The notes under the pieces were generated by a model. It saw only the letters and a list, made by a program, of their open reading frames with translations, ran no database searches and was not told the origin of the DNA. The position numbers and the translations under genes are program-made. Positions 1 through 64,000 of a DNA stretch of 64,000 bases are shown in pieces. Each line of letters begins with the position of its first letter. Position 1 is the first letter of the stretch. The DNA comes from Adhaeribacter aerolatus (GTDB lineage: Bacteria; Bacteroidota; Bacteroidia; Cytophagales; Hymenobacteraceae), in the NCBI RefSeq assembly GCF_007991635.1, contig NZ_BJYS01000037.1, positions 1 to 64,000 of the forward strand, written 5' to 3'.

Positions 1-1354
1 CCAGTTAGCTGATGTGTTTACCAGATAAAAGATTGACCAGCGTTTTAGATAAACTTACTGCCGCATCAGCCAGCGGCAACATTTAACCCTGCGTAAGTTA
101 TCTCAGGACCCTAAGGAGGAGATACAGTTTGGCCGTTTTATTAGGAATAAACGCGTAACCATGCTTGGTTTAGAATCATTAATTTATGAGCAGTTTCGTT
201 TTGCTTGTCCTGCCAGCGGACATTTGCTGCTGATAGAGGACACTTCCCAACTGACTTTTAACCTGGAACGCAAAATCACCGGCCTTGGCAAGATAGATAA
301 AGGGCAGGTGCAGGGCTTTTATTTGCATCCGGTCCTTGGCCTGAATGCTGGTGACGGTGCCTGTTGTGGCTTGGCTTCAGTAACCACTTATCAGCGGGAA
401 TATAACCAACCAGCACTACGCGGCAACAGGTAAAGCGCCTGAACTACCAAGTTTTTTTTGAGGATAAAGAGAGTTACCGCTGGTACCAGGCTATTGCAAC
501 AGCCTTGCAGAACTGTCCAGTCACCGTAGCCAAAACAGTGATAGCTGACCGGGATGCTGATATTTTCCCGCTGCTAACGAGTCTGCAGGATTTAGGGGTA
601 GATTATATCCTCCGTTCTAGGCATAACCGTCCTGTGGCACCCGCAGGTAAACTTTACCAACTGGTAAACACGCTTTCCCAGCAGTACCGGTTTTCGGTGC
701 CCTTACCAGCCACCGACAAAAGAAGTGCTCACACAGCTGTGCTGCAGGTAAGTTTTGGCCAGGTGGTGCTAGTCAGCTACTAAAAGCCGCCAGCCGCAAC
801 CAATGGCTCACCCCTGCTGGGTAGTAAAGGTACAAGAAGATGCTTGCAGTGTCGTCAAGCAGGAAGAACCCATAAGTTGGCTGCTGCTTACTTCTCATTT
901 GGTTGAGAAGCCGCAACAGGCTTTGCAAATAATAGCATATTACCAACAGCGCTGGCACATTGAGCAGGTTTTCCGCACGCTGAAAACAAAGGGTTTACGC
1001 TTGGAGGGAAGTCAGGTGCACACGGAGGCAGCGCTTAAAAAGTTGCTGCTGCTGGCGCTCATCGCAGCTGTCAAGGTAGTACAACTGATACGAGCCCGCG
1101 ATGGTACTACCACCCAAACGATGGCCGATGTCTTCACGCCAGCCGAGCAGCAAGTACTCGGCCAGCTTAATGTCACGCTGCAGGGTAAAACTGACAAGTT
1201 GAAGAACCCTTTCCAACCAGACTCGCTGGCTTTTGCCGCCTGGATTATTGCTAGACTAAGCGGGTGGAGCGGTTATCAAAGGCAAAGACCTCCTGGTCCC
1301 ATTGATTTTCTCATCGGTTTGCAGCGCTTTCAGGAGAGGTGTCAAGGCTACTGA
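1..1354 (+). pseudogene. Broken IS4-family (Tn5/IS50-like) transposase
   Basis: The reading frame is broken into at least three pieces (about 62-433, 505-783 and 768-1354), with frame changes near 390-505 and 765-775 and stops in the N-terminal part. Joined, the pieces read like a Tn5/IS50-type DDE transposase. There is an N-terminal DKRLTSVLDKL segment near position 24 in a third frame, an IEDTSQLTF segment with the first catalytic Asp, and DRDADIF with the second Asp. The C-terminal YYQQRWHIEQVFRTLK block carries the Y-R-E-K signature of IS4 transposases. The start may lie before the window. The gene cannot make a full protein as read, so it is a decayed mobile element bordering the sulfatase cluster. 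Sequencing error could explain one shift but hardly all of them. Confidence 0.85.
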
Positions 1355-1367
1355 CTCGCTCATTCCG

Positions 1368-1395
1368 CTTGATTTGTGTATATACTCTAGGTCAG
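1368..1395. repeat. Probable IS right-end terminal repeat
   Basis: Read on the minus strand from 1395, this 28-base stretch begins CTGAC and contains TATATACACAA. As I recall, the Tn5/IS50 outside end begins CTGACTCTTATACACAA, so the resemblance fits the transposase type just upstream. The stretch lies 14 bases after the transposase stop, where an IS end is expected. The other end is outside the window, so the pairing cannot be verified. Confidence 0.5.
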
Positions 1396-1420
1396 GGGAC
1401 AAACCGAAAAGGAGAATCAT

Positions 1421-1498
1421 ATGGCTTCTAAACTATTATTGTTAAAAAAGCCAACAGTGCATACATTCATTAAATTTCATTCAATGAGCATCTGCTAA
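1421..1498 (+). CDS. Possible 25-residue peptide, unrecognised
   Basis: A short frame starts at an ATG 7 bases after an AAAAGGAG sequence, an unusually good Shine-Dalgarno match for this window. It ends at a TAA at 1496-1498. It begins MASKLLLLKKP and has no recognisable domain. It lies between the IS end and the convergent sulfatase. It could be a chance frame or the stump of a gene cut by the insertion. Low confidence. Confidence 0.2.
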   Translation: MASKLLLLKKPTVHTFIKFHSMSIC

Positions 1499-1526
1499 GT
1501 GCAGTACTGATCCCTGTTCCTTCTTT

Positions 1527-2984
1527 CTATAACTTACCGGGTTCTCTCACATTTTCTCCTGTTATTTTCAGAATTTCATCGCCCAGATCCTTGCGGGCCA
1601 CATCGGCGAGTGCTTTCAACTCTGTTACAATGTCGGGGTACATTTCTTTTACATCGTAGCGTTCGCCGGGATCTCGCCGGAGATCGTAAAGGGCAAAATC
1701 TGTTTTTTGCTCACCGGTTTTCCCGGGTACGCCATTATGGCCAGGCATAAAACCTTCATACGTCCGGTAGGTATGGGGCAGCATTAATTTCCACTGCTCC
1801 TGCCGCACCCCTTCCAAACCATTGCCATAATAATAGAAAGCTTTGCGGGGATTGGCCTGGGGCTGACCGGTCAGCAGGGAAACAATATTTACGCCATCAA
1901 TCTTCTTTTGGGGCAAGGCAGCGCCCGAAATAGCAGCCAGGGTTGGCAGAATATCGATGGTAGCGGCCAATTCATTACAAACCGTGCCGGGCGGAATATG
2001 CCCCGGCCACTTCATAATGGCAGGCACCCGGTGTCCGCCTTCCCAGGTGGTGGCTTTTCCTTCGCGCAAGCCCCCCGTAGAACCGGCATGGTTACCAAAA
2101 TTAAACCAAGGCCCATTATCTGAAGTAAAAATTACCAGCGTGTTTTTGGTTAAACCATTTTGCTCCAAAGCCTGCAACACCTGACCCACCGACCAATCTA
2201 TTTCCATCAGGACATCGCCGTACAAGCCTTGCTTACTTTTGCCCTTAAATTTGCTTGAAACTGCCAGCGGCACGTGCGGCATAGAATGCGGCATATATAA
2301 AAAGAAAGGTTTGCTTTTATTCTTTTGAATAAACCCTACGGCCTGTTCGGTATAAATAGTCGTCAGTTCGGCCTGATCTTCCAAAGTATTAATTTCCCGG
2401 AACTTTTCATTACCTCTAATTAAAGGCAGCGGCGGAAAACTGGCTTTCCGGGCGTTAGTTTCCGGGGTAGCTTTCGTGCCATCATAGTTTAAATGCCACA
2501 TATCGTTGGAGTAAGGCAAGCCCACGTACTCATCGAAACCCTGCTGCAGGGGCAGAAACTTTTGATGGTGACCCAAATGCCATTTACCAAAAATAGCCGT
2601 GGCATAACCCCGCTTTTTTAATATTTCGGCAATGGTTTCTTCTTCGGGGTTTAAACCTACGGTAGCCAACGGACTTAAAGCCCCCTCTATACTTACCCGG
2701 TTGGCATAACAGCCGGTTAATAAGGCCGCCCGGGATGCGCTGCAAATAGCATGCGCCACATTAAAATTAGTAAAACGGCGGCCCTCCGCAGCCAGCTTAT
2801 CCAGATTCGGGGTGCTATACGCCAGGGTACCATAACTGCCCAAATCGCCATAGCCCATGTCATCGGCAAATATTAGCACTACGTTGGGCCGTTCTGCCTT
2901 ATTATTTAAAGGCGCTTTTTGGGCAGACGCGTAACTAACCATTAAACTGCCGGTAAGGGCCAGCCAAATTAGTTTTACTTTCAT
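1527..2984 (-). CDS. Secreted arylsulfatase (family S1, arylsulfatase A/GALNS type)
   Basis: Family S1 sulfatase of 485 residues that hydrolyses a sulfate ester, probably on a glycan, in the periplasm. An N-terminal signal peptide ends near ASAQ (residue 22). The metal site starts with ADDMGYGD (Asp41, Asp42). The formylglycine motif is Cys81-SASRAALLTG, with Ala in place of the usual Pro at +2. FGKWHLGHH and SDNGP supply further active-site residues. The C-terminal DPGERYDV block is typical of the family. It is the last gene of the minus-strand sulfatase run, downstream of the 3070-4953 gene, with a hairpin in the gap. Cys-type sulfatases need a formylglycine-generating enzyme or anSME, and neither is in this window. 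Substrate position is unknown. Confidence 0.93.
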   Translation of the reverse strand: MKVKLIWLALTGSLMVSYASAQKAPLNNKAERPNVVLIFADDMGYGDLGSYGTLAYSTPNLDKLAAEGRRFTNFNVAHAICSASRAALLTGCYANRVSIEGALSPLATVGLNPEEETIAEILKKRGYATAIFGKWHLGHHQKFLPLQQGFDEYVGLPYSNDMWHLNYDGTKATPETNARKASFPPLPLIRGNEKFREINTLEDQAELTTIYTEQAVGFIQKNKSKPFFLYMPHSMPHVPLAVSSKFKGKSKQGLYGDVLMEIDWSVGQVLQALEQNGLTKNTLVIFTSDNGPWFNFGNHAGSTGGLREGKATTWEGGHRVPAIMKWPGHIPPGTVCNELAATIDILPTLAAISGAALPQKKIDGVNIVSLLTGQPQANPRKAFYYYGNGLEGVRQEQWKLMLPHTYRTYEGFMPGHNGVPGKTGEQKTDFALYDLRRDPGERYDVKEMYPDIVTELKALADVARKDLGDEILKITGENVREPGKL

Positions 2985-3040
2985 GTTGAATCAGCTATTC
3001 GGGACTGGTACTTCTTAAAATTCTATTAAAGCAGGGGCTA

Positions 3041-3065
3041 GCAGAAAGAGCGGGTACCTTTCTGC
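3041..3065 (-). terminator. Hairpin after HEAT-sulfatase gene
   Basis: Perfect 8-bp inverted repeat GCAGAAAG/CTTTCTGC (3041-3048 and 3058-3065) with a 9-base loop. It lies 4 bases past the stop of the upstream sulfatase gene on the minus strand. No long T-run follows at once, so it may attenuate rather than fully terminate. Confidence 0.4.
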
Positions 3066-3069
3066 CAAT

Positions 3070-4953
3070 TTATTTTTGCGCCGTTGCTTCCAGTTTAGAG
3101 ATTAGGGCTTGTGCTGCCCGGATATCATAGTCGAACCTTTTATCTAAGATGGAATTTTTATCATTTTTGGCAAGAGAAGCAAACTGGCGGATGGCCGGTA
3201 AGGCCGGGCGGGCCTTCGCTCCCATGTTTTCCAGAATATTTAAAGCCTGCACCCGGGCGTGCAGGTTATTACTGGCCAAGGCTTGCGACAGTACGGGCAA
3301 CGCTTTCGTCTCATCTCCCAACCCACTTATTGCTTCGGCCGCTGCAATGCGCACCGCCGGTTCCGGGTCTTGTAACAAAGCATTAAGTTTGGCTTTTGCG
3401 GCGGCGGCTTTTGGCCCCAGAATAATACAGCCGGTAACGGCCCAATAACGCACCACCGGATTCTGGTGATTCAACCTTTCTGTTAGCTTATTTAAAACGC
3501 TTGCATCGCGGGTTGTAGCCATTTCAGCGGTTTCCAGGATGTTAGCTAAGGGGTATTTTTCGGTGCGGGCATATTCATAAATACTGCCGGTTTTCGCAAT
3601 CTCGTATAGCATGGCTTCCGGAATAAACCCCGCATCTTTTGTTTGGAGCAAATAATTACGGTTATCAGTCCGCATTTTTTCCAGGACCTGCTTATATTCC
3701 GGCTTTCCGGCCAGGTTATTAATATTATGCGGGTCGGTGGTTACATCGTAGAGTTCTTCGGTTGGCTTGGGTTCCCAAAACCGGGATTGATCTTGGTTTA
3801 ACTGTCCGGCCTGGTAGGCTTTTTGCCACGAAACCATAGACGGGGCCTGCCACAAATAAGAAATATATTGGCCGTATATTTTATGGGGCATATAATTGCG
3901 GACATACCGGTATTTTTTATCCCGGATAGAGCGTACCAAATCAATGCGTTCATCCATCCGGCCCCGAAAACCAAAGGCATATTCTTCGGGTGCTGCCTGT
4001 TGTTTTCCCAAAAAAGGCTTACCCTGCATATAAGCAGGAACCTTCACATTAACTAAACTTAAAACGGTCGGACCAAAATCCTTAAAAGAGACCAACCGGT
4101 CAATTCGGGAGCCAGGTTTTCCAGGAGCCAAAGCGCTATATTTTTCGGGTACCCGGATAATTAAAGGAACGTTTAAGCCCGATTCGTAGATAAAACGCTT
4201 GCTCCGTCCCAATACCCCGCCATTATCGCTATAATAAAAAACGATGGTGTTATCGGCCAGGCCAGCTTCCTCTAATTCCTGCAGCAATTGGCCTACTTGT
4301 TCATCCATGGTTTGCAGTTTGTCATAATATTGCGCCCAATCGTGTTTCATCTCGGCCGTGCGCGGATGATACGGCGGAATGGTCACTTTTTCAGGGTCGT
4401 GTTTTAAGGAAGGCAGCGGCTTGTGAATATTGCTTTCGTGAGATACCTGCAAGTTAAATACGGCAAAAAAAGGCTGTCCGGGCTTACGGTTTTTATAGGT
4501 AGCTTTTCCGCTCGATTCGTCCCATGCTTCCGGCTGATCGATGGTGTTATAGTCTTTTTTGGCATTATTGCTCGTGTAATAACCAGCTTCTCTTAAATAA
4601 CGCGGAAAAAACTTAACAAAGCCTGGTACCGGATATTCGCTCCGCATGTTTTCGGTACCCAAAGAAGAGGCCAGCATGCCGGTAATAAGCGTAGAGCGCG
4701 ATGGAGCACAAACCGGGGCCGCACAAAAAGCATTTTCGTATAAAACACCTTGCGTGGCCAATTTATCAATATTGGGGGTAGTCGCAAATTTATCGCCGTA
4801 GCAACCCAGCAAAGGACTGTTGTCTTCGCTTACAATCCAGAGAATGTTAGGTCGCTCTTGCGTTTGTTGCGCTTTAATCTTAATAGAGCCCAATAAGAGG
4901 AGCGTAATAGCAATAATGTATTTTGACATATTTTTCATACTGACTTTATTCAT
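3070..4953 (-). CDS. Secreted sulfatase with C-terminal HEAT-repeat domain
   Basis: Family S1 sulfatase of 627 residues, about 130-150 longer than its neighbours. A signal peptide ends near KAQ (residue 29). The sulfatase domain (about 35-460) has SEDNSP in place of the common ADD, the formylglycine motif Cys82-APSRSTLITG, an NNAKKDYN segment and SDNGGVLGRSKRFIYESGLNVP. The last blocks resemble N-sulfoglucosamine sulfohydrolases. From about residue 478 the protein continues as three to four HEAT-like helical repeats (VRYWAVTG, VRIAAAEAISGLGD, ARVQALNILENMG), a protein- or glycan-binding scaffold. The start overlaps the upstream stop in an ATGA arrangement, suggesting translational coupling; Met6 (position 4938) is an alternative start. 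Substrate unknown. Confidence 0.93.
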   Translation of the reverse strand: MNKVSMKNMSKYIIAITLLLLGSIKIKAQQTQERPNILWIVSEDNSPLLGCYGDKFATTPNIDKLATQGVLYENAFCAAPVCAPSRSTLITGMLASSLGTENMRSEYPVPGFVKFFPRYLREAGYYTSNNAKKDYNTIDQPEAWDESSGKATYKNRKPGQPFFAVFNLQVSHESNIHKPLPSLKHDPEKVTIPPYHPRTAEMKHDWAQYYDKLQTMDEQVGQLLQELEEAGLADNTIVFYYSDNGGVLGRSKRFIYESGLNVPLIIRVPEKYSALAPGKPGSRIDRLVSFKDFGPTVLSLVNVKVPAYMQGKPFLGKQQAAPEEYAFGFRGRMDERIDLVRSIRDKKYRYVRNYMPHKIYGQYISYLWQAPSMVSWQKAYQAGQLNQDQSRFWEPKPTEELYDVTTDPHNINNLAGKPEYKQVLEKMRTDNRNYLLQTKDAGFIPEAMLYEIAKTGSIYEYARTEKYPLANILETAEMATTRDASVLNKLTERLNHQNPVVRYWAVTGCIILGPKAAAAKAKLNALLQDPEPAVRIAAAEAISGLGDETKALPVLSQALASNNLHARVQALNILENMGAKARPALPAIRQFASLAKNDKNSILDKRFDYDIRAAQALISKLEATAQK

Positions 4954-6410
4954 TTAGGCTTATTTTCGTTTGTTGCCCCGGCTTTTACTCCGGGCATTTC
5001 CCCGCGTATTTGTCTATCTTTTCCTAAGGTTTTGCCGGTTTCCCGGTCAAACCAATCTTTGGTCAGGTTTTCCGGCGTATTGTCTTTGGTTTCGTTTCGC
5101 CAGTTCGCCAAAGTGGTTCTGAGGGTTTTTAACTCCTGCTGGTATTCGGGCAGGGAGGCTACATTAAGGAGCTGCATCGGATCTTTTTGGCAATTATATA
5201 ATTCCTCGTATGGGCGCGGCACCATAAAAACATCAGCCTGAGCTGGGGTAAGTTTACCTTGGTTGCGTAGTTCCTTTAAATCTGTAAAAGCAGGGCTGTT
5301 GTTAGAATCTGCCGGGCCGTGGTTACTTAAATTAGGGCGGGAATTCAGCACATACATAAAATTTTTGCTCTGCACCATCCGCTCGTGGGCTTCGTAGTCG
5401 TGCCAGTTGTGTTCCGAAAATACATACTGCCGAAATTCGAGTGCCGGATCTTTGAATAATTTGGTAAAGCTTTTTCCTTGAAATTCAGATGGAGATTTAA
5501 GTCCGCCAAGCTCCAGTAAGGTTGGGGCTATGTCAATTACACTTAGCAGGCTTTTACTAACACTACCCGGTTGCGGGATGCCCGCATCCCACTTAATAAT
5601 GAAAGGCGTTTTCATGCCGCTATCGTACACCCGGCTTTTGCTGCGCGGAAAAGGCCGCCCGTTATCGGCCATAATCATAATTAAAGTATTTTTTTCAATT
5701 CCCTGCCTCTTTAACTCCTGCATTACTTCTCCTATATAAAAATCGAACCGGGCAATTTCGTTATAGTAAGAAGCTATATCTTTCCGGGTAGCTTCGGTAT
5801 CGGCCAGGTAAGGTGGCACAATTACTTTAGCCGGGTCGTGCGGCGTACCAAAATTATCGGCTTGCCACGGCCGGTGCGCATCAATAGCAGCTAACCAGGC
5901 AAATATTGGTTTGTCTTTGGGCCTTTCCTGCAAGCATTTCACCCATCTCTCTTCTGCCCCGGTGCCGCCTTCCTGCATCTCGTACGCCTTATCAAAAGCC
6001 CGCAAGGCCGGTGCTCCAAAATGAGATTTGCCGGCCTGAACCGTATAATAACCAGCTTCTTTGAGCAGCAGCGGAAAGGGGATTTGCTCGGCCGGCAGCG
6101 GGGTATGTAATTCGGCCGCCCCGGTATTATGCGGATAGCGGCCGGAAATAATACTATTGCGGCTGGGGCTACAGGAACTCGTGGTTAAGTAAGCGTTATC
6201 GAATCGAATACCCTGTTTCGCAATTTTATCAATATTAGGTGTTCGTACGGCCGGATTTCCATAACACCCAATATCATCCCAGCTCACATCATCGGCAATT
6301 ATAAATATTATATTGGGTCTTTTATCACTCTTTACCTGCCCCAGGATCAGATTTGGAAAACAAAAAAAGGATAGGCTCAGAAAGATAAAAAAAGGTATAT
6401 TTTTATTCAT
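4950..6410 (-). CDS. Secreted sulfatase, N-sulfoglucosamine sulfohydrolase-like
   Basis: Family S1 sulfatase of 486 residues. A signal peptide ends near LILGQ (residue 25). IADDVSWDDIGCYG gives the metal ligands and Cys80-SPSRNSIISG is the formylglycine motif. VQAGKSHFG and ADNGRPFPRSKSRVYDSGMKTPF follow; the FPRxK...YxxG pattern is the one I associate with SGSH-like N-sulfatases. It sits downstream of a susC-susD pair (6550-11245), separated from susD by a strong hairpin, and its stop overlaps the start of the HEAT-sulfatase by ATGA. The two sulfatases are therefore probably made together. True N-sulfatase activity is inference; bacterial relatives act on O-sulfates too. Confidence 0.93.
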   Translation of the reverse strand: MNKNIPFFIFLSLSFFCFPNLILGQVKSDKRPNIIFIIADDVSWDDIGCYGNPAVRTPNIDKIAKQGIRFDNAYLTTSSCSPSRNSIISGRYPHNTGAAELHTPLPAEQIPFPLLLKEAGYYTVQAGKSHFGAPALRAFDKAYEMQEGGTGAEERWVKCLQERPKDKPIFAWLAAIDAHRPWQADNFGTPHDPAKVIVPPYLADTEATRKDIASYYNEIARFDFYIGEVMQELKRQGIEKNTLIMIMADNGRPFPRSKSRVYDSGMKTPFIIKWDAGIPQPGSVSKSLLSVIDIAPTLLELGGLKSPSEFQGKSFTKLFKDPALEFRQYVFSEHNWHDYEAHERMVQSKNFMYVLNSRPNLSNHGPADSNNSPAFTDLKELRNQGKLTPAQADVFMVPRPYEELYNCQKDPMQLLNVASLPEYQQELKTLRTTLANWRNETKDNTPENLTKDWFDRETGKTLGKDRQIRGEMPGVKAGATNENKPK

Positions 6411-6501
6411 ACTGATCGAAACTAAAAGGGAATAGTTAAAATATCCAAAGGGAAACCTATTTATAGCACTTAACTTAAAAGCTACTTAGGTTCCGGTTAA
6501 G

Positions 6502-6543
6502 AAATATTCTCCTGCGGGCGGCTCTACCCTCAGGAGAATATTT
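6502..6543 (-). terminator. Strong hairpin directly after susD
   Basis: Perfect 13-bp inverted repeat (6502-6514 and 6531-6543, arms AAATATTCTCCTG and CAGGAGAATATTT), with an inner GGG/CCC pairing in the 16-base loop. It lies 7 bases past the susD stop. It probably ends or attenuates susCD transcription before the downstream sulfatases. Confidence 0.75.
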
Positions 6544-6549
6544 TTTATG

Positions 6550-8007
6550 TTAGTTATAACCCGGATTTTGCGTTATTTTCGGATTTACATCGATGGTACT
6601 AAGGGGTATCGGGAATAATATATTATCCTGGTTAATATTATAACCTTTGGCTTTCATCACCTCAATTGCCCGCCCGGTGCGCACCAAATCGAAAAACCGG
6701 TGAAATTCGAAAGCCAGTTCTACCCGACGCTCGTGTTCTAAGGCTTTGGCCAGGGTATTATATTGGGCGGGATAACCCGGCTGCCCAAATCCGGGCAATA
6801 CTACCCGGGCCCGCACCATATTTAAATAAGTTGGGTCTTCCGTAACTTCCGAAAGCATCAGCAGGATATCAGCATACCTTATAATCTCAAAATTCTGGCC
6901 GGGATTTCTCCAGGTAGGGTCAAAAAATTTAGGCGTCCAGGGGTAATCTACCGATTGGTTATTGGTTAAGTTAACAAAGCCCGGATTAACAGAGGCCACT
7001 TTTCTGGGATCTTTCGATTCAAATTCGTTCGTAATATCTTCCGTTGGCGTGTTAAAACCTTGGCCCAATAAGTTTTCGGTAGAACCAGGTAAATGAAAAG
7101 CGAAATGCCAGGGGGCATATAGTTCCTGGTGATTACTATTAGCCGCATTTACGCCGGCTAAATATTGCACCTCCAAAACCGATTCTTTGCTGTTTTTTGT
7201 ATTGGGCTGAAAATTGAAATTGTAATCATCGGTGTTAATGGTTCCGTTCCCATTGGCATCCAGAGAATATAAGTTACTATTTACGATTTCCCGTAATTCT
7301 TTTTCTGCATTCGCTTTATCGCCAATAGTTAGGTAAATTTTGGCTAATACGGCGGTTGCCCCGAATTTAGTAGTTCTGCCAATATTGGTTCCCGTATATT
7401 TCTCGGGCAAGGTATTTTTACAATATATCAGGTCGCCGATAATTTGTTTGTAAACAGCATCTTTGCTCTCGCGGAGGTAGCTATAACTTTGTTCGGCCGT
7501 TACCACTGATAGTACCAAGGGAACCTCTCCCCAGGCTCGTACCATATTAAAATAAATTAAGGACCTGACAAAAATAGCTTCTGCCTTTAGCCGCTCTTTT
7601 AGTTCAGGTTGCTGAAAAACGACGGTTGTTTTATCTAATTGCTCAATGGCATTGTTGCAAATAAAGATGGCATTGTAACAGTTTGCCCAGGCGGTTGCTA
7701 CCAACGGATTGTCGGTTCTTAGTTTAAACTCACTAATATCAATGGAATTGGTTCCTCCTCCGGCCGCAATTTTTATAAATGTATTATCGGACCTTAACTC
7801 GCCAAATAAATCGGCTATGCCCTGGGCATTATAAATAACCCGCATTTGCCGGTAAACATCATTCACGGCCTGTATAAACTGGCTTTCGGTCTTATAAAAA
7901 TTGCCTTCGGTCAGGCTGATTTTCGGATAAAGGTCCAGCTGTTCTTCTTTACAAGCTAATAAAGATAACAGCAGTACTATTGGGGTTATATATTTTATAC
8001 TTTTCAT
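6550..8007 (-). CDS. SusD/RagB-family glycan-binding lipoprotein
   Basis: Outer-membrane SusD-like lipoprotein that caps a SusC porin and binds oligosaccharide at the cell surface. Starting at the ATG at 8007 gives MKSIKYITPI, then a hydrophobic stretch and lipobox LLAC (Cys19). A start at 8037 is possible, but it would put ten charged residues before the signal and overlap the susC stop, so 8007 is preferred. The body has SusD hallmarks: LYPKISLTEGNFYKT, AIFVRSLIYFNMVRAWGEVPL, ADILLMLSEV, HERRVELAFEFHRFFDLVRTGRA, and the FPIPLSTID...TQNPGYN end. It lies 19 bases after its susC partner. Regulation: a strong hairpin follows. Confidence 0.93.
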   Translation of the reverse strand: MKSIKYITPIVLLLSLLACKEEQLDLYPKISLTEGNFYKTESQFIQAVNDVYRQMRVIYNAQGIADLFGELRSDNTFIKIAAGGGTNSIDISEFKLRTDNPLVATAWANCYNAIFICNNAIEQLDKTTVVFQQPELKERLKAEAIFVRSLIYFNMVRAWGEVPLVLSVVTAEQSYSYLRESKDAVYKQIIGDLIYCKNTLPEKYTGTNIGRTTKFGATAVLAKIYLTIGDKANAEKELREIVNSNLYSLDANGNGTINTDDYNFNFQPNTKNSKESVLEVQYLAGVNAANSNHQELYAPWHFAFHLPGSTENLLGQGFNTPTEDITNEFESKDPRKVASVNPGFVNLTNNQSVDYPWTPKFFDPTWRNPGQNFEIIRYADILLMLSEVTEDPTYLNMVRARVVLPGFGQPGYPAQYNTLAKALEHERRVELAFEFHRFFDLVRTGRAIEVMKAKGYNINQDNILFPIPLSTIDVNPKITQNPGYN

Positions 8008-8026
8008 ACGCTTAATTCTGATATTT

Positions 8027-11000
8027 TTAAAGTCCAATATTGATACCGAATGAATATGTTTTAGCGGTCGGGTACGGCGAATGGCTCACGCCTCGTTGTA
8101 AAGTCTGATCTGCCCCGCCGCTAAAGTTTTCCGGATCAAAAAGATTGGCATTCTTGGCGGTAAATAAATTTTGGCCATTTAAGTAGACCCGAAGGGAGGC
8201 TAATTTAATTTTACTTAAAAGTTGAGGAGAAATATTATAACCCAGGGTTAAACTTTTTAGTCTAAGATAGGAGCCTTCTACCACCCAGAAACTAGAGGGA
8301 ATATGCTCAAAGCCATGCAAATCAACCGTCACTTTCGGATGATAACCATCGCCGGGCTCTGCTTCAGACCGCCATCTATTAACTACTGATTTAGCATAAT
8401 TCCGGCCTTCGTGATAAAATAAAGAACGACGTAGGTTGTTGTCGAAAACTTCGCTTCCCTGAACGCCCTGGAACAGAATACTGAGGTCAAAATTTTTGAA
8501 TTTAAAGTTGTTGGTTATGCCATAAGTAAAGTCAGGGGCCGGGTTTCCGATAATAGTACGATCCTCCGAATTTAGCTTACCATCTTTGTTCAGATCTTCA
8601 TAGCGGCCATCGCCGGGTTTAAAGGTTGGCAAACGAGCGGGATCTGCATCCAGTTCGGCCTGATTTTTATAAACGCCCAAATATTTATAGCCATAGAAGT
8701 TAAAAATAGGCTGGCCTACTTCGTTCCGTACGGGTAAGCTATTATTGGCATTGAGGTTCATCGGTGCATCATTGGGGCCCAGGGCTAATAATTTATTCCG
8801 GTTTCGGGAAAAATTAATCTGGGTAGACCATTCAAATGGCCCCGTCAGGTTTTGCGTCGTTAAGGCTAACTCCACGCCTTTGTTTTCCAATTTTCCAATA
8901 TTCTGAAAAACACTGCCAAACCCCGATACTACCGGAATAGGTACATCAAGTAATAAGCCGTCTGATTTAGAGATATAATAATCTCCTTCCAGGATTACCC
9001 GGTTATTAAACATCCCGTAATCCAAGCCAAAGTTAAGTTGTTGGGTGCGCTCCCATCCTAAATCCGGATTGGTAATGCTGGATGGGTAATAAGATATGGT
9101 GTTAGTAGTGCCAAATGCTACCCGCCCTTGCTGCATAGAACCAATCCAACGGTAATCGCCAATTCTGTCGTTGCCGGTAAAGCCGTAGCTGGCTCTTAAT
9201 TTTAAATTATTAATCTTGGCAATATTGCGCATAAACGGCTCATCCGATACAATCCAACCTACAGAAACAGAAGGAAAATATCCCCATTTCTTGTTTGGCC
9301 CGAATCGGGAAGATCCATCCCGCCGGAAAGAGATAGAAGTAAGATATTTGCTTTTGAAGTTATAGGAAACCCTAGCGAAACTTGAAATTAAAACTGTTTC
9401 AGTGGCGTTATCAGCCGCTGCCGCCACTACCTGGCCGGCACTCAGGTAGTGAATCTGGTCGTTGTCGAATTTATTCCGGGCCTGACTGGCATTATAAAAA
9501 TCGTTTTTAAGGTATTCATAACCCAATAAGCCGGAGAAGTTATGTTGCCCGATTGCTTTATCATAGGTTAACAGGTTTTGCAGATTGTAATTAATCGTTC
9601 TTTCCTGGTTTGCATTTAAAACGCCTTCGGTATAATAACTAGGTCCCATGTTATGGTCCACGGCGGCATAATTAGCATTATCCAACCGGTTAAAGAAAAA
9701 ATTAAGGGCCGATTTAAAGCGTAAACCAGGAATAAAATCGAACTGGGTATAAACATTTCCCAGGCTATTAAAGCCCTGTGTTTTTCTATCGTCGTTAATC
9801 TGGTACAAGGGATGGCCGTTTCTGGCCCGGAAAAGAATATTATCGTAATTTCCCAAACCCGGTGTATTCGTGGCATCGCCCAAATAGCCATTACTGCCGT
9901 ATACCGGATAAATAGCCGGATATTGGACTGCCCACTCTACAATCCGGTCGAAAGGATTATTGGTCTGGTCGTACACGGCACTTAGTTTTCCGCCGATTTC
10001 TACCCAATCCATTATTTTGGTAGATGCTTTTAAACTTAAGGCATATTTGTTATAGTCTGAGTTAATGACAATTCCTTCCTGGGAAATATAACCGCCCGAA
10101 ATAAGGTAGTTTGATTTTTCGTTGCCACCCGACACACTCAAATCAACTTTGTGCATGGGAGCCAAACGAAAAACCACATCTTGAAAATCGGTATTCACCA
10201 GGCTTTCCGGATTATTAAAGGCTTCGGGCCAGGTATATTTATAAGCGCCTCTGGCGGCCAAAGTATTAGGTGCATTCGGGTCGCCCCCCTTATTAATCCA
10301 GGCATTTTGCGCTGCATCAATAGAAGCCTGGGCATACTCCCGGGCATTCATCATCTCCACCCGGTCAATCGGTGCCTGTAATGTGGCCGTATAACTTAAA
10401 TCCAGTTTGGCTTTCCCCGATTTACCGCTTTTGGTAGTGATGAGAATAACGCCGTTACCACCGCGCGAGCCGTAAATAGCGGCAGAAGAAGCATCTTTCA
10501 AAATCTCAATGGATTCGATATCGGCACTGTTAATCAGGTTTAAATCATAGCTCGGGAGCGGGTTGCCATCTACCACAATCAACGGAGAACTGTTTGCCGA
10601 AATGGAAGCAATACCTCGGATTTGCACCGTAGAAGATGCGCCCGGCTTGCCGCTGGCACTTAGTACCTGTACTCCGGCTACTTTACCGGACAAAGCCTGC
10701 CCAAATTCTACCATAGGCCGGCTGCTTACTTCCTGGTCAAATTTTACCGAGCCAACGGCTCCGGTTACACTACTTTTTTTCTGGGTACCATAACCCACTA
10801 CTACCACTTCCTCCAGGGCTTTGGCATCCGGAGCCATAGTTACATTAAGCGTAGTAGCGTTCCCAACAACTACCTCTTTGGCTATAAAACCAATATAAGA
10901 GAAAACTAAAGTGCCGCCATTGTCGGGTACTTCTATGGAATAATTGCCCCCTGCATCTGTACTGGTACCTGCTGTAGTACCTTTTACCACCACGGTTACC

Positions 11001-11245
11001 CCAATTAAAGGTTCGCCGGCTTCCGAAGTTACTTTACCCCTTACCGGTTTGGCTGCTATGTTGCCCTCTCCTAATAATCTCTTATCAGGCTCTAAATGAA
11101 CTGCTACTCCCTTGTTAGAAAAGGATAAACCAGGATAGTTTGGTTTTACCCAGGTGAGGGCATGTGCCTGGCAAAATGGCTGGCTAACTAAGGTTAATAC
11201 AAATGATAACCTCCAGGCATTTAGATGACGTAATTTTCTCTTCAT
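8027..11245 (-). CDS. SusC/RagA-family TonB-dependent transporter
   Basis: Outer-membrane TonB-dependent porin of 1072 residues that imports oligosaccharides with the adjacent SusD. The start MKRKLRHLNAW leads a signal peptide. A carboxypeptidase-D-like regulatory domain spans about 67-140, followed by EEVVVVGYGTQKK (145-157), the plug (about 160-275, with VDGNPLPSYD and LKDASSAAIYGSRGGNGV), and a 22-strand-type barrel ending YSFGINIGL. The first 160 residues are very close to those of the 16772-19912 SusC, including the MKR..RHLNAW start, while the barrels differ. This points to recent duplication or module exchange. A 725-base upstream region probably holds the promoter. Substrate is not readable, but sulfated glycan is implied by context. 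Confidence 0.94.
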   Translation of the reverse strand: MKRKLRHLNAWRLSFVLTLVSQPFCQAHALTWVKPNYPGLSFSNKGVAVHLEPDKRLLGEGNIAAKPVRGKVTSEAGEPLIGVTVVVKGTTAGTSTDAGGNYSIEVPDNGGTLVFSYIGFIAKEVVVGNATTLNVTMAPDAKALEEVVVVGYGTQKKSSVTGAVGSVKFDQEVSSRPMVEFGQALSGKVAGVQVLSASGKPGASSTVQIRGIASISANSSPLIVVDGNPLPSYDLNLINSADIESIEILKDASSAAIYGSRGGNGVILITTKSGKSGKAKLDLSYTATLQAPIDRVEMMNAREYAQASIDAAQNAWINKGGDPNAPNTLAARGAYKYTWPEAFNNPESLVNTDFQDVVFRLAPMHKVDLSVSGGNEKSNYLISGGYISQEGIVINSDYNKYALSLKASTKIMDWVEIGGKLSAVYDQTNNPFDRIVEWAVQYPAIYPVYGSNGYLGDATNTPGLGNYDNILFRARNGHPLYQINDDRKTQGFNSLGNVYTQFDFIPGLRFKSALNFFFNRLDNANYAAVDHNMGPSYYTEGVLNANQERTINYNLQNLLTYDKAIGQHNFSGLLGYEYLKNDFYNASQARNKFDNDQIHYLSAGQVVAAAADNATETVLISSFARVSYNFKSKYLTSISFRRDGSSRFGPNKKWGYFPSVSVGWIVSDEPFMRNIAKINNLKLRASYGFTGNDRIGDYRWIGSMQQGRVAFGTTNTISYYPSSITNPDLGWERTQQLNFGLDYGMFNNRVILEGDYYISKSDGLLLDVPIPVVSGFGSVFQNIGKLENKGVELALTTQNLTGPFEWSTQINFSRNRNKLLALGPNDAPMNLNANNSLPVRNEVGQPIFNFYGYKYLGVYKNQAELDADPARLPTFKPGDGRYEDLNKDGKLNSEDRTIIGNPAPDFTYGITNNFKFKNFDLSILFQGVQGSEVFDNNLRRSLFYHEGRNYAKSVVNRWRSEAEPGDGYHPKVTVDLHGFEHIPSSFWVVEGSYLRLKSLTLGYNISPQLLSKIKLASLRVYLNGQNLFTAKNANLFDPENFSGGADQTLQRGVSHSPYPTAKTYSFGINIGL

Positions 11246-11970
11246 TGTGTGGTGGATTAGATGAAAACAAGAATTGTTTTACCAAAACTTTACAGAAAAC
11301 AAAACCAGCACTAGCAGTGGAAATAAAACCGCAACAAAAGGTAAGCTGAAGCGGCAATTGATTTACCCGAAAAAAGCTGGTTTCTTAATAAAAGGGGGAA
11401 AGCTTCATTATCTCATCTAAAAAAATGATATTTTTAGACTAAAATCAGTTGGCTGGCTTTGATGAAAGTCTTTTGTTTAAAAGCAAATCATTTATTGAAC
11501 AAATCTTACCTACATTAATACAAAATGGCCAATACTAATTATTCAAATGCTAATTCAGCATTGAAATATTGAAAGATTCCTGTTCGCTAAAAAATTCCTG
11601 TTAAATTTTACCTAATCTTAAATATGATATTCCATAGCAGCCCAGCAATTGGCTTTCATTACCAGTCATTATATTAAGGATCTTCAGCATGAGTTGGTTA
11701 AACAGGTAATAAACAAAGTTTGGAATGTACCTGTAGGGCCTTCTATGCAGAAGAATCCTCCGGAATGACACGCATATATTGCATCTTCTAAGTTATCATT
11801 TATAGAAGCGCTTTTATACTACTTGGAATTAACTGTTAGCCTAAATTTTTTTAGTTAGTTTTTCTGGAATTTTGCCCTAAAGCCTATAATTAAATACCAG
11901 CATTCTTGGTTTGATTAAACTCTACTTTTTTTCCGATATAATCCGAAGTATAATTTGTTTGCAAATTTCT
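11246..11970. other. 725-base non-coding region upstream of susC
   Basis: AT-rich gap between a sulfatase stop (11971) and the susC start (11245). No frame looks like a real gene. A small palindrome AATGCT...AGCATT occurs at 11546-11562. No exact Bacteroidota TAnnTTTG box at the expected place was found by eye. It most likely holds the susC promoter and leader. Confidence 0.5.
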
Positions 11971-13455
11971 TTATTGTTTTGCCTGCACCAAGAAGGGCCA
12001 ATTAGGATCTTCAGAATGGCTTTGCTGCATAATTTGTTGCATTTCCTTAACTACTTCCGGGTGCTGATCAGCCACGTTGCGCTCCTCTCCTATATCCTCT
12101 TTCAAATTATAGAGTTCCAGGGGAGAAACCGGATTTTTTGCTAAGCCCAGCCGTATACCTTTCCAATCGCCAAGGCGTACGGCCTGCTTTTTGCCTTGCT
12201 CGTGAAACTCCCAATATAGATAATTATGCTGCTGTTGCCCTGCCTGCCCCAGTAGCGTTGGCAGAAATGAAATACCATCTGTATTTTCCGGCTTTTTAAT
12301 ATTTACTACTTCGGCCAATGTAGGCATCACATCCCAAAAAGCCGAAATATGGTCAGAGGTGGAATTAGCCTGGATCTTTCCTGGCCAACAGGCAATCATG
12401 GGAACCCGGATTCCCCCTTCGTATAAGTCTCTTTTATAACCACGCAAAGGGCCGTTGCTGTTAAAAAAATCCGGGTCGGCGCCGCCTTCCTGGTGCGGGC
12501 CGTTATCAGAAGTAAAGATTATGATGGTATTTTTTTCCAGACCCAGCGTTTTTACTTTTTCCATAATTTGCCCAACCTGGTCATCCAGTACTTTCATCAT
12601 AGCGGCAAAAGCCGCCCGCGGGTAAGGCTGGGAGCCATACCCCCCTACTTTAAACCGGGGAGCATTCAGATCATCCACTCCCTGGTAAGCCGTTTCCGGG
12701 GCAAATTTACTTTTAGCAGGCTGCCCAGGGGCAGCTTTTTCTAAAAACTGATCCATATAGGCAGACGGAGCGATAAGTTCGGCATGTGGAATAATGGAAG
12801 GCACATACAAAAAGAAAGAAGTGTCTTTATGTTGCTCTATAAAAGCCAGCGTTTTTTCCTGGATAAGCGCCGGTGCATACGTACCCTGTTTTACCCCGGC
12901 ATTTTCGGGTAATGTTATTTTCTCTCGGTTGTGCCATAAATCCCAGGGATAGTAGTTGTGGGCGATGGTTTGGCTGTTGTAGCCAAAAAATTCGTCGAAA
13001 CCCTGCTTTAAAGGTTCTCCTACGGAGCCTGGAAAACCAAGCCCCCATTTACCAAAGGCACCGGTAACGTAGCCTGCCTGTTTTAACAATTCTGGTAAGG
13101 TATAAGCCGAATCGGGTAAAGGATATTGTCCGTCATTGATTCCTTTATTGCCCCGCACAAAGGTATGCCCGGTATGCTGACCCGTCATCAAAGCCGAACG
13201 GGAAGGTGCGCAAACAGCCGTGCCGGCATAATGCTGCCTAAAGAGCATGCCCTCGGCGGCCAGCCGATCGATATTGGGGGTGCTAAATTTCTGCTGGCCG
13301 TAGCAACTTAAATCGCCGTAGCCCAGGTCGTCGGCCAGTATATAAATAATGTTGGGCTTTTGCTCTTTAGTAGCAGTTTCGTTCTGTTGTTTGGCCGGAC
13401 TACAGGCAAAAAGAAAAAAAAGCAAGCCGATGAGTTTTGATGCTACTTTGGTCAT
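11971..13455 (-). CDS. Lipoprotein sulfatase (arylsulfatase A/GALNS type)
   Basis: Family S1 sulfatase of 494 residues. A lipobox at LFAC (Cys18) suggests membrane anchoring. ADDLGYGDLSCYG holds the Asp pair (42-43), and Cys82-APSRSALMTG is the formylglycine motif. FGKWGLGFPGSVGEPLKQGFDEFFGY and SDNGPHQEGG follow, then GPLRGYKRDLYEGGIRVP. It is a clear paralogue of the 30187-31560 sulfatase, sharing HYAGTAVCAPSR / HYAGSAVCAPSR, GKWGLG, LYEGGIRVP and the ELYNLK ending. The blocks fit the group containing GalNAc-4- and -6-sulfatases, but the position attacked is not readable. It lies 72 bases downstream of the IDS-like sulfatase at 13528 and is probably cotranscribed with it. Confidence 0.93.
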   Translation of the reverse strand: MTKVASKLIGLLFFLFACSPAKQQNETATKEQKPNIIYILADDLGYGDLSCYGQQKFSTPNIDRLAAEGMLFRQHYAGTAVCAPSRSALMTGQHTGHTFVRGNKGINDGQYPLPDSAYTLPELLKQAGYVTGAFGKWGLGFPGSVGEPLKQGFDEFFGYNSQTIAHNYYPWDLWHNREKITLPENAGVKQGTYAPALIQEKTLAFIEQHKDTSFFLYVPSIIPHAELIAPSAYMDQFLEKAAPGQPAKSKFAPETAYQGVDDLNAPRFKVGGYGSQPYPRAAFAAMMKVLDDQVGQIMEKVKTLGLEKNTIIIFTSDNGPHQEGGADPDFFNSNGPLRGYKRDLYEGGIRVPMIACWPGKIQANSTSDHISAFWDVMPTLAEVVNIKKPENTDGISFLPTLLGQAGQQQHNYLYWEFHEQGKKQAVRLGDWKGIRLGLAKNPVSPLELYNLKEDIGEERNVADQHPEVVKEMQQIMQQSHSEDPNWPFLVQAKQ

Positions 13456-13527
13456 GTAAAAAATAATGTCAGGATTCTTACTTCATTCAAGCCATTTACC
13501 CCGAAGGTTATTGGCGCTATTATAAAT

Positions 13528-15024
13528 TTATTCTTTATTACCGGTGAATTTGAAAATACCAGTATCCCCTTTTTCCAGCAGCGGCATTAACCTTTGCACA
13601 ACTTCCGGTTTATCCTGGGCAATATTCTTATTTTCGTGTGGGTCTTGCAGATGATCGTACAGTTCTATGGTTGGCTCCGCTGGCCGGTAATAGCGGGTTA
13701 ACCGGTACTGTTGGGTGCGCAATGACACGCCGTTGTTATAATAACTATAGCTTTTATCTTCCCATTTTTTATTAGCCGGTTGTTTTAACAAGGCTACCAG
13801 ACTTTTCCCGTCGGTTTGGTGCGGCATTTTTACACCACATAACTCCATGATGGTCGGATACAGATCAATGGTGCTGACGATATGATTGCTGGCGGCGCCC
13901 GGCTGTTTAACCTGGGGCGCTTTAATAATTAAAGGGCTCCGCAGCGCCGCTTCAAAAATGGTATGTTTACCCCAAACCCGGTGATCGCCTAAGTGCCAGC
14001 CATGATCGCCCCATACAACCACAATTGTATTTTCGGCTAAACCCAACCGCTCCAGTTCCGCCATGACTTTGCCAATCTGGGCATCGGCATAACTAACCGA
14101 GGCATAATACGCTTGCTTTAATGTGCGGGCATAAGCATCCGACACCGGATCGGTTAAGGATGGTTTCTCGTCGCCGGCCAGGTAAGAATTAAATTCACTG
14201 CTCTGGTGCAAGCTAGCCGGGTTTACCTTTTCCGGAATACCGGGTGACGGCGTAAGGGGAATCTGGGCGGCCGCGTACATATCCCAGTACTGCTTGGGGG
14301 CATTAAAAGGTAAATGGGGCTTGAAAAAACCAACACCTAAAAAGAATGGCTTTTCTTGGCCGGCTAATTCTTTTAATTTTTTTACGGCCAGATTTGCCGT
14401 CAGCCCGTCGGGGTAGCCTTCGTCGTTTACCGGCCTGTTTTCGTAGGGTTTAACCTTACCCTGCCTGCTTTGGCGGTTTGTACCGTCGGCGTACCCGAAA
14501 AAGGCGTTCCAGCCCGTACCCCATTTCCCCGGATCGAACAACATTTCGTCCCAGCTATAAGGCAGTTCTCTTTTTGCCCCATGCGGGTCTTCGGTATAAC
14601 CATAAATTAATCCGTCCGGATAATGGCTTATCTTGCCGATGCCTACGGTATAATACCCATTGCGCTTTAACTGGTGAATAAATGTTTCGGGGCTCTCCCG
14701 CTCAGGCTCGCCGGAAATCTGTAAACGGATGACTTCGTTGCTTAAATGGGTTTTATTGCGTGGGAGCATGCCGGTAAGCAGGCTTCGGCGGGAGGCGCCA
14801 CAGGTCGGAACCTGTACATAATGATTCCGAAAAGTAATTCCTTGGGCCGCTATTTTATCTATATTGGGCGTTTTAATGATTTTATTCCCATAAATGCCCA
14901 GTTCCGGCCGCAGGTCATCCACCGCGATAAATAGTACGTTAGGCCGAAGTTGCCGGTTCTGCGATACACCGGTAAAAACCTGTAAGAGCAGAATGGTTAA
15001 CGCTGCTATTGATTTTATAATCAT
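13528..15024 (-). CDS. Secreted sulfatase, iduronate-2-sulfatase-like
   Basis: Family S1 sulfatase of 498 residues. A signal peptide ends near GVSQ (residue 22). FIAVDDLRPELGIYG, VGIGKISHYPDG, LGVGFFKPHLPFNAPKQYWDMY and VVWGDHGWHLGDHRVWGKH are the blocks typical of the iduronate-2-sulfatase group. The formylglycine motif is Cys75-GASRRSLLTG, with Ala replacing Pro at +2; the core Cys and Arg remain. It is first in a two-sulfatase unit after the susD at 15113, with a hairpin in between. In this group sulfate is often removed from the 2-position of uronic acids or from galactose derivatives; the actual substrate is unknown. Confidence 0.93.
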   Translation of the reverse strand: MIIKSIAALTILLLQVFTGVSQNRQLRPNVLFIAVDDLRPELGIYGNKIIKTPNIDKIAAQGITFRNHYVQVPTCGASRRSLLTGMLPRNKTHLSNEVIRLQISGEPERESPETFIHQLKRNGYYTVGIGKISHYPDGLIYGYTEDPHGAKRELPYSWDEMLFDPGKWGTGWNAFFGYADGTNRQSRQGKVKPYENRPVNDEGYPDGLTANLAVKKLKELAGQEKPFFLGVGFFKPHLPFNAPKQYWDMYAAAQIPLTPSPGIPEKVNPASLHQSSEFNSYLAGDEKPSLTDPVSDAYARTLKQAYYASVSYADAQIGKVMAELERLGLAENTIVVVWGDHGWHLGDHRVWGKHTIFEAALRSPLIIKAPQVKQPGAASNHIVSTIDLYPTIMELCGVKMPHQTDGKSLVALLKQPANKKWEDKSYSYYNNGVSLRTQQYRLTRYYRPAEPTIELYDHLQDPHENKNIAQDKPEVVQRLMPLLEKGDTGIFKFTGNKE

Positions 15025-15090
15025 TTTTCTACGGTCTTATACATAAACACGCTATAACTCAAAACATAATTAAAAAATTAGCAAAGCATT

Positions 15091-15110
15091 AATCTTCATT
15101 TATGAAGATT
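15091..15110 (-). terminator. Small hairpin after susD
   Basis: Inverted repeat AATCTTCA/TGAAGATT (15091-15098 and 15103-15110) with a 4-base loop. It lies 3 bases past the susD stop on the minus strand. It matches the position of hairpins after other susD genes here, but is weaker and AT-rich. Confidence 0.45.
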
Positions 15111-15112
15111 AT

Positions 15113-16759
15113 TTAATATCCTTGGTTCTGATAAAATTCACCCGGATTGGTAACGCGGTCTATTTGGGTTTGGGGAATTGGCCTTACCAGGTGCATTTCT
15201 TTTATGTTGGGGGCAGCATCCCGGTTATATTTTTTTACCAGTTCCAGCAGTTTTCCCGTCCGTTTCAGATCATACCACCGGTGCATTTCGCCGGCAAGTT
15301 CGCGGGCCCGTTCCTCCAGTATAAAGTCCAGGGTGATATCGGCGGCGCTTACCCGCATTTGCTGCTCTTTGCCCGGAATAGCCGCCCGGTTCCGGATAAC
15401 ATTAATGTAATTAGCTGCCACCTCATTTTTGCCTTGCTTCATGGCTGCTTCTGCCGCTACCAGGTACATTTCGGCCAAACGGATTACCGGAAAATCGCGC
15501 CGGCCAGCCGTTTCGTTTACGCTGGGCCGCAGCGGATCCAGGAACTTGAGCAAAGCCGGATGGTTGCGCCGGTTATTAGTCCCGACTTCCTGAAAAGCAG
15601 TAACACTGCCGATCCAGTTATCTTTAAAATCTATTAACCAGTAAGGCTTCGACCGTTTTACATTATCGGGTACGGGGTAACGCACAATTTTAATGGACGT
15701 GTCGCCGGGATTAACGGTAAACCCGTTGATGGTGGCGGTTCTGTTAGCCCGCCACACTGTTTTAAAAGAGCCGTTCCAACGGGAATCGATGGCCGGATCA
15801 AATAATTTAATTAAGTGATTGGTGGGTAAAAACCGCTGGTATGGCCGGCCGTCATCAATATTTCGGACCATAGCCGGATTAAAGGTATAATCAAATATAA
15901 AGTATAAATGCCCGGAATTGCCGGGGCCATTGGTAAGCGGATCGCCCGTAAACTGCACCGCCCAGATTATTTCGCTGTTAACGTCGTTGTTGATATTCCA
16001 TAAAGCAGCATAAGGCGTTACCAGTTTAAAAGCAGGATTATCAATCACACTTTTGGCTAAAGTTTCGGCCTGGGCCCAGTTGCCAATGGTTAATTGCACC
16101 CGAGCTAAAAGGGCTTCGGCGGCCGGCTTGGTGGCCTGACCATATTTACCCGGGGTAAGAGGCAAATTGGCAACGGCATACGCTAAATCCGGCACAATTC
16201 CTTTGGCATAGATTTCGGCTAACGGGGTACGATTGGCGGTAGTTTGTACCCCAATGGTTTCTTCGAGGGTAAAATGCACATCGCCGAATTGCTGCACCAG
16301 ATGAAAATAATATAAAGCCCGCAGAAAACGCGCCTCCCCTATTATCCGGGCTTTTTGTTGTTCATTCAGGCCGGTTACCGATGGTGCCCGGCCAATAATG
16401 GTATTGCTTTGGTTGATGCCTTTGTAAAAGCTATCCCACACTGTGGTAATCATAGCATTGGTACCCAGCAAATTGGGCGAGTAATTATTAATATCCGGCG
16501 AATTGGCAATACCGCCAAAGCCATTCGTAAAAATATCGGTGCCGGTTACAGTCAGAAAAAAGCCTTGCTCCTGGCCGTAAAAGCTTCTTAAATGGGAGTA
16601 AGCGGCACTTAAACCATCTTCAATACCCTTTGGTGTGGTATAATATCTATCGGCGGTAGCCAGGCTCTTGGGTTCTTCTTTTAAAATATCTTCGCAGGAA
16701 ATGTTTAAAAAGAGTAGCGCAGCCAGGCCGATGGCATTTAATAATTTATTCGTTTTCAT
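15113..16759 (-). CDS. SusD/RagB-family glycan-binding lipoprotein
   Basis: SusD-like lipoprotein of 548 residues, partner of the SusC encoded 12 bases upstream. A signal peptide leads to lipobox NISC (Cys22). Hallmarks seen are EEPKSLATADRYYTTPKGIEDGLSAAYSHLR, IIGEARFLRALYYFHLVQQFGDVHF, RLAEMYLVAAEAAMKQG, LDFILEERARELAGEMHRWYDLKRTGKL and the RPIPQTQID...FYQNQGY end. It is about 50-70 residues longer than the 6550 and 25290 SusDs, with extra loops in the middle where ligand specificity usually lies. It would bind oligosaccharide at the cell surface and pass it to SusC. Confidence 0.93.
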   Translation of the reverse strand: MKTNKLLNAIGLAALLFLNISCEDILKEEPKSLATADRYYTTPKGIEDGLSAAYSHLRSFYGQEQGFFLTVTGTDIFTNGFGGIANSPDINNYSPNLLGTNAMITTVWDSFYKGINQSNTIIGRAPSVTGLNEQQKARIIGEARFLRALYYFHLVQQFGDVHFTLEETIGVQTTANRTPLAEIYAKGIVPDLAYAVANLPLTPGKYGQATKPAAEALLARVQLTIGNWAQAETLAKSVIDNPAFKLVTPYAALWNINNDVNSEIIWAVQFTGDPLTNGPGNSGHLYFIFDYTFNPAMVRNIDDGRPYQRFLPTNHLIKLFDPAIDSRWNGSFKTVWRANRTATINGFTVNPGDTSIKIVRYPVPDNVKRSKPYWLIDFKDNWIGSVTAFQEVGTNNRRNHPALLKFLDPLRPSVNETAGRRDFPVIRLAEMYLVAAEAAMKQGKNEVAANYINVIRNRAAIPGKEQQMRVSAADITLDFILEERARELAGEMHRWYDLKRTGKLLELVKKYNRDAAPNIKEMHLVRPIPQTQIDRVTNPGEFYQNQGY

Positions 16760-16771
16760 ATTTTTTGCGCT

Positions 16772-19700
16772 TTAAAGCTGAAAATTTATTCCAAAAATGT
16801 ACGTAGCCGTAGTTAGCGGCGTACCGCCCCCTACCACGCCGTTAGAGGTTTCCGGATCAGCCCAGTCGTATTTAGAAAAAGTAAATGCGTTATTTACCGT
16901 GGCGTATAACCTTAAAGAAGAAAAACCAACTTTGCTGACCAGTTTATTCTGGAAATTATAGCCCAGGGAAATATTCTTTATTTTTACAAAGGAGCCGTCA
17001 AAATAGGAAACGGCATCGGCATAGAGCGGCGCAGAGCCAGCTTTAGGTATGGGGAAAGCATTGGTTGGATTATTAAGTGTCCAGTAATCCAGGTTTAGGC
17101 CATTGTATCTGCCCTGCCAATTGTTTGCGCCTAAATTATGGTAAGTGCTCCGGAGCAACTGCCCCTGGCGGGCATATACCAGCACCGATAAATCAAAGCC
17201 TTTGTAGCTAAAGCGGTTAGTTAAACCCCCGCTCCAATCAGGAACTGTTGAACCCAATACCATCCGGTCGTCGGCGTTAATAGAACCGTCAGGCTGGTTG
17301 GTTAACTGCCCTTCGTCACCGCGGCCGTTTACGTCGGCAATTTTAATATCGCCTGGCTTCTGACCGGTTTTACCGGCTTCCACAGCCTCGCCGGTTTGCC
17401 AGATGCCCAAATACTTAAAACTATAAAACACATTAATGGGCTGACCGATAAACCAGTTGTTGCCTACATCGTCGTCCTGGCCGTTGAACAGCTCCACAAT
17501 TTCTTCTTTGTTCGAAAAGATATTCAGATCTACATTCCAGTTAAACCCGGCACTGCTGGTAAGCACGTTGGAGGTAGCCGTAAACTCCCAGCCTTTGTTG
17601 CGGGTAGAGCCAATATTCTGAAGAACCGACGAGTAGCCGGAGGTACTCGGAATTAAGCGGTTCAATAACAGGTCATCGGTATTGGTTACATAATATTCTA
17701 TTGAGCCGGAAATCCGGTCGTTAAACAAGCCAAAGTCCAGGCCCAAGTTAACCGTTTTGGATATTTCCCATTTTAAATCCGGGTTCGAAATCAGATTCTG
17801 GCCTAATCCAAATCCCTGGGTATTGCCATAGGCATAGGTGGTCCGGCTTAACCCACCCAGCGTTTGATAAGGACTAATGGAGGTATTGCCCACCTGGCCG
17901 TAGCCGCCCCGGACTTTTAAAAAAGTAAGAACCGGCAGTTTAAAAAATTCTTCTTCCGAAATGATCCAACCGGTAGATATCGCCGGGAAAAATGCCCATT
18001 TACTGCCTTCGGCCAAACGGGAGGATCCGTCGGCGCGGCCAGTTAATGTAAACAGGTACCGGTCTTTTAATCGATAATTCACCCGGCCCATATACGATAA
18101 CAATCCCCAGTCGCCCAACGAACTGTTAATGCCGGTAACGGTAGCGGCACTGCCCAAATCATAAAATCCCGATTGCTCAATTGGAATATCCTGGCCACTT
18201 GCCCCGGAGGTTTCGAACCGGCTTTTCTGCGTGCTAAAAAGACCCACTACATTAAAAGCATGTTCGCCCACTTTTTTGTCATAAGTCAGGATATTTTCGA
18301 GGGTATAGGCAAAATCGATCTGATTATTAACGGTGGCAGTGTTGATACTGCCGGCCAAAGAACCGGTATAAATGCCTTGGCGGGCTGAGTTGTAATCGGG
18401 GCCAAAATTCAGGCGGTAAGTAAGGTTTGGCGTAAAGGCATACTGAGCAAAAATATTGGCAAATATGCGGGTGCCCCGGCTTTCGTTGGCGTATTGCAAG
18501 GGCTGGTAGTTTAGCAGCGGGTTCGGAATAAGCCCTTCGCGCGGATTGGGAAAGGCTACAAAAACGCCGTTTTCATCGTAAGGCGCTACCAAAGGCGAAA
18601 ACTGGATGGCATTGTTATAGGGCGCATCGGTCATTTGGTTATTCAGGGTATTGGTGGTGGTAGCGCTAATGCCCACCAATAGTTTTTTGGTTAATTCGGC
18701 TTCTATATTGGCCCGGAAAGCATAGCGGCTGAAATCACTCTGGGGTATGATGCCTTTTTCTTTAAAATAAGAACCCGATAAATAATATTTCACGTTATCG
18801 GATCCGCCCCGCACCGAGAGGTGATGGTCTTGCTGGGCGCCTCGCTGTAAAGCCAAATCCAGCCAATCGGTGTAGCTGCCATTTTGCAGGTTCTCCACCT
18901 CTACCCCGCTCAAAAACTTTGCATCCTGACTGTTATCGTCCGGAGCCAGGCCCTGCGAAACCCTGACGTAGCGCGCAAATTCACTGCCATCCATCAGGTT
19001 CAGGTTTTCGATGGGTTGTTTTACCCCGTAGTAACCGTCGTAGCTAATAACGGCTTTGCCCTCTTTTCCTTTCTTGGTGGTAATCAGCACTACGCCATTG
19101 GCACCCCTGGAACCATAAATGGCTACCGCGCTGGCATCTTTCAGCACTTCCACCGATTCGATGTCGTTGGGATTAAAATTGTTTATATTGGCGGTGGTAG
19201 GGATGCCATCCACCACAAATAAGGGTTCGTTGCTGGCATTAATCGAGCGGTTACCGCGTATCCTGATTTGTACCGGTGAACCGGGCGCCCCATCCGATTT
19301 TACAATATCCACGCCGGCCAATCGGCCCTGCGACTGCTCCAGCACGTTAGCCGCCGGTATTTCCTGTAAGTCCTTACCCGATACAGAAGATATGGCGCCG
19401 GTTAAATCACTTTTCTTCTGCGTACCATAACCCACCACCACTACTTCCTCCAGGGCTTTGGCATCCAGTGCCAGGGTTACATTAAGGGTGGTTGCATTGC
19501 CGATAGGTACTTCTTTGGTTAAAAAACCAATATAGGAGAAGACCAAGGTGCCGCCATTATCCGGTACTTCTATGGTATAATTGCCCGCTGCATCCGTACT
19601 GGTACCGGTTGTGGTTCCTTTTACTACCACCGTTACGCCAATTAAAGGTTCGCCCGCTGCCGAAGTTACTTTACCGCTTACCAGTCTGGCTGCTAAAATA

Positions 19701-19912
19701 TCTGCTTCTTTCAATTTACTTGGGGTAACTGAATTGGTCGCTTCTATTTTGTTCTGGGATTTGGTTGCGGGTACACGCCGATTTATCAAATAAATGCCAT
19801 CCTGGTTCTGTTTACCCATGGCTACGGTTTGTGCCTGGCACAATGAATGGCCGGTTAACATTAATACAATTGCCAAATTCCAGGCATTTAAATGACGTAT
19901 TCTTCTCTTCAT
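16772..19912 (-). CDS. SusC/RagA-family TonB-dependent transporter
   Basis: Outer-membrane TonB-dependent porin of 1046 residues. The start MKRRIRHLNAW leads a signal peptide ending near CQAQ (28). A carboxypeptidase-D-like domain spans about 77-150, followed by EEVVVVGYGTQKKSDL, a plug at about 170-290 (VDGIPTTANINNF, LKDASAVAIYGSRGANGV) and a barrel ending TTATYIFGINFQL. The signal peptide, regulatory domain and TonB-box region are strikingly similar to the 8027-11245 SusC, while the barrel is clearly different. It forms a unit with susD at 15113. Upstream is a sulfatase (20173), with 260 bases between that probably hold the promoter. Confidence 0.94.
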   Translation of the reverse strand: MKRRIRHLNAWNLAIVLMLTGHSLCQAQTVAMGKQNQDGIYLINRRVPATKSQNKIEATNSVTPSKLKEADILAARLVSGKVTSAAGEPLIGVTVVVKGTTTGTSTDAAGNYTIEVPDNGGTLVFSYIGFLTKEVPIGNATTLNVTLALDAKALEEVVVVGYGTQKKSDLTGAISSVSGKDLQEIPAANVLEQSQGRLAGVDIVKSDGAPGSPVQIRIRGNRSINASNEPLFVVDGIPTTANINNFNPNDIESVEVLKDASAVAIYGSRGANGVVLITTKKGKEGKAVISYDGYYGVKQPIENLNLMDGSEFARYVRVSQGLAPDDNSQDAKFLSGVEVENLQNGSYTDWLDLALQRGAQQDHHLSVRGGSDNVKYYLSGSYFKEKGIIPQSDFSRYAFRANIEAELTKKLLVGISATTTNTLNNQMTDAPYNNAIQFSPLVAPYDENGVFVAFPNPREGLIPNPLLNYQPLQYANESRGTRIFANIFAQYAFTPNLTYRLNFGPDYNSARQGIYTGSLAGSINTATVNNQIDFAYTLENILTYDKKVGEHAFNVVGLFSTQKSRFETSGASGQDIPIEQSGFYDLGSAATVTGINSSLGDWGLLSYMGRVNYRLKDRYLFTLTGRADGSSRLAEGSKWAFFPAISTGWIISEEEFFKLPVLTFLKVRGGYGQVGNTSISPYQTLGGLSRTTYAYGNTQGFGLGQNLISNPDLKWEISKTVNLGLDFGLFNDRISGSIEYYVTNTDDLLLNRLIPSTSGYSSVLQNIGSTRNKGWEFTATSNVLTSSAGFNWNVDLNIFSNKEEIVELFNGQDDDVGNNWFIGQPINVFYSFKYLGIWQTGEAVEAGKTGQKPGDIKIADVNGRGDEGQLTNQPDGSINADDRMVLGSTVPDWSGGLTNRFSYKGFDLSVLVYARQGQLLRSTYHNLGANNWQGRYNGLNLDYWTLNNPTNAFPIPKAGSAPLYADAVSYFDGSFVKIKNISLGYNFQNKLVSKVGFSSLRLYATVNNAFTFSKYDWADPETSNGVVGGGTPLTTATYIFGINFQL

Positions 19913-20172
19913 GGTGTGATAGTTAAATAAACCATAGTGGTTAATTCAAAAGGATATTAACCAAACTATAAAGTCATACAAGGACACTACATAAATATAA
20001 GAATTTTTAAGCCCGGATGCCGAAGCTTTCTTTTATTTTATGGGCGTGATTCCTGTACTTTTCCGGCATTGGAGTTGCTAAATTTGATTTCGGTCCTTTC
20101 TGCCTGCACATCATAAAAACTCAAGTATCATCTTTGACCGGAACCAATTTCCGTTTCCCGTACCGTATTGCT

Positions 20173-21777
20173 TTACTGTCCTTCTTTCCCGGCTGGGGCC
20201 GGAAATTTGCGAATAGGCGAATAGCGCACATAACTTTCATAGATGTCACCTTTACCGGTAACCCGGGGGTCTTCGGTTTGCATCAGGTAACCACCTAACT
20301 GGGTGCGGTGTTGCAATAAAACTTTCCGATAGGAAGGGTCATTGGCTAAATTATGCAGGCAGTCCTGGTCTTTTTGAATATCAAATAATTCTTCAGCGGG
20401 TCTTTTATCTACTGCCAGATGTAAATATTTTCCGATTGCCGGCTTGTTCCAGTTCTGAACCAGTAAATCCAGGGTAGGGCAAGCGTCAATATCCAGGTAA
20501 GCATGGTGCATCGGGGCCAGTGTTCCGTCTTCTTTGTATTGCTGCGGGTCTCCGGCGGGCCAGCGCTCCGGCTTAAAGTTGCGGGTGTACAAATATTGAT
20601 TGCTGCGCAGGCTCCGCTGCGGGTAGGTTAAATTATTCCACCGGGCGCTGGAGTGCCTCTCGCGGGCGGCATATACGGCAGTGCGCGTAGGATCTACTAA
20701 TCCTTCTTTATGGCTCATTAAAATATTCATCAAGCTGCGGCCCTCCATCGGGTACTGCTTACTTCCGGCTGTTGCTAGGTTAATATTTAAAGCCTCCAGA
20801 TAGGTGGGAGCCAAATCAATCAGGCTTACCACGTCTTTTACCACCCGGCCTCCTTTTACTTTATCTCCCCACCTAATGGCTAGCGGCACATGAAAGCCAT
20901 ACTCGTATAAGTTAGCTTTCGCCCTTGGGAAGGCCATGCCATTATCCGACGTTACGACTATGATGGTATTATCCAGTTCCCCGGCTTCTTCCAGCAACTT
21001 TAGCATTTGCCCCAGATGTTGGTCGAACCATTCTATTTCCAGCGCATAATCCAGTATATCACTGCGTACTTCTTCGGTGTCGGGTAAAAAGGAAGGGACT
21101 ATCACCTCTTCCAGTTTCTTGCCCGCTTTTAAGCCGGAGCCTTTTTCGAATGTCCGGTGGGGCTCCTGGCCACCGTACCAGAAACAAAAAGGCTGGCCTT
21201 TAGACCGTTTCGCCAGGAATTCGGCAAAATTACCGGCATAATCAACTTTACTAATACCGGTGGTGGGTGGCGTTAGGGTTTTGGTGCTAAAGGCCGGTCC
21301 GGCGGGGTTCCGGGTTCTGCCACTTACTTTCCAATTACCGGGCCCCCAGCCTTTACCGGTAAACCCAACAAAATACCCAGCCTGCTCCAGCATATCCGGA
21401 TAAACTACGAATTTAGTCGGGAAAGCACTCGCGTGGGTACCGGCGTCTTCGAGTTGCCAGCAATTTCTGCCCGTTAAAAGCGCAGCGCGGCTGGGGCTAC
21501 AACCCGGCGAAGCACTAAAGGCATTGGTAAAAAGCACCCCTTCCCGGGCAATCCGGTCAAAGGCCGGGGTCCGGACTACTTTATCACCGTATATGGAGGC
21601 TGAAGGAAATGATTGGTCGTCGGAAATGGCGAAAAGAATATTCGGCCTTTTGAAATTGCTTTCGGTAGTTTTTGTTGCGACCGGCTTTTGGACACCGGCG
21701 TTTTTGCACCCGTAAAAAAGAAAAAGCAGGATTATAAGCTGAAATATTTTTAGACTATTATTATTTAAATATTTCAT
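20173..21777 (-). CDS. Lipoprotein sulfatase, N-sulfoglucosamine sulfohydrolase-like
   Basis: Family S1 sulfatase of 534 residues with a lipobox at FYGC (Cys24). FAISDDQSFPSASIYG holds the Asp pair and Cys93-SPSRAALLTGRNCWQLEDAG is the formylglycine block. FTGKGWGPGNW, YGGQEPHRTF and TSDNGMAFPRAKANLYEYGFHVPLAIRWG complete the SGSH-like pattern. The C-terminal part has RPAEELFDIQKDQDCLHNLA. It is likely cotranscribed with, or follows, the sulfatase at 22084 across a 306-base gap, and ends 260 bases before the next susC. Many bacterial members of this group act on O-sulfated sugars, so N-sulfatase activity is not assured. Confidence 0.93.
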   Translation of the reverse strand: MKYLNNNSLKIFQLIILLFLFYGCKNAGVQKPVATKTTESNFKRPNILFAISDDQSFPSASIYGDKVVRTPAFDRIAREGVLFTNAFSASPGCSPSRAALLTGRNCWQLEDAGTHASAFPTKFVVYPDMLEQAGYFVGFTGKGWGPGNWKVSGRTRNPAGPAFSTKTLTPPTTGISKVDYAGNFAEFLAKRSKGQPFCFWYGGQEPHRTFEKGSGLKAGKKLEEVIVPSFLPDTEEVRSDILDYALEIEWFDQHLGQMLKLLEEAGELDNTIIVVTSDNGMAFPRAKANLYEYGFHVPLAIRWGDKVKGGRVVKDVVSLIDLAPTYLEALNINLATAGSKQYPMEGRSLMNILMSHKEGLVDPTRTAVYAARERHSSARWNNLTYPQRSLRSNQYLYTRNFKPERWPAGDPQQYKEDGTLAPMHHAYLDIDACPTLDLLVQNWNKPAIGKYLHLAVDKRPAEELFDIQKDQDCLHNLANDPSYRKVLLQHRTQLGGYLMQTEDPRVTGKGDIYESYVRYSPIRKFPAPAGKEGQ

Positions 21778-22083
21778 CCGATTATAATATTTGGAAGCTT
21801 AAAATATTAAAGAAATTTACCCTGTTTCAGGACCAATGATGCTATCATTTTGCCTAATCCAGGTTTATTCTTTTTACCAATAACCTGGGTTTTGCACCGG
21901 CACAGCTTCTATGTTTTTTTCAATTTTACTGAAGAAAAAAGAAAAACAGTTACTACCAGATGCTATGCCAACATCGTATTTTATAGCTATCAGGTATGCT
22001 GTACAAAACCTGGTAGTTCGGTAAATATTAATTTTTGATATTTAAAACTGTTTCTTCTATAAAGGCCTATTTAAATCGAAATC
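21778..22083. other. 306-base intergenic region between sulfatases
   Basis: No gene-like frame. A weak inverted repeat CCAGGTT/AACCTGG (21859-21865 and 21882-21888, 16-base loop) could be a terminator of the 22084 gene or part of the leader of the 20173 gene. The rest is AT-rich and featureless by eye. Confidence 0.4.
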
Positions 22084-23547
22084 TTACTTTTTACTTTGCA
22101 CAGTGCTCACCGCTGGTTTATTGCCGGCCCGCAGCAAACCAGATAATTCTTTTACCTGTTTGGCATACTGATTATTCTTGGCCAGATTGGTAAATTCTCC
22201 CGGATCAGCTTCGTGGTTGTATAATTCCGTGCCGGCCCTGCCTTCGTCCCATTCGGTGTAGCGCCATTTTTCCGTGCGGATGCTGCGACCCATTAGCTGG
22301 CCCCGTTTTACCTGGGTGTAGGCATGACGGTTCCAGGTAGCATTGGGTTTCTCTAACAGCGGCTTTAAACTGGCTCCCGATAAATGGCTTGGTACCGGTA
22401 ACTTACACAAATCAACCAAGGTCGGATATATATCCAACAATTCTACCGTGCGCGGGCTTTTCTTTCCTTTCTCTTTTGAACCAGGTACCGAGATAATAAA
22501 CGGCACCCGCGCCGAACGCTCGAATAAACTTTGTTTCATCCATTGCCCGTGGTTGGCCAGGTTATAACCGTGGTCGCTCCACAAGACTATGATTGTTTTT
22601 TCGGCTAAGTTCAACCGGTCTACTGCATCTATTAATTTACCTACCTGGGCATCCATAAAAGAGATAGTCGCATAATAGCCCCGGATACCTTCCCGCTGCT
22701 GCAACTCGTTTAAACCATAATTGGCAGGCTTGGTAGACAGGGCTGCTTCCGGAATATCCTGCATATCATCGGCTGGTTCCTGGGGTAAGGTAATTTTATC
22801 CAGCGGGTACATCTCAAAATATTTTTTGGGCGCCACGTACGGCGAATGGGGACGGAAAAACCCCACGGCTAAAAAGAAAGGTTTGTCTTTATGCTGCTCC
22901 ATTAACTTAATAGCTTCCAGCGCAACCTTACCGTCGGTCTGTTCTTCGTCGGTTCCTTCGGCTTCCAGAACGGCTAACGTGGAGCCCAAAGGCCGTTTGG
23001 GCAGCAGGTTACGAATCATGGCTTCTTCGGTTTTATCGCGGCCAATGGGGTTTACTACTTGTTGCCACGAAGCCGGGTCATCCATGCCGTTGGTGCCTAT
23101 TTGCCCCGGTACCCCGTAATGGAATATTTTACCTACCCGGGCGGTGTAATAGCCATTCTGCTTGAAATGTTGCGGTAAGGTAACTACCTCCGGATGAATG
23201 GTACGGAAATTGGTTACCAAATCATAGACCTGGGTTTCGTCGGGTTTCAGGCCGGTAAGCAAAGACGCCCGGCTGGGGCTGCACCAGGGCAACTGACAAT
23301 AAGCTTTATCGAATTGCACCCCTCTTCTGGCTAACCTGTCAATATTCGGGCTTTTCACCAACGGATGTCCGTAGGTGCCCAAATCATTGTTCAGGTCGTC
23401 TACCGCAATAAAAAGCACGTTGTACTTCTCTGCAGCAGGTACCGGCGTTTTGGCCGGCACAAAAGAAATAAAGCCCCCTAAGATTATTCCTCCAGTCAGG
23501 AACAAGTATGCTTTTTTATTGAGCCAATTGAGCAGGTGCATATTCAT
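22084..23547 (-). CDS. Secreted sulfatase, iduronate-2-sulfatase-like
   Basis: Family S1 sulfatase of 487 residues. The N-terminus has a hydrophobic signal/anchor (about 13-31). FIAVDDLNNDLGTYG, Cys89-SPSRASLLTG, RVGKIFHYG, AVGFFRPHSPYVAPKKYFEMYP and VLWSDHGYNLANHGQWMKQSLFE are the blocks of the iduronate-2-sulfatase group. It is the second such enzyme here, after 13528, but has the standard Pro in the formylglycine motif. It lies 21 bases downstream of the GlcNAc-6-sulfatase-like gene, so the two are almost surely cotranscribed. The C-terminus is ELYNHEADPGEFTNLA. Substrate position is not readable. Confidence 0.93.
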   Translation of the reverse strand: MNMHLLNWLNKKAYLFLTGGIILGGFISFVPAKTPVPAAEKYNVLFIAVDDLNNDLGTYGHPLVKSPNIDRLARRGVQFDKAYCQLPWCSPSRASLLTGLKPDETQVYDLVTNFRTIHPEVVTLPQHFKQNGYYTARVGKIFHYGVPGQIGTNGMDDPASWQQVVNPIGRDKTEEAMIRNLLPKRPLGSTLAVLEAEGTDEEQTDGKVALEAIKLMEQHKDKPFFLAVGFFRPHSPYVAPKKYFEMYPLDKITLPQEPADDMQDIPEAALSTKPANYGLNELQQREGIRGYYATISFMDAQVGKLIDAVDRLNLAEKTIIVLWSDHGYNLANHGQWMKQSLFERSARVPFIISVPGSKEKGKKSPRTVELLDIYPTLVDLCKLPVPSHLSGASLKPLLEKPNATWNRHAYTQVKRGQLMGRSIRTEKWRYTEWDEGRAGTELYNHEADPGEFTNLAKNNQYAKQVKELSGLLRAGNKPAVSTVQSKK

Positions 23548-23568
23548 GTTAAATATTTTATCTCTTTA

Positions 23569-25125
23569 CTACCAGGTGCCTTTATACAAGTGGTCGTTCT
23601 TTTTGCCGTTAATGGGCTTGAGCGGTATTTGCAGGCCTTTGGTTTGCTCCAGCCAGTCCCACAGTTCTTTGTTTAGCTTCTGGGCAATGGGTTGGTGCTC
23701 GGTACTGCGGATTAAATTATTCACCTCGTAAGGGTCCTTCTGTAAATCGTATAACTCATCAATATCCCATACCCCTTGCGAGCGGGTAAACTTATACTGG
23801 TCAGTGCGGATGCTGAACATGGTTGGGGTTTGCGGAAATGCATTCTCCCAGTAGTACTCGTAGAATATTTTGTCACGCCAGTTACTAACCGGTTGGCCTT
23901 TCATGAGGGGGAGAAAGGAGACGCCCTGCATTTGGGTTGGTTTCTTCACTCCCGCCATTTCCAGAATAGTGGGCGCTATATCCAGGTTCAGGACCATCTG
24001 CTTAATCTTGGTATTAGGCTTAATCAAAGCCGGGCAACGCGCCAGCAACGGTACTTTCATAGATTCTTCGTAGGCGTGACGCTTATCGATTAAACCGTGC
24101 TCACCAAAGGAAAAGCCGTTATCGCCCATATAAAACACAATGGTTTCTTTATCTAAACCAGCTTCCTGTAAGTAAGCCAGCACCTGGCCTACGCTGCGAT
24201 CGATGCCCAGCAACGTTTCTAAATAATCCTGGTAGAACCGGTCGAAATCGGTTTGCCCGTGGTACATGTAATCGACGCCGTGCCAACTGTGCCGCTGGGC
24301 TCTTACCCAATTGGGAATATCCTTGGTATTAAAAGTATACTGGCTGCCATCAGCCCGTTTGCCTTTGGTAAACTTCGGACTGGTAGCCGTCTCGGTCATA
24401 AACATGGAAGCGGGGTATTGTATCTGGATGTTCTTGTATCGGCCTTTATCCTGCCGGGCGGGCATAAATTCCGAGTGCACCGCTTTGTGCGACAGGTACA
24501 CAAAGAAAGGTTTATCTTTCTTTTGACCTTTCAGCCAGTCGATCGCATGCTGCGTGAGTAGTTCGGTAACGTAGGTGCTGTCTTTGTAGGCTACGGTTTT
24601 ACCATTTATGTTCAAGGTAGGATTGTAGTAAACACCTTGCCCGCGGAAACTCTCCCAGTGGTTAAAGCCGGGACGTGGATCAGGGTTATCGCCGCCCATG
24701 TGCCATTTGCCGAAGAACGCCGTTTGGTAGCCGGCTTTCTGTAAATATTGCGGAAAAAACAATAAACTGGCCGGGGCCGGCGCGGCATTGTCTACCACCG
24801 TGTGGGTATGGGCGTACTGGCCGGTTAAGATAGAAGCCCGGCTGGGCGAACACAAAGCCGTCGTTACAAAAGCATTCTCGAAATGAGCGCCTTCTTTGGC
24901 TAAGCGGTCGAGGTTAGGTGTTTGCAGACCCGGTACTTTGCCGGTAAAACCCATAAAATCGTAGCGATGGTCGTCGGATAGAATATAGATAACATTGCGT
25001 GGTTTTACTCCGGGTAAAGGGGCGTGCACGATAACCGGTTTGGCTCCCTGCGCCGCTAAAAACAAGGGTAAATAAAGAAAAACTACTAAGGCTAGTAAAA
25101 TTCGTTTTAATTGTAAAACAGGCAT
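23569..25125 (-). CDS. Secreted sulfatase, N-acetylglucosamine-6-sulfatase-like
   Basis: Family S1 sulfatase of 518 residues. A signal peptide ends near FLAAQ (26). YILSDDHRYDFMGFTG, Cys92-SPSRASILTGQYAHTHTVVDN, FFGKWHMGGDNPDPRPGFNHW, VYLSHKAVHSEF and YMGDNGFSFGEHGLIDKRHAYEESMKVPLLARCP are characteristic of the GlcNAc-6-O-sulfatase group, which also contains enzymes acting on other 6-sulfated HexNAc. The C-terminal block is DELYDLQKDPYEVNNLI. It is upstream of and close to the IDS-like gene, and downstream of susD at 25290 after a 164-base gap. In a GalNAc-rich locus a 6-sulfated GalNAc or GlcNAc residue is plausible, but this is inference. Confidence 0.93.
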   Translation of the reverse strand: MPVLQLKRILLALVVFLYLPLFLAAQGAKPVIVHAPLPGVKPRNVIYILSDDHRYDFMGFTGKVPGLQTPNLDRLAKEGAHFENAFVTTALCSPSRASILTGQYAHTHTVVDNAAPAPASLLFFPQYLQKAGYQTAFFGKWHMGGDNPDPRPGFNHWESFRGQGVYYNPTLNINGKTVAYKDSTYVTELLTQHAIDWLKGQKKDKPFFVYLSHKAVHSEFMPARQDKGRYKNIQIQYPASMFMTETATSPKFTKGKRADGSQYTFNTKDIPNWVRAQRHSWHGVDYMYHGQTDFDRFYQDYLETLLGIDRSVGQVLAYLQEAGLDKETIVFYMGDNGFSFGEHGLIDKRHAYEESMKVPLLARCPALIKPNTKIKQMVLNLDIAPTILEMAGVKKPTQMQGVSFLPLMKGQPVSNWRDKIFYEYYWENAFPQTPTMFSIRTDQYKFTRSQGVWDIDELYDLQKDPYEVNNLIRSTEHQPIAQKLNKELWDWLEQTKGLQIPLKPINGKKNDHLYKGTW

Positions 25126-25289
25126 AAGTAAATATTAAGTTGGTTAAGCTTGTTTGAAGTATAGGTTACTTTTGCAAAAAGGAGTGCTAGCTACTTTCTC
25201 ATCTCTTTGCCCCTGAAATAATATTGACCAATTTTGCAAAAATGCTTTTAATTGTGATTATAGGTTTACTACAATATAACTTATATAAA

Positions 25290-26729
25290 TTAATACCCAT
25301 CGTTCTGGTCAAGCTTTGCGTTGATATCCCGTTCCCGTTGGGGTACCGGATAAAGTACATGGTGGGGTTTAATATTTATGGTGCCGTTCTCTTTATGATT
25401 TTGCATCACGGTTAATAAGCGGCCCGTCCGGACCAAATCAAACCAGCGTTGGCCTTCTTTGGCAAACTCCAATCTGCGTTCGGCATAAACGGCTTCTCTG
25501 AAACTAGTTTGATTCAGAGCGGCCAGATCATGTAAGTTATCTTTAAAAGCTCTCCGGCGCACCCGGTTGATAGCTGTGTAAGCCTCCGGCGTCGGGCCGC
25601 TTAGTTCGTTCAGTGCTTCAGCGTACATTATCAAAGCATCGGCATAGCGCAATATGGGCACATTCACATTAGACTGGGCCGTTTTGCTGAAAGCCCCCGC
25701 ATCGTAATATTTGTAATAAAGCGGGAAAGGAAAGGTATATACCTTATTGTTTACGGTTAATGAAGTAAATAAAGTAGCGTCGCGCCGGGTATCTTCCGGT
25801 TTATAGGCATTATAAAGATCTAACGTTGGAATATCGGCTTCCTGGCCGGTAAGGCCGGGTACCCGGGTGCGCGGCGCATCCAAAATCATCATGCCATTGG
25901 GTTGGCCGGGGTTTTCCATAAACTGCACCGAAAAAACCATTTCTTTGCCATTCTCGGTAGCCGGCACAAAGTTATCCCGGTAATTGGCGTGCAAATCATA
26001 CTTATAAGTAGCTTCGTTTTTAATTACCTCTTCCAGCTTTTGTACAGCATTGCTCCACTCCTTCCGGGTTAAGTAAACTTTGCCTAATAATATTTTAGCA
26101 GCGCCTTTAGTAGCTCTACCCAAATCGGCCCCGGTATAGGTAACCGGCAAATTATTTTCCGCAAACTTGAGATCTTCTACAATTAAGGCGTATACCTCAT
26201 CTACGGAGGCGCGCTCCAGGTTTAGATTATTTAAATCACGGGTATCAGAAGTAACAATAGGGACTTTGCCGTAAAAGCGTACCAGGTTAAAATAGAAAAG
26301 CGCTCTTAGAAAATGGGCTTCTCCTAAAATGCGTTGCTTCAAGGTCTCATCCATGGTAACCGTCGGTACCCGGCTTAGGACCACGTTCGCCCGGTTAATG
26401 CCATCGTAATGTTCCATCCAGGTTTGGCCGGCAAAGGTGTTTTCCGAAGTAAAATTATAGTACTCCAAATCAATCAGAAAAGCGTTGTTCATGCCCTGCC
26501 CGTTTTTTAAATCATCGGTGGGTAAATCGGCCATTACATTAATTATGCGGTTATACATACCAGGAGCAAACCGTTGGTAAACCGCATTTATACTGGCCAG
26601 TGCTTCTTCGGGTGTTTTATAAAAATTTTCCGAAACCAGAATATGCTCCGGTTCTTCTTTCAATAATTCGCAACTGTTATTTAACAGGCCGAGGCTGATA
26701 ATAAAGAGCAGTTTTTTATATATTTTCAT
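25290..26729 (-). CDS. SusD/RagB-family glycan-binding lipoprotein
   Basis: SusD-like lipoprotein of 479 residues with lipobox NNSC (Cys20). Hallmarks: KEEPEHILVSENFYKTPEEALASINAVYQRF, ILGEAHFLRALFYFNLVRFYGKVPI, RYADALIMYAEALNEL, AVYAERRLEFAKEGQRWFDLVRTGRLL and LYPVPQRERDINAKLDQNDGY at the end. It pairs with susC at 26799, with 69 bases between. No clear hairpin follows, unlike other susD genes here, so readthrough into the sulfatases at 25125 and 23547 is possible. It would bind oligosaccharide at the surface for SusC import. Confidence 0.93.
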   Translation of the reverse strand: MKIYKKLLFIISLGLLNNSCELLKEEPEHILVSENFYKTPEEALASINAVYQRFAPGMYNRIINVMADLPTDDLKNGQGMNNAFLIDLEYYNFTSENTFAGQTWMEHYDGINRANVVLSRVPTVTMDETLKQRILGEAHFLRALFYFNLVRFYGKVPIVTSDTRDLNNLNLERASVDEVYALIVEDLKFAENNLPVTYTGADLGRATKGAAKILLGKVYLTRKEWSNAVQKLEEVIKNEATYKYDLHANYRDNFVPATENGKEMVFSVQFMENPGQPNGMMILDAPRTRVPGLTGQEADIPTLDLYNAYKPEDTRRDATLFTSLTVNNKVYTFPFPLYYKYYDAGAFSKTAQSNVNVPILRYADALIMYAEALNELSGPTPEAYTAINRVRRRAFKDNLHDLAALNQTSFREAVYAERRLEFAKEGQRWFDLVRTGRLLTVMQNHKENGTINIKPHHVLYPVPQRERDINAKLDQNDGY

Positions 26730-26798
26730 TTGAATTTTATTCGTAAGCGTTATACAAAAAGGGCCATTAACCGAAACTTATGCTTAGCATGGACCAGG

Positions 26799-29700
26799 TT
26801 ATCTTAAATTGAAACTAAGGCCTAAGATGTAAGCCTTGGCGGAAGGATAAACGCCATAATCTTGCCCCATATCGAGGTTAGAAGCACCAAACCGGCTCAC
26901 TTCCGGATCGAAACCGCTGTATTTGGTTAGGGTTAACAAGTTTTGGGCAGTAGCGTACACCTTAAAGCCTTCTATCTTTTTAGCAATAATACCCGGCACG
27001 TTATAGGCCAGTGTTAAGGTTTTAATGCGCAGAAAAGAGCCGTCTTCTACCTGGCGGTCCGAGAACAGGAAAGTTCTGGTGCGGGTAGCCCGCGGGTATA
27101 CATTGCTGGGGTTCGTGGGCGTCCAGCGGTTTATAAAATCGGCCGAGATGTTCTGGTCGCCGGTGGGCAGTTCTAACTCAAACCGGTTGTAATTGAGGAT
27201 ATCGTTACCCGACACCCACTGGGCGAAAATATTCAGTTCCAAACCTTTCCAACTAAAATTATTCGTAATGCCTCCGAAAAACTTCGGTAGAGCACTGCCA
27301 ATAACAGTTCGGTCGCCATCGGGGGTTATTTTGCCATCGCCGTTTAAATCTTTGTATTTACGGTCTCCGGGTTTGGCGGCCGGCTGCGCACTACCGGCAA
27401 TATCTTCGTTTAACTGAAAAATACCATCCGATACGTAGCCGTAAAAGTTACCAATGGGCTTGCCTACTTCTACCCGCGTTACCTGGGTTATTTTTAAGTG
27501 GCTGCTGGACCCTTCCGAATAGAAGAAATCTACATCGCCCAAATCCAGTACCTTGTTGGTGTTGGTGGCAATATTAAAATTAGTCGTCCATTTAAAAGCG
27601 CCAGTCAGGTTATCAGAGTTAATGCCTAGCTCCAGGCCTTTGTTTTCGATGCTGCCAATATTTTGTAAGGCCGTGGCGTAGCCGCTGGTCCAGGGGATAG
27701 CCGCGCTGTAAAGCAGGTCAGTCGTTTTTTTATGATAGGCATCGAGGGTAAAGCGCAAACGGTTATTTAAGATACCCAAATCCAAACCCACATCGAACTG
27801 ACCGGTTTTTTCCCATCTTAAATCCGGATTGGGCACCCGGTTAGGCCGGAAGCCGGTTACCAGAGCGCCGCCAAAATTGTAGTTGTTCGAAACTAAAGTA
27901 GCTAACGCATTATATTGCCCTATCTCCTGGTTACCCGTAATGCCATAACTTACCCGCAGTTTTAAATCGTCGAAAAAATTCAGGTCTTTAATAAATTGTT
28001 CTTCGGCCAGGCGGTAACCCAGGGCAGCGGAAGGGAAAAAGCCGTATTTATTGCCCTCGCCAAAACGGGATGAACCATCTACCCGGCCGGTTAAGGTTAA
28101 TAAATATTTTTCTTTGAAGTTATAATTGGCCCGGCCAATGTATGAAATCAAACCCCATTCGGGCGATGCGGTGGTGGGTTCGTTAAAAGTAGACCCGCTT
28201 TGCAGGCTATTCTCCTGGAGGGCATTCGTTACAAAACCCTGCGACGAAGCCGCAACGGTCTCGGACCGGTTGCCTTGGAATGTAACCCCCGCTAATAAAC
28301 TAAGCGCATTATTATCATTTATTTTTTTATCGAAGGTCAGGATGTTTTCGTTCAGCCAGGTGGTGCTGGTGGTATTCGAAACCAGGCCGTAGCCTTTGGT
28401 GGCCTGGCCAAAAGCAAGGGTACTCGGAATAAAATAATTGCCTTTGTTGTTTAACAAATCGGTACCCAGCGAAACCCGTAGGCGCAGACCTTTTATAATT
28501 TCGTATTGGCCGTAAATATCACCTAATAAACGGAGCACCGTATTTTCATTGATGAGTTCCCGGGCCATGGCTACCGGGTTGGGCACTTCCCCGCCGCGGT
28601 CGCTGCGCACAGTGTAAAGGCCTAAAGCTTCGTCTTCGTAAACCGGCAGAATAGGGTTCATCAGCAGCGAAGCTAAAATGGCTCCCTGGTTCTGGCCGCC
28701 ATCGTTGCCGGTTCGGGGGGTGTTGCCGGTGGTGCGGTTAAAAGTTAAGTGGGTACCAATATTAAATTTCTGGTTTACTTTCCGTTCCAGGTTAACCCGG
28801 GTATTTATACGGTCGAAATACGAGTTAATCAGGGTGCCATCCTGCTTAAAATATCCTCCCGAAAGCGCGTAAGTTGTTTTTTCATCGCCACCCGAAAAAC
28901 TTAACTGGTAGTTCTGAATCGGGGCCGGGGTAAATATTTCTTCCTGCCAATCGGTACCTTCGCCGAAACCGGCAATTTGGGCCGGGGTATAAATGGGCGC
29001 CAACCCATCGTTGGTGTAAGCATCGTTTACCAGATTGGCAAATTCGGTGGCGTTTAATAAATCAATTTTTTTGCGGTTCTGCTGCATGCCATAATAGCTT
29101 TCGAAACTGACTACATCGCGCCCCCGTTTGCCGTTTTTGGTAGTTACCAGCACCACGCCATTAGCTCCGCGGGAGCCGTAAATAGCGGTAGCGGATGCAT
29201 CCTTCAATATTTCGATCGATTCAATATCACCGGGATTTAAGGAAGCCATCGGGTTTAAATTGGGACCCGTGCCGGGCGTACTTAAGCCGCCGCCGCTATA
29301 AACCGGAAAGCCATCAATTACATAAAGCGGTTCATTGCCGCCTTGCAAAGAGTTTCCGCCTCTAATCCGGATAGACGCTACCGCGCCGGGCTGTCCCGAC
29401 GATTGCGTCACCTGCACCCCGGAAGCCCTGCCTTGTAAACCCTGATCAATAGAAGTTAAAGGCTGGGTTTTCAGGTCTTCGGCCTTTACGGAAGTAATCG
29501 CGCCGGTTAAGTCGCTTTTCTTTTGCGTACCATAACCCACTACCACCACTTCTTCAAGAGCTTTGGCATCATCGGCTAATACCACGTTTAACTTACCCGA
29601 ACCGGGCACCGCCACTTCCTGGGTGGTATAACCAATAAAAGAAATGACCAGAACGCCGCTGGCATCCGGCAACTTCAGGGAAAAGGTACCATCAGCGCCC

Positions 29701-29996
29701 GTAGTAGTACCAATGGCAGTTCCTTTCAGAAGAATGGTTACTCCGGGTAAACCTTCGTTATTTTTAGAAGTAACCCGCCCGGTTACAATTATTTCTGCCG
29801 CTTTATGTTCGTTTACAGATTTATTTGTTTTATCTGAAGCTGCTGAGGGCTTTAAAAGAAGCGCGGCAATGGAAGGGGTGCTTGCCCCATGGCTGTAATT
29901 ATATGCCAAAAGCAATTGTGCATTTACAGCCGGGGCACTACAGGTAAATATTAGAGCAAATAAATGCCATTTAAGGGGAGGTAAACCTTTAAGCAT
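26799..29996 (-). CDS. SusC/RagA-family TonB-dependent transporter
   Basis: Outer-membrane TonB-dependent porin of 1065 residues. A signal peptide ends near AVNAQ (27). The carboxypeptidase-D-like domain spans about 68-142, then EEVVVVGYGTQKKSDL, a plug with VIDGFPVYSGGG and LKDASATAIYGSRGANGV, and a barrel ending YILGLSFNLR. The regulatory domain differs from those of the 8027 and 16772 SusCs, so it is an older paralogue. It is first of the unit susC-susD and perhaps the two sulfatases beyond. A strong compound hairpin (30087-30135) and a GAACCAG/CTGGTTC hairpin (30051-30067) lie just upstream, isolating it from the preceding sulfatase. Imports an unknown, probably sulfated, oligosaccharide. 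Confidence 0.94.
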   Translation of the reverse strand: MLKGLPPLKWHLFALIFTCSAPAVNAQLLLAYNYSHGASTPSIAALLLKPSAASDKTNKSVNEHKAAEIIVTGRVTSKNNEGLPGVTILLKGTAIGTTTGADGTFSLKLPDASGVLVISFIGYTTQEVAVPGSGKLNVVLADDAKALEEVVVVGYGTQKKSDLTGAITSVKAEDLKTQPLTSIDQGLQGRASGVQVTQSSGQPGAVASIRIRGGNSLQGGNEPLYVIDGFPVYSGGGLSTPGTGPNLNPMASLNPGDIESIEILKDASATAIYGSRGANGVVLVTTKNGKRGRDVVSFESYYGMQQNRKKIDLLNATEFANLVNDAYTNDGLAPIYTPAQIAGFGEGTDWQEEIFTPAPIQNYQLSFSGGDEKTTYALSGGYFKQDGTLINSYFDRINTRVNLERKVNQKFNIGTHLTFNRTTGNTPRTGNDGGQNQGAILASLLMNPILPVYEDEALGLYTVRSDRGGEVPNPVAMARELINENTVLRLLGDIYGQYEIIKGLRLRVSLGTDLLNNKGNYFIPSTLAFGQATKGYGLVSNTTSTTWLNENILTFDKKINDNNALSLLAGVTFQGNRSETVAASSQGFVTNALQENSLQSGSTFNEPTTASPEWGLISYIGRANYNFKEKYLLTLTGRVDGSSRFGEGNKYGFFPSAALGYRLAEEQFIKDLNFFDDLKLRVSYGITGNQEIGQYNALATLVSNNYNFGGALVTGFRPNRVPNPDLRWEKTGQFDVGLDLGILNNRLRFTLDAYHKKTTDLLYSAAIPWTSGYATALQNIGSIENKGLELGINSDNLTGAFKWTTNFNIATNTNKVLDLGDVDFFYSEGSSSHLKITQVTRVEVGKPIGNFYGYVSDGIFQLNEDIAGSAQPAAKPGDRKYKDLNGDGKITPDGDRTVIGSALPKFFGGITNNFSWKGLELNIFAQWVSGNDILNYNRFELELPTGDQNISADFINRWTPTNPSNVYPRATRTRTFLFSDRQVEDGSFLRIKTLTLAYNVPGIIAKKIEGFKVYATAQNLLTLTKYSGFDPEVSRFGASNLDMGQDYGVYPSAKAYILGLSFNLR

Positions 29997-30050
29997 AATT
30001 CTTAAATTTAAGAATAGATGATTTAAATAAAATTATTTCGGGATCGGGTT

Positions 30051-30067
30051 GAACCAGAAACTGGTTC
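30051..30067. other. Hairpin in susC leader
   Basis: Perfect 7-bp inverted repeat GAACCAG/CTGGTTC with a 3-base loop. It lies 54 bases before the susC start on the minus strand and after the larger terminator-like hairpin. It could be part of that terminator or a leader structure. Confidence 0.35.
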
Positions 30068-30086
30068 CGTAGTCCGCTTATGGGTT

Positions 30087-30135
30087 AAGTAGCAGAGAAG
30101 GCGCGTTAAAAAAGGAGTCGCCTTCGCCGCTACTT
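30087..30135 (-). terminator. Compound hairpin after sulfatase gene
   Basis: Two stacked 7-bp stems: AAGTAGC/GCTACTT (30087-30093 and 30129-30135) and GAAGGCG/CGCCTTC (30097-30103 and 30119-30125). They are separated by a 3x3 internal loop, with a 15-base A-rich loop at the top. It lies 52 bases past the sulfatase stop on the minus strand. Likely terminator separating the 30187 sulfatase from the next susC. Confidence 0.65.
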
Positions 30136-30186
30136 AAAGCCATATAAGTGGTAGAAGATGAAAATCAGCAAGTAAAAATCCGGGTC

Positions 30187-31560
30187 TTACTTTTTGCTGA
30201 AGTACACACCATCCTGGCGCGTGGTGGCAATGTAATCCTGAATCTTTTTTAATATTTCCGGGTTTTGGGCAGCTACATTATTTTTCTCACCCACATCGGT
30301 TTTTAAGTTATAAAGCTCCAGCGGGGCATTCGGGTTCTTATTTATATCTACCCGCACAGCTTTCCAATCGCCCATGCGCACTGCTTGCTGCGTCATAAAA
30401 ACCTGGTTCTTCTGATTAGGCACTACCTTGGTGTTAAAGAACTCCCAATAAAGAAAATCGTGTGCTTTTTGCGATTTACCCAATAGGGTTGGGAGAAAAG
30501 AAATACCGTCGACCTTAGCCGGATTAGAGGCGCCAATCAACTCACTCATGGTCGGCAGAAAATCGGAAAACATGGAAACGTGCGGGCTTACTTTACCCGG
30601 CGCAATTTTTCCCGGCCACCGCGCTATCAGCGGCACCCGGATACCGCCTTCGTACAAGTCGCCTTTAGAACTCCGGAAAGGGCCGGCACTGCCGAAAGTT
30701 TTTAACATTTGTTCTACCGGGCCATTATCGCTGGCGAAAAAAACGATGGTGTTCTCATCTAGTTTTAATTCTTTTAACAGCGCCATCATTTTACCGATGT
30801 CGCCGTCCATTTTGGTAATCATGGCCGCATAGTTCTTCTGGTTGTCGCCCCACTTTTGGTTGGCGTAAGCCGCGTTGGAAGGTACTTCGTATTTATTATG
30901 CGGAATGGTAAAGGGCAGGTAGAGAAAAAAAGGCTTGCTTTTATTATCCTTTATAAACTGCACCGCGTGCGAAAAGAATAAATCGTGGCTGTAAACATTT
31001 CGGCCGCCGTTCGCATTTTCCGGAATCATCAGTTTCTCTTCATTCTTCCACAAATAGGGCACGTAATAATCATGGGCCACGCGCTGATCTAAATAGCAAA
31101 GCGAATAATCAAAACCTTGCTTGGTGGGGCCACCCGTAGAACCCGGTCCACCCAAACCCCATTTTCCCATCATCCCGGTGGTGTAACCTTTGCTTTTAAA
31201 TATTTCGGCTACCGTTACCGATTTATCCGGAATAGGCAAATTCCCTTCGGTTTCGAACGGATAATTACCCCGGATGGTAGAATGGCCGGTGTGCATGCCA
31301 GTCATGAGCACATCGCGCGAGGGAGCACATACGGCACTGCCGGCATAATGCTGGGTAAAGCGTATGCCCTCTTTGGCTAATCGGTCAATATTGGGCGTTT
31401 TGATTAACTTCTGTCCATACGCCCCCACATCAAAGGTGCCCATATCATCGGCCAGAATAAAGATAACATTTGGCTTTTTATCGTCGGCGTGCGCGGTAAT
31501 AGTGAAAAGGCAGAGCAGACCAACCAATATTAATAGGGGAGCTTTCGGGTTTAGCTTCAT
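30187..31560 (-). CDS. Secreted sulfatase (arylsulfatase A/GALNS type)
   Basis: Family S1 sulfatase of 457 residues, the shortest in the window. A signal peptide ends near AHA (25). ILADDMGTFDVGAYG, Cys78-APSRDVLMTGMHTGHSTIRGN, MGKWGLGGPGSTGGPTKQGFDYSLCYLDQRVAHDYYVPYLW, FASDNGPVEQ and KGDLYEGGIRVPLIARWPGKI are family blocks shared with the 11971 sulfatase, of which it is a paralogue. It seems to be its own transcription unit: hairpins lie on both sides (31716-31747 upstream and 30087-30135 downstream). This group includes GalNAc-4/6-sulfatases; the specific position is not readable. Confidence 0.93.
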   Translation of the reverse strand: MKLNPKAPLLILVGLLCLFTITAHADDKKPNVIFILADDMGTFDVGAYGQKLIKTPNIDRLAKEGIRFTQHYAGSAVCAPSRDVLMTGMHTGHSTIRGNYPFETEGNLPIPDKSVTVAEIFKSKGYTTGMMGKWGLGGPGSTGGPTKQGFDYSLCYLDQRVAHDYYVPYLWKNEEKLMIPENANGGRNVYSHDLFFSHAVQFIKDNKSKPFFLYLPFTIPHNKYEVPSNAAYANQKWGDNQKNYAAMITKMDGDIGKMMALLKELKLDENTIVFFASDNGPVEQMLKTFGSAGPFRSSKGDLYEGGIRVPLIARWPGKIAPGKVSPHVSMFSDFLPTMSELIGASNPAKVDGISFLPTLLGKSQKAHDFLYWEFFNTKVVPNQKNQVFMTQQAVRMGDWKAVRVDINKNPNAPLELYNLKTDVGEKNNVAAQNPEILKKIQDYIATTRQDGVYFSKK

Positions 31561-31715
31561 CTTGATTATGAAATTAAGGCTGATAAAAAGAAGGTGCGGC
31601 TAGCTTGTACTATAAGCTAATTCCAATATTTCCTAAACAGCGTTTCCTTTCGATTCTCACCAATTTAAATAAAGAAACAAAAGGTTTTATAAAATTTAGA
31701 GCAGGAGAAAAAAGT

Positions 31716-31747
31716 GCAGCCGCTATTATTTAATTAATCGCGGCTGC
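31716..31747 (-). terminator. GC-rich hairpin after susD
   Basis: Perfect 8-bp inverted repeat GCAGCCGC/GCGGCTGC (31716-31723 and 31740-31747). It has a 16-base AT-rich loop and near-continuous outer pairing. It lies about 30 bases past the susD stop on the minus strand and is followed by an A/T stretch. Likely terminator of the susCD unit. Confidence 0.7.
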
Positions 31748-31777
31748 GACTTATAATTTTTACCTGGTACTAGTTCT

Positions 31778-33442
31778 TTATTTCGCCAGTTCTGGATTAA
31801 TATTGATTTCTGCTAACGGAATAGGCCATTGGTAATCCTGGGGCGCCCGGAAATTGCGGGTAGTCACAAACCATCTTTTCCGGCCCAGCGGGTCGGGGGT
31901 GCTGGCATTTTTTTGCCGGATAGCTTTTTTAGAAACCGGGAAAGGCGCACCGTAAAAATCGGCTTTCAGTACTGTTTCGGCTATGCGCCACCGCAGCAAA
32001 TCCCAATAACGAATGCCTTCGAACGGGAACTCAATACGGCGCTCTTTGCGCAAAATATTTCTTAATTGAGCGGGGTCCGTAACGGTAATGGCCGGCATGG
32101 CCACCGAGGCCCGGCCTCTTACTTTATTAATGGTAGCGTCTAAATCAGCCTGGGTAATGGCTTGCCCCGCTTCTAATTTAGCTTCGAGGTAGCTTAATAG
32201 CACTTCGGCGTACCGGATAATGGGCAGGTTACCGCCGTAATTGGTTAAGTTACCCGAAAAACTCGGGTCCATAAACTTCCGGATGCCGTAACCGGTTTGG
32301 GTCGTTTGCTTGCCGGCCCCCAACTGGTCGGGTGCGGAAGCAGAATCCGGGTGGGTAACGTACCGGCCTTTAAATACATCGTGGTTAAACAGGATATTGT
32401 ACCTTAACCGGGGATCCCGGTCCTGCCAAACCTTATCCCAATCATAACGCGGATCAGTATAAGTAAAAGGCGTACCGTCTTTGTAATCGTAGGCTTCTAC
32501 CAAACTGCCCAACGGGCAGATAATGTGCCAGCCGGCGGCTACAGCCGGCCACGCGTGCTGCGACAAGCCCTGGGCCGATAGGTTCTCGATGTGCTGGACA
32601 CTGAAAATATTCTCGGTGCTGTTTTCTTTGGCGGTAATAAATAACTCTAAATAATTAGGATCTATCTGATTATCGCCAAAATCCATAATGGATTTGTACG
32701 TGGTGGCGGCTTCTGCATATTTTTTTTCCGCTAACTGGGTTCTTCCCAGAAAAGCCAAGGCAGCTTGTTTACTCGCTCTACCAATTTCCGAAGTGGGCAT
32801 ATCTTTATAACGGGGTAAATCGGCGGCGGCTTCGGTAAATTCTTTTGTGATAAAGCTTATGATTTCGGCTTTGGGGGTGTTGGTTAAGGTATTGGCTTCT
32901 TGTATGGTTAATAATTTGGTAACCAAAGGCACCGAACCCCAATACTGTGACATATAAAAATACTGGCAGGCGCGGATAAACCGGACTTCGGCTATCATTC
33001 TTTTCTTTTTAGTCTCATCCATGGCCACCTGGCCAATATTTTCCAGAAAATCGTTGCAACGGGCAATGCGGGCATAACTCTGGCTCCAGTAATTCTGCAG
33101 AATACCAATGCTATTGGTTAAGGTGCCATTGCTTAATTTATGAAACGCCGAGTTATCGCCCCGGCGGTCGTAAGCATTGTCGGTGGCAAAATCCAGGAAT
33201 ACCAAACCCGCATAGGACCACCAGTCGGTCGGGTTGGCGTTGGTATTATTAACGGCAATATTTCCTTTATAAATAGCTATTAAGGCCAGTTGGGCGTGAT
33301 TCTCCGTTTTCCAGAAAGAGGTGCTGCTAAACTGATCCAGGGGAGCTTTTTCCAGCTTGTCATCGCAGGAAATGGTAAAGGCAAATATTAGCGAAACAGC
33401 CAGCCAGCTTTTTATTTTATGTAAATTTTTCATGTTATTCAT
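31778..33442 (-). CDS. SusD/RagB-family glycan-binding lipoprotein
   Basis: SusD-like lipoprotein of 554 residues with lipobox TISC (Cys26, counting from the first Met; Met4 is an alternative start). Hallmarks: LEKAPLDQFSSTSFWKTENHAQLALIAIYKG, MIAEVRFIRACQYFYMSQYWGSVPLV, RYAEVLLSYLEAKLEAG, LRKERRIEFPFEGIRYWDLLRWRIAETVL and WPIPLAEININPELAK at the end. This is the more RagB-like branch, distinct from the other SusDs here. It begins 3 bases after the stop of its susC, so translation is probably coupled. A GC-rich hairpin follows. It would bind the oligosaccharide for the STN-type SusC. Confidence 0.93.
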   Translation of the reverse strand: MNNMKNLHKIKSWLAVSLIFAFTISCDDKLEKAPLDQFSSTSFWKTENHAQLALIAIYKGNIAVNNTNANPTDWWSYAGLVFLDFATDNAYDRRGDNSAFHKLSNGTLTNSIGILQNYWSQSYARIARCNDFLENIGQVAMDETKKKRMIAEVRFIRACQYFYMSQYWGSVPLVTKLLTIQEANTLTNTPKAEIISFITKEFTEAAADLPRYKDMPTSEIGRASKQAALAFLGRTQLAEKKYAEAATTYKSIMDFGDNQIDPNYLELFITAKENSTENIFSVQHIENLSAQGLSQHAWPAVAAGWHIICPLGSLVEAYDYKDGTPFTYTDPRYDWDKVWQDRDPRLRYNILFNHDVFKGRYVTHPDSASAPDQLGAGKQTTQTGYGIRKFMDPSFSGNLTNYGGNLPIIRYAEVLLSYLEAKLEAGQAITQADLDATINKVRGRASVAMPAITVTDPAQLRNILRKERRIEFPFEGIRYWDLLRWRIAETVLKADFYGAPFPVSKKAIRQKNASTPDPLGRKRWFVTTRNFRAPQDYQWPIPLAEININPELAK

Positions 33443-33445
33443 TCT

Positions 33446-36400
33446 TTAAAATCTGACATTAACGCCTAAAGTATAATTGCGCAGAATTGGGTAATAAGAC
33501 CCATTAGAAATGATGGAATTGGCATCATTGCCGGCATCGCTATCGGTACCGTTTTCGGGATCCCAGCCTTGCCGGTAGTTGCTGATGGTAAACAGGTTTT
33601 CGCCGCTAAAATAAAGGCGAATGCTGCCTATCTTAACTTTTTCGGTAATGGTTTTGGGTATGGTGTAGCCTAACTGCACATTTTTCCCGCGCAGGTAAGA
33701 GCCATTCAGCACCCAGAAAGAAGACAATAGAGTATTGGGGGTACCGGAGTTTGATACTAACTCCAGGCGCGGATAACCGGCATCGGCTCTTGGATTCTCG
33801 GGGGTCCACCTTTCTTCCATTTGCCATCGTTGGATAGAACCAAAATTAAAGAAGGCAATACCGGCGTAGTTATTCATATAACCTTTTACTCCGGCTATAC
33901 CCTGCAAAAGGGCACTAAAATCGAACCCTTTATAGCTGGCGCCAATATTCAGACCAAAGTTGTATTTTGGAATATTGCTACCCAACACTACCCGGTCGTA
34001 GGTTGCATCTACTTTGCCATCCGGAACACCGTCCGGCCCGCTAATATCTTTGTAGCGAACGTCGCCGGGACGGGCACCTGGATTGATGGCGGTTTGGTTC
34101 GTATAAGTTTTTACATCTTCTTCATTTACAAAAATACCATCGGCTATATAACCGTAATAGAGCTGCATGGGGTGGCCAATAAACAAGGTACTGCCGTTAC
34201 CCACCATTCCATTCGGCTGGCTTATGTTACCTACGCCTAAATCCAAAACTTCATTCTTAATAATAGATAAATTACCATTAATATTATAAGAGAAATCCCC
34301 TACCTGATTGTTATGGCCCAGGATAAATTCGAAGCCGGAGTTGCTTAATTCGCCGGTATTTTGTTCTGACACCGCAAATCCTAAAGTTGATGATACGCTG
34401 CCGCCGGGGGCATAAAGAATATCGTAAGTATAGCGGTCGAAGTAAGTGGCAGAACCGGTTATTTTGTTATTAAAGAAGCCGAATTCCATTCCCACATCGG
34501 TGGTTTTAGTAGATTCCCAGTGCAAATTTGGGTCGGTTATGGTGGTGCGGGCTACACCGGCATTAATGGCGCCACCCAATGAATAATTATAAGCTGTACC
34601 AATGCGGTATAAGTTCTGGTAAGGATAATTACCAATATTCTGGTTACCCAGTACGCCGGTAGAAGCCTTTAATTTTAACTCACTAATCCAGGACGCATTG
34701 CTTTTAATAAATTCCTCCTGCCCTATTCGCCAGCCAATGGCCGCGGAAGGGAAATAAGCATATTTTCGGTTGCCCGGGAAACGGGAAGAACCGTCCCTTC
34801 TTAATACCCCTTCCACTAAATACCGGTTGGCGAAGCTATAATTTACCCGGCCAAACTGCGATTCCAGCGCCCATTGATTGGCCGTACCACTGGCCTGCTG
34901 GTTGCTCGGAGAACCGGCATTCAGTTCCGTTAAATCGTTGCCCGGAAAATCGTTTCGGTAAGCAGTGGTGGTTTCAAAATGATTCTCTTCGAAAGAATAG
35001 CCTAACAAAACCCCAATCTGATGTTCATTTATTCGCTTGGAATATTCGGCCAGCCCCTGCAGCGTGTAATAATTGGTAGAATTATTAATCTTGGTTAACT
35101 CATTTGGTCCTAAGGTTATTTCGGGATTAATAATTTGGGAGGCCAGGAAAACAACATTTTTGTTATTAATCTGATTATAGGCTGATATGAAAGAAAGCTT
35201 TAAATCGGTTAGAATTCGGTAGTCTAATCTTAAATTGGCATTCAGGTTTAAGCCATCCTGATCCCGGAAAGACTCATCTTCCAGAAACGAAATAGGTGTT
35301 CCTTTTTGCACCACCCCGGGGCCATAGTAGCCATTTGATAATTTACCGACGTAGGTTGCCGGATAACGAACGGCCGTGTTGATAATACCCAAAACCCCTT
35401 CCTGATCTAAAGTAGCCGGGCCATCCGGTTCGGTAGAGCTGGTTTTTATGCCGGATAAGCGGGTAGTTAAATCCATTTTGGAGCTGAGGGCAGTGGTTAA
35501 ATTAAGCCGGATGTTATACCGATCGTAATTATTCCGAACTACCAATCCATCCTGGAATAAATAACCCAGCGAAAGATTGTATTTAGTTGCGGGGGTACCT
35601 CCGCTTAAGGTAAGGTTATGACCAGTTTGTAAACCATTTTTAGAAAATACAGCGCCTAAAAAATCAGTATTCGGGTGGGTATCCGGCGAAGAGCCATCTT
35701 TGTACTTCTGTATATCGGCATCGGTATAAGAATTAGAGGCCGACGCTTCATTAAACATCGCGGCATAATCCCAGGAATCCACGAAATCTGGGAAAGCGGT
35801 AGGTTTCTGAAAACCAGTATAGCCGTTGTAGTTAATCTTTAATTTGCCTTCTTTACCCGTTTTGGTGGTTACCAGAATTACCCCATTGGCGGCGCGCGAA
35901 CCATAAATAGCTGCGGAAGAAGCATCTTTTAAAACCGAAACACTTTCTACATCGTTGGGGTCAATGTCGTTAAAATTGCCTGGTATGCCGTCAATAATTA
36001 CCAGCGCGCCGGAACTGGCCCCAAAAGAACCCACGCCCCGCACGTTAATGGTACTGGCGCTTAAGCCGGGCTGGCCGGTTCGCTGAATGGCGGTTACACC
36101 CGCCATTTGCCCGGTTAAAGCGTTCGATAGTTGGGTTACCGGGCGACTTTCCAGTTGCTCCGACGATACCTGGGCAATGGAACCAATTACATTTTCCCGC
36201 TTCTGGGTGCCATAACCAATAACTACTACTTCTTCCAAGGCTTTGGCATCGGGTTTTAAAGAAATATTTATTTGCGTTTGGGTACCGATTGCTACCTCTT
36301 GTGACGTAAAACCAATAAACGAAAATACCAATATCCCTTTGGAATCCGGTACAGTAATCCGGTAGCTGCCATCAGCATTTGAGGTTGTACCAATTTGGGT

Positions 36401-36910
36401 TCCTTTCAGCACCACACTCACGCCCGGTAGTGGACCGCCCTCTGTATCAGAAACTTTTCCGGTAATAACCGATTCAATTATTGAGAAATTCCGTGATTTA
36501 GCTTCTGTTTTAAGTTCCTGTCCTTTTGCCTTTTCCGGATAAATCAGGTAAACGCGCTGCGAAATTTTCTCAAACTCCAGACCCGCTGGAACTAGTAATG
36601 CTTGCAGTGTTTTTTCTAAGTCGACAGCCTTGTTTCTAGTGGTATTTACAGCTAAATCTTTAACCAACTTACCGTCCAGAATATCGCTTTTATAATTAAA
36701 ATTCACCCGAAACTGTGTTTCCAGTTTCGCTAAAACATTGGTTATTTTTTCTGACTCAACTGATGTTTTTAGCTTTTCACCAGCATTAAACTCTTTTTCC
36801 GGCTCCTTGTAAGCCAGGCTTTGTGCGACAGCCCCCGTCGTTTGACCTCCCATGAGCAGAAGAGCCAAAAAAAGTATTGGGCCTTTTTTTAAAGTAATTC
36901 TTTGCTTCAT
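33446..36910 (-). CDS. SusC-family transporter with N-terminal STN signalling domain
   Basis: TonB-dependent porin of 1154 residues, longer than the other SusCs because of an N-terminal STN (secretin/TonB short N-terminal) domain at about 45-125 ([43 protein letters not shown]). A carboxypeptidase-D-like domain (148-220), [15 protein letters not shown], the plug ([40 protein letters not shown]) and the barrel follow. In this family an STN domain usually talks to a FecR-type anti-sigma factor that controls an ECF sigma factor. No such pair lies in the window, so it must be outside, or the link is lost. It is the first gene of the susCD unit, preceded by a long non-coding region. Confidence 0.94.
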   Translation of the reverse strand: [1154 protein letters not shown]

Positions 36911-38212
36911 AATAATTGTTTTAAGGAATAGGTGTTTAGGTTAAGCGTATGCTGGAAAGCAGTTAATATTGGCTTTGCTATAGCCGGTATTTTATTGCTT
37001 AAAGCACTTTAAATTATTTTGGGCACCAAACCCGGTGGGTTTGTTCCAGAATAGTTTAACAGATTTAAATAGTTTAAAAGCAGGCAGAAAAGAGCTTCAA
37101 AAATCTCTTAACAGTTTCGGTATAAAAAATTAACTATTTACTAAATGCTGCTAATCCGATATAATAACGCCGGGATAAAGGAATAAGGAAGTAGGTATTA
37201 AGTATAACGCCAAACAAGAATTATGCGATAACCGATCAAAGTTAAAAAAGCACAATACTTATCTTTCTTTTCCTTTCAATAAGAAAAATTAAAGTAACTT
37301 TAATAAGCAATTATAATAATAAATATTTACAAATCCTTTTATATGGGCTATTAAATTTAGATGTAAAGTAACAGATTTTTTAGTCTCCTGAATTTAATCT
37401 GGTACAGTACTGTTGTTTTAAACATTATTAAAGCAACTTTCTCTACTATAATCTTAATCAGAATATTTATAAATCTAACTAGTGATATAATAGCTTCATC
37501 TATAAAATATTCTCTTATGCCCCTTTATTTCACCATTCGAGTCATTTTGCTGGTGTTGGGTACCGACCAAGAAAAATAAGGTAGACGAATTGCTTTAACC
37601 AGTTTTAGAAATGCGCTTCCGTTCCAGAGGGCTCTTATGGTTAACCTATTTCTATAGAATTACCGTCCGTGCCCTTGAGTGTTCTGCCTATTTAGCCTAA
37701 CAATATTGCTGCACCGGAAACAACATATATATTCCTGTAAGAATAAATAATTTCCCTTTTAAAGATTAAATTAAACAAATACAGCCTTTACTAAAAACCT
37801 AAACTGCAACAACAGCAATGCTGCATGATGCGGGCGGGTTGATAAAGCGGACGAATGTTTAAACTAAGCTTTTTCATGAGAAAATTAAATGAGGATGATT
37901 AGTTTGAATAACTAATTACTTATTTCCTATAGAATAAGTAGACAAATAAAAATAGATTTTATGGAACCACCAAAGCTTTAGCGCATAAATTTTTAATTTA
38001 AATAAAAATTAATATATAAACAATTAAAAATCAGATGGTTTTAATTAATCACTTTCATGCTTTATAACTTCACTGAAAAGATGATGGTGAAATTGCAGAG
38101 AAAATAAACAGATAAGCACTCAATTTTCAATCAGTAGCTACGCTTACCGGCTTAAGAATTTCTGAATAACAGGCGGACCAGCATGTACGATGATTATGCT
38201 ATTTAAACCTGT
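36911..38212. other. 1.3-kb AT-rich region without a convincing gene
   Basis: The longest gap in the window, between the STN-SusC start and the NagX-like gene stop. Near 37027-37043 there is a perfect CAAACCC/GGGTTTG hairpin with a 3-base loop, within the probable susC leader. Around 37517-37701 the base composition is less AT-rich. Two short frames (37517-37579, starting MPLYFTIRVILLVLG; and about 37611-37700, starting MRFRSRGLLW) could be the worn remains of a gene. I recognise no family. No tRNA-like cloverleaf was found by eye. Confidence 0.5.
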
Positions 38213-39460
38213 TTAGATTTTTATAAATATTTTTTTCCGGTACAACCAGTAAAGAATAAGCCACTCGGTTAACAACACCAAACCTCCTTTTACCAACGTA
38301 GCATAAGGCACGCCAAAGATTTGAGCGTAATTTTTACCCAGGTGAATGGAAAGAGAATCGGCAATAAAGGCATCGACACCGTGGGCTATCAGGTAGGCTG
38401 CAATAGAATTCATACCAATTACCATTAAGAAAAAGGCCCACTTTCGTTTATTCCCCACATCGATAAGGCCGTAGAAAAAAGATAAAAGTAAAAAACATAA
38501 ACCACCGCTAAACAAAACCCAGGCCGGTGTCCAGATGCGCTTCACTATTGGGTTTATGCCGGCAACATGCAGCAGAAGGCCGGCAAGTACTAAAGCCAGA
38601 CCAGATATAATAAACATCCTTATTTTTCCTTTGGGTGCGATTGGTGCGGAACGGAGTATGTTTCCGGCCAGTAAGCCTAAAATCATGGTGCCCAAAGTGG
38701 GAATAAAATTTAGTGTAGCGTAGCCGCCTTTGTTGAATTCAAAGACAGTTTCGCGCGGGAATAAATTAAGAAACCACCGGTCAAAAGCCCATGCGATGTT
38801 AACATTGTTGTTCCAATGCGCGGCAAAGCCTTGCAGATTATGTTCCCAATCGGGCGTTATACCAGTTATGGTGTAATCAAAGCCAGCACCAGGCAACGGG
38901 GAAAGCGCGAAAAGGGCCCAATACCCCAATAAAATTACAGAAAGGGCTATTATTTGGATACGAGGGGTATAAAACCCAAGCGTAAACAGAAAAGTATAGC
39001 CTAAGCCAATTTGGGCAAGCGTATCGGTGAAGATAAAATTTGTTCTGTCGGCGTGCATCGAGCGCAGGAATATGCCCAGGGCAATCAGTATAAGCGACCG
39101 GGTAAGGGCATGCCGGAACAAGGGTCCGAAGGTGGCCCCCCGGGCTAAGCGGCTGCCCAGGGAAAAAGGGAGCGCCACTCCTACTAAAAAGGAGAAAGAG
39201 GGCTGAATAAGATCGTGCAGCGAGCAGCCCACCCAAGGTACGTGACTCTGGTGAAAACTCAGAAACTGCCAGAACTTACTATCGGGCAAAGCTTCGGAAA
39301 CCTTCCGGAAAGACAACACTTCAGCCATCATGAGCAGCATGACAAATCCCCGGTAAACATCTACAGAACCCAGCCGCTGATTTACCAGGGGCGGAATAAC
39401 AGGCATAGCTTCTGCCGCGGCGCTATTTGCTTTTGTGGTGGGGCTGGCTACAAGTTGCAT
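38213..39460 (-). CDS. NagX/HGSNAT-like multi-pass membrane acyltransferase (DUF5009)
   Basis: Polytopic inner-membrane protein of 415 residues with about ten hydrophobic segments. The conserved blocks LGSVDVYRGFVMLLMM (30-45) and HVPWVGCSLHDLIQPSFSFLVG (73-94) mark the COG4299/DUF5009 family, related to heparan-alpha-glucosaminide N-acetyltransferase. HGSNAT passes acetyl groups across a membrane to glucosamine. Bacterial relatives (NagX) occur in amino-sugar gene clusters, though their activity is poorly defined. Here it stands 1.3 kb from the sulfatase run and upstream of the GalNAc operon, which fits a role in handling amino sugars at the inner membrane. A small hairpin (TCCTTG/CAAGGA, 39544-39560) lies before its start. 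Acetyl transfer by this protein is inference. Confidence 0.8.
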   Translation of the reverse strand: MQLVASPTTKANSAAAEAMPVIPPLVNQRLGSVDVYRGFVMLLMMAEVLSFRKVSEALPDSKFWQFLSFHQSHVPWVGCSLHDLIQPSFSFLVGVALPFSLGSRLARGATFGPLFRHALTRSLILIALGIFLRSMHADRTNFIFTDTLAQIGLGYTFLFTLGFYTPRIQIIALSVILLGYWALFALSPLPGAGFDYTITGITPDWEHNLQGFAAHWNNNVNIAWAFDRWFLNLFPRETVFEFNKGGYATLNFIPTLGTMILGLLAGNILRSAPIAPKGKIRMFIISGLALVLAGLLLHVAGINPIVKRIWTPAWVLFSGGLCFLLLSFFYGLIDVGNKRKWAFFLMVIGMNSIAAYLIAHGVDAFIADSLSIHLGKNYAQIFGVPYATLVKGGLVLLTEWLILYWLYRKKIFIKI

Positions 39461-39662
39461 AAGGTTTACAAGCTAAATTTTAAAACTGGATCAGTTACAC
39501 TGCTTCATTATTATAATTCCGGGTTTCTTAAAACAGATTTATGTCCTTGTTTAGCAAGGATTTAAACCAAGACAATCCAAATCGCTAACCTATACCGCAA
39601 GGCTTTTATTTAACTTGAATAGCAGCTTTGGTTAAATTTTTCCTGCCCGGAAGGCTATAAAT

Positions 39663-42365
39663 TTAACTCAGGCGAATCGAACGTTTATTTTTAACCGCTG
39701 CTTTTACGCCTTTCCATTCTTTTACAAGAGCAGTTTCGGGTTCGCGCACCCGCACCGAATAAGTGCCTTTGGCAAATACTTTGGGTTTAAAGCGGTTGCC
39801 TTTGATACGCAGCGCATAAACCAGCTCGTTGGTGTTTTCATCTACTATTTCTACCACCGGATTTTTCAGGTTGCCTATTTTAATTTCGGGTAGCCACGCT
39901 ACGGCCGGGCGGCTGTAATTATCTTCCTGGTTAATGGTAATAGGCCAGCCGGCGTATTGCCCATCGGGTTTCTGGCTGGGATTGATGAAACGGGGCCAAC
40001 ACTCAGTTTTAATGGTGCGCTGGGCTTTGTTAAAGGTTACAATGCCGTAGCCAGTAGCCCGGTCGTAAACGTTCGCGGGCTTTAAGTCCGTTTTTTGCGG
40101 GTTCGCCACGGCGTGTACCGTCACCCGGTTGCCAAAGCCATCGCGGAAATTACCGGTATACACCGGTTGCCCCGGCAACGGCTGGTTATTGGGGGCCGGC
40201 CACCATCGGCGCGCATGTAGGTTATTCAGGGCTGGTCCGGCAAAAACGAATCCCGAGTCGCCAAAAGCATCCACGCCGTAGTGTACCATGCTGGCCAGGT
40301 GCTGGTCGCCGGCAATATGAAAGGCAAAACATTTCCGAATCGCTTTCAAGGCTTCGTCCCGGCCTTTCTGCGGCCAGCCATTCGAATCCATATTGCCGGT
40401 GGGGGCATCGCCTTGCACGTATTCGCCGGGTTGCGGAATAGCCAGTTTACCGGTAATACTATCGGTGGTGCTGCCGGCCGGCAAAGTATCGATGGTACAG
40501 AAATTGGTCTGTGATAAAACCGCTTTCATTTGGGTGCCGTCCTGCCAATCAGTAGCCCAATGTTGCAGGAATGCCAATTGTCGCTCCCCTAACAAATCTG
40601 CTTGTATGTCGCGGTGTTGCTTAATGTCAAATTCGGTTGGGTTCTGGATAAAACCATTCACCACCTTTGCTGCCGGGGGCAATACATTTTTGGGAGCCGA
40701 TTTAAACTTGCGGTCTTCCAGAATGGCAAAACTAATACCGCCGTAATTCCAGTTGGTATAGTATACCCGGATTCCTTGTTTTACCGGGGTGGGATCGTAG
40801 GCGTCGGGTAAATGGCCGGTTTGGGTACGGTGCACCATATTAACCCATTCTGCGGGCATTTTGTAGCCGCCCTGGTCCTGCGCCGGCGAACCCCAATCTT
40901 CTGCAGTGGAGGCGTGTTTGCCTGCCTCGCCCCATAAATTGCCGTGGTACACATCGTGGTCGTCGGGGATAATGGCACAGGGAATGTGGCGGAAAATATC
41001 GCGGTACGACCACCCAAACATATACCATTTGCGCAGGTAATCTAAACAGGCCTCCGGCAGCGGATGCGTCTGAATGCGAAAGCCTCCGCTCGATTCGTAA
41101 AACTGATCGCCTAAAAATACCGCCAAATCGGGTTGGTGTACAGCCACATGCGGCGCAATTTCGGCGTCCGGAAAACCAAAATCGGCGTTGCAGCTAAACA
41201 CCGCTACTTTTAGCGCTTCCTGGTTAACCGGTTCGGCGGCAATGGTGCCTTCGTAAAAATATTCCCGGCGCTGTCCGCTCTTTAAAGGTAAATCTACTTT
41301 CAGGCGGTAAGGCACGGCTTCAGCAGCCGTCCAATTGTTTACCCGGAAAGGCACCGAACGCCCCATGGGATCGATGGTGCCCTTAATATTTTCCCAGGTA
41401 TTATTCCGTTTTAACTGCAAGGCTACCGTATGCCCGGGAATGTTTTCGATGGGAGCTAGTTGGGCGGTAAGCTTTAATGTTTTCTGGTGTAAGGTATATT
41501 GGGCAAAACAAATGGGCCCAAATACCTGACCTGGATTATGCGAAATTTTAGGACCGCTTATTTGCCAATCGCTGAATAAGACTGTTGCTTTACTGCCGCT
41601 CTCCTCGGTTTCGCCGCCTGTAGAATTTAAAGGTTGGCCGGCAGCATTAATTCCCAGGTCGGTGTTCTCGGGCCGGTCATAATGCTGCACCAGCGCCATA
41701 TTACCAATTAAACTTTTTGCTGCTACGGTGGCGGAAAGTTCGTCTATAGGTTTATTTGAACGGGGGTTAATGGCAATTAAAGTAAGCTGAAAATCATCCA
41801 TTATCGGCTTAGCCCGGATAATCAGGCGTACTTCTTCTTTAGAGGCGATTTGTTTTTTACTGCGGTTTTCCCCGATAAATAAAGTACCAGCAGTGGTAAG
41901 ACCGGCATCGAGTCCCTGGCCAAACACCGCAGCGCACCGGTAATCGTCGAATCGGTTCAAATCCCGGGCTCCTAACCGAAAACCGGCATAATTACTAGCG
42001 GCTTCATCGGCTTTATTATTTTGGCTGAATTGTAAGGTTACGCTGGTTTCAAAGGCTTCGGGTTTAGCGCTTAACTGGGTGGTTAAACAATGGAGCGTTC
42101 GGTTACTATTCCGCACCAGGCATGCCAGTTTGCCATCCTGAATGCGCCAGTCCTGCAAACGGTTTCCCCAGTATTCCGGTCCTACCCAAGGCATATCCGG
42201 CCATTCGTGCCACGCCGACGCAAACCCCGCGGCAACGGTGGCTTCCGCGGTGCGTTTACTTCCAGATTTTTTTTCGGCTGCGCTAGCGATGCCGTTTTGG
42301 TCTAGTAAAACGCCCGGCACTACCACACTCATGGCCAAAGCTTTCAACGACTTTCTTCTGTCCAT
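39663..42365 (-). CDS. Tat-exported PhoD-like metallophosphatase with N-terminal lectin-like domain
   Basis: Large 900-residue exported protein. Arg3-Arg4 in MDRRKSLKAL followed by a hydrophobic stretch suggests Tat export. Residues about 60-270 look like a jelly-roll, concanavalin-like domain (WRIQDGKLACLVRNSNRTLH, YAGFRLGARDLNRFDDYR). From about 385 a calcineurin-like PhoD domain follows: KVAVFSCNADFG, AVFLGDQFYES (Asp420), IIPDDHDVYHGNLWGE (468-480) and AGDQHLASMVHYG, the usual metal-binding motifs. Relatives are annotated alkaline phosphatase D and cleave phosphodiesters or phosphomonoesters in the periplasm. Why it sits in this locus is unclear; it may release phosphate from decorated glycans, or be incidental. 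Typical PhoD proteins are about 450-550 residues, so the N-terminal half is an addition. Confidence 0.85.
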   Translation of the reverse strand: MDRRKSLKALAMSVVVPGVLLDQNGIASAAEKKSGSKRTAEATVAAGFASAWHEWPDMPWVGPEYWGNRLQDWRIQDGKLACLVRNSNRTLHCLTTQLSAKPEAFETSVTLQFSQNNKADEAASNYAGFRLGARDLNRFDDYRCAAVFGQGLDAGLTTAGTLFIGENRSKKQIASKEEVRLIIRAKPIMDDFQLTLIAINPRSNKPIDELSATVAAKSLIGNMALVQHYDRPENTDLGINAAGQPLNSTGGETEESGSKATVLFSDWQISGPKISHNPGQVFGPICFAQYTLHQKTLKLTAQLAPIENIPGHTVALQLKRNNTWENIKGTIDPMGRSVPFRVNNWTAAEAVPYRLKVDLPLKSGQRREYFYEGTIAAEPVNQEALKVAVFSCNADFGFPDAEIAPHVAVHQPDLAVFLGDQFYESSGGFRIQTHPLPEACLDYLRKWYMFGWSYRDIFRHIPCAIIPDDHDVYHGNLWGEAGKHASTAEDWGSPAQDQGGYKMPAEWVNMVHRTQTGHLPDAYDPTPVKQGIRVYYTNWNYGGISFAILEDRKFKSAPKNVLPPAAKVVNGFIQNPTEFDIKQHRDIQADLLGERQLAFLQHWATDWQDGTQMKAVLSQTNFCTIDTLPAGSTTDSITGKLAIPQPGEYVQGDAPTGNMDSNGWPQKGRDEALKAIRKCFAFHIAGDQHLASMVHYGVDAFGDSGFVFAGPALNNLHARRWWPAPNNQPLPGQPVYTGNFRDGFGNRVTVHAVANPQKTDLKPANVYDRATGYGIVTFNKAQRTIKTECWPRFINPSQKPDGQYAGWPITINQEDNYSRPAVAWLPEIKIGNLKNPVVEIVDENTNELVYALRIKGNRFKPKVFAKGTYSVRVREPETALVKEWKGVKAAVKNKRSIRLS

Positions 42366-42551
42366 TTCTAGTAAATTATTTTATTCTTCAGGCGTGCCTA
42401 AGTAAATGCAAAATGGCTACTCTATTATATAAAGGCGCTGTTTGACTACCCCATGTTGTACAGGGAAGCCATCAAAAGCAAATCGCTTATAAAACAGCAT
42501 GCTTTATAAAATCTAACCGCTAGGCAGCCAATATTTTTACTTTATTATTGT

Positions 42552-43412
42552 TTATTCGGCCAGAATATAGATGGCAATAACGGCTAGTACCATTCCGGTT
42601 AAGACTACAAAATGCGGCATAACCATATACAATAGCAGCGAAATAATGATGGTAATTACCGGAGCTAGCGCCGTGATGGGTACCACAATAATGGCTTTGC
42701 CGTAGCGTAAGGCATAAACCAGCGTTAAAGCCCCGATTGAATTCAGCACCTGGATTAGGGCGGCCAGGTAAGGTCCTTTAAAGTCCCAATTAATATCTTG
42801 TGAAAAATCCGTCATCCATAAGGCAACCGGAATCAGTAATATGGCCGTTAGCATCATGTAGAAAAAAATGCTTTCGGCTTTCATGGAGTCGTTGGAGAAC
42901 TTCATGGCAAACGCCTGAATGCCCCACATAAAAAACACCACTATCGACAGTAGCAGCCACAGGTAACCGCTTACATTTTTATCGTTTGGTTCCTGGTAAG
43001 AAAGGGAGAGAATAGCCACCAGCGCCAGTATAATACCCAGCCAATGCCGGCGCGTGGTGGTTTCTTTTAAAAATAAGGTGGACATAAAAATGGTTACCAC
43101 CGGGAAAAGCGAAATAATGGGGAATACCACGTAGGCCGGGCCAGTCCGTAAGGCCTGGAATAGGATGAGCTGGCCCGCCGCTCCCAGTATTCCTACCAAA
43201 CAACCCCAGAATATGGATTTGGCATCGTACTCCAGTTTAAAATTAATATTTATTAAGGCTACAATGGCACAGGGAATCATGGTTAGCGCCCACACCGTAT
43301 AACCCAAAGTAGCCGGAAAGCCGGCTTTTTCCGGAATTTCTATAAAAGCGCCCCAAATACCCCAAAGCAGCGTCGTAATAAATGTGTAGAGTACCCAAGG
43401 TCTTTTTCCCAT
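42552..43412 (-). CDS. EamA/DMT-superfamily permease
   Basis: Inner-membrane protein of 286 residues with ten hydrophobic segments and the two-repeat pattern of the drug/metabolite transporter superfamily. The first repeat starts LYTFITTLLWGIWGAFIEIPEKAG and ends SLSYQEPND. The second starts GYLWLLLSIVVFFMWGIQAFAMKF and ends with a hydrophobic tail, YILAE. GPAYVVFPIISLFPVVTIFMS and GKAIIVVPITALAPVITIIIS are the matching helices. It lies 30 bases downstream of the DeoR-type repressor on the same strand and is divergent from the aga-type operon. That suggests it brings in GalNAc, galactosamine or a related sugar, as some DMT members carry sugars. Specificity is inference. Confidence 0.85.
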   Translation of the reverse strand: MGKRPWVLYTFITTLLWGIWGAFIEIPEKAGFPATLGYTVWALTMIPCAIVALININFKLEYDAKSIFWGCLVGILGAAGQLILFQALRTGPAYVVFPIISLFPVVTIFMSTLFLKETTTRRHWLGIILALVAILSLSYQEPNDKNVSGYLWLLLSIVVFFMWGIQAFAMKFSNDSMKAESIFFYMMLTAILLIPVALWMTDFSQDINWDFKGPYLAALIQVLNSIGALTLVYALRYGKAIIVVPITALAPVITIIISLLLYMVMPHFVVLTGMVLAVIAIYILAE

Positions 43413-43442
43413 AGTTTATTTGCAGGTTGTTAATAATTATTC

Positions 43443-44222
43443 TTAAACAACAATTACCTGAATGCCCATATTTTCCAGTTTTTTCTGGTCTTCCAGGGGA
43501 ATTCCGGCATCGGTTACTACCACATCTACTTCCGAGATGGGCGCAATAAAAGCAAAACTCCTTTTCAGGAATTTACTCGAATCGGTAACCACAATTACCT
43601 TTTTCGAAATGTCGATCATAATCCGGTTCAGGTGCGCCTCTTCTACATTCGGCGTCGAGAGGCCGTGCGTAGTACTAAAGCCATCTACCGCCAGAAATAA
43701 CTTATCGCAGAAATAATTTCTAAAACTTTCTTCGGCGGTAGCACCTACCAGCGACAAGGAATTTTTGCGCAAGAACCCGCCCGGTACAATTACATTGGCA
43801 TTCTGGTGTTCGGCTAACTGGTTAGCCACGTTCAGGGCATTGGTTATAACCGTTAATTCCGTTAAGTTAGTTAAGTTCTTTGCTATTTCGAGCGTAGTAG
43901 TACCGGAATCCAGAATAATGGTATCCCCTTCTTCTACCAACTGGGCCGCCGCAAAACCAATGTTCTTTTTTTCTTCTAAATGCTTCTTGTTTTTATCTGA
44001 AAGTGCAAAGTCAACGCCTACCCTATCGAGCTTAATGGCACCGCCCCGGGCCCGGATAAGCATATTTTTTTGCTCTAAGCGGCGCAGGTCGTTCCGGATA
44101 GTTACTTCGCTAACTTTTAATTCTTCACTTAAAGCACCAACATCTACTTGTCCATCAGCCTCCAGTTTATTTAATATAATTACCCGGCGTTCAACGGTCG
44201 ATTTTTTATCTACTTCTATCAT
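43443..44222 (-). CDS. agaR: DeoR/GlpR-family repressor, AgaR-like
   Basis: Cytoplasmic DeoR-family regulator of 259 residues. The N-terminal winged helix-turn-helix is at about 8-62 (VGALSEELKVSEVTIRNDLRRLEQKNMLIRARGGA). The C-terminal DeoRC sensor domain contains DSGTTT (105-110), the phosphosugar-binding loop related to ribose-5-phosphate isomerase folds, and VDGFSTTHGLSTPN. It is divergent from agaS-pfkB-pfkB-aldolase across a 275-base A/T-rich gap. It is therefore the likely repressor of both directions, released by a sugar phosphate such as tagatose-6-phosphate or GalNAc/GalN-6-phosphate. A TTTCGTTTCG-type element before agaS fits. The AgaR name rests on context rather than on unique residues. 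Confidence 0.88.
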   Translation of the reverse strand: MIEVDKKSTVERRVIILNKLEADGQVDVGALSEELKVSEVTIRNDLRRLEQKNMLIRARGGAIKLDRVGVDFALSDKNKKHLEEKKNIGFAAAQLVEEGDTIILDSGTTTLEIAKNLTNLTELTVITNALNVANQLAEHQNANVIVPGGFLRKNSLSLVGATAEESFRNYFCDKLFLAVDGFSTTHGLSTPNVEEAHLNRIMIDISKKVIVVTDSSKFLKRSFAFIAPISEVDVVVTDAGIPLEDQKKLENMGIQVIVV

Positions 44223-44497
44223 AAGGCAGTCTTGTTAATATCTTTCGAAATATAATATATATTTTCTATATTAATATTTAGAATTAAAAAATTTAAAGTA
44301 CTTCCTTTCGATTAAAGTTTTCTCAAATTCTCTGCTGTAAGCTTAATAAAACCCCTGTAACGGCTAATATTGCTAATAAATTAATAATTTAAAAAATTTA
44401 TTTAGCTTTATGAAAGCAAATAAAAATAATTATTTGCATATTGACAAGGAAAATAATAAGCTTTAAGTTTACATCGTAACGAAACGAAAACTTTAGT
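44223..44497. promoter_or_regulatory. Divergent promoter region with AgaR-like operator
   Basis: A/T-rich gap between the divergent repressor and agaS. On the minus strand, 44477-44490 reads TTTTCGTTTCGTTA. As I recall, the E. coli AgaR consensus contains TTTCRTTTYRTTTY, which this matches with one difference. It ends 7 bases before the agaS ATG, overlapping the expected ribosome site, so a bound repressor would block expression. Two further TTTCG cores lie at 44243-44247 and 44306-44310. Promoter boxes could not be fixed by eye. Confidence 0.5.
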
Positions 44498-45760
44498 ATG
44501 TTAAAAATCGATAAAAATAAGAAGGTAAATGGTTCAACTGATTATTTAGGCTATAATCAATCGGAACTGCAAGAGCGCGGGGCTATTCATACTGCCAAAG
44601 AAATATCTGGTCAGCCAAAACTTTGGTTAGATACCTGGAGCCTGGTGGCACAGGATCGTTTTCGTTTGGATTCGTTCCTGGAAGAAGCCTATGCCCATCC
44701 GGACCTGAATGTTTTATTGACCGGCGCCGGCACATCGGCCTTCATCGGCGATATTTTAGAGGGACCGTTTCAGCGGAATTCCGGAAAATCTACCCGCGCC
44801 GTGGCCACCACCAATTTAGTGTCGCACCCGGGGAATTACTTTCATGCGCAGGTACCTACTTTGTTAATCTCATTTGCCCGTTCCGGCAATAGTCCCGAAA
44901 GTGTGGCAGCCGTCAATCTGGCCGATAAGCTTTGCCAGAAAATATATCATTTAATTATTACCTGTAATCCGGCCGGAGAACTGGCAACGCTTAAATCCCA
45001 GAATACCTCGCTGGTGTTTCATTTACCACCCGAAGCCGACGACCAGAGCTTGGCCATGACCGGCAGTTTTTCTTCAATGCTGCTGGCCGGTCTGCTTATT
45101 TCCCGGCTGGCTATAATAGATGAGCTGGAAATCCAGGTAAAACAGTTGGCCGCTTACGGCGAAGGCATCTTAAGTAACTTTACCGCTAAACTAAAAGAAA
45201 TAGCCGCCCTAAACTTTAACCGGGCTATTTTTCTGGGTTCCGGCCCGCTCCACGGCACCGCCCGCGAGTCGGATTTAAAATTACAGGAACTGACAGATGG
45301 AAAAATTATTTGCAAACATGATTCCTTTTTAGGTTTCCGGCACGGCCCTAAAGCAGTAATAGATGCCACTACCCTGCTGGTTTACCTGTTTTCGAACCAA
45401 GCCTATGTGCACCAATACGAATTGGATTTGGCACAGGCTATTAGCCAGGGCGATAAAGGTATATTCCGGTTAGGGGTAATTGAATCTACGCAAAAAGCAG
45501 AAGCGGTAGAAGTGGATTGGCTGCTGCAGCTTTCGGATGGTAACCCACCCATTGACGAAGAACTTTTAGCTGTTTGCAGTGTAATGCCCGCTCAGATTCT
45601 CGGATTCTTTAAATCTCTGGATTTAAAACTAAAACCTGATGCCCCTTCGGTTAATGATTCCATTACCCGGGTAGTACAAGGTGTTAATATTTATCCTTTT
45701 GAGGTGGCTTTGCCCACCAACGGCCAGCATAAACTTAAAAAGGTAAAGTTAAATTCCTGA
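44498..45760 (+). CDS. agaS: AgaS-like ketose/aldose isomerase (SIS domain)
   Basis: Cytoplasmic SIS-domain protein of 420 residues, close in length to AgaS (about 385). AgaS converts galactosamine-6-phosphate to tagatose-6-phosphate with release of ammonia. Seen: HTAKEISGQPKLW (31-43), the first SIS loop TGAGTSAFIG (75-84), ARSGNSPES (127-135), and the second SIS domain with GSGPLHGTARESDLKLQELTDGKI and GFRHGPK (279-285). The tail PDAPSVNDSITRVVQGVNIYPF is typical of AgaS. It is the first gene of the plus-strand operon, one base before the next kinase gene. An AgaR-like operator lies just upstream. No deacetylase gene accompanies it, which AgaS would need if the incoming sugar is GalNAc-6-phosphate. 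Confidence 0.9.
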   Translation: MLKIDKNKKVNGSTDYLGYNQSELQERGAIHTAKEISGQPKLWLDTWSLVAQDRFRLDSFLEEAYAHPDLNVLLTGAGTSAFIGDILEGPFQRNSGKSTRAVATTNLVSHPGNYFHAQVPTLLISFARSGNSPESVAAVNLADKLCQKIYHLIITCNPAGELATLKSQNTSLVFHLPPEADDQSLAMTGSFSSMLLAGLLISRLAIIDELEIQVKQLAAYGEGILSNFTAKLKEIAALNFNRAIFLGSGPLHGTARESDLKLQELTDGKIICKHDSFLGFRHGPKAVIDATTLLVYLFSNQAYVHQYELDLAQAISQGDKGIFRLGVIESTQKAEAVEVDWLLQLSDGNPPIDEELLAVCSVMPAQILGFFKSLDLKLKPDAPSVNDSITRVVQGVNIYPFEVALPTNGQHKLKKVKLNS

Positions 45761-45761
45761 T

Positions 45762-46709
45762 ATGATTCTTTGCTTATGCCCGAATCCGGCAATTGATATG
45801 TACATCTGGCTGAACACGTTTGCAGCCGGCCAGGTGAATATTCCTCAAAAAGAAGAACGGTTTCCGGGCGGCAAAGGTGTGCACGTAGCTTTGGCAGTAG
45901 CAGAACTGGGCGAACCGGTTATGCTGCTCGGCTTCTGGGGCGGACCAACTGGCCAGTGGGTCCGGGAAAAATGCGAGGCCCTGGGAATTGCCTGTTATGG
46001 TCCGGATGTAAGCGGCTGGACCCGGACTTGCCTGAGTTTTAAAGGCGAAAATAACCTGGATGATACAGAGCTGCTGGGCATTGGTCCCTCCATTTCGGAG
46101 GCAGATTTCGAAAATTTTTTAAAAATATTCGTGAGATTAGTAACATCTGCCGATTTAGTAACCATGAGCGGTTCCTGGCCCCAAGGTGCGCCACCCGATG
46201 CTTATGCCCAGATCCTGGCGCTCGCCCACACCGCCCGCAAGCATACTGTTCTGGATTGTGCCGGCGAGCAGTTGCAGCAGGCCTTAAAGCAAAAGCCCTT
46301 AGCGGTTCATGTAAACCGCCGCGAAGGGGAAAGCCTTTTCCGGGAAGCGGATCCGGTCCATCTAGCAGCGCTGCTGGCGGAAAGATGTACCTACGCCGCT
46401 GTAACCGCCGGAGCAGACGGTTTGTATCTGGCTGCTCCAAACGAATTTATCCAGGCCAGTTGCACCTTAGATAATATTTTTAGTGCGGTAGGTAGCGGCG
46501 ATTGTTTGGTAGCTGGTTTGGCCGTGGCTTTTATAAGAGGCATGGCTTTAACCGAAGTAGCCCGGCTGGGAGTGGCTTGCGGCAGCGCTAATTGCCTACG
46601 GCCCGAGTTGGGTATGCTTCACCGCTCCGATGTAGAAAGGCTGCAACCGCAGGTAAAAATAAAACAACAGGAAAAAATAATGAAACCACTAAACTATTCG
46701 CAATCCTGA
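45762..46709 (+). CDS. PfkB-family hexose-phosphate kinase, LacC-like
   Basis: Cytoplasmic PfkB-family kinase of 315 residues, most like LacC/FruK: phosphorylation of tagatose-6-phosphate (or fructose-1-phosphate) at the free primary hydroxyl to make the bisphosphate. Seen: CPNPAIDMYIWLNTF (6-20), FPGGKGVHVALAVAELG (34-50) as the substrate-binding lid, and GFWGGPTGQ. The catalytic loop SAVGSGDCLVAGLAVAF has Asp247 and Cys in place of the common Ser. It starts one base after the agaS stop, so translation is probably coupled. In the pathway it supplies tagatose-1,6-bisphosphate to the aldolase two genes on. FruK-like activity is an alternative. Confidence 0.85.
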   Translation: MILCLCPNPAIDMYIWLNTFAAGQVNIPQKEERFPGGKGVHVALAVAELGEPVMLLGFWGGPTGQWVREKCEALGIACYGPDVSGWTRTCLSFKGENNLDDTELLGIGPSISEADFENFLKIFVRLVTSADLVTMSGSWPQGAPPDAYAQILALAHTARKHTVLDCAGEQLQQALKQKPLAVHVNRREGESLFREADPVHLAALLAERCTYAAVTAGADGLYLAAPNEFIQASCTLDNIFSAVGSGDCLVAGLAVAFIRGMALTEVARLGVACGSANCLRPELGMLHRSDVERLQPQVKIKQQEKIMKPLNYSQS

Positions 46710-46714
46710 TTACC

Positions 46715-47659
46715 ATGAAAGCTATTGATGTAATTGTAGTGGGCGAACTAAACGTTGATTTAATTCTGAATCAAATTGGTACTTTCCCCGAAGTAGGCAA
46801 AGAAATATTGGCGCAGCAAATGACCTTAACGCTGGGTAGCTCCTCGGCCATTTTTGCCAGTAACCTCAGCAGTTTAGGCGCTAAGGTGGCTTTTATTGGT
46901 AAAATAGGCCAGGATCCTTTTGGTGAAGTGGTATTACAAAGCTTGCAAGCCAAGGGGGTAGATACCAGCCTGATTATTCAGAGTGCTGATTTACATACCG
47001 GGGCTACCGTAGTCCTCAATTTCGACGAGGACCGGGCCATGGTTACCCACCCGGGGGCCATGAATGCATTGTGCCTGGCCGATATATCGCCGGAACATTT
47101 ATCGCGGGCCAAACACCTGCATTTTTCTTCTTATTTTTTACAGCCCGGTTTACAGAAGGAAATAACTGATCTGTTCCGGTTAGCCAAAGCGTTGGGCCTG
47201 ACCACCTCTTTTGATACCCAATGGGACCCGCAGGAAAAATGGGACCTGGATTTAGCGCAGATTCTGCCTTATGTAGATGTTTTTCTGCCCAATGAAAAAG
47301 AACTTTTTAAACTTACCCGTACAAATTCGCTAACCGAAGCGATTGCGGTTCTACCGGAAAACACCCGTACGGTGCTGGTAAAAATGGGTAACAAAGGTTC
47401 GGTATCCTGGTGCGATGGCAAATTATTACCCATGGAACCCTTTTTGAATGAAGATGTAGTAGATGCCATCGGCGCCGGCGACAGCTTCAACGCTGGTTTT
47501 ATTTATAAATATATTCAGGGAGCCTCCGTGGAAGAATGCCAGCGCTTCGGCAACCTGACGGGCGCCGTTTCTACCACCGCTGCGGGTGGTACCACCGCCT
47601 TTACCGACTACAATAAAGTAAAAAAAATTGCTCAGGAAAAATTTGGATACGCCTTATAA
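46715..47659 (+). CDS. PfkB-family sugar kinase, second copy
   Basis: Cytoplasmic PfkB/ribokinase-type kinase of 314 residues. The ATG at 46715, 5 bases after the previous stop, gives MKAIDVIVVGELNVDLIL, the normal family start. An upstream in-frame ATG at 46592 would add 41 non-family residues overlapping the previous gene and is rejected. Seen: GSSSAIFASNLSSLGAKVAFIGKIGQDPFG (41-70), LPNEKELFKL (191-200), and DAIGAGDSFNAGF (250-262) with catalytic Asp256. It is of the ribokinase rather than LacC branch, so it probably phosphorylates a free sugar. In a bacterium without a visible PTS here, a GalN/GalNAc kinase is an appealing guess. Fructose or KDG kinase are alternatives. Confidence 0.85.
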   Translation: MKAIDVIVVGELNVDLILNQIGTFPEVGKEILAQQMTLTLGSSSAIFASNLSSLGAKVAFIGKIGQDPFGEVVLQSLQAKGVDTSLIIQSADLHTGATVVLNFDEDRAMVTHPGAMNALCLADISPEHLSRAKHLHFSSYFLQPGLQKEITDLFRLAKALGLTTSFDTQWDPQEKWDLDLAQILPYVDVFLPNEKELFKLTRTNSLTEAIAVLPENTRTVLVKMGNKGSVSWCDGKLLPMEPFLNEDVVDAIGAGDSFNAGFIYKYIQGASVEECQRFGNLTGAVSTTAAGGTTAFTDYNKVKKIAQEKFGYAL

Positions 47660-47660
47660 C

Positions 47661-48494
47661 ATGACCTTACAGGAAAAATTTAAAGAAATGCAAGCCAAAG
47701 GGGCGGCTTTACTAGCCACTAACTTTTACAATTACGAAACTTTGCGGGGCGTGCTGGAAGCAGCTTCTGCCCTGCAGCAACCCATTATTTTACAACTTAC
47801 CCGCAGTTCTATTGATTACATGACCTTACCCGTGGCCGTTAAAATGGCCCGCGCTGCCTTACAGGAACACCGGGTAGAAGGCTGGCTGCACCTGGACCAT
47901 GGAGATTCTTATGAACTAGCTGCGCAATGCTTAGATGCCGGATTCGATTCAGTAATGATTGATGCCAGCGAAAAACCCATCAACGAAAATATAGCGGTAA
48001 CCCAACGGGTAGTAGCTTTAGCTAAACAATATAATGCCAATGTTGAAGCCGAACTCGGTTACGTAGCCAAACTGGGGCAATCGAAAGATAAATTAGGTTT
48101 TACCGAACCCGACGAAGCCCGCTACTTTGTGCAGGAAACCGGCATTGATGCCTTGGCGGTGGCCATTGGCTCGGCGCATGGCTTTTACACCGAAGAACCC
48201 AAATTAGATTTAGAAAGACTAAGCCAGATTCAGGCGGTTACCGATGTGGCCCTGGTCCTGCACGGCGGCTCGGGCATTGCCGGCACCATGTTACAGGAAG
48301 CCATTCAGCGCGGTATCTGCAAAATTAATCTGGCAACTGAAATCAAAAATATATTCATGTACCAGCTAAAGGCCGATCTTTTAAAAAGCGATGAAATTGA
48401 CTTACGCAAAGTTTTCCCGCCGGCCATCAAAGCGGTTACCAACCTGGTTAAGGAGAAGTTAGAAATCGTTAAAAATGAATTAATCAGCAAATGA
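47661..48494 (+). CDS. Class II ketose-bisphosphate aldolase, GatY/KbaY-like
   Basis: Cytoplasmic zinc-dependent aldolase of 277 residues, cleaving tagatose-1,6-bisphosphate (or fructose bisphosphate) to glyceraldehyde-3-phosphate and DHAP. The ATG at 47661 lies one base after the kinase stop and starts MTLQEKFKEMQAKGAALLATNFYNYE, as in GatY; an ATG at 47628 would overlap the kinase. Seen: LHLDHGDS with catalytic Asp79 and zinc ligand His80, EAELGYVAK (Glu131), IGSAHGFY (His173), LHGGSG (His201) and INLATEI near residue 224. It closes the AgaS-kinase-aldolase route. Its stop overlaps the following amidohydrolase start by ATGA, physically tying that gene to the sugar pathway. Confidence 0.92.
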   Translation: MTLQEKFKEMQAKGAALLATNFYNYETLRGVLEAASALQQPIILQLTRSSIDYMTLPVAVKMARAALQEHRVEGWLHLDHGDSYELAAQCLDAGFDSVMIDASEKPINENIAVTQRVVALAKQYNANVEAELGYVAKLGQSKDKLGFTEPDEARYFVQETGIDALAVAIGSAHGFYTEEPKLDLERLSQIQAVTDVALVLHGGSGIAGTMLQEAIQRGICKINLATEIKNIFMYQLKADLLKSDEIDLRKVFPPAIKAVTNLVKEKLEIVKNELISK

Positions 48495-49642
48495 CAGGCG
48501 CTTTAAACAATTTCCGTTCCCTCCTGCTAACTTCCTTGCTGGCACTTGCCCTGCAAAACTGCTCGCAGCCGCATTCCGAGAAAGCAACCGCCGGAAACAA
48601 AAACGCAACAACCGCTTCGGCTGAATATTACGGGCCCGACGATTTCCGAAAGGTGGAGAAGTTTGACACGCACGTGCATTTTAACAAGGTAGATTCTACT
48701 TTTATCAACAAAGCCCGGGAAGAAAACTTCCGGTTGATTACGGTTAATGTCAATCCGGCTTATTACCCCGCCATTGAAAAACAACGGGAAATAGCCATGC
48801 AATTAGTAAAAACTTACCCCGAACGCATAGCCTACGCCACTACTATTTCGATGGACGGCTTTAATGAGCCGGGCTGGCAGGAAAAGACCTTAGTCTACTT
48901 AAAAGACTCTTTCGATAAAGGCGCTATTGGCGTGAAAGTTTGGAAAAATATTGGCATGGAGTTTAAAGACAAGGATGGCAAATTCGTCATGATTGATAAT
49001 CCTAAATTTGATCCCATTTTTGATTTTATCCAGCAGCAAAATAGAACTCTGATTGGCCATATTGGGGAACCGAAAAATTGCTGGCTGCCGGTAGAGCAAA
49101 TGACCGTGGCCGGCGATAAGAAATATTTTAGCGAGCACCCGCAGTACCACATGTACCTGCACCCGGAATATCCATCTTACGAAGAAGTCATTCAATCACG
49201 GGATAATGCGCTGGCCAAGCACCCCAACCTGCGTTTTGTAGGTGCCCATTTAGGTAGTCTGGAGTGGAGTGTAGATGAGTTGGCCAAGCGCCTGGACAAA
49301 TACCCCAACATGGCCGTGGACATGGCCGAACGTATTTCGCACTTCCAGTACCAGGCGGTAACCGATTGGCAGAAAGTACACGACTTCTTTATTAAATACC
49401 AGGACCGCCTCCTGTACGCCACCGACCAGGAAATAGATGATAATAAACAACCTGCCGAAAGGAATAAGAATGCTGAAGAGGTCTGGAAAAGACACTGGTT
49501 GTTCTTTACCTCGGGCGAAAAGATGAAGGTACCGAAAGTAGAGAAAGAATTTAACGGCTTAAAACTGCCGCGCGAAGTAGTAGATAAACTCTACTACAAA
49601 AATGCCCAGAAGTGGTTTCCAGGGGTGAATAAAGCCGCCTAA
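48491..49642 (+). CDS. Lipoprotein amidohydrolase (PF04909-like), copy 1
   Basis: Exported metal-dependent hydrolase of 383 residues with lipobox LQNC (Cys24). Amidohydrolase-2-type TIM-barrel motifs: DTHVHF (His61, His63), LIGHIGEP (His190), FVGAHLGSLEW (His253) and LYATD (Asp312), the usual metal and catalytic residues. Relatives include decarboxylases and sugar lactonases (COG3618-like). The start overlaps the aldolase stop by 4 bases, so it belongs to the GalNAc operon. The next gene is a close paralogue with long identical DNA blocks. Its reaction is unknown. Candidates are amide hydrolysis, such as HexNAc deacylation, or opening of sugar lactones made by the oxidoreductase-fold enzymes downstream. 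Confidence 0.85.
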   Translation: MTGALNNFRSLLLTSLLALALQNCSQPHSEKATAGNKNATTASAEYYGPDDFRKVEKFDTHVHFNKVDSTFINKAREENFRLITVNVNPAYYPAIEKQREIAMQLVKTYPERIAYATTISMDGFNEPGWQEKTLVYLKDSFDKGAIGVKVWKNIGMEFKDKDGKFVMIDNPKFDPIFDFIQQQNRTLIGHIGEPKNCWLPVEQMTVAGDKKYFSEHPQYHMYLHPEYPSYEEVIQSRDNALAKHPNLRFVGAHLGSLEWSVDELAKRLDKYPNMAVDMAERISHFQYQAVTDWQKVHDFFIKYQDRLLYATDQEIDDNKQPAERNKNAEEVWKRHWLFFTSGEKMKVPKVEKEFNGLKLPREVVDKLYYKNAQKWFPGVNKAA

Positions 49643-49717
49643 AACTGCGGCATTACACCACTTACCACGAACCCAAAAGCTATTTATTTAGATACAGAAC
49701 TTCGAAAATAATCCACC

Positions 49718-50875
49718 ATGATAAAAACCTGCCAACTTAATTACCTGCCACTTCTCTTCCTGGGGCTGTTTGGTCTTTTACAGAGCTGCTCGCAGCAGAA
49801 AAATGCCGAAAACAGTTCTGCGGGCGATAACAGTACCGCAACAGCCAAAACCGAATATTATGGTCCGGACGATTTTGAAAAGGTAAAAAAATTCAACTCC
49901 CATATCCACATCAAGGTGGAGGATACGGCCTTTGCGCAACAGAATATCCGGGATAATTTTGATTTTTTAGTCGTTAACGTCGCCTCGCCTTCTTCGCCGC
50001 CGCCGCCCAAACAACAGGAAATAGCCTTGCAAGTGGTAAAAGCTTACCCCGAACATGCCTCCTATGCCACCACCTTTTCCCTGGAGGGCTTTAACGAGCC
50101 GGGCTGGCAGGAAAAAACGCTGACCTACTTACAAGATTCTTTTGACAAAGGCGCCCTTGGCGTGAAAATCTGGAAAAATGTAGGCCTGGTGCTAAAAGAC
50201 AAAGAAGGCAAGTTCGTCATGATTGACGATCCCAGATTTGATCCTATTCTGGATTTAATCGAGAAGAATAATAAAACTTTGATTGGGCATATTGGGGAGC
50301 CGAAAAATTGCTGGTTGCCGGTGGAGCAAATGACCGTGGCCGGCGATAAAAAATATTTTAGCGAGCACCCGGAATACCACATGTATCTGCATCCGGAGTA
50401 CCCTTCTTATGAAACCATCATTAACGCCCGGGATCACATGCTGGAAAAGCATCCCAACCTGCGTTTTGTGGGTGCTCATTTGGGCAGCCTGGAGTGGAGC
50501 GTGGATGAGCTGGCCAAGCGCCTGGACAAATACCCCAACATGGCCGTGGACATGGCCGAACGTATTTCGCACTTCCAGTACCAGGCGGTAACCGATTGGC
50601 AGAAAGTACACGACTTCTTTATTAAATACCAGGACCGCCTCATCTATGCCACCGACGAAACGGTTAACGGCACAAAAACGCCGGCAGAAGTAAACCGGCT
50701 GGCCCACGAAAACTGGCTCCGGCACTGGCAATTTTTTACCTCGGGCGAAAAGATGAAGGTGCCAAAAGTAGAAAAAGAATTTAACGGCTTAAAACTGCCG
50801 CGCGAAGTAGTAGATAAACTCTACTACAAAAATGCCCAGAAGTGGTTTCCGGGTATCGCCAAAACGAAGGTGTAA
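49718..50875 (+). CDS. Lipoprotein amidohydrolase (PF04909-like), copy 2
   Basis: Paralogue of the preceding gene (385 residues), lipobox LQSC (Cys24). The first motif is NSHIHI (His62, His64), where the usual Asp before the first His is Asn-Ser. GHIGEPKNCWLPVEQMT, GAHLGSLEW and the YATD motif match copy 1. The N-terminal 110 residues diverge (SPSSPPPPKQQE insert), while the rest is nearly the same. DNA is identical over 131 bases (50511-50641 and 49281-49411) and over 77 bases (50774-50850 and 49544-49620), so the copies arose by tandem duplication and perhaps gene conversion. The altered first motif may change metal binding or substrate. Confidence 0.83.
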   Translation: MIKTCQLNYLPLLFLGLFGLLQSCSQQKNAENSSAGDNSTATAKTEYYGPDDFEKVKKFNSHIHIKVEDTAFAQQNIRDNFDFLVVNVASPSSPPPPKQQEIALQVVKAYPEHASYATTFSLEGFNEPGWQEKTLTYLQDSFDKGALGVKIWKNVGLVLKDKEGKFVMIDDPRFDPILDLIEKNNKTLIGHIGEPKNCWLPVEQMTVAGDKKYFSEHPEYHMYLHPEYPSYETIINARDHMLEKHPNLRFVGAHLGSLEWSVDELAKRLDKYPNMAVDMAERISHFQYQAVTDWQKVHDFFIKYQDRLIYATDETVNGTKTPAEVNRLAHENWLRHWQFFTSGEKMKVPKVEKEFNGLKLPREVVDKLYYKNAQKWFPGIAKTKV

Positions 50876-50892
50876 TAATTTATACAGGCAAC

Positions 50893-51996
50893 ATGCATAA
50901 CCATCCGGGCAAAGCTTTTCTTCTACTCTTTTTGCTGAGCTGCCTCTGCCATCAGGCAGTTAACGGGCAAGGTGCTGATTTGAGGCTTTTAGACTGGCAG
51001 CCCCGGAGCCAAATGGTAGTTAAAGTAACGAATATTCAGAAGCCTAAATTTCCGGTTATAGATATTCATAATCATTTACGGGACTTAAAAAACGCCGAAA
51101 AATATCTGGCCGAAATGGAAAAAGCCGGCGTCTGGAAATGTGTAAGCCTGGATGGCCGCTCCGCCGATAACTTTTACAAAGAGCATTTAAAAGCTTCGCA
51201 GGCGGTTTCCCCAGATCGGTTCCTGGTTTTCTTTACGCCGGATTTTAGTAAAATAGATGCGCCCGACTTTGGCCGCCAGGAAGCCCGCAAACTGGAAGAT
51301 GCCGTAAAACTGGGTGCCCGGGGCATGAAAATATTTAAAACACTGGGCTTAACCATAAAAGATAAAAGCGGCCGCCTTGTGCCGGTAGATGATCCCCGTA
51401 TCGATCCTATCTGGGCGAAATGCGGCGAACTGGGTATTCCGGTTGTAATGCACGTTTCTGATCCCAAAGCATTTTTTACGCCGGTAGATAAACACAACGA
51501 GCGGTACGACGAACTGGCCGGCCACCCGAACTGGGCTTACGGCAAGGAGTACCCGGCCAAAGAAGAAATTCTGGCGCAACGTAACCGGGTGCTGGCGCGG
51601 CATCCCAAAACCATTTTCATCGGGGCCCACGTCGGCAATTTACCCGAAGAACTAAGCCGGGTTTCGGAATGGCTGGATACCTACCCCAATTTTTACGTGG
51701 AGATCTCGGCCCGCATCAGTGAACTGGGCCGCCAGCCTTATACGGCCCGGAAATTTATGATTAAAAACCAGGACCGGATTTTATTTGGTACCGATACGGC
51801 GCCTAATGCCGAAGCTTACCGGGTCTATTACCGCTTCCTGGAAACCGATGACGAATATATAGACCCGGCCGCCGGGCACCACCTGCAAGGCCGCTGGATG
51901 ATATACGGCCTTTCCCTGCCCGACGAGGTGCTGGAGAAAATATATAATAAAAATGCCCAAAAGCTTTTAAGCCGGTATCAGGATGCTAAAAAATAA
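50893..51996 (+). CDS. Secreted amidohydrolase (PF04909-like), divergent copy 3
   Basis: Exported hydrolase of 367 residues. The ATG at 50893, 17 bases after the previous stop, gives a proper signal peptide (MHNHPGKAFLLLFLLSCLCHQ, ending near VNGQ, residue 26). The ATG at 50842 would overlap copy 2 and is rejected. Metal motifs: FPVIDIHNHL (His59, His61), GARGMKIFKTLGL, VVMHVSDP, IGAHVGNLPEE and ILFGTDT. It shares the layout of copies 1 and 2 but is only distantly similar and lacks a clear lipobox, so it is an older family member. It is followed 27 bases on by the first GH109-type gene. Confidence 0.83.
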   Translation: MHNHPGKAFLLLFLLSCLCHQAVNGQGADLRLLDWQPRSQMVVKVTNIQKPKFPVIDIHNHLRDLKNAEKYLAEMEKAGVWKCVSLDGRSADNFYKEHLKASQAVSPDRFLVFFTPDFSKIDAPDFGRQEARKLEDAVKLGARGMKIFKTLGLTIKDKSGRLVPVDDPRIDPIWAKCGELGIPVVMHVSDPKAFFTPVDKHNERYDELAGHPNWAYGKEYPAKEEILAQRNRVLARHPKTIFIGAHVGNLPEELSRVSEWLDTYPNFYVEISARISELGRQPYTARKFMIKNQDRILFGTDTAPNAEAYRVYYRFLETDDEYIDPAAGHHLQGRWMIYGLSLPDEVLEKIYNKNAQKLLSRYQDAKK

Positions 51997-52023
51997 TTAT
52001 TAACCTATAAAAGATGAAAAGTT

Positions 52024-53355
52024 ATGAGCAATTATGATCGCAGAGACTTTTTAAAGCTTTCTTCCGCGGCTTTGGGCGGCTTGGCCCTGAGCGGATTGGC
52101 TTTACCGCAGGGTACGCTGGCACAAACAGCTCCGGCTAACAAACCGGTACGCCTCGGCTTTATTGGCATTGGGGGGCGGGGCTCTTTTCATCTTGATTCG
52201 GCATTGGGCATTGAAGGCGTAGAAGTGCCCGCATTATGCGAAATTATTCCGGCCCGCCTGGAGCGCGCCGCGGCCTGGGTGAAAGAATCCGGCCGGCCGG
52301 CGGCCCGCCTCTACGGCAAAGGCCCCACCGATTATTTACGCCTGATTTCCGAAGAAAAACTGGATGCGGTTATCTGCTGTACGCCCTGGGACTCCCATGC
52401 GGCTATTTGTCTGGCCGCCATGCGCAATAATAAACACGCCGTTTCGGAAGTACCGATCGTGCTAACCGTAGATCAGGCCTGGGAAATAGTGGAAACGTAC
52501 GAAAAAACCGGTAAATGGGCCACCATCGGGCTCGAAGGCTTCGGCGAAATGGCCGTTCTTAACATGATTCAGAAAGGTATGCTGGGCGATATTATTCACG
52601 CCGAAACCGGCTATATCCACGACCTGCGGCGGGTGAAATTCGACCCGGAAGAAGAGCCGTGGCGCTTACAACATGCCTTGGACCGGAACGGGAACCTCTA
52701 CCCCGATCATCCCATGAACAAAATGATGCCGGCCCTGGATATTAACCACGGCGACCGCTTTGATTTTCTGGTTTCGATGAGTTCTAAATCCGTTATGATC
52801 AATGATTATGCGGCCAAACAATTTGGCAAAGATTCTAAATACGCCAAAGCTAAAGTTAAACTCGGCGATTACAATGCCACCCTTATCCGGACGGTGAACG
52901 GCAAAATGATCACCCTGAACCATGATACCCATACCCCGCACCCCCGCGAGAATTACCGGGTACAGGGCACCAAAGGCGTTTACATGGGCGATAAAGGCTC
53001 CAAAAGAATATACATAGAAGGGGTTAGTCCGAAAGAACACGAATGGGAACCGGCCGAGAAATATTTGGCTGAACACGAACACCCGCTTCTGAAAAATTAC
53101 AACCCGCCCCCCCGGAAAGGAGGCGCCACCCGCGGACATGGCAGCCGCAGTACCCAAACGCCCATTGTCTGGCACAGGTTAGTCGCGGCGCTCCGCGAAA
53201 ATAAAATGCCGGATTGGGATGTGTACGATTCCGTTACCAGCAGTGCCATTTCGCCCTTAACCGAAGCATCCGTTGCCAGCAAAAGCCGGCCGGTAGACTT
53301 TCCGGATTTTACCAAAGGCAAATGGAAGCAGCGGAAACCCATGACTTTTGTTTAA
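52024..53355 (+). CDS. Tat-exported Gfo/Idh/MocA protein, divergent GH109-type
   Basis: Exported NAD-binding protein of 443 residues. A Tat signal (RRDFLKLSSAALGGLALSGLAL, residues 6-27) ends near LAQ (34). The Rossmann motif is LGFIGIGGRGSFH (44-56), and CTPWDSH and EVPIVLTVDQAWEIVE follow as in GH109. The catalytic region differs: where others have NGDLYPTHGIGP, it has NGNLYPDHPMNKMMPALDI, keeping Tyr and His but losing the THG. The tail DFTKGKWKQRKP is shared. GH109 enzymes use bound NAD to oxidise C3 and cleave alpha-GalNAc. Because of the altered loop this one may attack another sugar, or be a plain oxidoreductase. It is cotranscribed with the amidohydrolases. Confidence 0.82.
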   Translation: MSNYDRRDFLKLSSAALGGLALSGLALPQGTLAQTAPANKPVRLGFIGIGGRGSFHLDSALGIEGVEVPALCEIIPARLERAAAWVKESGRPAARLYGKGPTDYLRLISEEKLDAVICCTPWDSHAAICLAAMRNNKHAVSEVPIVLTVDQAWEIVETYEKTGKWATIGLEGFGEMAVLNMIQKGMLGDIIHAETGYIHDLRRVKFDPEEEPWRLQHALDRNGNLYPDHPMNKMMPALDINHGDRFDFLVSMSSKSVMINDYAAKQFGKDSKYAKAKVKLGDYNATLIRTVNGKMITLNHDTHTPHPRENYRVQGTKGVYMGDKGSKRIYIEGVSPKEHEWEPAEKYLAEHEHPLLKNYNPPPRKGGATRGHGSRSTQTPIVWHRLVAALRENKMPDWDVYDSVTSSAISPLTEASVASKSRPVDFPDFTKGKWKQRKPMTFV

Positions 53356-53412
53356 TTACCCCATCCACCACTTACCGACTAAAAAATTACGCAGCTTAAA
53401 ACAGCAATTTTT

Positions 53413-54765
53413 ATGAACAGACGCATTTTTCTGAAAAAGAATATTTTGGCCACCACCGGCTTGGCTTTGGCGCCGGCGCTATCCTGGGGCAAGGCTGTTG
53501 CGCCCGATAAAAAAGTACGGATAGGCATGATTGGCGTAGGCAAGCGCGGTACCAGTCATTTACGCAACTTACTCTACCGCGACGATATAACCATTCCGGC
53601 TATTTGCGATATTGACCCGGAGCGGATAAAGATAGCGCAGGAATTAATAGCCAAAGCCGGCCATAAAAAAGCGGAAAATTACACCAGCGGCGAGCACGCT
53701 TACCTGGATTTACTCAAACGCAAAGACCTGGACGGGGTGATTATAGCCACGCCCTGGGAATGGCATACCCCCATGGCCGTGGCCGCTATGAAAGCCGGAA
53801 AACGGCCCGGGGTAGAAGTATCGGCCGCTAATACCATTGAAGAATGCTGGGATTTGGTAAACACTTCCGAAGAAACCGGGGTGCATTGCATGATTCTGGA
53901 AAACTCCTGTTACCGCCGCGATGTAATGGCCGTGCTGAACATGGTACGACAGGGCGTTTTTGGGGAACTGGTACATTTACAATGCGGCTACGAACACGAC
54001 TTACGCAAAGTTAAATTTGAGCCGGGCGTGGAGTTTGGGGCCAAGGGCGTACACGAAGCCAGCTGGCGGACGAACCACTCGGTGCACCGCAACGGGGATT
54101 TATACCCTACCCACGGTATCGGACCTATGGCGCACTGCATCAACATTAACCGGGGCAACCGGTTCGTATCTTTAACTTCGATGGCTACCAAATCGCGCGG
54201 ACTACACGATTATATTGTAAAGAACGGCGGCGCGGATCATCCCAACGCCAAAGTAGAATTTAAGCTGGGCGATATTGTAACCACGCTTATTTCTACCCAG
54301 AACGGCGAAACCATTGTGGTTACCCATGACACCAATTTGCCCCGTCCTTATTCGCTGGGCTACCGCGTGCAGGGCACCAACGGCATCTGGATGGTTGACG
54401 GAAATATGATTTATATCGAAGGGAAAAGCCCGGAAACAGGCCATGGCGAGAATCATAGAGGCGAAGCAGCCGATGCCATGCTGAAAGAATACGATCATCC
54501 GCTCTGGAAAAAATTGGCGCATAAAGCTACCGGCACCGGCCACGGGGGCATCGATTTCTTTGTCTTAAATTCTTATGTAGAATCGATTAAACGCAATGTA
54601 CCTTTCCCGATAGATGTGTATGATGCGGCCGCCTGGAGTGTTATCAGTCCGCTTTCCGAGATGTCGATAGCGGCCGGTGGCGCGCCTCAGTTATTTCCGG
54701 ATTTTACCCGGGGCAACTGGATAAACCGCAAACCGGTTTTTGCTTTATCAGATGACCATATTTAG
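53413..54765 (+). CDS. GH109-like alpha-N-acetylgalactosaminidase (Gfo/Idh/MocA fold)
   Basis: Exported NAD-dependent glycosidase of 450 residues. A Tat-like signal starts MNRRIFLKKN and ends near LSWG (26). The Rossmann motif is IGMIGVGKRGTSH (37-49). Blocks that I associate with characterised GH109 alpha-N-acetylgalactosaminidases follow: TPWEWHTPMAVAAMKAGK (113-130), EVSAANTIEECWD (135-147), ENSCYRRDVMAVLNMVRQGVFGE (163-185), NGDLYPTHGIGP with Tyr231 and His234, HDTNLPRPY, YDHPLWKK and DFTRGNWINRKP. It would release terminal alpha-GalNAc in the periplasm, feeding the aga-type genes upstream. It has a close inverted paralogue at 58945-60276. Substrate linkage is by family, not proven. Confidence 0.88.
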   Translation: MNRRIFLKKNILATTGLALAPALSWGKAVAPDKKVRIGMIGVGKRGTSHLRNLLYRDDITIPAICDIDPERIKIAQELIAKAGHKKAENYTSGEHAYLDLLKRKDLDGVIIATPWEWHTPMAVAAMKAGKRPGVEVSAANTIEECWDLVNTSEETGVHCMILENSCYRRDVMAVLNMVRQGVFGELVHLQCGYEHDLRKVKFEPGVEFGAKGVHEASWRTNHSVHRNGDLYPTHGIGPMAHCININRGNRFVSLTSMATKSRGLHDYIVKNGGADHPNAKVEFKLGDIVTTLISTQNGETIVVTHDTNLPRPYSLGYRVQGTNGIWMVDGNMIYIEGKSPETGHGENHRGEAADAMLKEYDHPLWKKLAHKATGTGHGGIDFFVLNSYVESIKRNVPFPIDVYDAAAWSVISPLSEMSIAAGGAPQLFPDFTRGNWINRKPVFALSDDHI

Positions 54766-55138
54766 CGGGATAGGACTTACCTAAACTATTGAAATTCACC
54801 CTTTGAAGCTATACTTACAAGGATATATAATTTTGACATTGCTGGTGCGAGCTTGTAGTTCGTACCGCCAATTTAACAGCATTGGTAAAGCTTATTTGGT
54901 AAAATAACCTTTGTTCGTCTCCTATTTAAAGCTGTCGGTAGTGAAAAGATACGAGCTACAAGCTCGCACCAGCCCTAAAAAATTAATAGCTTTTCCGCTA
55001 CAAAATTGACTTTGGGCAATGGGGAGAATTTACCGGGTTAAAACTTAATTGCTAAAGTTCTGAAACTTATAGCCTGTCATCTTGGTGGCTCTAACTATTT
55101 TTGAACTAGTCTATTATAAGCACTTAAATATTAATAAA
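54766..55138. other. 373-base intergenic region with an inverted-repeat element
   Basis: No gene-like frame. Its main feature is the long inverted repeat at 54841-54973, listed separately. The rest is A/T-rich and probably carries the leader of the following gene, breaking the otherwise tight spacing of the plus-strand operon. Confidence 0.5.
54841..54973. repeat. 133-base element bounded by 24-bp inverted repeats (MITE-like)
   Basis: Arms 54841-54864 (starting GCTGGTGCGAGCTTGTAG) and 54950-54973 (ending CTACAAGCTCGCACCAGC) are inverted copies with one mismatch in 24. They enclose 85 bases without a coding frame. The size and ends fit a non-autonomous palindromic repeat (MITE- or REP-like), or a long RNA hairpin between two genes. 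It is unlike the short terminator hairpins elsewhere in the window. No target-site duplication was evident by eye. Confidence 0.6.
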
Positions 55139-56551
55139 ATGAAAAATAACCGAAGGGATTTTATAAAATATACCGGACTGGCCGGAGCGGGGCTTTTGGT
55201 TGGTTGTTCTCCAAAAGATATAAAGGTTGGTTCTGCCCGAAATATTGTTTCGGGCAAAGAGCGCAAGCAGGTATTTAACATGACCGGCTATGCCGCTCCC
55301 GCTATGGAAACAGTGCGCCTGGGATTTATTGGTTTAGGCAGCCGTGGCCCCGGCCATTTAAATAATGCCAGCTTATTAGGCGGCGTCGAAATAAAAGCCT
55401 TGTGCGACATCAGGCCCGAAAGTATCGCGGCCGCTAAAAGACGCATGAAGGGCCAGGGCCATAACCCGGATATTTATACCGCAGGTGAAAACGACTGGAA
55501 AAAGGTTTGTGAGCGGCCGGATATCGACGTGATTTATATTGCCACGCCGTGGCACTTGCACACCCCCATGGCGCTGTATGCCATGGAGCACGGCAAACAC
55601 GTTTGCTGCGAAATTCCGGTGGCTACCACCTTAGAAGAATGCTGGCAGTTGGTAGAAACCTCCGAACGCACCCGCAAACACTGTGTCATGCTGGAAAACA
55701 ACTGCTACGATTTCTTTGAATTAATGACCCTGAATATGGTACGCCAGGGCTTTTTTGGCGAGATTATCCACGGCGAGTGTGCGTACATCCACGATTTGCT
55801 GGAAATGAATTTTTCCAAAACCCAGTACCAGGACATGTGGCGTCTGAAACAAAATGCCAGCCGGAACGGCAATTTATACCCCACCCACGGCCTTGGCCCC
55901 ATTTGCCAGATTATGAATATCAACCGCGGCGATAAAATGGATTACCTCGTATCAATGTCGAGTAATGATTTTATGATGGGCCCGATGGCGAAAGAACTGG
56001 CGGCGAAAGATGATTTTTATAAGCCTTTCGCCGACAAAAATTTCCGGGGTAACATGAACACGACTTCCATCCGCACGCTCAAAGGCCGGACGATTATGTT
56101 GCAGCACGATGTAACCTCGCCGCGGGTTTATTCCCGCATCCATTTGGTAAGCGGTACCAAAGCATCGGCCCTGAAGTTTCCGCTGCCGGGCCGCATTGCC
56201 ACCGGCCACAAAGATTGGGTTACGCCCGAGGAGTTAAAGGCACTGGAAGAAAAATACCAACCCGCCATTGTCCGGAAAGTGGGCGAACTGGCTAAGCAGG
56301 TGGGCGGCCATGGCGGCAAGGACTTTTTGATGAACTGGCGCGTTATCGATTGCCTGCGCAACGGTTTGCCCATGGATATGGATGTGTACGATGGGGTGCT
56401 TTGGAGTTCGATGTTTCCGCTAAGCGAAATATCCGTCAGTAACCGGTCCAGCGCCGTAGATATTCCCGATTTTACAGCCGGTAAGTGGCAAACTAATCAG
56501 CCAGTGGATATTTCCATGGCCCAGGGAGGTAACACTCAAATAAAACTTTAA
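55139..56551 (+). CDS. Tat-exported GH109-type Gfo/Idh/MocA protein, probable lipoprotein
   Basis: Exported NAD-binding protein of 470 residues. The ATG at 55139 gives MKNNRRDFIKYTGLAGAGLLVGC, a Tat signal ending in a lipobox-like Cys23; an ATG at 55082 adds 19 residues without signal character and is rejected. Seen: LGFIGLGSRGPGH (61-73), ATPWHLHTPMALYAMEHGK, EIPVATTLEECWQLVE, NNCYDFFELMTLNMVRQGFFGE, NGNLYPTHGLGP and GGHGGKDFLMNWRVIDCLRNGLPMDMDVYD. The family YRRDVM block is replaced by YDFFELM, so it is a separate GH109-like subgroup. A 373-base gap with an inverted-repeat element separates it from the previous gene. Probably a glycosidase on an alpha-linked HexNAc or related sugar. Confidence 0.84.
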   Translation: MKNNRRDFIKYTGLAGAGLLVGCSPKDIKVGSARNIVSGKERKQVFNMTGYAAPAMETVRLGFIGLGSRGPGHLNNASLLGGVEIKALCDIRPESIAAAKRRMKGQGHNPDIYTAGENDWKKVCERPDIDVIYIATPWHLHTPMALYAMEHGKHVCCEIPVATTLEECWQLVETSERTRKHCVMLENNCYDFFELMTLNMVRQGFFGEIIHGECAYIHDLLEMNFSKTQYQDMWRLKQNASRNGNLYPTHGLGPICQIMNINRGDKMDYLVSMSSNDFMMGPMAKELAAKDDFYKPFADKNFRGNMNTTSIRTLKGRTIMLQHDVTSPRVYSRIHLVSGTKASALKFPLPGRIATGHKDWVTPEELKALEEKYQPAIVRKVGELAKQVGGHGGKDFLMNWRVIDCLRNGLPMDMDVYDGVLWSSMFPLSEISVSNRSSAVDIPDFTAGKWQTNQPVDISMAQGGNTQIKL

Positions 56552-56645
56552 GCTTTTATATTAAATAGCTGGCTCAATAAATTAATAGTTTAAAGCCACT
56601 TCCATCTTAATGGTTGGTAATTAGATATTTCAACTGCAATTAGCG

Positions 56646-56670
56646 CGAGGCTCCGGCCTCGTGTCTTTTT
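56646..56670 (+). terminator. Hairpin with T-run between convergent genes
   Basis: Stem CGAGGC/GCCTCG (56646-56651 and 56656-56661) with a 4-base loop, then a T-run at 56666-56670. It lies 94 bases after the plus-strand operon and before the convergent CehA-like gene. It is a reasonable intrinsic terminator for the long operon. The GCGAGGCTCCGGCCTCGTG core also resembles a dispersed REP-type repeat. Confidence 0.6.
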
Positions 56671-56783
56671 GTATCTGCCATAACAGCCTCAAACAATATA
56701 AGACCTAATATTATCGGTTAGGAAACTTGTGATAATCAGAACCGCTGTGATATTGGCGCTAGTAATAGATAAACTTACCTCAC

Positions 56784-58868
56784 TCACTTCTGAACCGCCG
56801 CAGCTTGTTGCGTTTCCTGCCAGGCTTTTCTAAATTGTTCAAATCCAGCTAGCGTTCTTGGTTTGGCTTTCTGCAGGGCTTTTGTAAATTTATTACCGGT
56901 AAGGTGAATGCCTTGAACCTGCAGTTGCGAGGCAACCGAAATGGCTACGGCTTCGTCATAAGGTGCCAGTTTCTTTATTATCTTACCGGGGTTATCTTTA
57001 GCCGAAAGTAGTATTTGGGTGGCGTATTCTTTAGCGCTGGTTCGCTTATTATCCTTATCAGCATCAATCCAAACGGCACCCGATGCGCCCATTACCAGCG
57101 GCTCCCAGTGCGGTCCGGTTGGCTGATAAGGTTTAACCAAAGGCCAGTAAGGCATACTGCCGGCGGGTCCGTCGGCAACAGCCACCAGGAATACATCCTG
57201 TTTGGATAAGGGTAGTTGCCAGGATCCGCTCCATTTTACGCCCGCCGCTGTTTGGTTACTAATATTCACTTTCTGAATTTTCCGGCCGTTAGCATAAAGC
57301 GTTACCCGTTTAGCCCGCACCCAACTCGGCCCCAGTACCCGGACCGTTACCTGAACCTCCCCTGCTGCCGGCACCAATTCTCCCGGACCGTATTTATTCT
57401 CCACCAACAGTTCGGTCAGTAAGCCCAGACTCACCATTACTTTACCCGCGGTAAAATTATTCACGGCTTCTGCCACGTTTATCTGGCCCGGATTGGTAGC
57501 CGAGCTGCGGATATAAGTCCGCCCTTGCCCTACTATATAGCGGCTTACATCGTGCGAATCGCTGGAACCTACCGGCGTGACCTGGTACCCGCCATTCAGC
57601 ATACCAAACCAATCGTGTAGTAACTGGTGGTTATCGGTTTGTAACGCACCCGAATTTATAACTTCCATGGCATTAGCCGGGAAAGTCCAGCCGGTTAAGG
57701 TGCGGCCCGCCGGGGCCAGGTGATGCGCCGGGTCAAACGGCCGGAAACCCGCATGTTCATCGCGGGCATGATTCAGAATAATAGCATTGGAGGCAGCAGG
57801 CGGGCCTAAAGTAAGCGCCAAGGCATTCCAGTCTTTTGCCCAGTAGTTGGACATAGGCGCATCCGGCGCAACCGGAAAAATATTAAAATGTCCGACCGGC
57901 GTGGTTACTTCACTGCCCATAACGGGGGTAAAATATTTATTTAGCCCTAGCTGTTTTACCTCCTGGCTGATATCGATGTGTTTATTATGATCAGTGATAA
58001 TGGGCAGCTCTATTCCTTCGCCGGCCAGAGTAACCGCCCTTTCGGCAACGGTAGCATCGCCGTGGCCCGAGTGGGTAAACGTGTGCACGTGCGTATCGCT
58101 GCTAATCCAGCCGGCCGTGGGCACTTCGGCCTGAATGGCTAATTTTATTACTTTCCGCTCACCGGTCTTAAGGTTCAGGTTTACCGAATCTACACTATAT
58201 TCAAATCCGCGGCCGGCGTATAACCGGTAACTACCCGCTGGCAAATGGATACTGACCTTTCCATTACCGGTATAAACCACGCCGGTCCGGGTGGCCAGTA
58301 AGTCACTTTGGAGGGTACTAACGGGTTGCAGAATACCCGCCGCATTTACTATTGTAATCCTGGCAGGCAACGGCTGCTTAGTTTTGGCATCCAGCACTTC
58401 TACTTCCACCAAAGCCTCGTTTAATACCTGGTTTACGGGGCGGTTATCCAGCACCACTTCGCCAACCCGGATGTCGTCGCTAAAAGGGCTGGCTGTTGCC
58501 ACCCGCATAATATTCTCGCCGGTTTTTAAGCGGCCCGCCGGAACCGGCAGATACGTGCGCATATCTTTTTCGTCGGTAACTAATGGACCCAAAATTGAGT
58601 CATTCAGCAGCACCCGCCACGCTTGCTTCACATCTTGTTGCCTTAATTGCAGCGTGTACGCGCTTTTATTTACCTGAGCAGTAAACCGGATTTCCAAATA
58701 TTTGGCCTCGGGCAGGGCCGGAAAAGATGCCCACTCCGGTTGGTCGCCGCTCCGTACATGATGTAGTTTCGCATCCAGTACCCGGTCCTGCCCGAACAGC
58801 GGCTTACCCGGAATTAACCACATCAGGAATAGGAAGGCTATTGCAACAGGTTTTAAGTTCATTCGCAT
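56784..58868 (-). CDS. CehA/McbA-like PHP-domain metallohydrolase, secreted
   Basis: Exported protein of 694 residues with a signal peptide ending near LFGQ (27). Residues about 30-145 look like a beta-sandwich domain, and 155-245 like a carboxypeptidase-regulatory/CNA-B-type fold (EVLDAKTKQPLPARITIVN, LPAGSYRLYAGRG). The PHP/CehA domain starts at about 253: SSDTHVHTFTHSGHGD (His260, His262), IITDHNKHIDIS (Asp293, His294), GSEVTTPVGHFNIFP, ILNHARDEHAGF and PVGSSDSHD. The family contains metal-dependent esterases and phosphoesterases, including carbamate hydrolases. Convergent with the GalNAc operon and downstream of a GH109-type gene, after a terminator. Substrate unknown; a role in removing an ester from the glycan is possible. 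Confidence 0.85.
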   Translation of the reverse strand: MRMNLKPVAIAFLFLMWLIPGKPLFGQDRVLDAKLHHVRSGDQPEWASFPALPEAKYLEIRFTAQVNKSAYTLQLRQQDVKQAWRVLLNDSILGPLVTDEKDMRTYLPVPAGRLKTGENIMRVATASPFSDDIRVGEVVLDNRPVNQVLNEALVEVEVLDAKTKQPLPARITIVNAAGILQPVSTLQSDLLATRTGVVYTGNGKVSIHLPAGSYRLYAGRGFEYSVDSVNLNLKTGERKVIKLAIQAEVPTAGWISSDTHVHTFTHSGHGDATVAERAVTLAGEGIELPIITDHNKHIDISQEVKQLGLNKYFTPVMGSEVTTPVGHFNIFPVAPDAPMSNYWAKDWNALALTLGPPAASNAIILNHARDEHAGFRPFDPAHHLAPAGRTLTGWTFPANAMEVINSGALQTDNHQLLHDWFGMLNGGYQVTPVGSSDSHDVSRYIVGQGRTYIRSSATNPGQINVAEAVNNFTAGKVMVSLGLLTELLVENKYGPGELVPAAGEVQVTVRVLGPSWVRAKRVTLYANGRKIQKVNISNQTAAGVKWSGSWQLPLSKQDVFLVAVADGPAGSMPYWPLVKPYQPTGPHWEPLVMGASGAVWIDADKDNKRTSAKEYATQILLSAKDNPGKIIKKLAPYDEAVAISVASQLQVQGIHLTGNKFTKALQKAKPRTLAGFEQFRKAWQETQQAAAVQK

Positions 58869-58905
58869 GAAATCATGTTCTTGCTAAGAGTTGGCAGTAA
58901 AACAA

Positions 58906-58934
58906 AAAAGGATACCTTTTCTGGGTATCCTTTT
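58906..58934 (-). terminator. Hairpin between GH109-type and CehA-like genes
   Basis: Perfect 11-bp inverted repeat AAAAGGATACC/GGTATCCTTTT (58906-58916 and 58924-58934) with a 7-base loop. It lies 10 bases past the GH109-type stop on the minus strand. Read on that strand, a T-run forms the end of the stem. A good intrinsic terminator. Confidence 0.75.
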
Positions 58935-58944
58935 AAATTAGCTT

Positions 58945-60276
58945 TTAAAATACTTCATTCAGGCCGAAAGTTGGTTTGCGGTTTATCCAGTTGCCCCGGG
59001 TAAAATCGGGGAAAGGCTGCGGAGCCCCGCCGGCCGCTACCGACATTTCCGACAAGGGGGTAATAACGCTCCAGGCGGCCGCATCATATACATCCAAAGG
59101 CGGCGGCGTTTGCCTTTTTACCGATTCCACAAAACCATTTAAGACAAAATAATCATTACCCGTGTGACCCGATCCTTTGGCTTTATCTTCGGATTTCTGC
59201 CAAAGCACATGGTCGAATTCTTTCATGTATTTGTCAGCTACTTCGCCCTGGTGCTCCGGGCTCTTTCCTTCTACATAAATCATGTTGCCATTATACATCC
59301 ACAGGCCATTGGTGCCCTGTACCAGGTAATTATTTGTTTTGGGCCGCGGCAAATTAGTATCGTGGGTAATTACAATGGTTTCGCCGTTTTGGGTAGTAAT
59401 AACGGTGGTTACAATATCGCCGAGTTTAAAGTTTACTTTTGCGTTCTGGTGGTTCTCCCCGCCTTTTTTAACAATATATTCGTGTAAGCCCCGGGCTTTG
59501 GTAGCTACCGAGGTTAATGAAAGGAATTTATTGCCCCGGTTAATATTTAACAGATTGGCTACAGGACCTATGCCATGAGTCGGATATAAATCGCCGTTGC
59601 GGTGCACCGAGTGATTGGTTCGCCATTTGGCTTCGTGTTGGCCATTTGCGCCAAATTCGGCACCGGGTGCAACTTTAATAGCCCGCAGGTCGTGCAAGTA
59701 GCCACATTCGCAATGCAAGAGCTCGCCGAAAAGTCCGCTCCGCACCATGTTCAGCACGGCCATTACATCGCGGCGGTAGCAGGAGTTTTCCAGAATCATG
59801 CAGGGCACGCCGGTTTCCTCGGAAGTGTTTACCAAATCCCAGCATTCTTCAATGGTATTGGCGGCCGATACTTCTACCCCGGGCCGTTTACCGGCTTTCA
59901 TGGCGGCTACGGCCATGGGCGTATGCCATTCCCAAGGGGTGGCAATAATCACCCCGTCCAGGTCTTTGCGCTTGAGCATTTCCAAGTAGGCATGGTCGCC
60001 GCTGGTGTACGTTTCCGGTTTTTTATGACCGGCTTTGGCTATTAATTCCTGCGCTATCTTTATCCGCTCCGGGTCAATATCGCAAATAGCCGGAATCAGC
60101 ACATCATCCCGTTTTAACAGGTTGCGTAAATGGTTGGTGCCGCGCAATCCAACGCCCAGAAAACCAATCCGGGCTTTTTTTTCCGGAGCGACGGCGGTAC
60201 CCCAGGAAAGCGCCGGCGCTAAGGCCAGTCCGGTAGTTGCCACTAAGTTCTTTTTAAGAAAAATACGTCTGTTCAT
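58945..60276 (-). CDS. GH109-like alpha-N-acetylgalactosaminidase (Gfo/Idh/MocA fold)
   Basis: Exported protein of 443 residues, a close paralogue of 53413-54765 on the opposite strand. A Tat-like signal starts MNRRIFLKKNLVATTGLALAPALSWG. The Rossmann motif is IGFLGVGLRGTNH (37-49). TPWEWHTPMAVAAMKAGK, EVSAANTIEECWD, ENSCYRRDVMAVLNMVRSGLFGE, NGDLYPTHGIGP, HDTNLPRPKTNNYLVQGTNG and DFTRGNWINRKP all match. The DNA of the middle third is roughly nine-tenths identical by eye to that of the plus-strand copy. Small differences lie in the C-terminal loops (QTPPPLDVYD against NVPFPIDVYD). It lies upstream of the CehA-like gene and downstream of the 60655 susD, with terminators on both sides. Likely releases alpha-GalNAc. 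Confidence 0.88.
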   Translation of the reverse strand: MNRRIFLKKNLVATTGLALAPALSWGTAVAPEKKARIGFLGVGLRGTNHLRNLLKRDDVLIPAICDIDPERIKIAQELIAKAGHKKPETYTSGDHAYLEMLKRKDLDGVIIATPWEWHTPMAVAAMKAGKRPGVEVSAANTIEECWDLVNTSEETGVPCMILENSCYRRDVMAVLNMVRSGLFGELLHCECGYLHDLRAIKVAPGAEFGANGQHEAKWRTNHSVHRNGDLYPTHGIGPVANLLNINRGNKFLSLTSVATKARGLHEYIVKKGGENHQNAKVNFKLGDIVTTVITTQNGETIVITHDTNLPRPKTNNYLVQGTNGLWMYNGNMIYVEGKSPEHQGEVADKYMKEFDHVLWQKSEDKAKGSGHTGNDYFVLNGFVESVKRQTPPPLDVYDAAAWSVITPLSEMSVAAGGAPQPFPDFTRGNWINRKPTFGLNEVF

Positions 60277-60654
60277 ATCAGGTTAATAAAAAAGATTATC
60301 CGCTTGGAGCCTGTTATTCCTGTATTATAGATGAAGCTGTAAAGTATTTTAAAGTTGGTTGCCATTAGTGGTGTTATTACCACTAAAGAAGCCTTCACCC
60401 GACTATTTGCCGGTAAAAACACACGGCACCGGCTAGGGCCTAAACAACTATTAAAATGCTAATTATCTTTAATATGTAAAAGGCTGAAGAGGGTAAATGA
60501 ATATTTTTAAATTGAGTGAAATGATAAAGTTTATCGGCTAATTCCTGAGAAACTTAAGATAAACCATTATACCTGCAGATTAAGCAAAGAACCGCTTCCT
60601 TTCCCTTTTGAGCGAAAGGAAGCATTGGTTCTTTGCTATCCACAACCACCCAAA
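60277..60654. other. 378-base intergenic region before GH109-type gene
   Basis: No gene-like frame. It holds the susD terminator hairpin at 60584-60636 and, closer to 60276, the probable promoter and leader of the GH109-type gene. No exact promoter box was fixed by eye. Confidence 0.5.
60584..60636 (-). terminator. Long hairpin after susD
   Basis: Twenty base pairs in two stacked parts: GCAAAGAACC/GGTTCTTTGC (60584-60593 and 60627-60636) and GCTTCCTTTC/GAAAGGAAGC (60594-60603 and 60614-60623). There is a 3-base bulge (ATT) and a 10-base loop. It lies 19 bases past the susD stop on the minus strand. One of the strongest hairpins in the window; terminates or attenuates susCD. Confidence 0.8.
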
Positions 60655-62142
60655 TTATGGATTCTGCGTTAAGTTAGGATTCGTTAACAATTCATTTTGC
60701 GGAACAAAGTAAACTACCCGCGGACTGTTTGGCTCGACTATCTGCACATTTTGCCCGCTTAGTAAGTGGTAGCCCGGATAATTTCGCACCAGGGGCATAT
60801 TATTCCGGAATAAATCATACTTGCGCCAGCCTTCAAAGGCGAGTTCTAATCTTCTTTCTTCCAGTACTACCGATAATACCGAAGGATGACCTTTTAAATC
60901 TCCTAAGGTATACAGCGCATCGCCCGATAAACCGGCTCTTTTCCGGATTAAGTTCACATCATCCAGCGCCAACTGGTTTTTGCCTAATTTGGCATTGGCT
61001 TCGGCCCGCATCAGGTAAATATCGGCTAACCGCAAATAAACCGGCGAACTCAGGGTTTGCAATCCTTCCTGCCACGAGTATTTGTTAATGTAATATTTCT
61101 CCAGACCGTTTCTTTTCTCCAGAACTGGTTTCCCCTGGGCATCATAGGTAATATTTCCCTGCGCATTGCGGATATACACGGGTTCTACAAAACTTTGGCG
61201 GGCATCATTCGGGTTTTTATTTAATAAATTCCGGTAAGTTTCAGAAGCGTACATTTCGCCCCAGCCTGCGCCATTCTGGCTGTAGTACAACGAGCCAATC
61301 GCCGCTTTGGCCATGTCGTCGGTAGCAATATGCTTAATGGCAAAAATGGTTTCGGGGTTACTTTCGTTGGCGACCGTAAAATATTTCTTAAACGGCTCCG
61401 TATCCATTAATTTGTAGCGCTTGGAGTTAATAACCTTCTCCGCATATTCAATGGCTTTGGCGTTATCTTCCTTGTATAAATACACCCGGGATAACAGCGC
61501 GTAGGTTACTTCTTTAGAAGCAAAACTGCTGTTTTTCGCTACCGTCATTAACTCGGCAGCTTTGAGCAAATCGGCTATTACAAAATCATAAACTTCTTTA
61601 ACAGTACTCCGGGGTGGTAGCGCCGTTACATCGGTATCTTTCCGAATCATTACCCCCGCCGAGGCGCCCTTATCCTGTGAATAGGGCCGTCCGAAAAGAT
61701 TTACCAAATCGAAGTGCGCCATGGCCCGCAGAAAATAATTTTCGCCGAGCAGTTGGTCGGTTACCGGCGACTTTCCTTCCGGAATTGATTCTATTGCTGC
61801 ATTGGTACCATATATTACTTTATAAGCGGCGAGCCAGAATTCCCGGGTCCGGTCCATGTTTACCACGTGCTGGTAATTATAGGCGAAAAACAGGTGGTTG
61901 GTAGTGGTACCGCTCAAAGTAACATTATCGCTGGCGTACTCGGTTAATACGTGCAGGTTTTTGGCGTAATTATTTCCTTTCAGGTTGGCATAATTACCCA
62001 ATGTAGCGGCTTCTATCCCATCCTGCGTGGTAAAGATAGTATCGGCCGACTTGCCGTTGTAAGGTTCCAGGGTCAGCTCGCAGGACGTTGAAGTTAATAA
62101 AAGTCCTGCTGTCAGCAATTGGTACAATATATTCTTTTTCAT
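60655..62142 (-). CDS. SusD/RagB-family glycan-binding lipoprotein
   Basis: SusD-like lipoprotein of 495 residues with lipobox STSC (Cys21). Hallmarks: LEPYNGKSADTIFTTQDGIEAATLGNYANL, LLGENYFLRAMAHFDLVNLFGRPYSQD, YLRLADIYLMRAEANAKLG, VVLEERRLELAFEGWRKYDLFRNN and a C-terminus VYFVPQNELLTNPNLTQNP. Its susC partner starts upstream and ends 29 bases before this gene. The pair belongs to the RagAB/NanU-like branch and differs from the four pairs of the sulfatase cluster. Next to a GH109-type gene, it may import GalNAc-containing oligosaccharide. Confidence 0.93.
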   Translation of the reverse strand: MKKNILYQLLTAGLLLTSTSCELTLEPYNGKSADTIFTTQDGIEAATLGNYANLKGNNYAKNLHVLTEYASDNVTLSGTTTNHLFFAYNYQHVVNMDRTREFWLAAYKVIYGTNAAIESIPEGKSPVTDQLLGENYFLRAMAHFDLVNLFGRPYSQDKGASAGVMIRKDTDVTALPPRSTVKEVYDFVIADLLKAAELMTVAKNSSFASKEVTYALLSRVYLYKEDNAKAIEYAEKVINSKRYKLMDTEPFKKYFTVANESNPETIFAIKHIATDDMAKAAIGSLYYSQNGAGWGEMYASETYRNLLNKNPNDARQSFVEPVYIRNAQGNITYDAQGKPVLEKRNGLEKYYINKYSWQEGLQTLSSPVYLRLADIYLMRAEANAKLGKNQLALDDVNLIRKRAGLSGDALYTLGDLKGHPSVLSVVLEERRLELAFEGWRKYDLFRNNMPLVRNYPGYHLLSGQNVQIVEPNSPRVVYFVPQNELLTNPNLTQNP

Positions 62143-62171
62143 TTCAAATCAGTTTTAAAGAATCTAAAAAA

Positions 62172-64000
62172 TTACAGCCCCAGATTAATGCCAAAGAGTA
62201 CTTTCTTGCTTAAAGGATAAGGCGTATCCAGAATGCCGTTATCAAAATTAACCTCCGGATCCAGACCGGAATATTTTGTCCAGGTATGCAGGTTATCGGC
62301 CGACACGAACACGTTCAGGTTGCTGAAACTTAATTTCTGGATCCAGGTGGCCGGGATTTCATAATTCAAGCGGATATTCCGCAAGCGGATATAGCTGCCA
62401 TCCTCTAAAAACCGGGAAGAAGGTTTGTTGGAGTTGGTACCACCACCTCCCAGAATCGGGAAAGGGTGGGTTGCAACATCGCCTGGTTTTTCCCATCTGG
62501 TCCAGCCGTTTTTCAACTTCACCTGGCCGTTGGTTGGATAAGCGCCATCGGCATCCATCGATTCCCGGTCGGAATTATAAAGCAGGTTGCCGCTCACGAA
62601 GTTAAAGAACACGTTCAGGCTTAAACCTTTGTAGGCAAAATTATTTGTAAAACCACCGGTAAAATCCGGACTGGCTTTACCCACTACCTGTAAAGTAGCC
62701 AGGTTGTAGTTAGAAGTTTTTTCTACCTGGGTAACTTTGCCATCGGCATCATAGGTGAGCTTTTCCCATAACGGGCCACCGGTCTGCGGGTCTACGCCGG
62801 CCCATTTTTGCATGTACCAGGTACGCAGGGGTTGCCCCACCATTACCCTTCTTAATCCGTTTACAATCGGTTGATCGTTATACAAAGAAGTTACTTCGTT
62901 GCGGTTAAACCCAACATTAAAGTTCGTTTCCCAGGTAAAATCGGAAGTAGCAATATTAGTTGTGTTTAATTCAATATCTACCCCATTGTTCCGGATGGTA
63001 CCAATATTTTGAATCTGGGAGGTGAAACCGGAAGCCGAAGATAAAGGCACATCAAATAACAAACCTTTGTTGTCGCGCTGGTAAGCATCAACCGCAATGT
63101 CAATCCGTTTGAACAAACCAATATTTAAACCAACGTTGGTCGTATAAGCTTTCTCCCAGGTTAAATTGGGGTTAGCCAATCGGGAAGGAATAGCGGCGGA
63201 AATACCGGCATATTGCGTAGAATAACTGTACAAAGCGCGGGTTATAAAATCGGCAATGTTGGCATTACCGGTAGTGCCGTAACTGGCCCGGAACTTTAAT
63301 AAAGACAAAGGACCGGATTTAGGCATGAAATCCTCGTTCGATACTATCCAGGAACCGCCGAAGGCATAAAAATTACCATATTGGTTATTAGAGCCAAATT
63401 TAGAAGAACCGTCGCGGCGGAAAGACGCTACCCCGAAATATTTATTATTATAACTGTAATCTACCTGGGAAAAATAAGAGTTGAAAGCGCTCTTATATTT
63501 AGAACCGGTTATCCCCACCGGAACCGCCGCTACATCCATAATTTCCAGGCCCGATGGCACGCCGCCGCCCTGGCTGTTCAGGTTATCGCCGTAGTTGGTT
63601 TGGAATTCTGCTCCTAAAATACCGCTCAGGCTGTGGTTCCCGAAATTTTTAGCGGCTTTTAACAAATTAGAATTCAATAATGATTGCGCGTATCTGATAT
63701 TATTCGTTAACAAGCCTTTCCGCAGGGAGCCGGTAGGAGTTTTGGGGTCCGCATAAAGTTCAGCACGGGCACTGCTGATATCGGCCCGGTTCGTAGTCGA
63801 GAAACTTAACCAATCATTAATATCATAATTCAGCATTAAATCGCCTTGTATATTATTACCTCTTTCATTGGAGTAATTTAAAGGCAGATAAAACAGGAAG
63901 TTAGTCCGCTCCCGTCCCCGCCAGTCTGCTTCCTGGCCGGTACGGACGGTTCCATCCGGGTTATAAGGCGCATCCCAGGGCAGGTTCCGGAAGGCCTGGT
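62172..64000 (-). CDS. SusC/RagA-family TonB-dependent transporter, cut by window edge
   Basis: C-terminal part of a TonB-dependent porin. The frame stays open to the window end (position 64000), with residues such as QAFRNLPWDAPYNPDG near the edge, so the internal Met at 63836 is not the start. The visible barrel has the usual SusC pattern: YFGVASFRRDGSSKFG, LLKFRASYGTTGNANI, NPNLTWEKAYTTNVGLNIGLF, IQNIGTIRNNGVDIELN, ASPDFTGGFTNNFAYKG and a C-terminus PLSKKVLFGINLGL. Signal peptide, regulatory domain and plug lie outside. It pairs with the following susD at 60655. Confidence 0.93.
   Translation of the reverse strand, partial: QAFRNLPWDAPYNPDGTVRTGQEADWRGRERTNFLFYLPLNYSNERGNNIQGDLMLNYDINDWLSFSTTNRADISSARAELYADPKTPTGSLRKGLLTNNIRYAQSLLNSNLLKAAKNFGNHSLSGILGAEFQTNYGDNLNSQGGGVPSGLEIMDVAAVPVGITGSKYKSAFNSYFSQVDYSYNNKYFGVASFRRDGSSKFGSNNQYGNFYAFGGSWIVSNEDFMPKSGPLSLLKFRASYGTTGNANIADFITRALYSYSTQYAGISAAIPSRLANPNLTWEKAYTTNVGLNIGLFKRIDIAVDAYQRDNKGLLFDVPLSSASGFTSQIQNIGTIRNNGVDIELNTTNIATSDFTWETNFNVGFNRNEVTSLYNDQPIVNGLRRVMVGQPLRTWYMQKWAGVDPQTGGPLWEKLTYDADGKVTQVEKTSNYNLATLQVVGKASPDFTGGFTNNFAYKGLSLNVFFNFVSGNLLYNSDRESMDADGAYPTNGQVKLKNGWTRWEKPGDVATHPFPILGGGGTNSNKPSSRFLEDGSYIRLRNIRLNYEIPATWIQKLSFSNLNVFVSADNLHTWTKYSGLDPEVNFDNGILDTPYPLSKKVLFGINLGL

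Follow-up and report, generated by a model that had tools for sequence, protein, structure and literature searches.

Among the described systems closest to the locus studied here is the Aga/Gam system of Escherichia coli, which comprises AgaR, AgaZ/KbaZ, a PTS, AgaA, AgaS, and KbaY. In the textbook order of reactions, the amino sugar is phosphorylated first and deacetylated afterwards. A Shewanella-type non-PTS pathway for N-acetylgalactosamine (GalNAc), which uses AgaK and, as a variant deacetylase, AgaA-II, was reportedly described by Leyn in 2012. According to two studies, AgaA decides whether GalNAc or only galactosamine is used (PMC5583593, PMC4694137). The first of these is a survey of human gut genomes in which AgaA serves as the sign of GalNAc catabolism, the pathway is found only in Actinobacteria, Firmicutes, and Proteobacteria, and GalNAc-releasing enzymes are far more widespread than the pathway (PMC5583593).

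In this study, we analysed a stretch of 64,000 nucleotides from the bacterium Adhaeribacter aerolatus (the window). Its operon shares an AgaR-type repressor, a predicted AgaS, and a GatY-like tagatose-bisphosphate aldolase with the E. coli system, but it contains neither AgaA nor a PTS gene and adds PfkB kinases, exported glycosidases, and PF04909 hydrolases. It resembles the Shewanella-type pathway in that the sugar would be imported unphosphorylated and then met by a cytoplasmic kinase, and in that pathway too the deacetylation step is known to vary. We read the cluster as a variant of the known GalNAc pathway, with the hydrolase AmhA proposed for the deacetylation step.

Gene content of the locus

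The features of the locus are the following.
42552 to 43412, minus strand: EamA-family (DMT) transporter, candidate amino-sugar importer (PF00892, E 9e-31)
43443 to 44222, minus strand: DeoR repressor of AgaR type, pointing away from the operon (NF040755)
44498 to 45760, plus strand: AgaS, predicted galactosamine-6-phosphate deaminase/isomerase of the SIS type (TIGR02815, E 1.4e-108, below cut-off)
45762 to 46709, plus strand: PfkB1, hexose-phosphate kinase, likely acting on tagatose-6-phosphate (TIGR03168)
46715 to 47659, plus strand: PfkB2, ribokinase-type sugar kinase, candidate galactosamine (or GalNAc) kinase (PF00294)
47661 to 48494, plus strand: GatY-like class II (tagatose-)bisphosphate aldolase (PF01116, E 1.1e-84; TIGR00167)
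48491 to 49642, plus strand: AmhA, proposed GalNAc deacetylase with a lipoprotein-like signal (PF04909, metal-site residues, fold model)
49718 to 50875, plus strand: AmhB, paralogue arranged in tandem with AmhA, likewise with a lipoprotein-like signal
50893 to 51996, plus strand: AmhC, hydrolase of a second PF04909 subfamily whose N-terminus looks like a signal (PF04909, E 1e-28)
52024 to 53355, plus strand: GH109a, divergent Tat-type Gfo/Idh/MocA protein of GH109 type (PF21252, E 7e-54)
53413 to 54765, plus strand: GH109b, Tat-type, probable alpha-N-acetylgalactosaminidase (E 1.3e-153 to 2ixa)
55139 to 56551, plus strand: GH109c, Tat/lipoprotein-type, probable N-acetylgalactosaminidase (E 4.4e-104 to 6t2b)
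58945 to 60276, minus strand: GH109d, fourth GH109-type protein (PF21252, E 2e-77)

A check of the sequence found all ten operon ORFs, AgaS to GH109c, on the plus strand with their best starts as listed, and profile matches, for AgaS one below the model's cut-off, placed them in the families of the original prediction. The successive gaps are 1, 5, 1, -4, 75, 17, 27, 57, and 373 bases, the fourth being the predicted ATGA overlap of GatY with the first amidohydrolase. The spacing of mostly 1-75 bases that had been claimed holds for most gaps, but not for GH109c: the run extends from 44498 to 54765, and this gene follows only after 373 bases that contain a 39-nt inverted repeat, so that its co-transcription with the rest is not assured. 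The repressor and transporter genes adjoin the operon on the opposite strand. Many sulfatase-like and SusC/SusD-like ORFs also occur in the neighbourhood.

Among the core proteins, AgaR passes the NCBIfam equivalog NF040755 (290 bits; cut-off 260), PfkB1 passes the 1-PFK/hexose kinase model TIGR03168 (229 bits; cut-off 216), and GatY passes the class II ketose-bisphosphate aldolase model TIGR00167 (228 bits; cut-off 215.6). AgaS matches TIGR02815 over residues 29-401 with 363 bits, which is below the curated 529-bit cut-off, and its nearest solved chains (3odp, 3c3j, and 3i0z) are named putative tagatose-6-phosphate ketose/aldose isomerase. PfkB2 matched no NCBIfam equivalog above its cut-off. 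Homologues of the EamA transporter were found again in other loci with AgaS and AmhA.

All four GH109-type proteins contain PF01408 and the GH109 C-terminal domain PF21252, and the N-termini of GH109a, GH109b, and GH109c read as Tat-like motifs (RR-x-F-[LI]-K). GH109b matches 2ixa, a solved alpha-N-acetylgalactosaminidase, and GH109c matches 6t2b from Akkermansia, named glycosyl hydrolase family 109 protein 2; in both cases the match spans almost the whole protein, and the catalytic Tyr, His, and His are retained. In contrast, GH109a is divergent, scoring 230 bits to 2ixa and 217 bits to 6t2b, and has a GHGS loop (GHGG in GH109b, GGHGG in GH109c, and GHTG in GH109d). The catalytic residues of AmGH109A are given as Tyr226, His259, and His404 in PMC10755693; matched by position, the Tyr/His/His motifs align in all four window proteins, GH109a and GH109c being aligned to 6t2b. 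By sequence, GH109b is probably an alpha-N-acetylgalactosaminidase and GH109c probably an N-acetylgalactosaminidase.

The amidohydrolases and the recurrence of the cluster

The three amidohydrolases match PF04909 with 48, 46, and 101 bits (gathering score 26.4). In an alignment of AmhA-type sequences, which includes AmhA and AmhB and leaves AmhC outside, H61, H63, H190, H253, and D312 are invariant in 36 of 36 sequences; we take these residues to be the HxH, H, H, D metal ligands of AmhA. AmhB is 71% identical to AmhA, with one 100-column stretch of the DNA alignment identical, and AmhC is 32% identical to AmhA. The presence of two near-copies together with AmhC in the window was counted against a deacetylase reading. 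AmhC-type genes adjoin GH109a-type genes in four further loci (L073, L141, L143, and L178). As read from the sequence, AmhA and AmhB start with lipoprotein-like signals and AmhC with a hydrophobic stretch.

The AF2 model of AmhA (pLDDT 88.7) has an amidohydrolase fold whose best match is a decarboxylase at 16% identity, and the structures nearest to it belong to decarboxylases, hydratases, and lactonase-like enzymes. AmhA shares the fold and the HxH/H/H/D pattern with PF04909-type enzymes such as 2,6-dihydroxybenzoate decarboxylase (2dvt), ACMSD, LigJ, and PDC hydrolase, but at 10-16% identity and from within a sugar operon. There was no convincing sequence match to AmhA in the PDB, neither the sequence nor the fold search pointed to a substrate, and the NCBIfam models, that for NagA included, matched neither AmhA nor AmhC, nor the AmhA of a further locus (L087, 13288-14283), a short form that has no signal. 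To our knowledge, no member of this PF04909 subfamily has been characterised.

We examined 30 Bacteroidota AgaS loci, the window included, for genes no more than 10 kb from AgaS: 22 have an AmhA-type gene and 20 a GH109 protein (at least 200 bits), which we take to exceed chance, and the predicted joining of an aga-type operon to GH109 genes thus recurs in further genomes. The order AgaS-PfkB1-PfkB2-GatY-AmhA on one strand was found in 11 of the 30. Because the order and the proximity of AmhA to AgaS recur in Bacteroidota, the window cluster is no isolated oddity. The export predicted for the amidohydrolases applies to the window copies but not generally, as 21 of the 22 Bacteroidota loci with AgaS and AmhA have an AmhA without a hydrophobic N-terminus. 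In Pseudomonadota, AmhA is accompanied by AgaS, AgaZ, EamA, and a kinase of the BadF type, and in most cases also by a glycosidase of the melibiase type (GH36/GH27). In two other loci (L019 and L023), it adjoins a GlmS/NagB-II-like SIS protein, an MFS transporter, and a ROK kinase, with no NagA nearby. Linkage to AgaS appears in well-separated parts of the AmhA tree, with 15 label changes.

The proposed deacetylation step

The amidohydrolases had been thought to have no place in the known pathway. We revise this view, as the encoded pathway is without its deacetylase and AmhA stands where NagA/AgaA stands in other AgaS loci. Within 10 kb of AgaS in 81 AgaS-centred loci, AmhA (at least 250 bits) was present in 27, NagA/AgaA in 34, both in none, and neither in 20, eight of which have an AmhC-like relative. 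The 81 loci comprise the window and L075, which served as search centres, and loci found through AgaS matches, with a threshold of E 1e-40 in one search and of E 1e-60 in all others. Sampling within the family of G250 and the order of G457 was prompted by what earlier matches there had shown, and the E 1e-40 search left out 11 of the 29 genomes with any AgaS match, whose matches were weak (E 1e-11 or worse). Since many of the fetched stretches stop 9-10 kb away from AgaS or where the contig ends, absent here means absent from the fetched stretch; the AmhA of L212 is truncated where its stretch stops. Contrast loci with NagA were recovered (L197-L204 and the Vibrio diabolicus plasmid L193, with an annotated PTS and nagA); of the plasmid records outside the 81, L193 and L194 have NagA and L195 and L196 have neither. 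One locus, L178, was dropped as a clean exchange of AmhA for NagA, its NagA lying on the other strand behind ORFs that read as NagB-like and epimerase-like.

With relatedness ignored, Fisher's test of AmhA against NagA gave 1.1e-5 for 55 loci and 5e-9 for 81 loci. Independent-pairs tests on two AgaS trees, one of 55 and one of 81 rows, gave no significant result, because just one or two contrasts are informative: in these NagA changes opposite to AmhA, in none the same way, and five or six show no difference. When AmhC is counted as AmhA, the contrasts stand at 1 against 4, and a few of the pairings contain one contrast in which both change in the same direction. In two AmhA genomes, NagA lies beyond the limit, its distance from AgaS being about 11 kb in G203, where the match is partial, and about 20 kb in G171; therefore, the statement that the two never occur together hinges on the 10-kb limit.

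These distributions bear on a rather unlikely alternative, in which GalNAc is phosphorylated on entry, GalNAc-6-phosphate then loses its acetyl group to a NagA whose gene lies outside the locus, and the amidohydrolases serve another purpose, for example the trimming of a different part of the glycan. The window's own genome does encode a NagA above the model cut-off (at C55), beside an MFS transporter, and several AgaS loci without a local NagA belong to genomes with NagA elsewhere, such as seven AmhC-type loci (L161-L167). According to PMC3668189, NagA and AgaA of E. coli replace each other. Rhodohalobacter sulfatireducens (L041) has AgaS and AmhA together with a NagA-like match in its genome. 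However, a genome-wide search (E 1e-20 or better) found no NagA-family match in 15 of the 22 Bacteroidota genomes with AgaS and AmhA, these 15 being 95-100% complete, and AmhA lies within the core operon, overlapping GatY in the window. Counting against AmhA as the general replacement, five Bacteroidota AgaS genomes have neither AmhA at the locus nor NagA anywhere (G009, G282, G147, G980, and G982), although in the last two the contig that carries AgaS is short or ends at this gene. When unassigned ORFs of 17 Bacteroidota AgaS loci were clustered, only a sodium:solute symporter, SusD, and DUF3472 recurred in at least three loci, and no known deacetylase was among them.

The predicted linkage of AmhA to agaS recurs, but only in part: when 80 loci were chosen by their AmhA, the stretches fetched for 60 of them encoded neither AgaS nor another SIS deaminase. 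AmhA is therefore not confined to aga operons. Among the 80, exported AmhA relatives occur with a PIG-L deacetylase in six loci, of which L065 also has AgaS, and with a 3-keto-disaccharide hydrolase and a Gfo/Idh protein that is not of GH109 type in eight, including the Arenibacter loci L024, L031, L032, L033, L052, and L055. The last group, like the structural neighbours of AmhA, would suit a lactonase or another PF04909 enzyme acting on C-O or C-C bonds in an oxidative route with Gfo/Idh proteins, its proximity to AgaS reflecting shared glycan substrates. We consider this quite improbable. AgaS, the kinases, and GatY require an aldose phosphate, and their pathway therefore offers a lactonase no step; moreover, the five-gene core of the Bacteroidota AgaS loci contains no oxidoreductase, and AmhA there mostly lacks the hydrophobic N-terminus.

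The window and Pseudomonadota copies, most of which have hydrophobic N-termini and adjoin glycosidases, could also be imagined to deacetylate terminal GalNAc on the glycan, with a glycosidase then removing galactosamine. The blood-group-A route of Flavonifractor consists of two such enzymes, terminal GalNAc deacetylation being followed by galactosamine removal. This reading is very improbable here, as the window glycosidases look like solved N-acetylgalactosaminidases, and a polymer is out of reach for those AmhA forms that are not exported.

Proposed pathway and its significance

The conserved AmhA hydrolases at the position expected of a deacetylase suggest removal of the acetyl group, and AmhA probably supplies the missing deacetylation step by acting on free GalNAc. 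In the scheme we favour, the Tat-exported GH109 enzymes would free GalNAc outside the cytoplasm and AmhA-type PF04909 hydrolases would deacetylate the released sugar, a step placed outside the cytoplasm in the window and inside it in most Bacteroidota relatives. As the substrate is unphosphorylated, AmhA may act outside (window and Pseudomonadota) or inside (most Bacteroidota AgaS loci). Galactosamine would be imported by EamA in the window, and in several relatives perhaps through a sodium:solute symporter, whose gene they carry; PfkB2 would then phosphorylate it, AgaS would deaminate and isomerise the product to tagatose-6-phosphate, PfkB1 would phosphorylate this, and GatY would split the resulting compound. 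The order would be the reverse of the textbook one, and AmhA would be a non-orthologous replacement of AgaA/NagA. We infer every substrate and every reaction of the scheme from the observed gene content, order, conservation, absence of NagA matches, and presence or absence of hydrophobic N-termini, and we give this alpha-GalNAc-glycan catabolic operon, with AmhA as deacetylase and deacetylation before phosphorylation, a probability of roughly 0.55. That AmhA is moreover a new class of amino-sugar deacetylase in the ACMSD/PF04909 branch, acting on the free sugar ahead of phosphorylation and deamination, and that genomes labelled 'galactosamine only' are GalNAc users, is a tentative proposal, somewhat short of an even chance.

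The arrangement had not been recognised as a described one. An open-access search found no paper on it, and a search for a GalNAc deacetylase with a galactosaminidase and GH36 found none either, but the former did not extend to the 2012 work of Leyn, which is key on aga variants. If the Shewanella AgaA-II were a PF04909 protein, the novelty of AmhA would shrink greatly.

If the proposal is true, a second, unrelated deacetylase would redraw the maps of GalNAc catabolism that are based on AgaA, and genomes called 'galactosamine only' for want of AgaA would be GalNAc users. The conserved AmhA hydrolase family would gain a function, and glycan work might gain in AmhA a deacetylase for free GalNAc.

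The operon and its surroundings

The gene cluster described in the original prediction is real, and all of its named genes were located on the plus strand by ORF reading and family matches:

44498-56551, plus strand: the SIS deaminase/isomerase AgaS, the PfkB kinases PfkB1 and PfkB2, the class II aldolase GatY, the PF04909 amidohydrolases AmhA, AmhB (a tandem paralogue of AmhA) and AmhC (a second subfamily), and the GH109-type Gfo/Idh proteins GH109a, GH109b and GH109c
Minus strand, divergent from the operon genes: the repressor AgaR and an EamA transporter

The intergenic gaps from AgaS to GH109c are 1, 5, 1, -4, 75, 17, 27, 57 and 373 bases; the predicted spacing of mostly 1-75 bases, with its overlap of GatY and AmhA (-4), holds from AgaS to GH109b but not for GH109c, which is only a possible member of the transcript. 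Between GH109b and GH109c, 5' of the latter, lies a 39-nt inverted repeat (54826-54988; 79% complementary), whose 15-base core has six exact copies genome-wide and forms a facing pair at this site only. It may be a small repeat of mobile or extragenic type. The tandem copies AmhA and AmhB (48491-50875) share, in their DNA alignment, a 100-column fully identical block amid a 44-89% background, which resembles what gene conversion would leave.

Nine minus-strand ORFs at 1527-31560, amid several SusC/SusD-type ORFs, were read as sulfatases by their C-x-[PA]-S-R motifs. Pfam confirmed this for the two that were run, and the target glycan may be sulfated. Two proteins near the operon, one of 694 aa (56784-58868, minus strand) and a membrane-like one of 415 aa (38213-39460, minus strand), had no match in Pfam; homologues of both turn up again close to the AmhA genes of L141 and L144.

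Conservation of the cluster and its GH109 enzymes

Bacteroidota genomes were chosen by AgaS alone (TIGR02815). Strong matches in 18 of 296 genomes and in 21 of 67 from one family, with 10 common to both sets, gave 29 genomes with 30 loci between them, one of these being the window; gene content within 10 kb of AgaS was scored by profile searches (AmhA threshold, at least 250 bits). AmhA was present in 22 of the 30 loci, most weakly in L100 and L101 (268-277 bits), and the same-strand order AgaS-PfkB1-PfkB2-GatY-AmhA recurred in 11 of the 30. Linkage of the operon genes is conserved. Strong AmhA matches (E < 1e-110) occurred in 14 of the 296 genomes, all but two of which (G194 and G134) belong to the 18-genome strong-AgaS set. 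Among loci lacking AmhA, one of the 30 has NagA, the classical deacetylase (L178), one has an AmhC-type gene alone (L173), and six have none of the three, including two on a short contig or at a contig end (L168, L169). When 80 loci were selected by AmhA instead, AgaS or another SIS deaminase lay within 8 kb in 20 and not in the remainder, so that the supposed tie of the amidohydrolases to agaS holds for a part of the family.

In 20 of the 30 Bacteroidota loci, AgaS has a GH109 protein of at least 200 bits no more than 10 kb away. GH109b resembles 2ixa, an alpha-N-acetylgalactosaminidase of solved structure (E 1.3e-153), GH109c resembles 6t2b, a chain of the GH109 family (E 4.4e-104), and GH109a is about equidistant from the two (230 vs 217 bits). 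The catalytic residues of the Akkermansia enzyme (6t2b) are given as Tyr226, His259 and His404 in a portion of PMC10755693. The matching Tyr, His and His are retained in GH109a-c and in GH109d, the fourth such protein of the window; the corresponding loops read GHGS, GHGG, GHGG and GHTG in GH109a to GH109d. From these matches, residues and loops, GH109b and GH109c are likely, and GH109d plausibly, active on GalNAc. An AmhC gene and a GH109a-type gene repeatedly stand next to each other, sometimes doubled (L073, L141, L143, L178 and the window at 50893-53355), and may be a functional couple separate from AgaS.

The missing deacetylase

In the textbook pathway, as outlined in parts of PMC12118421 and PMC3668189, AgaA or NagA deacetylates GalNAc-6-phosphate; both are missing from the 64-kb window. 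The 51 AgaS loci of a Pseudomonadota comparison set (L075 included) carry NagA in 33 cases, AmhA in 5, an AmhC-type gene in 7 and none in 6, and NagA and AmhA occur together within 10 kb of AgaS in 0 of 51. Over all 81 AgaS loci, AmhA is found in 27 (two also with AmhC), NagA in 34 (one also with AmhC), both in 0 and neither in 20, of which 8 have AmhC. Treating the loci as unrelated, although they are kin, a plain Fisher test yields 5e-9. On the AgaS tree, NagA runs opposite to AmhA in only 1 or 2 independent contrasts and in the same direction in 0, with no difference in 5 or 6. The exclusivity is a strong pattern that rests on a few large clades and varies with the distance chosen: NagA matches lie ~11 kb (G203) and ~20 kb (G171) from AgaS.

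Seven Pseudomonadota loci (L161-L167) place an AmhC-like PF04909 gene (~300 bits) with AgaS and a PfkB2-type kinase, six of them also with a PfkB1-type kinase and AgaR; NagA is absent within 10 kb, and present elsewhere in all seven genomes.

Genome-wide searches of the 22 Bacteroidota genomes that have both AgaS and AmhA gave NagA matches at E 1e-20 or better in 7 (G000, the window's own, G162, G171, G203, G966, G969, G984) and no such match in 15 (G274, G250, G273, G092, G286, G119, G227, G108, G195, G199, G968, G981, G989, G988, G970). Seven AgaS genomes lack AmhA at the locus; NagA is present in G158 and G990 and missing in G009, G282, G147, G980 and G982, which, by a rule stated in a section of PMC4694137, would use galactosamine only.

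Location, substrate and role of AmhA

The amidohydrolases had been predicted to be exported. Judged by a hydropathy rule rather than a signal predictor, a hydrophobic N-terminal stretch is present in 85 of 113 AmhA domains from the collected loci (18 of the 85 AgaS-linked) and lacking in 28 (24 AgaS-linked), at least three of which (L018, L040, L042) have an uncertain N-terminus. The prediction agrees with the stretch on the window's AmhA, but not with the other Bacteroidota AgaS loci: 21 of the 22 with AmhA contain a stretch-free copy, the window being the sole exception. L095 and L175 have additional AmhA genes, the extra copy of L095 carrying the stretch. The simplest common denominator is a small soluble substrate that can be met on either side of the membrane, and this favours free GalNAc over its phosphorylated form. 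AgaS linkage switches at least 15 times on the AmhA tree and occurs in well-separated clades. A third AmhA paralogue, 52% identical, lies 5 kb past the window (L190, about 5200-6300; G000 contig C37:69199-70296), flanked on both sides by SusC-like genes; the 20 kb retrieved there contain no AgaS.

The predicted AmhA model (pLDDT 88.7) has an amidohydrolase fold, closest in the PDB to 2,6-dihydroxybenzoate decarboxylase (16% identity). H61, H63, H190, H253 and D312 do not vary among 36 aligned AmhA-type sequences, nor do K149, E193 and R281. Fold and residues fit a metal hydrolase and do not indicate its substrate. Our literature search, incomplete for aga pathway variants, found no published deacetylase assignment for AmhA.

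Two contexts count against a shared amino-sugar logic for AmhA: pairing with a Gfo/Idh protein and a 3-keto-disaccharide hydrolase (8 of the 80 AmhA-selected loci), and association with a PIG-L-type deacetylase (L039, L043, L045, L046, L051, L065; five of the six with GH20). Where another deacetylase already stands next to AmhA, a simple deacetylase role for AmhA is a poor fit, and the family may be non-uniform in function. The 20 SIS-linked loci contain NagA in none and PIG-L in one (L065). In L019 and L023, AmhA stands with a GlmS/NagB-II-like SIS protein, an MFS transporter, a ROK kinase and a sulfatase-like gene (tests were run on the L023 proteins), possibly a parallel pathway with the same logic for another N-acetylhexosamine. 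The assignment of the window's cluster to GalNAc is good, and deacetylation by AmhA is, at slightly better than even odds, the best-supported explanation for its place there.
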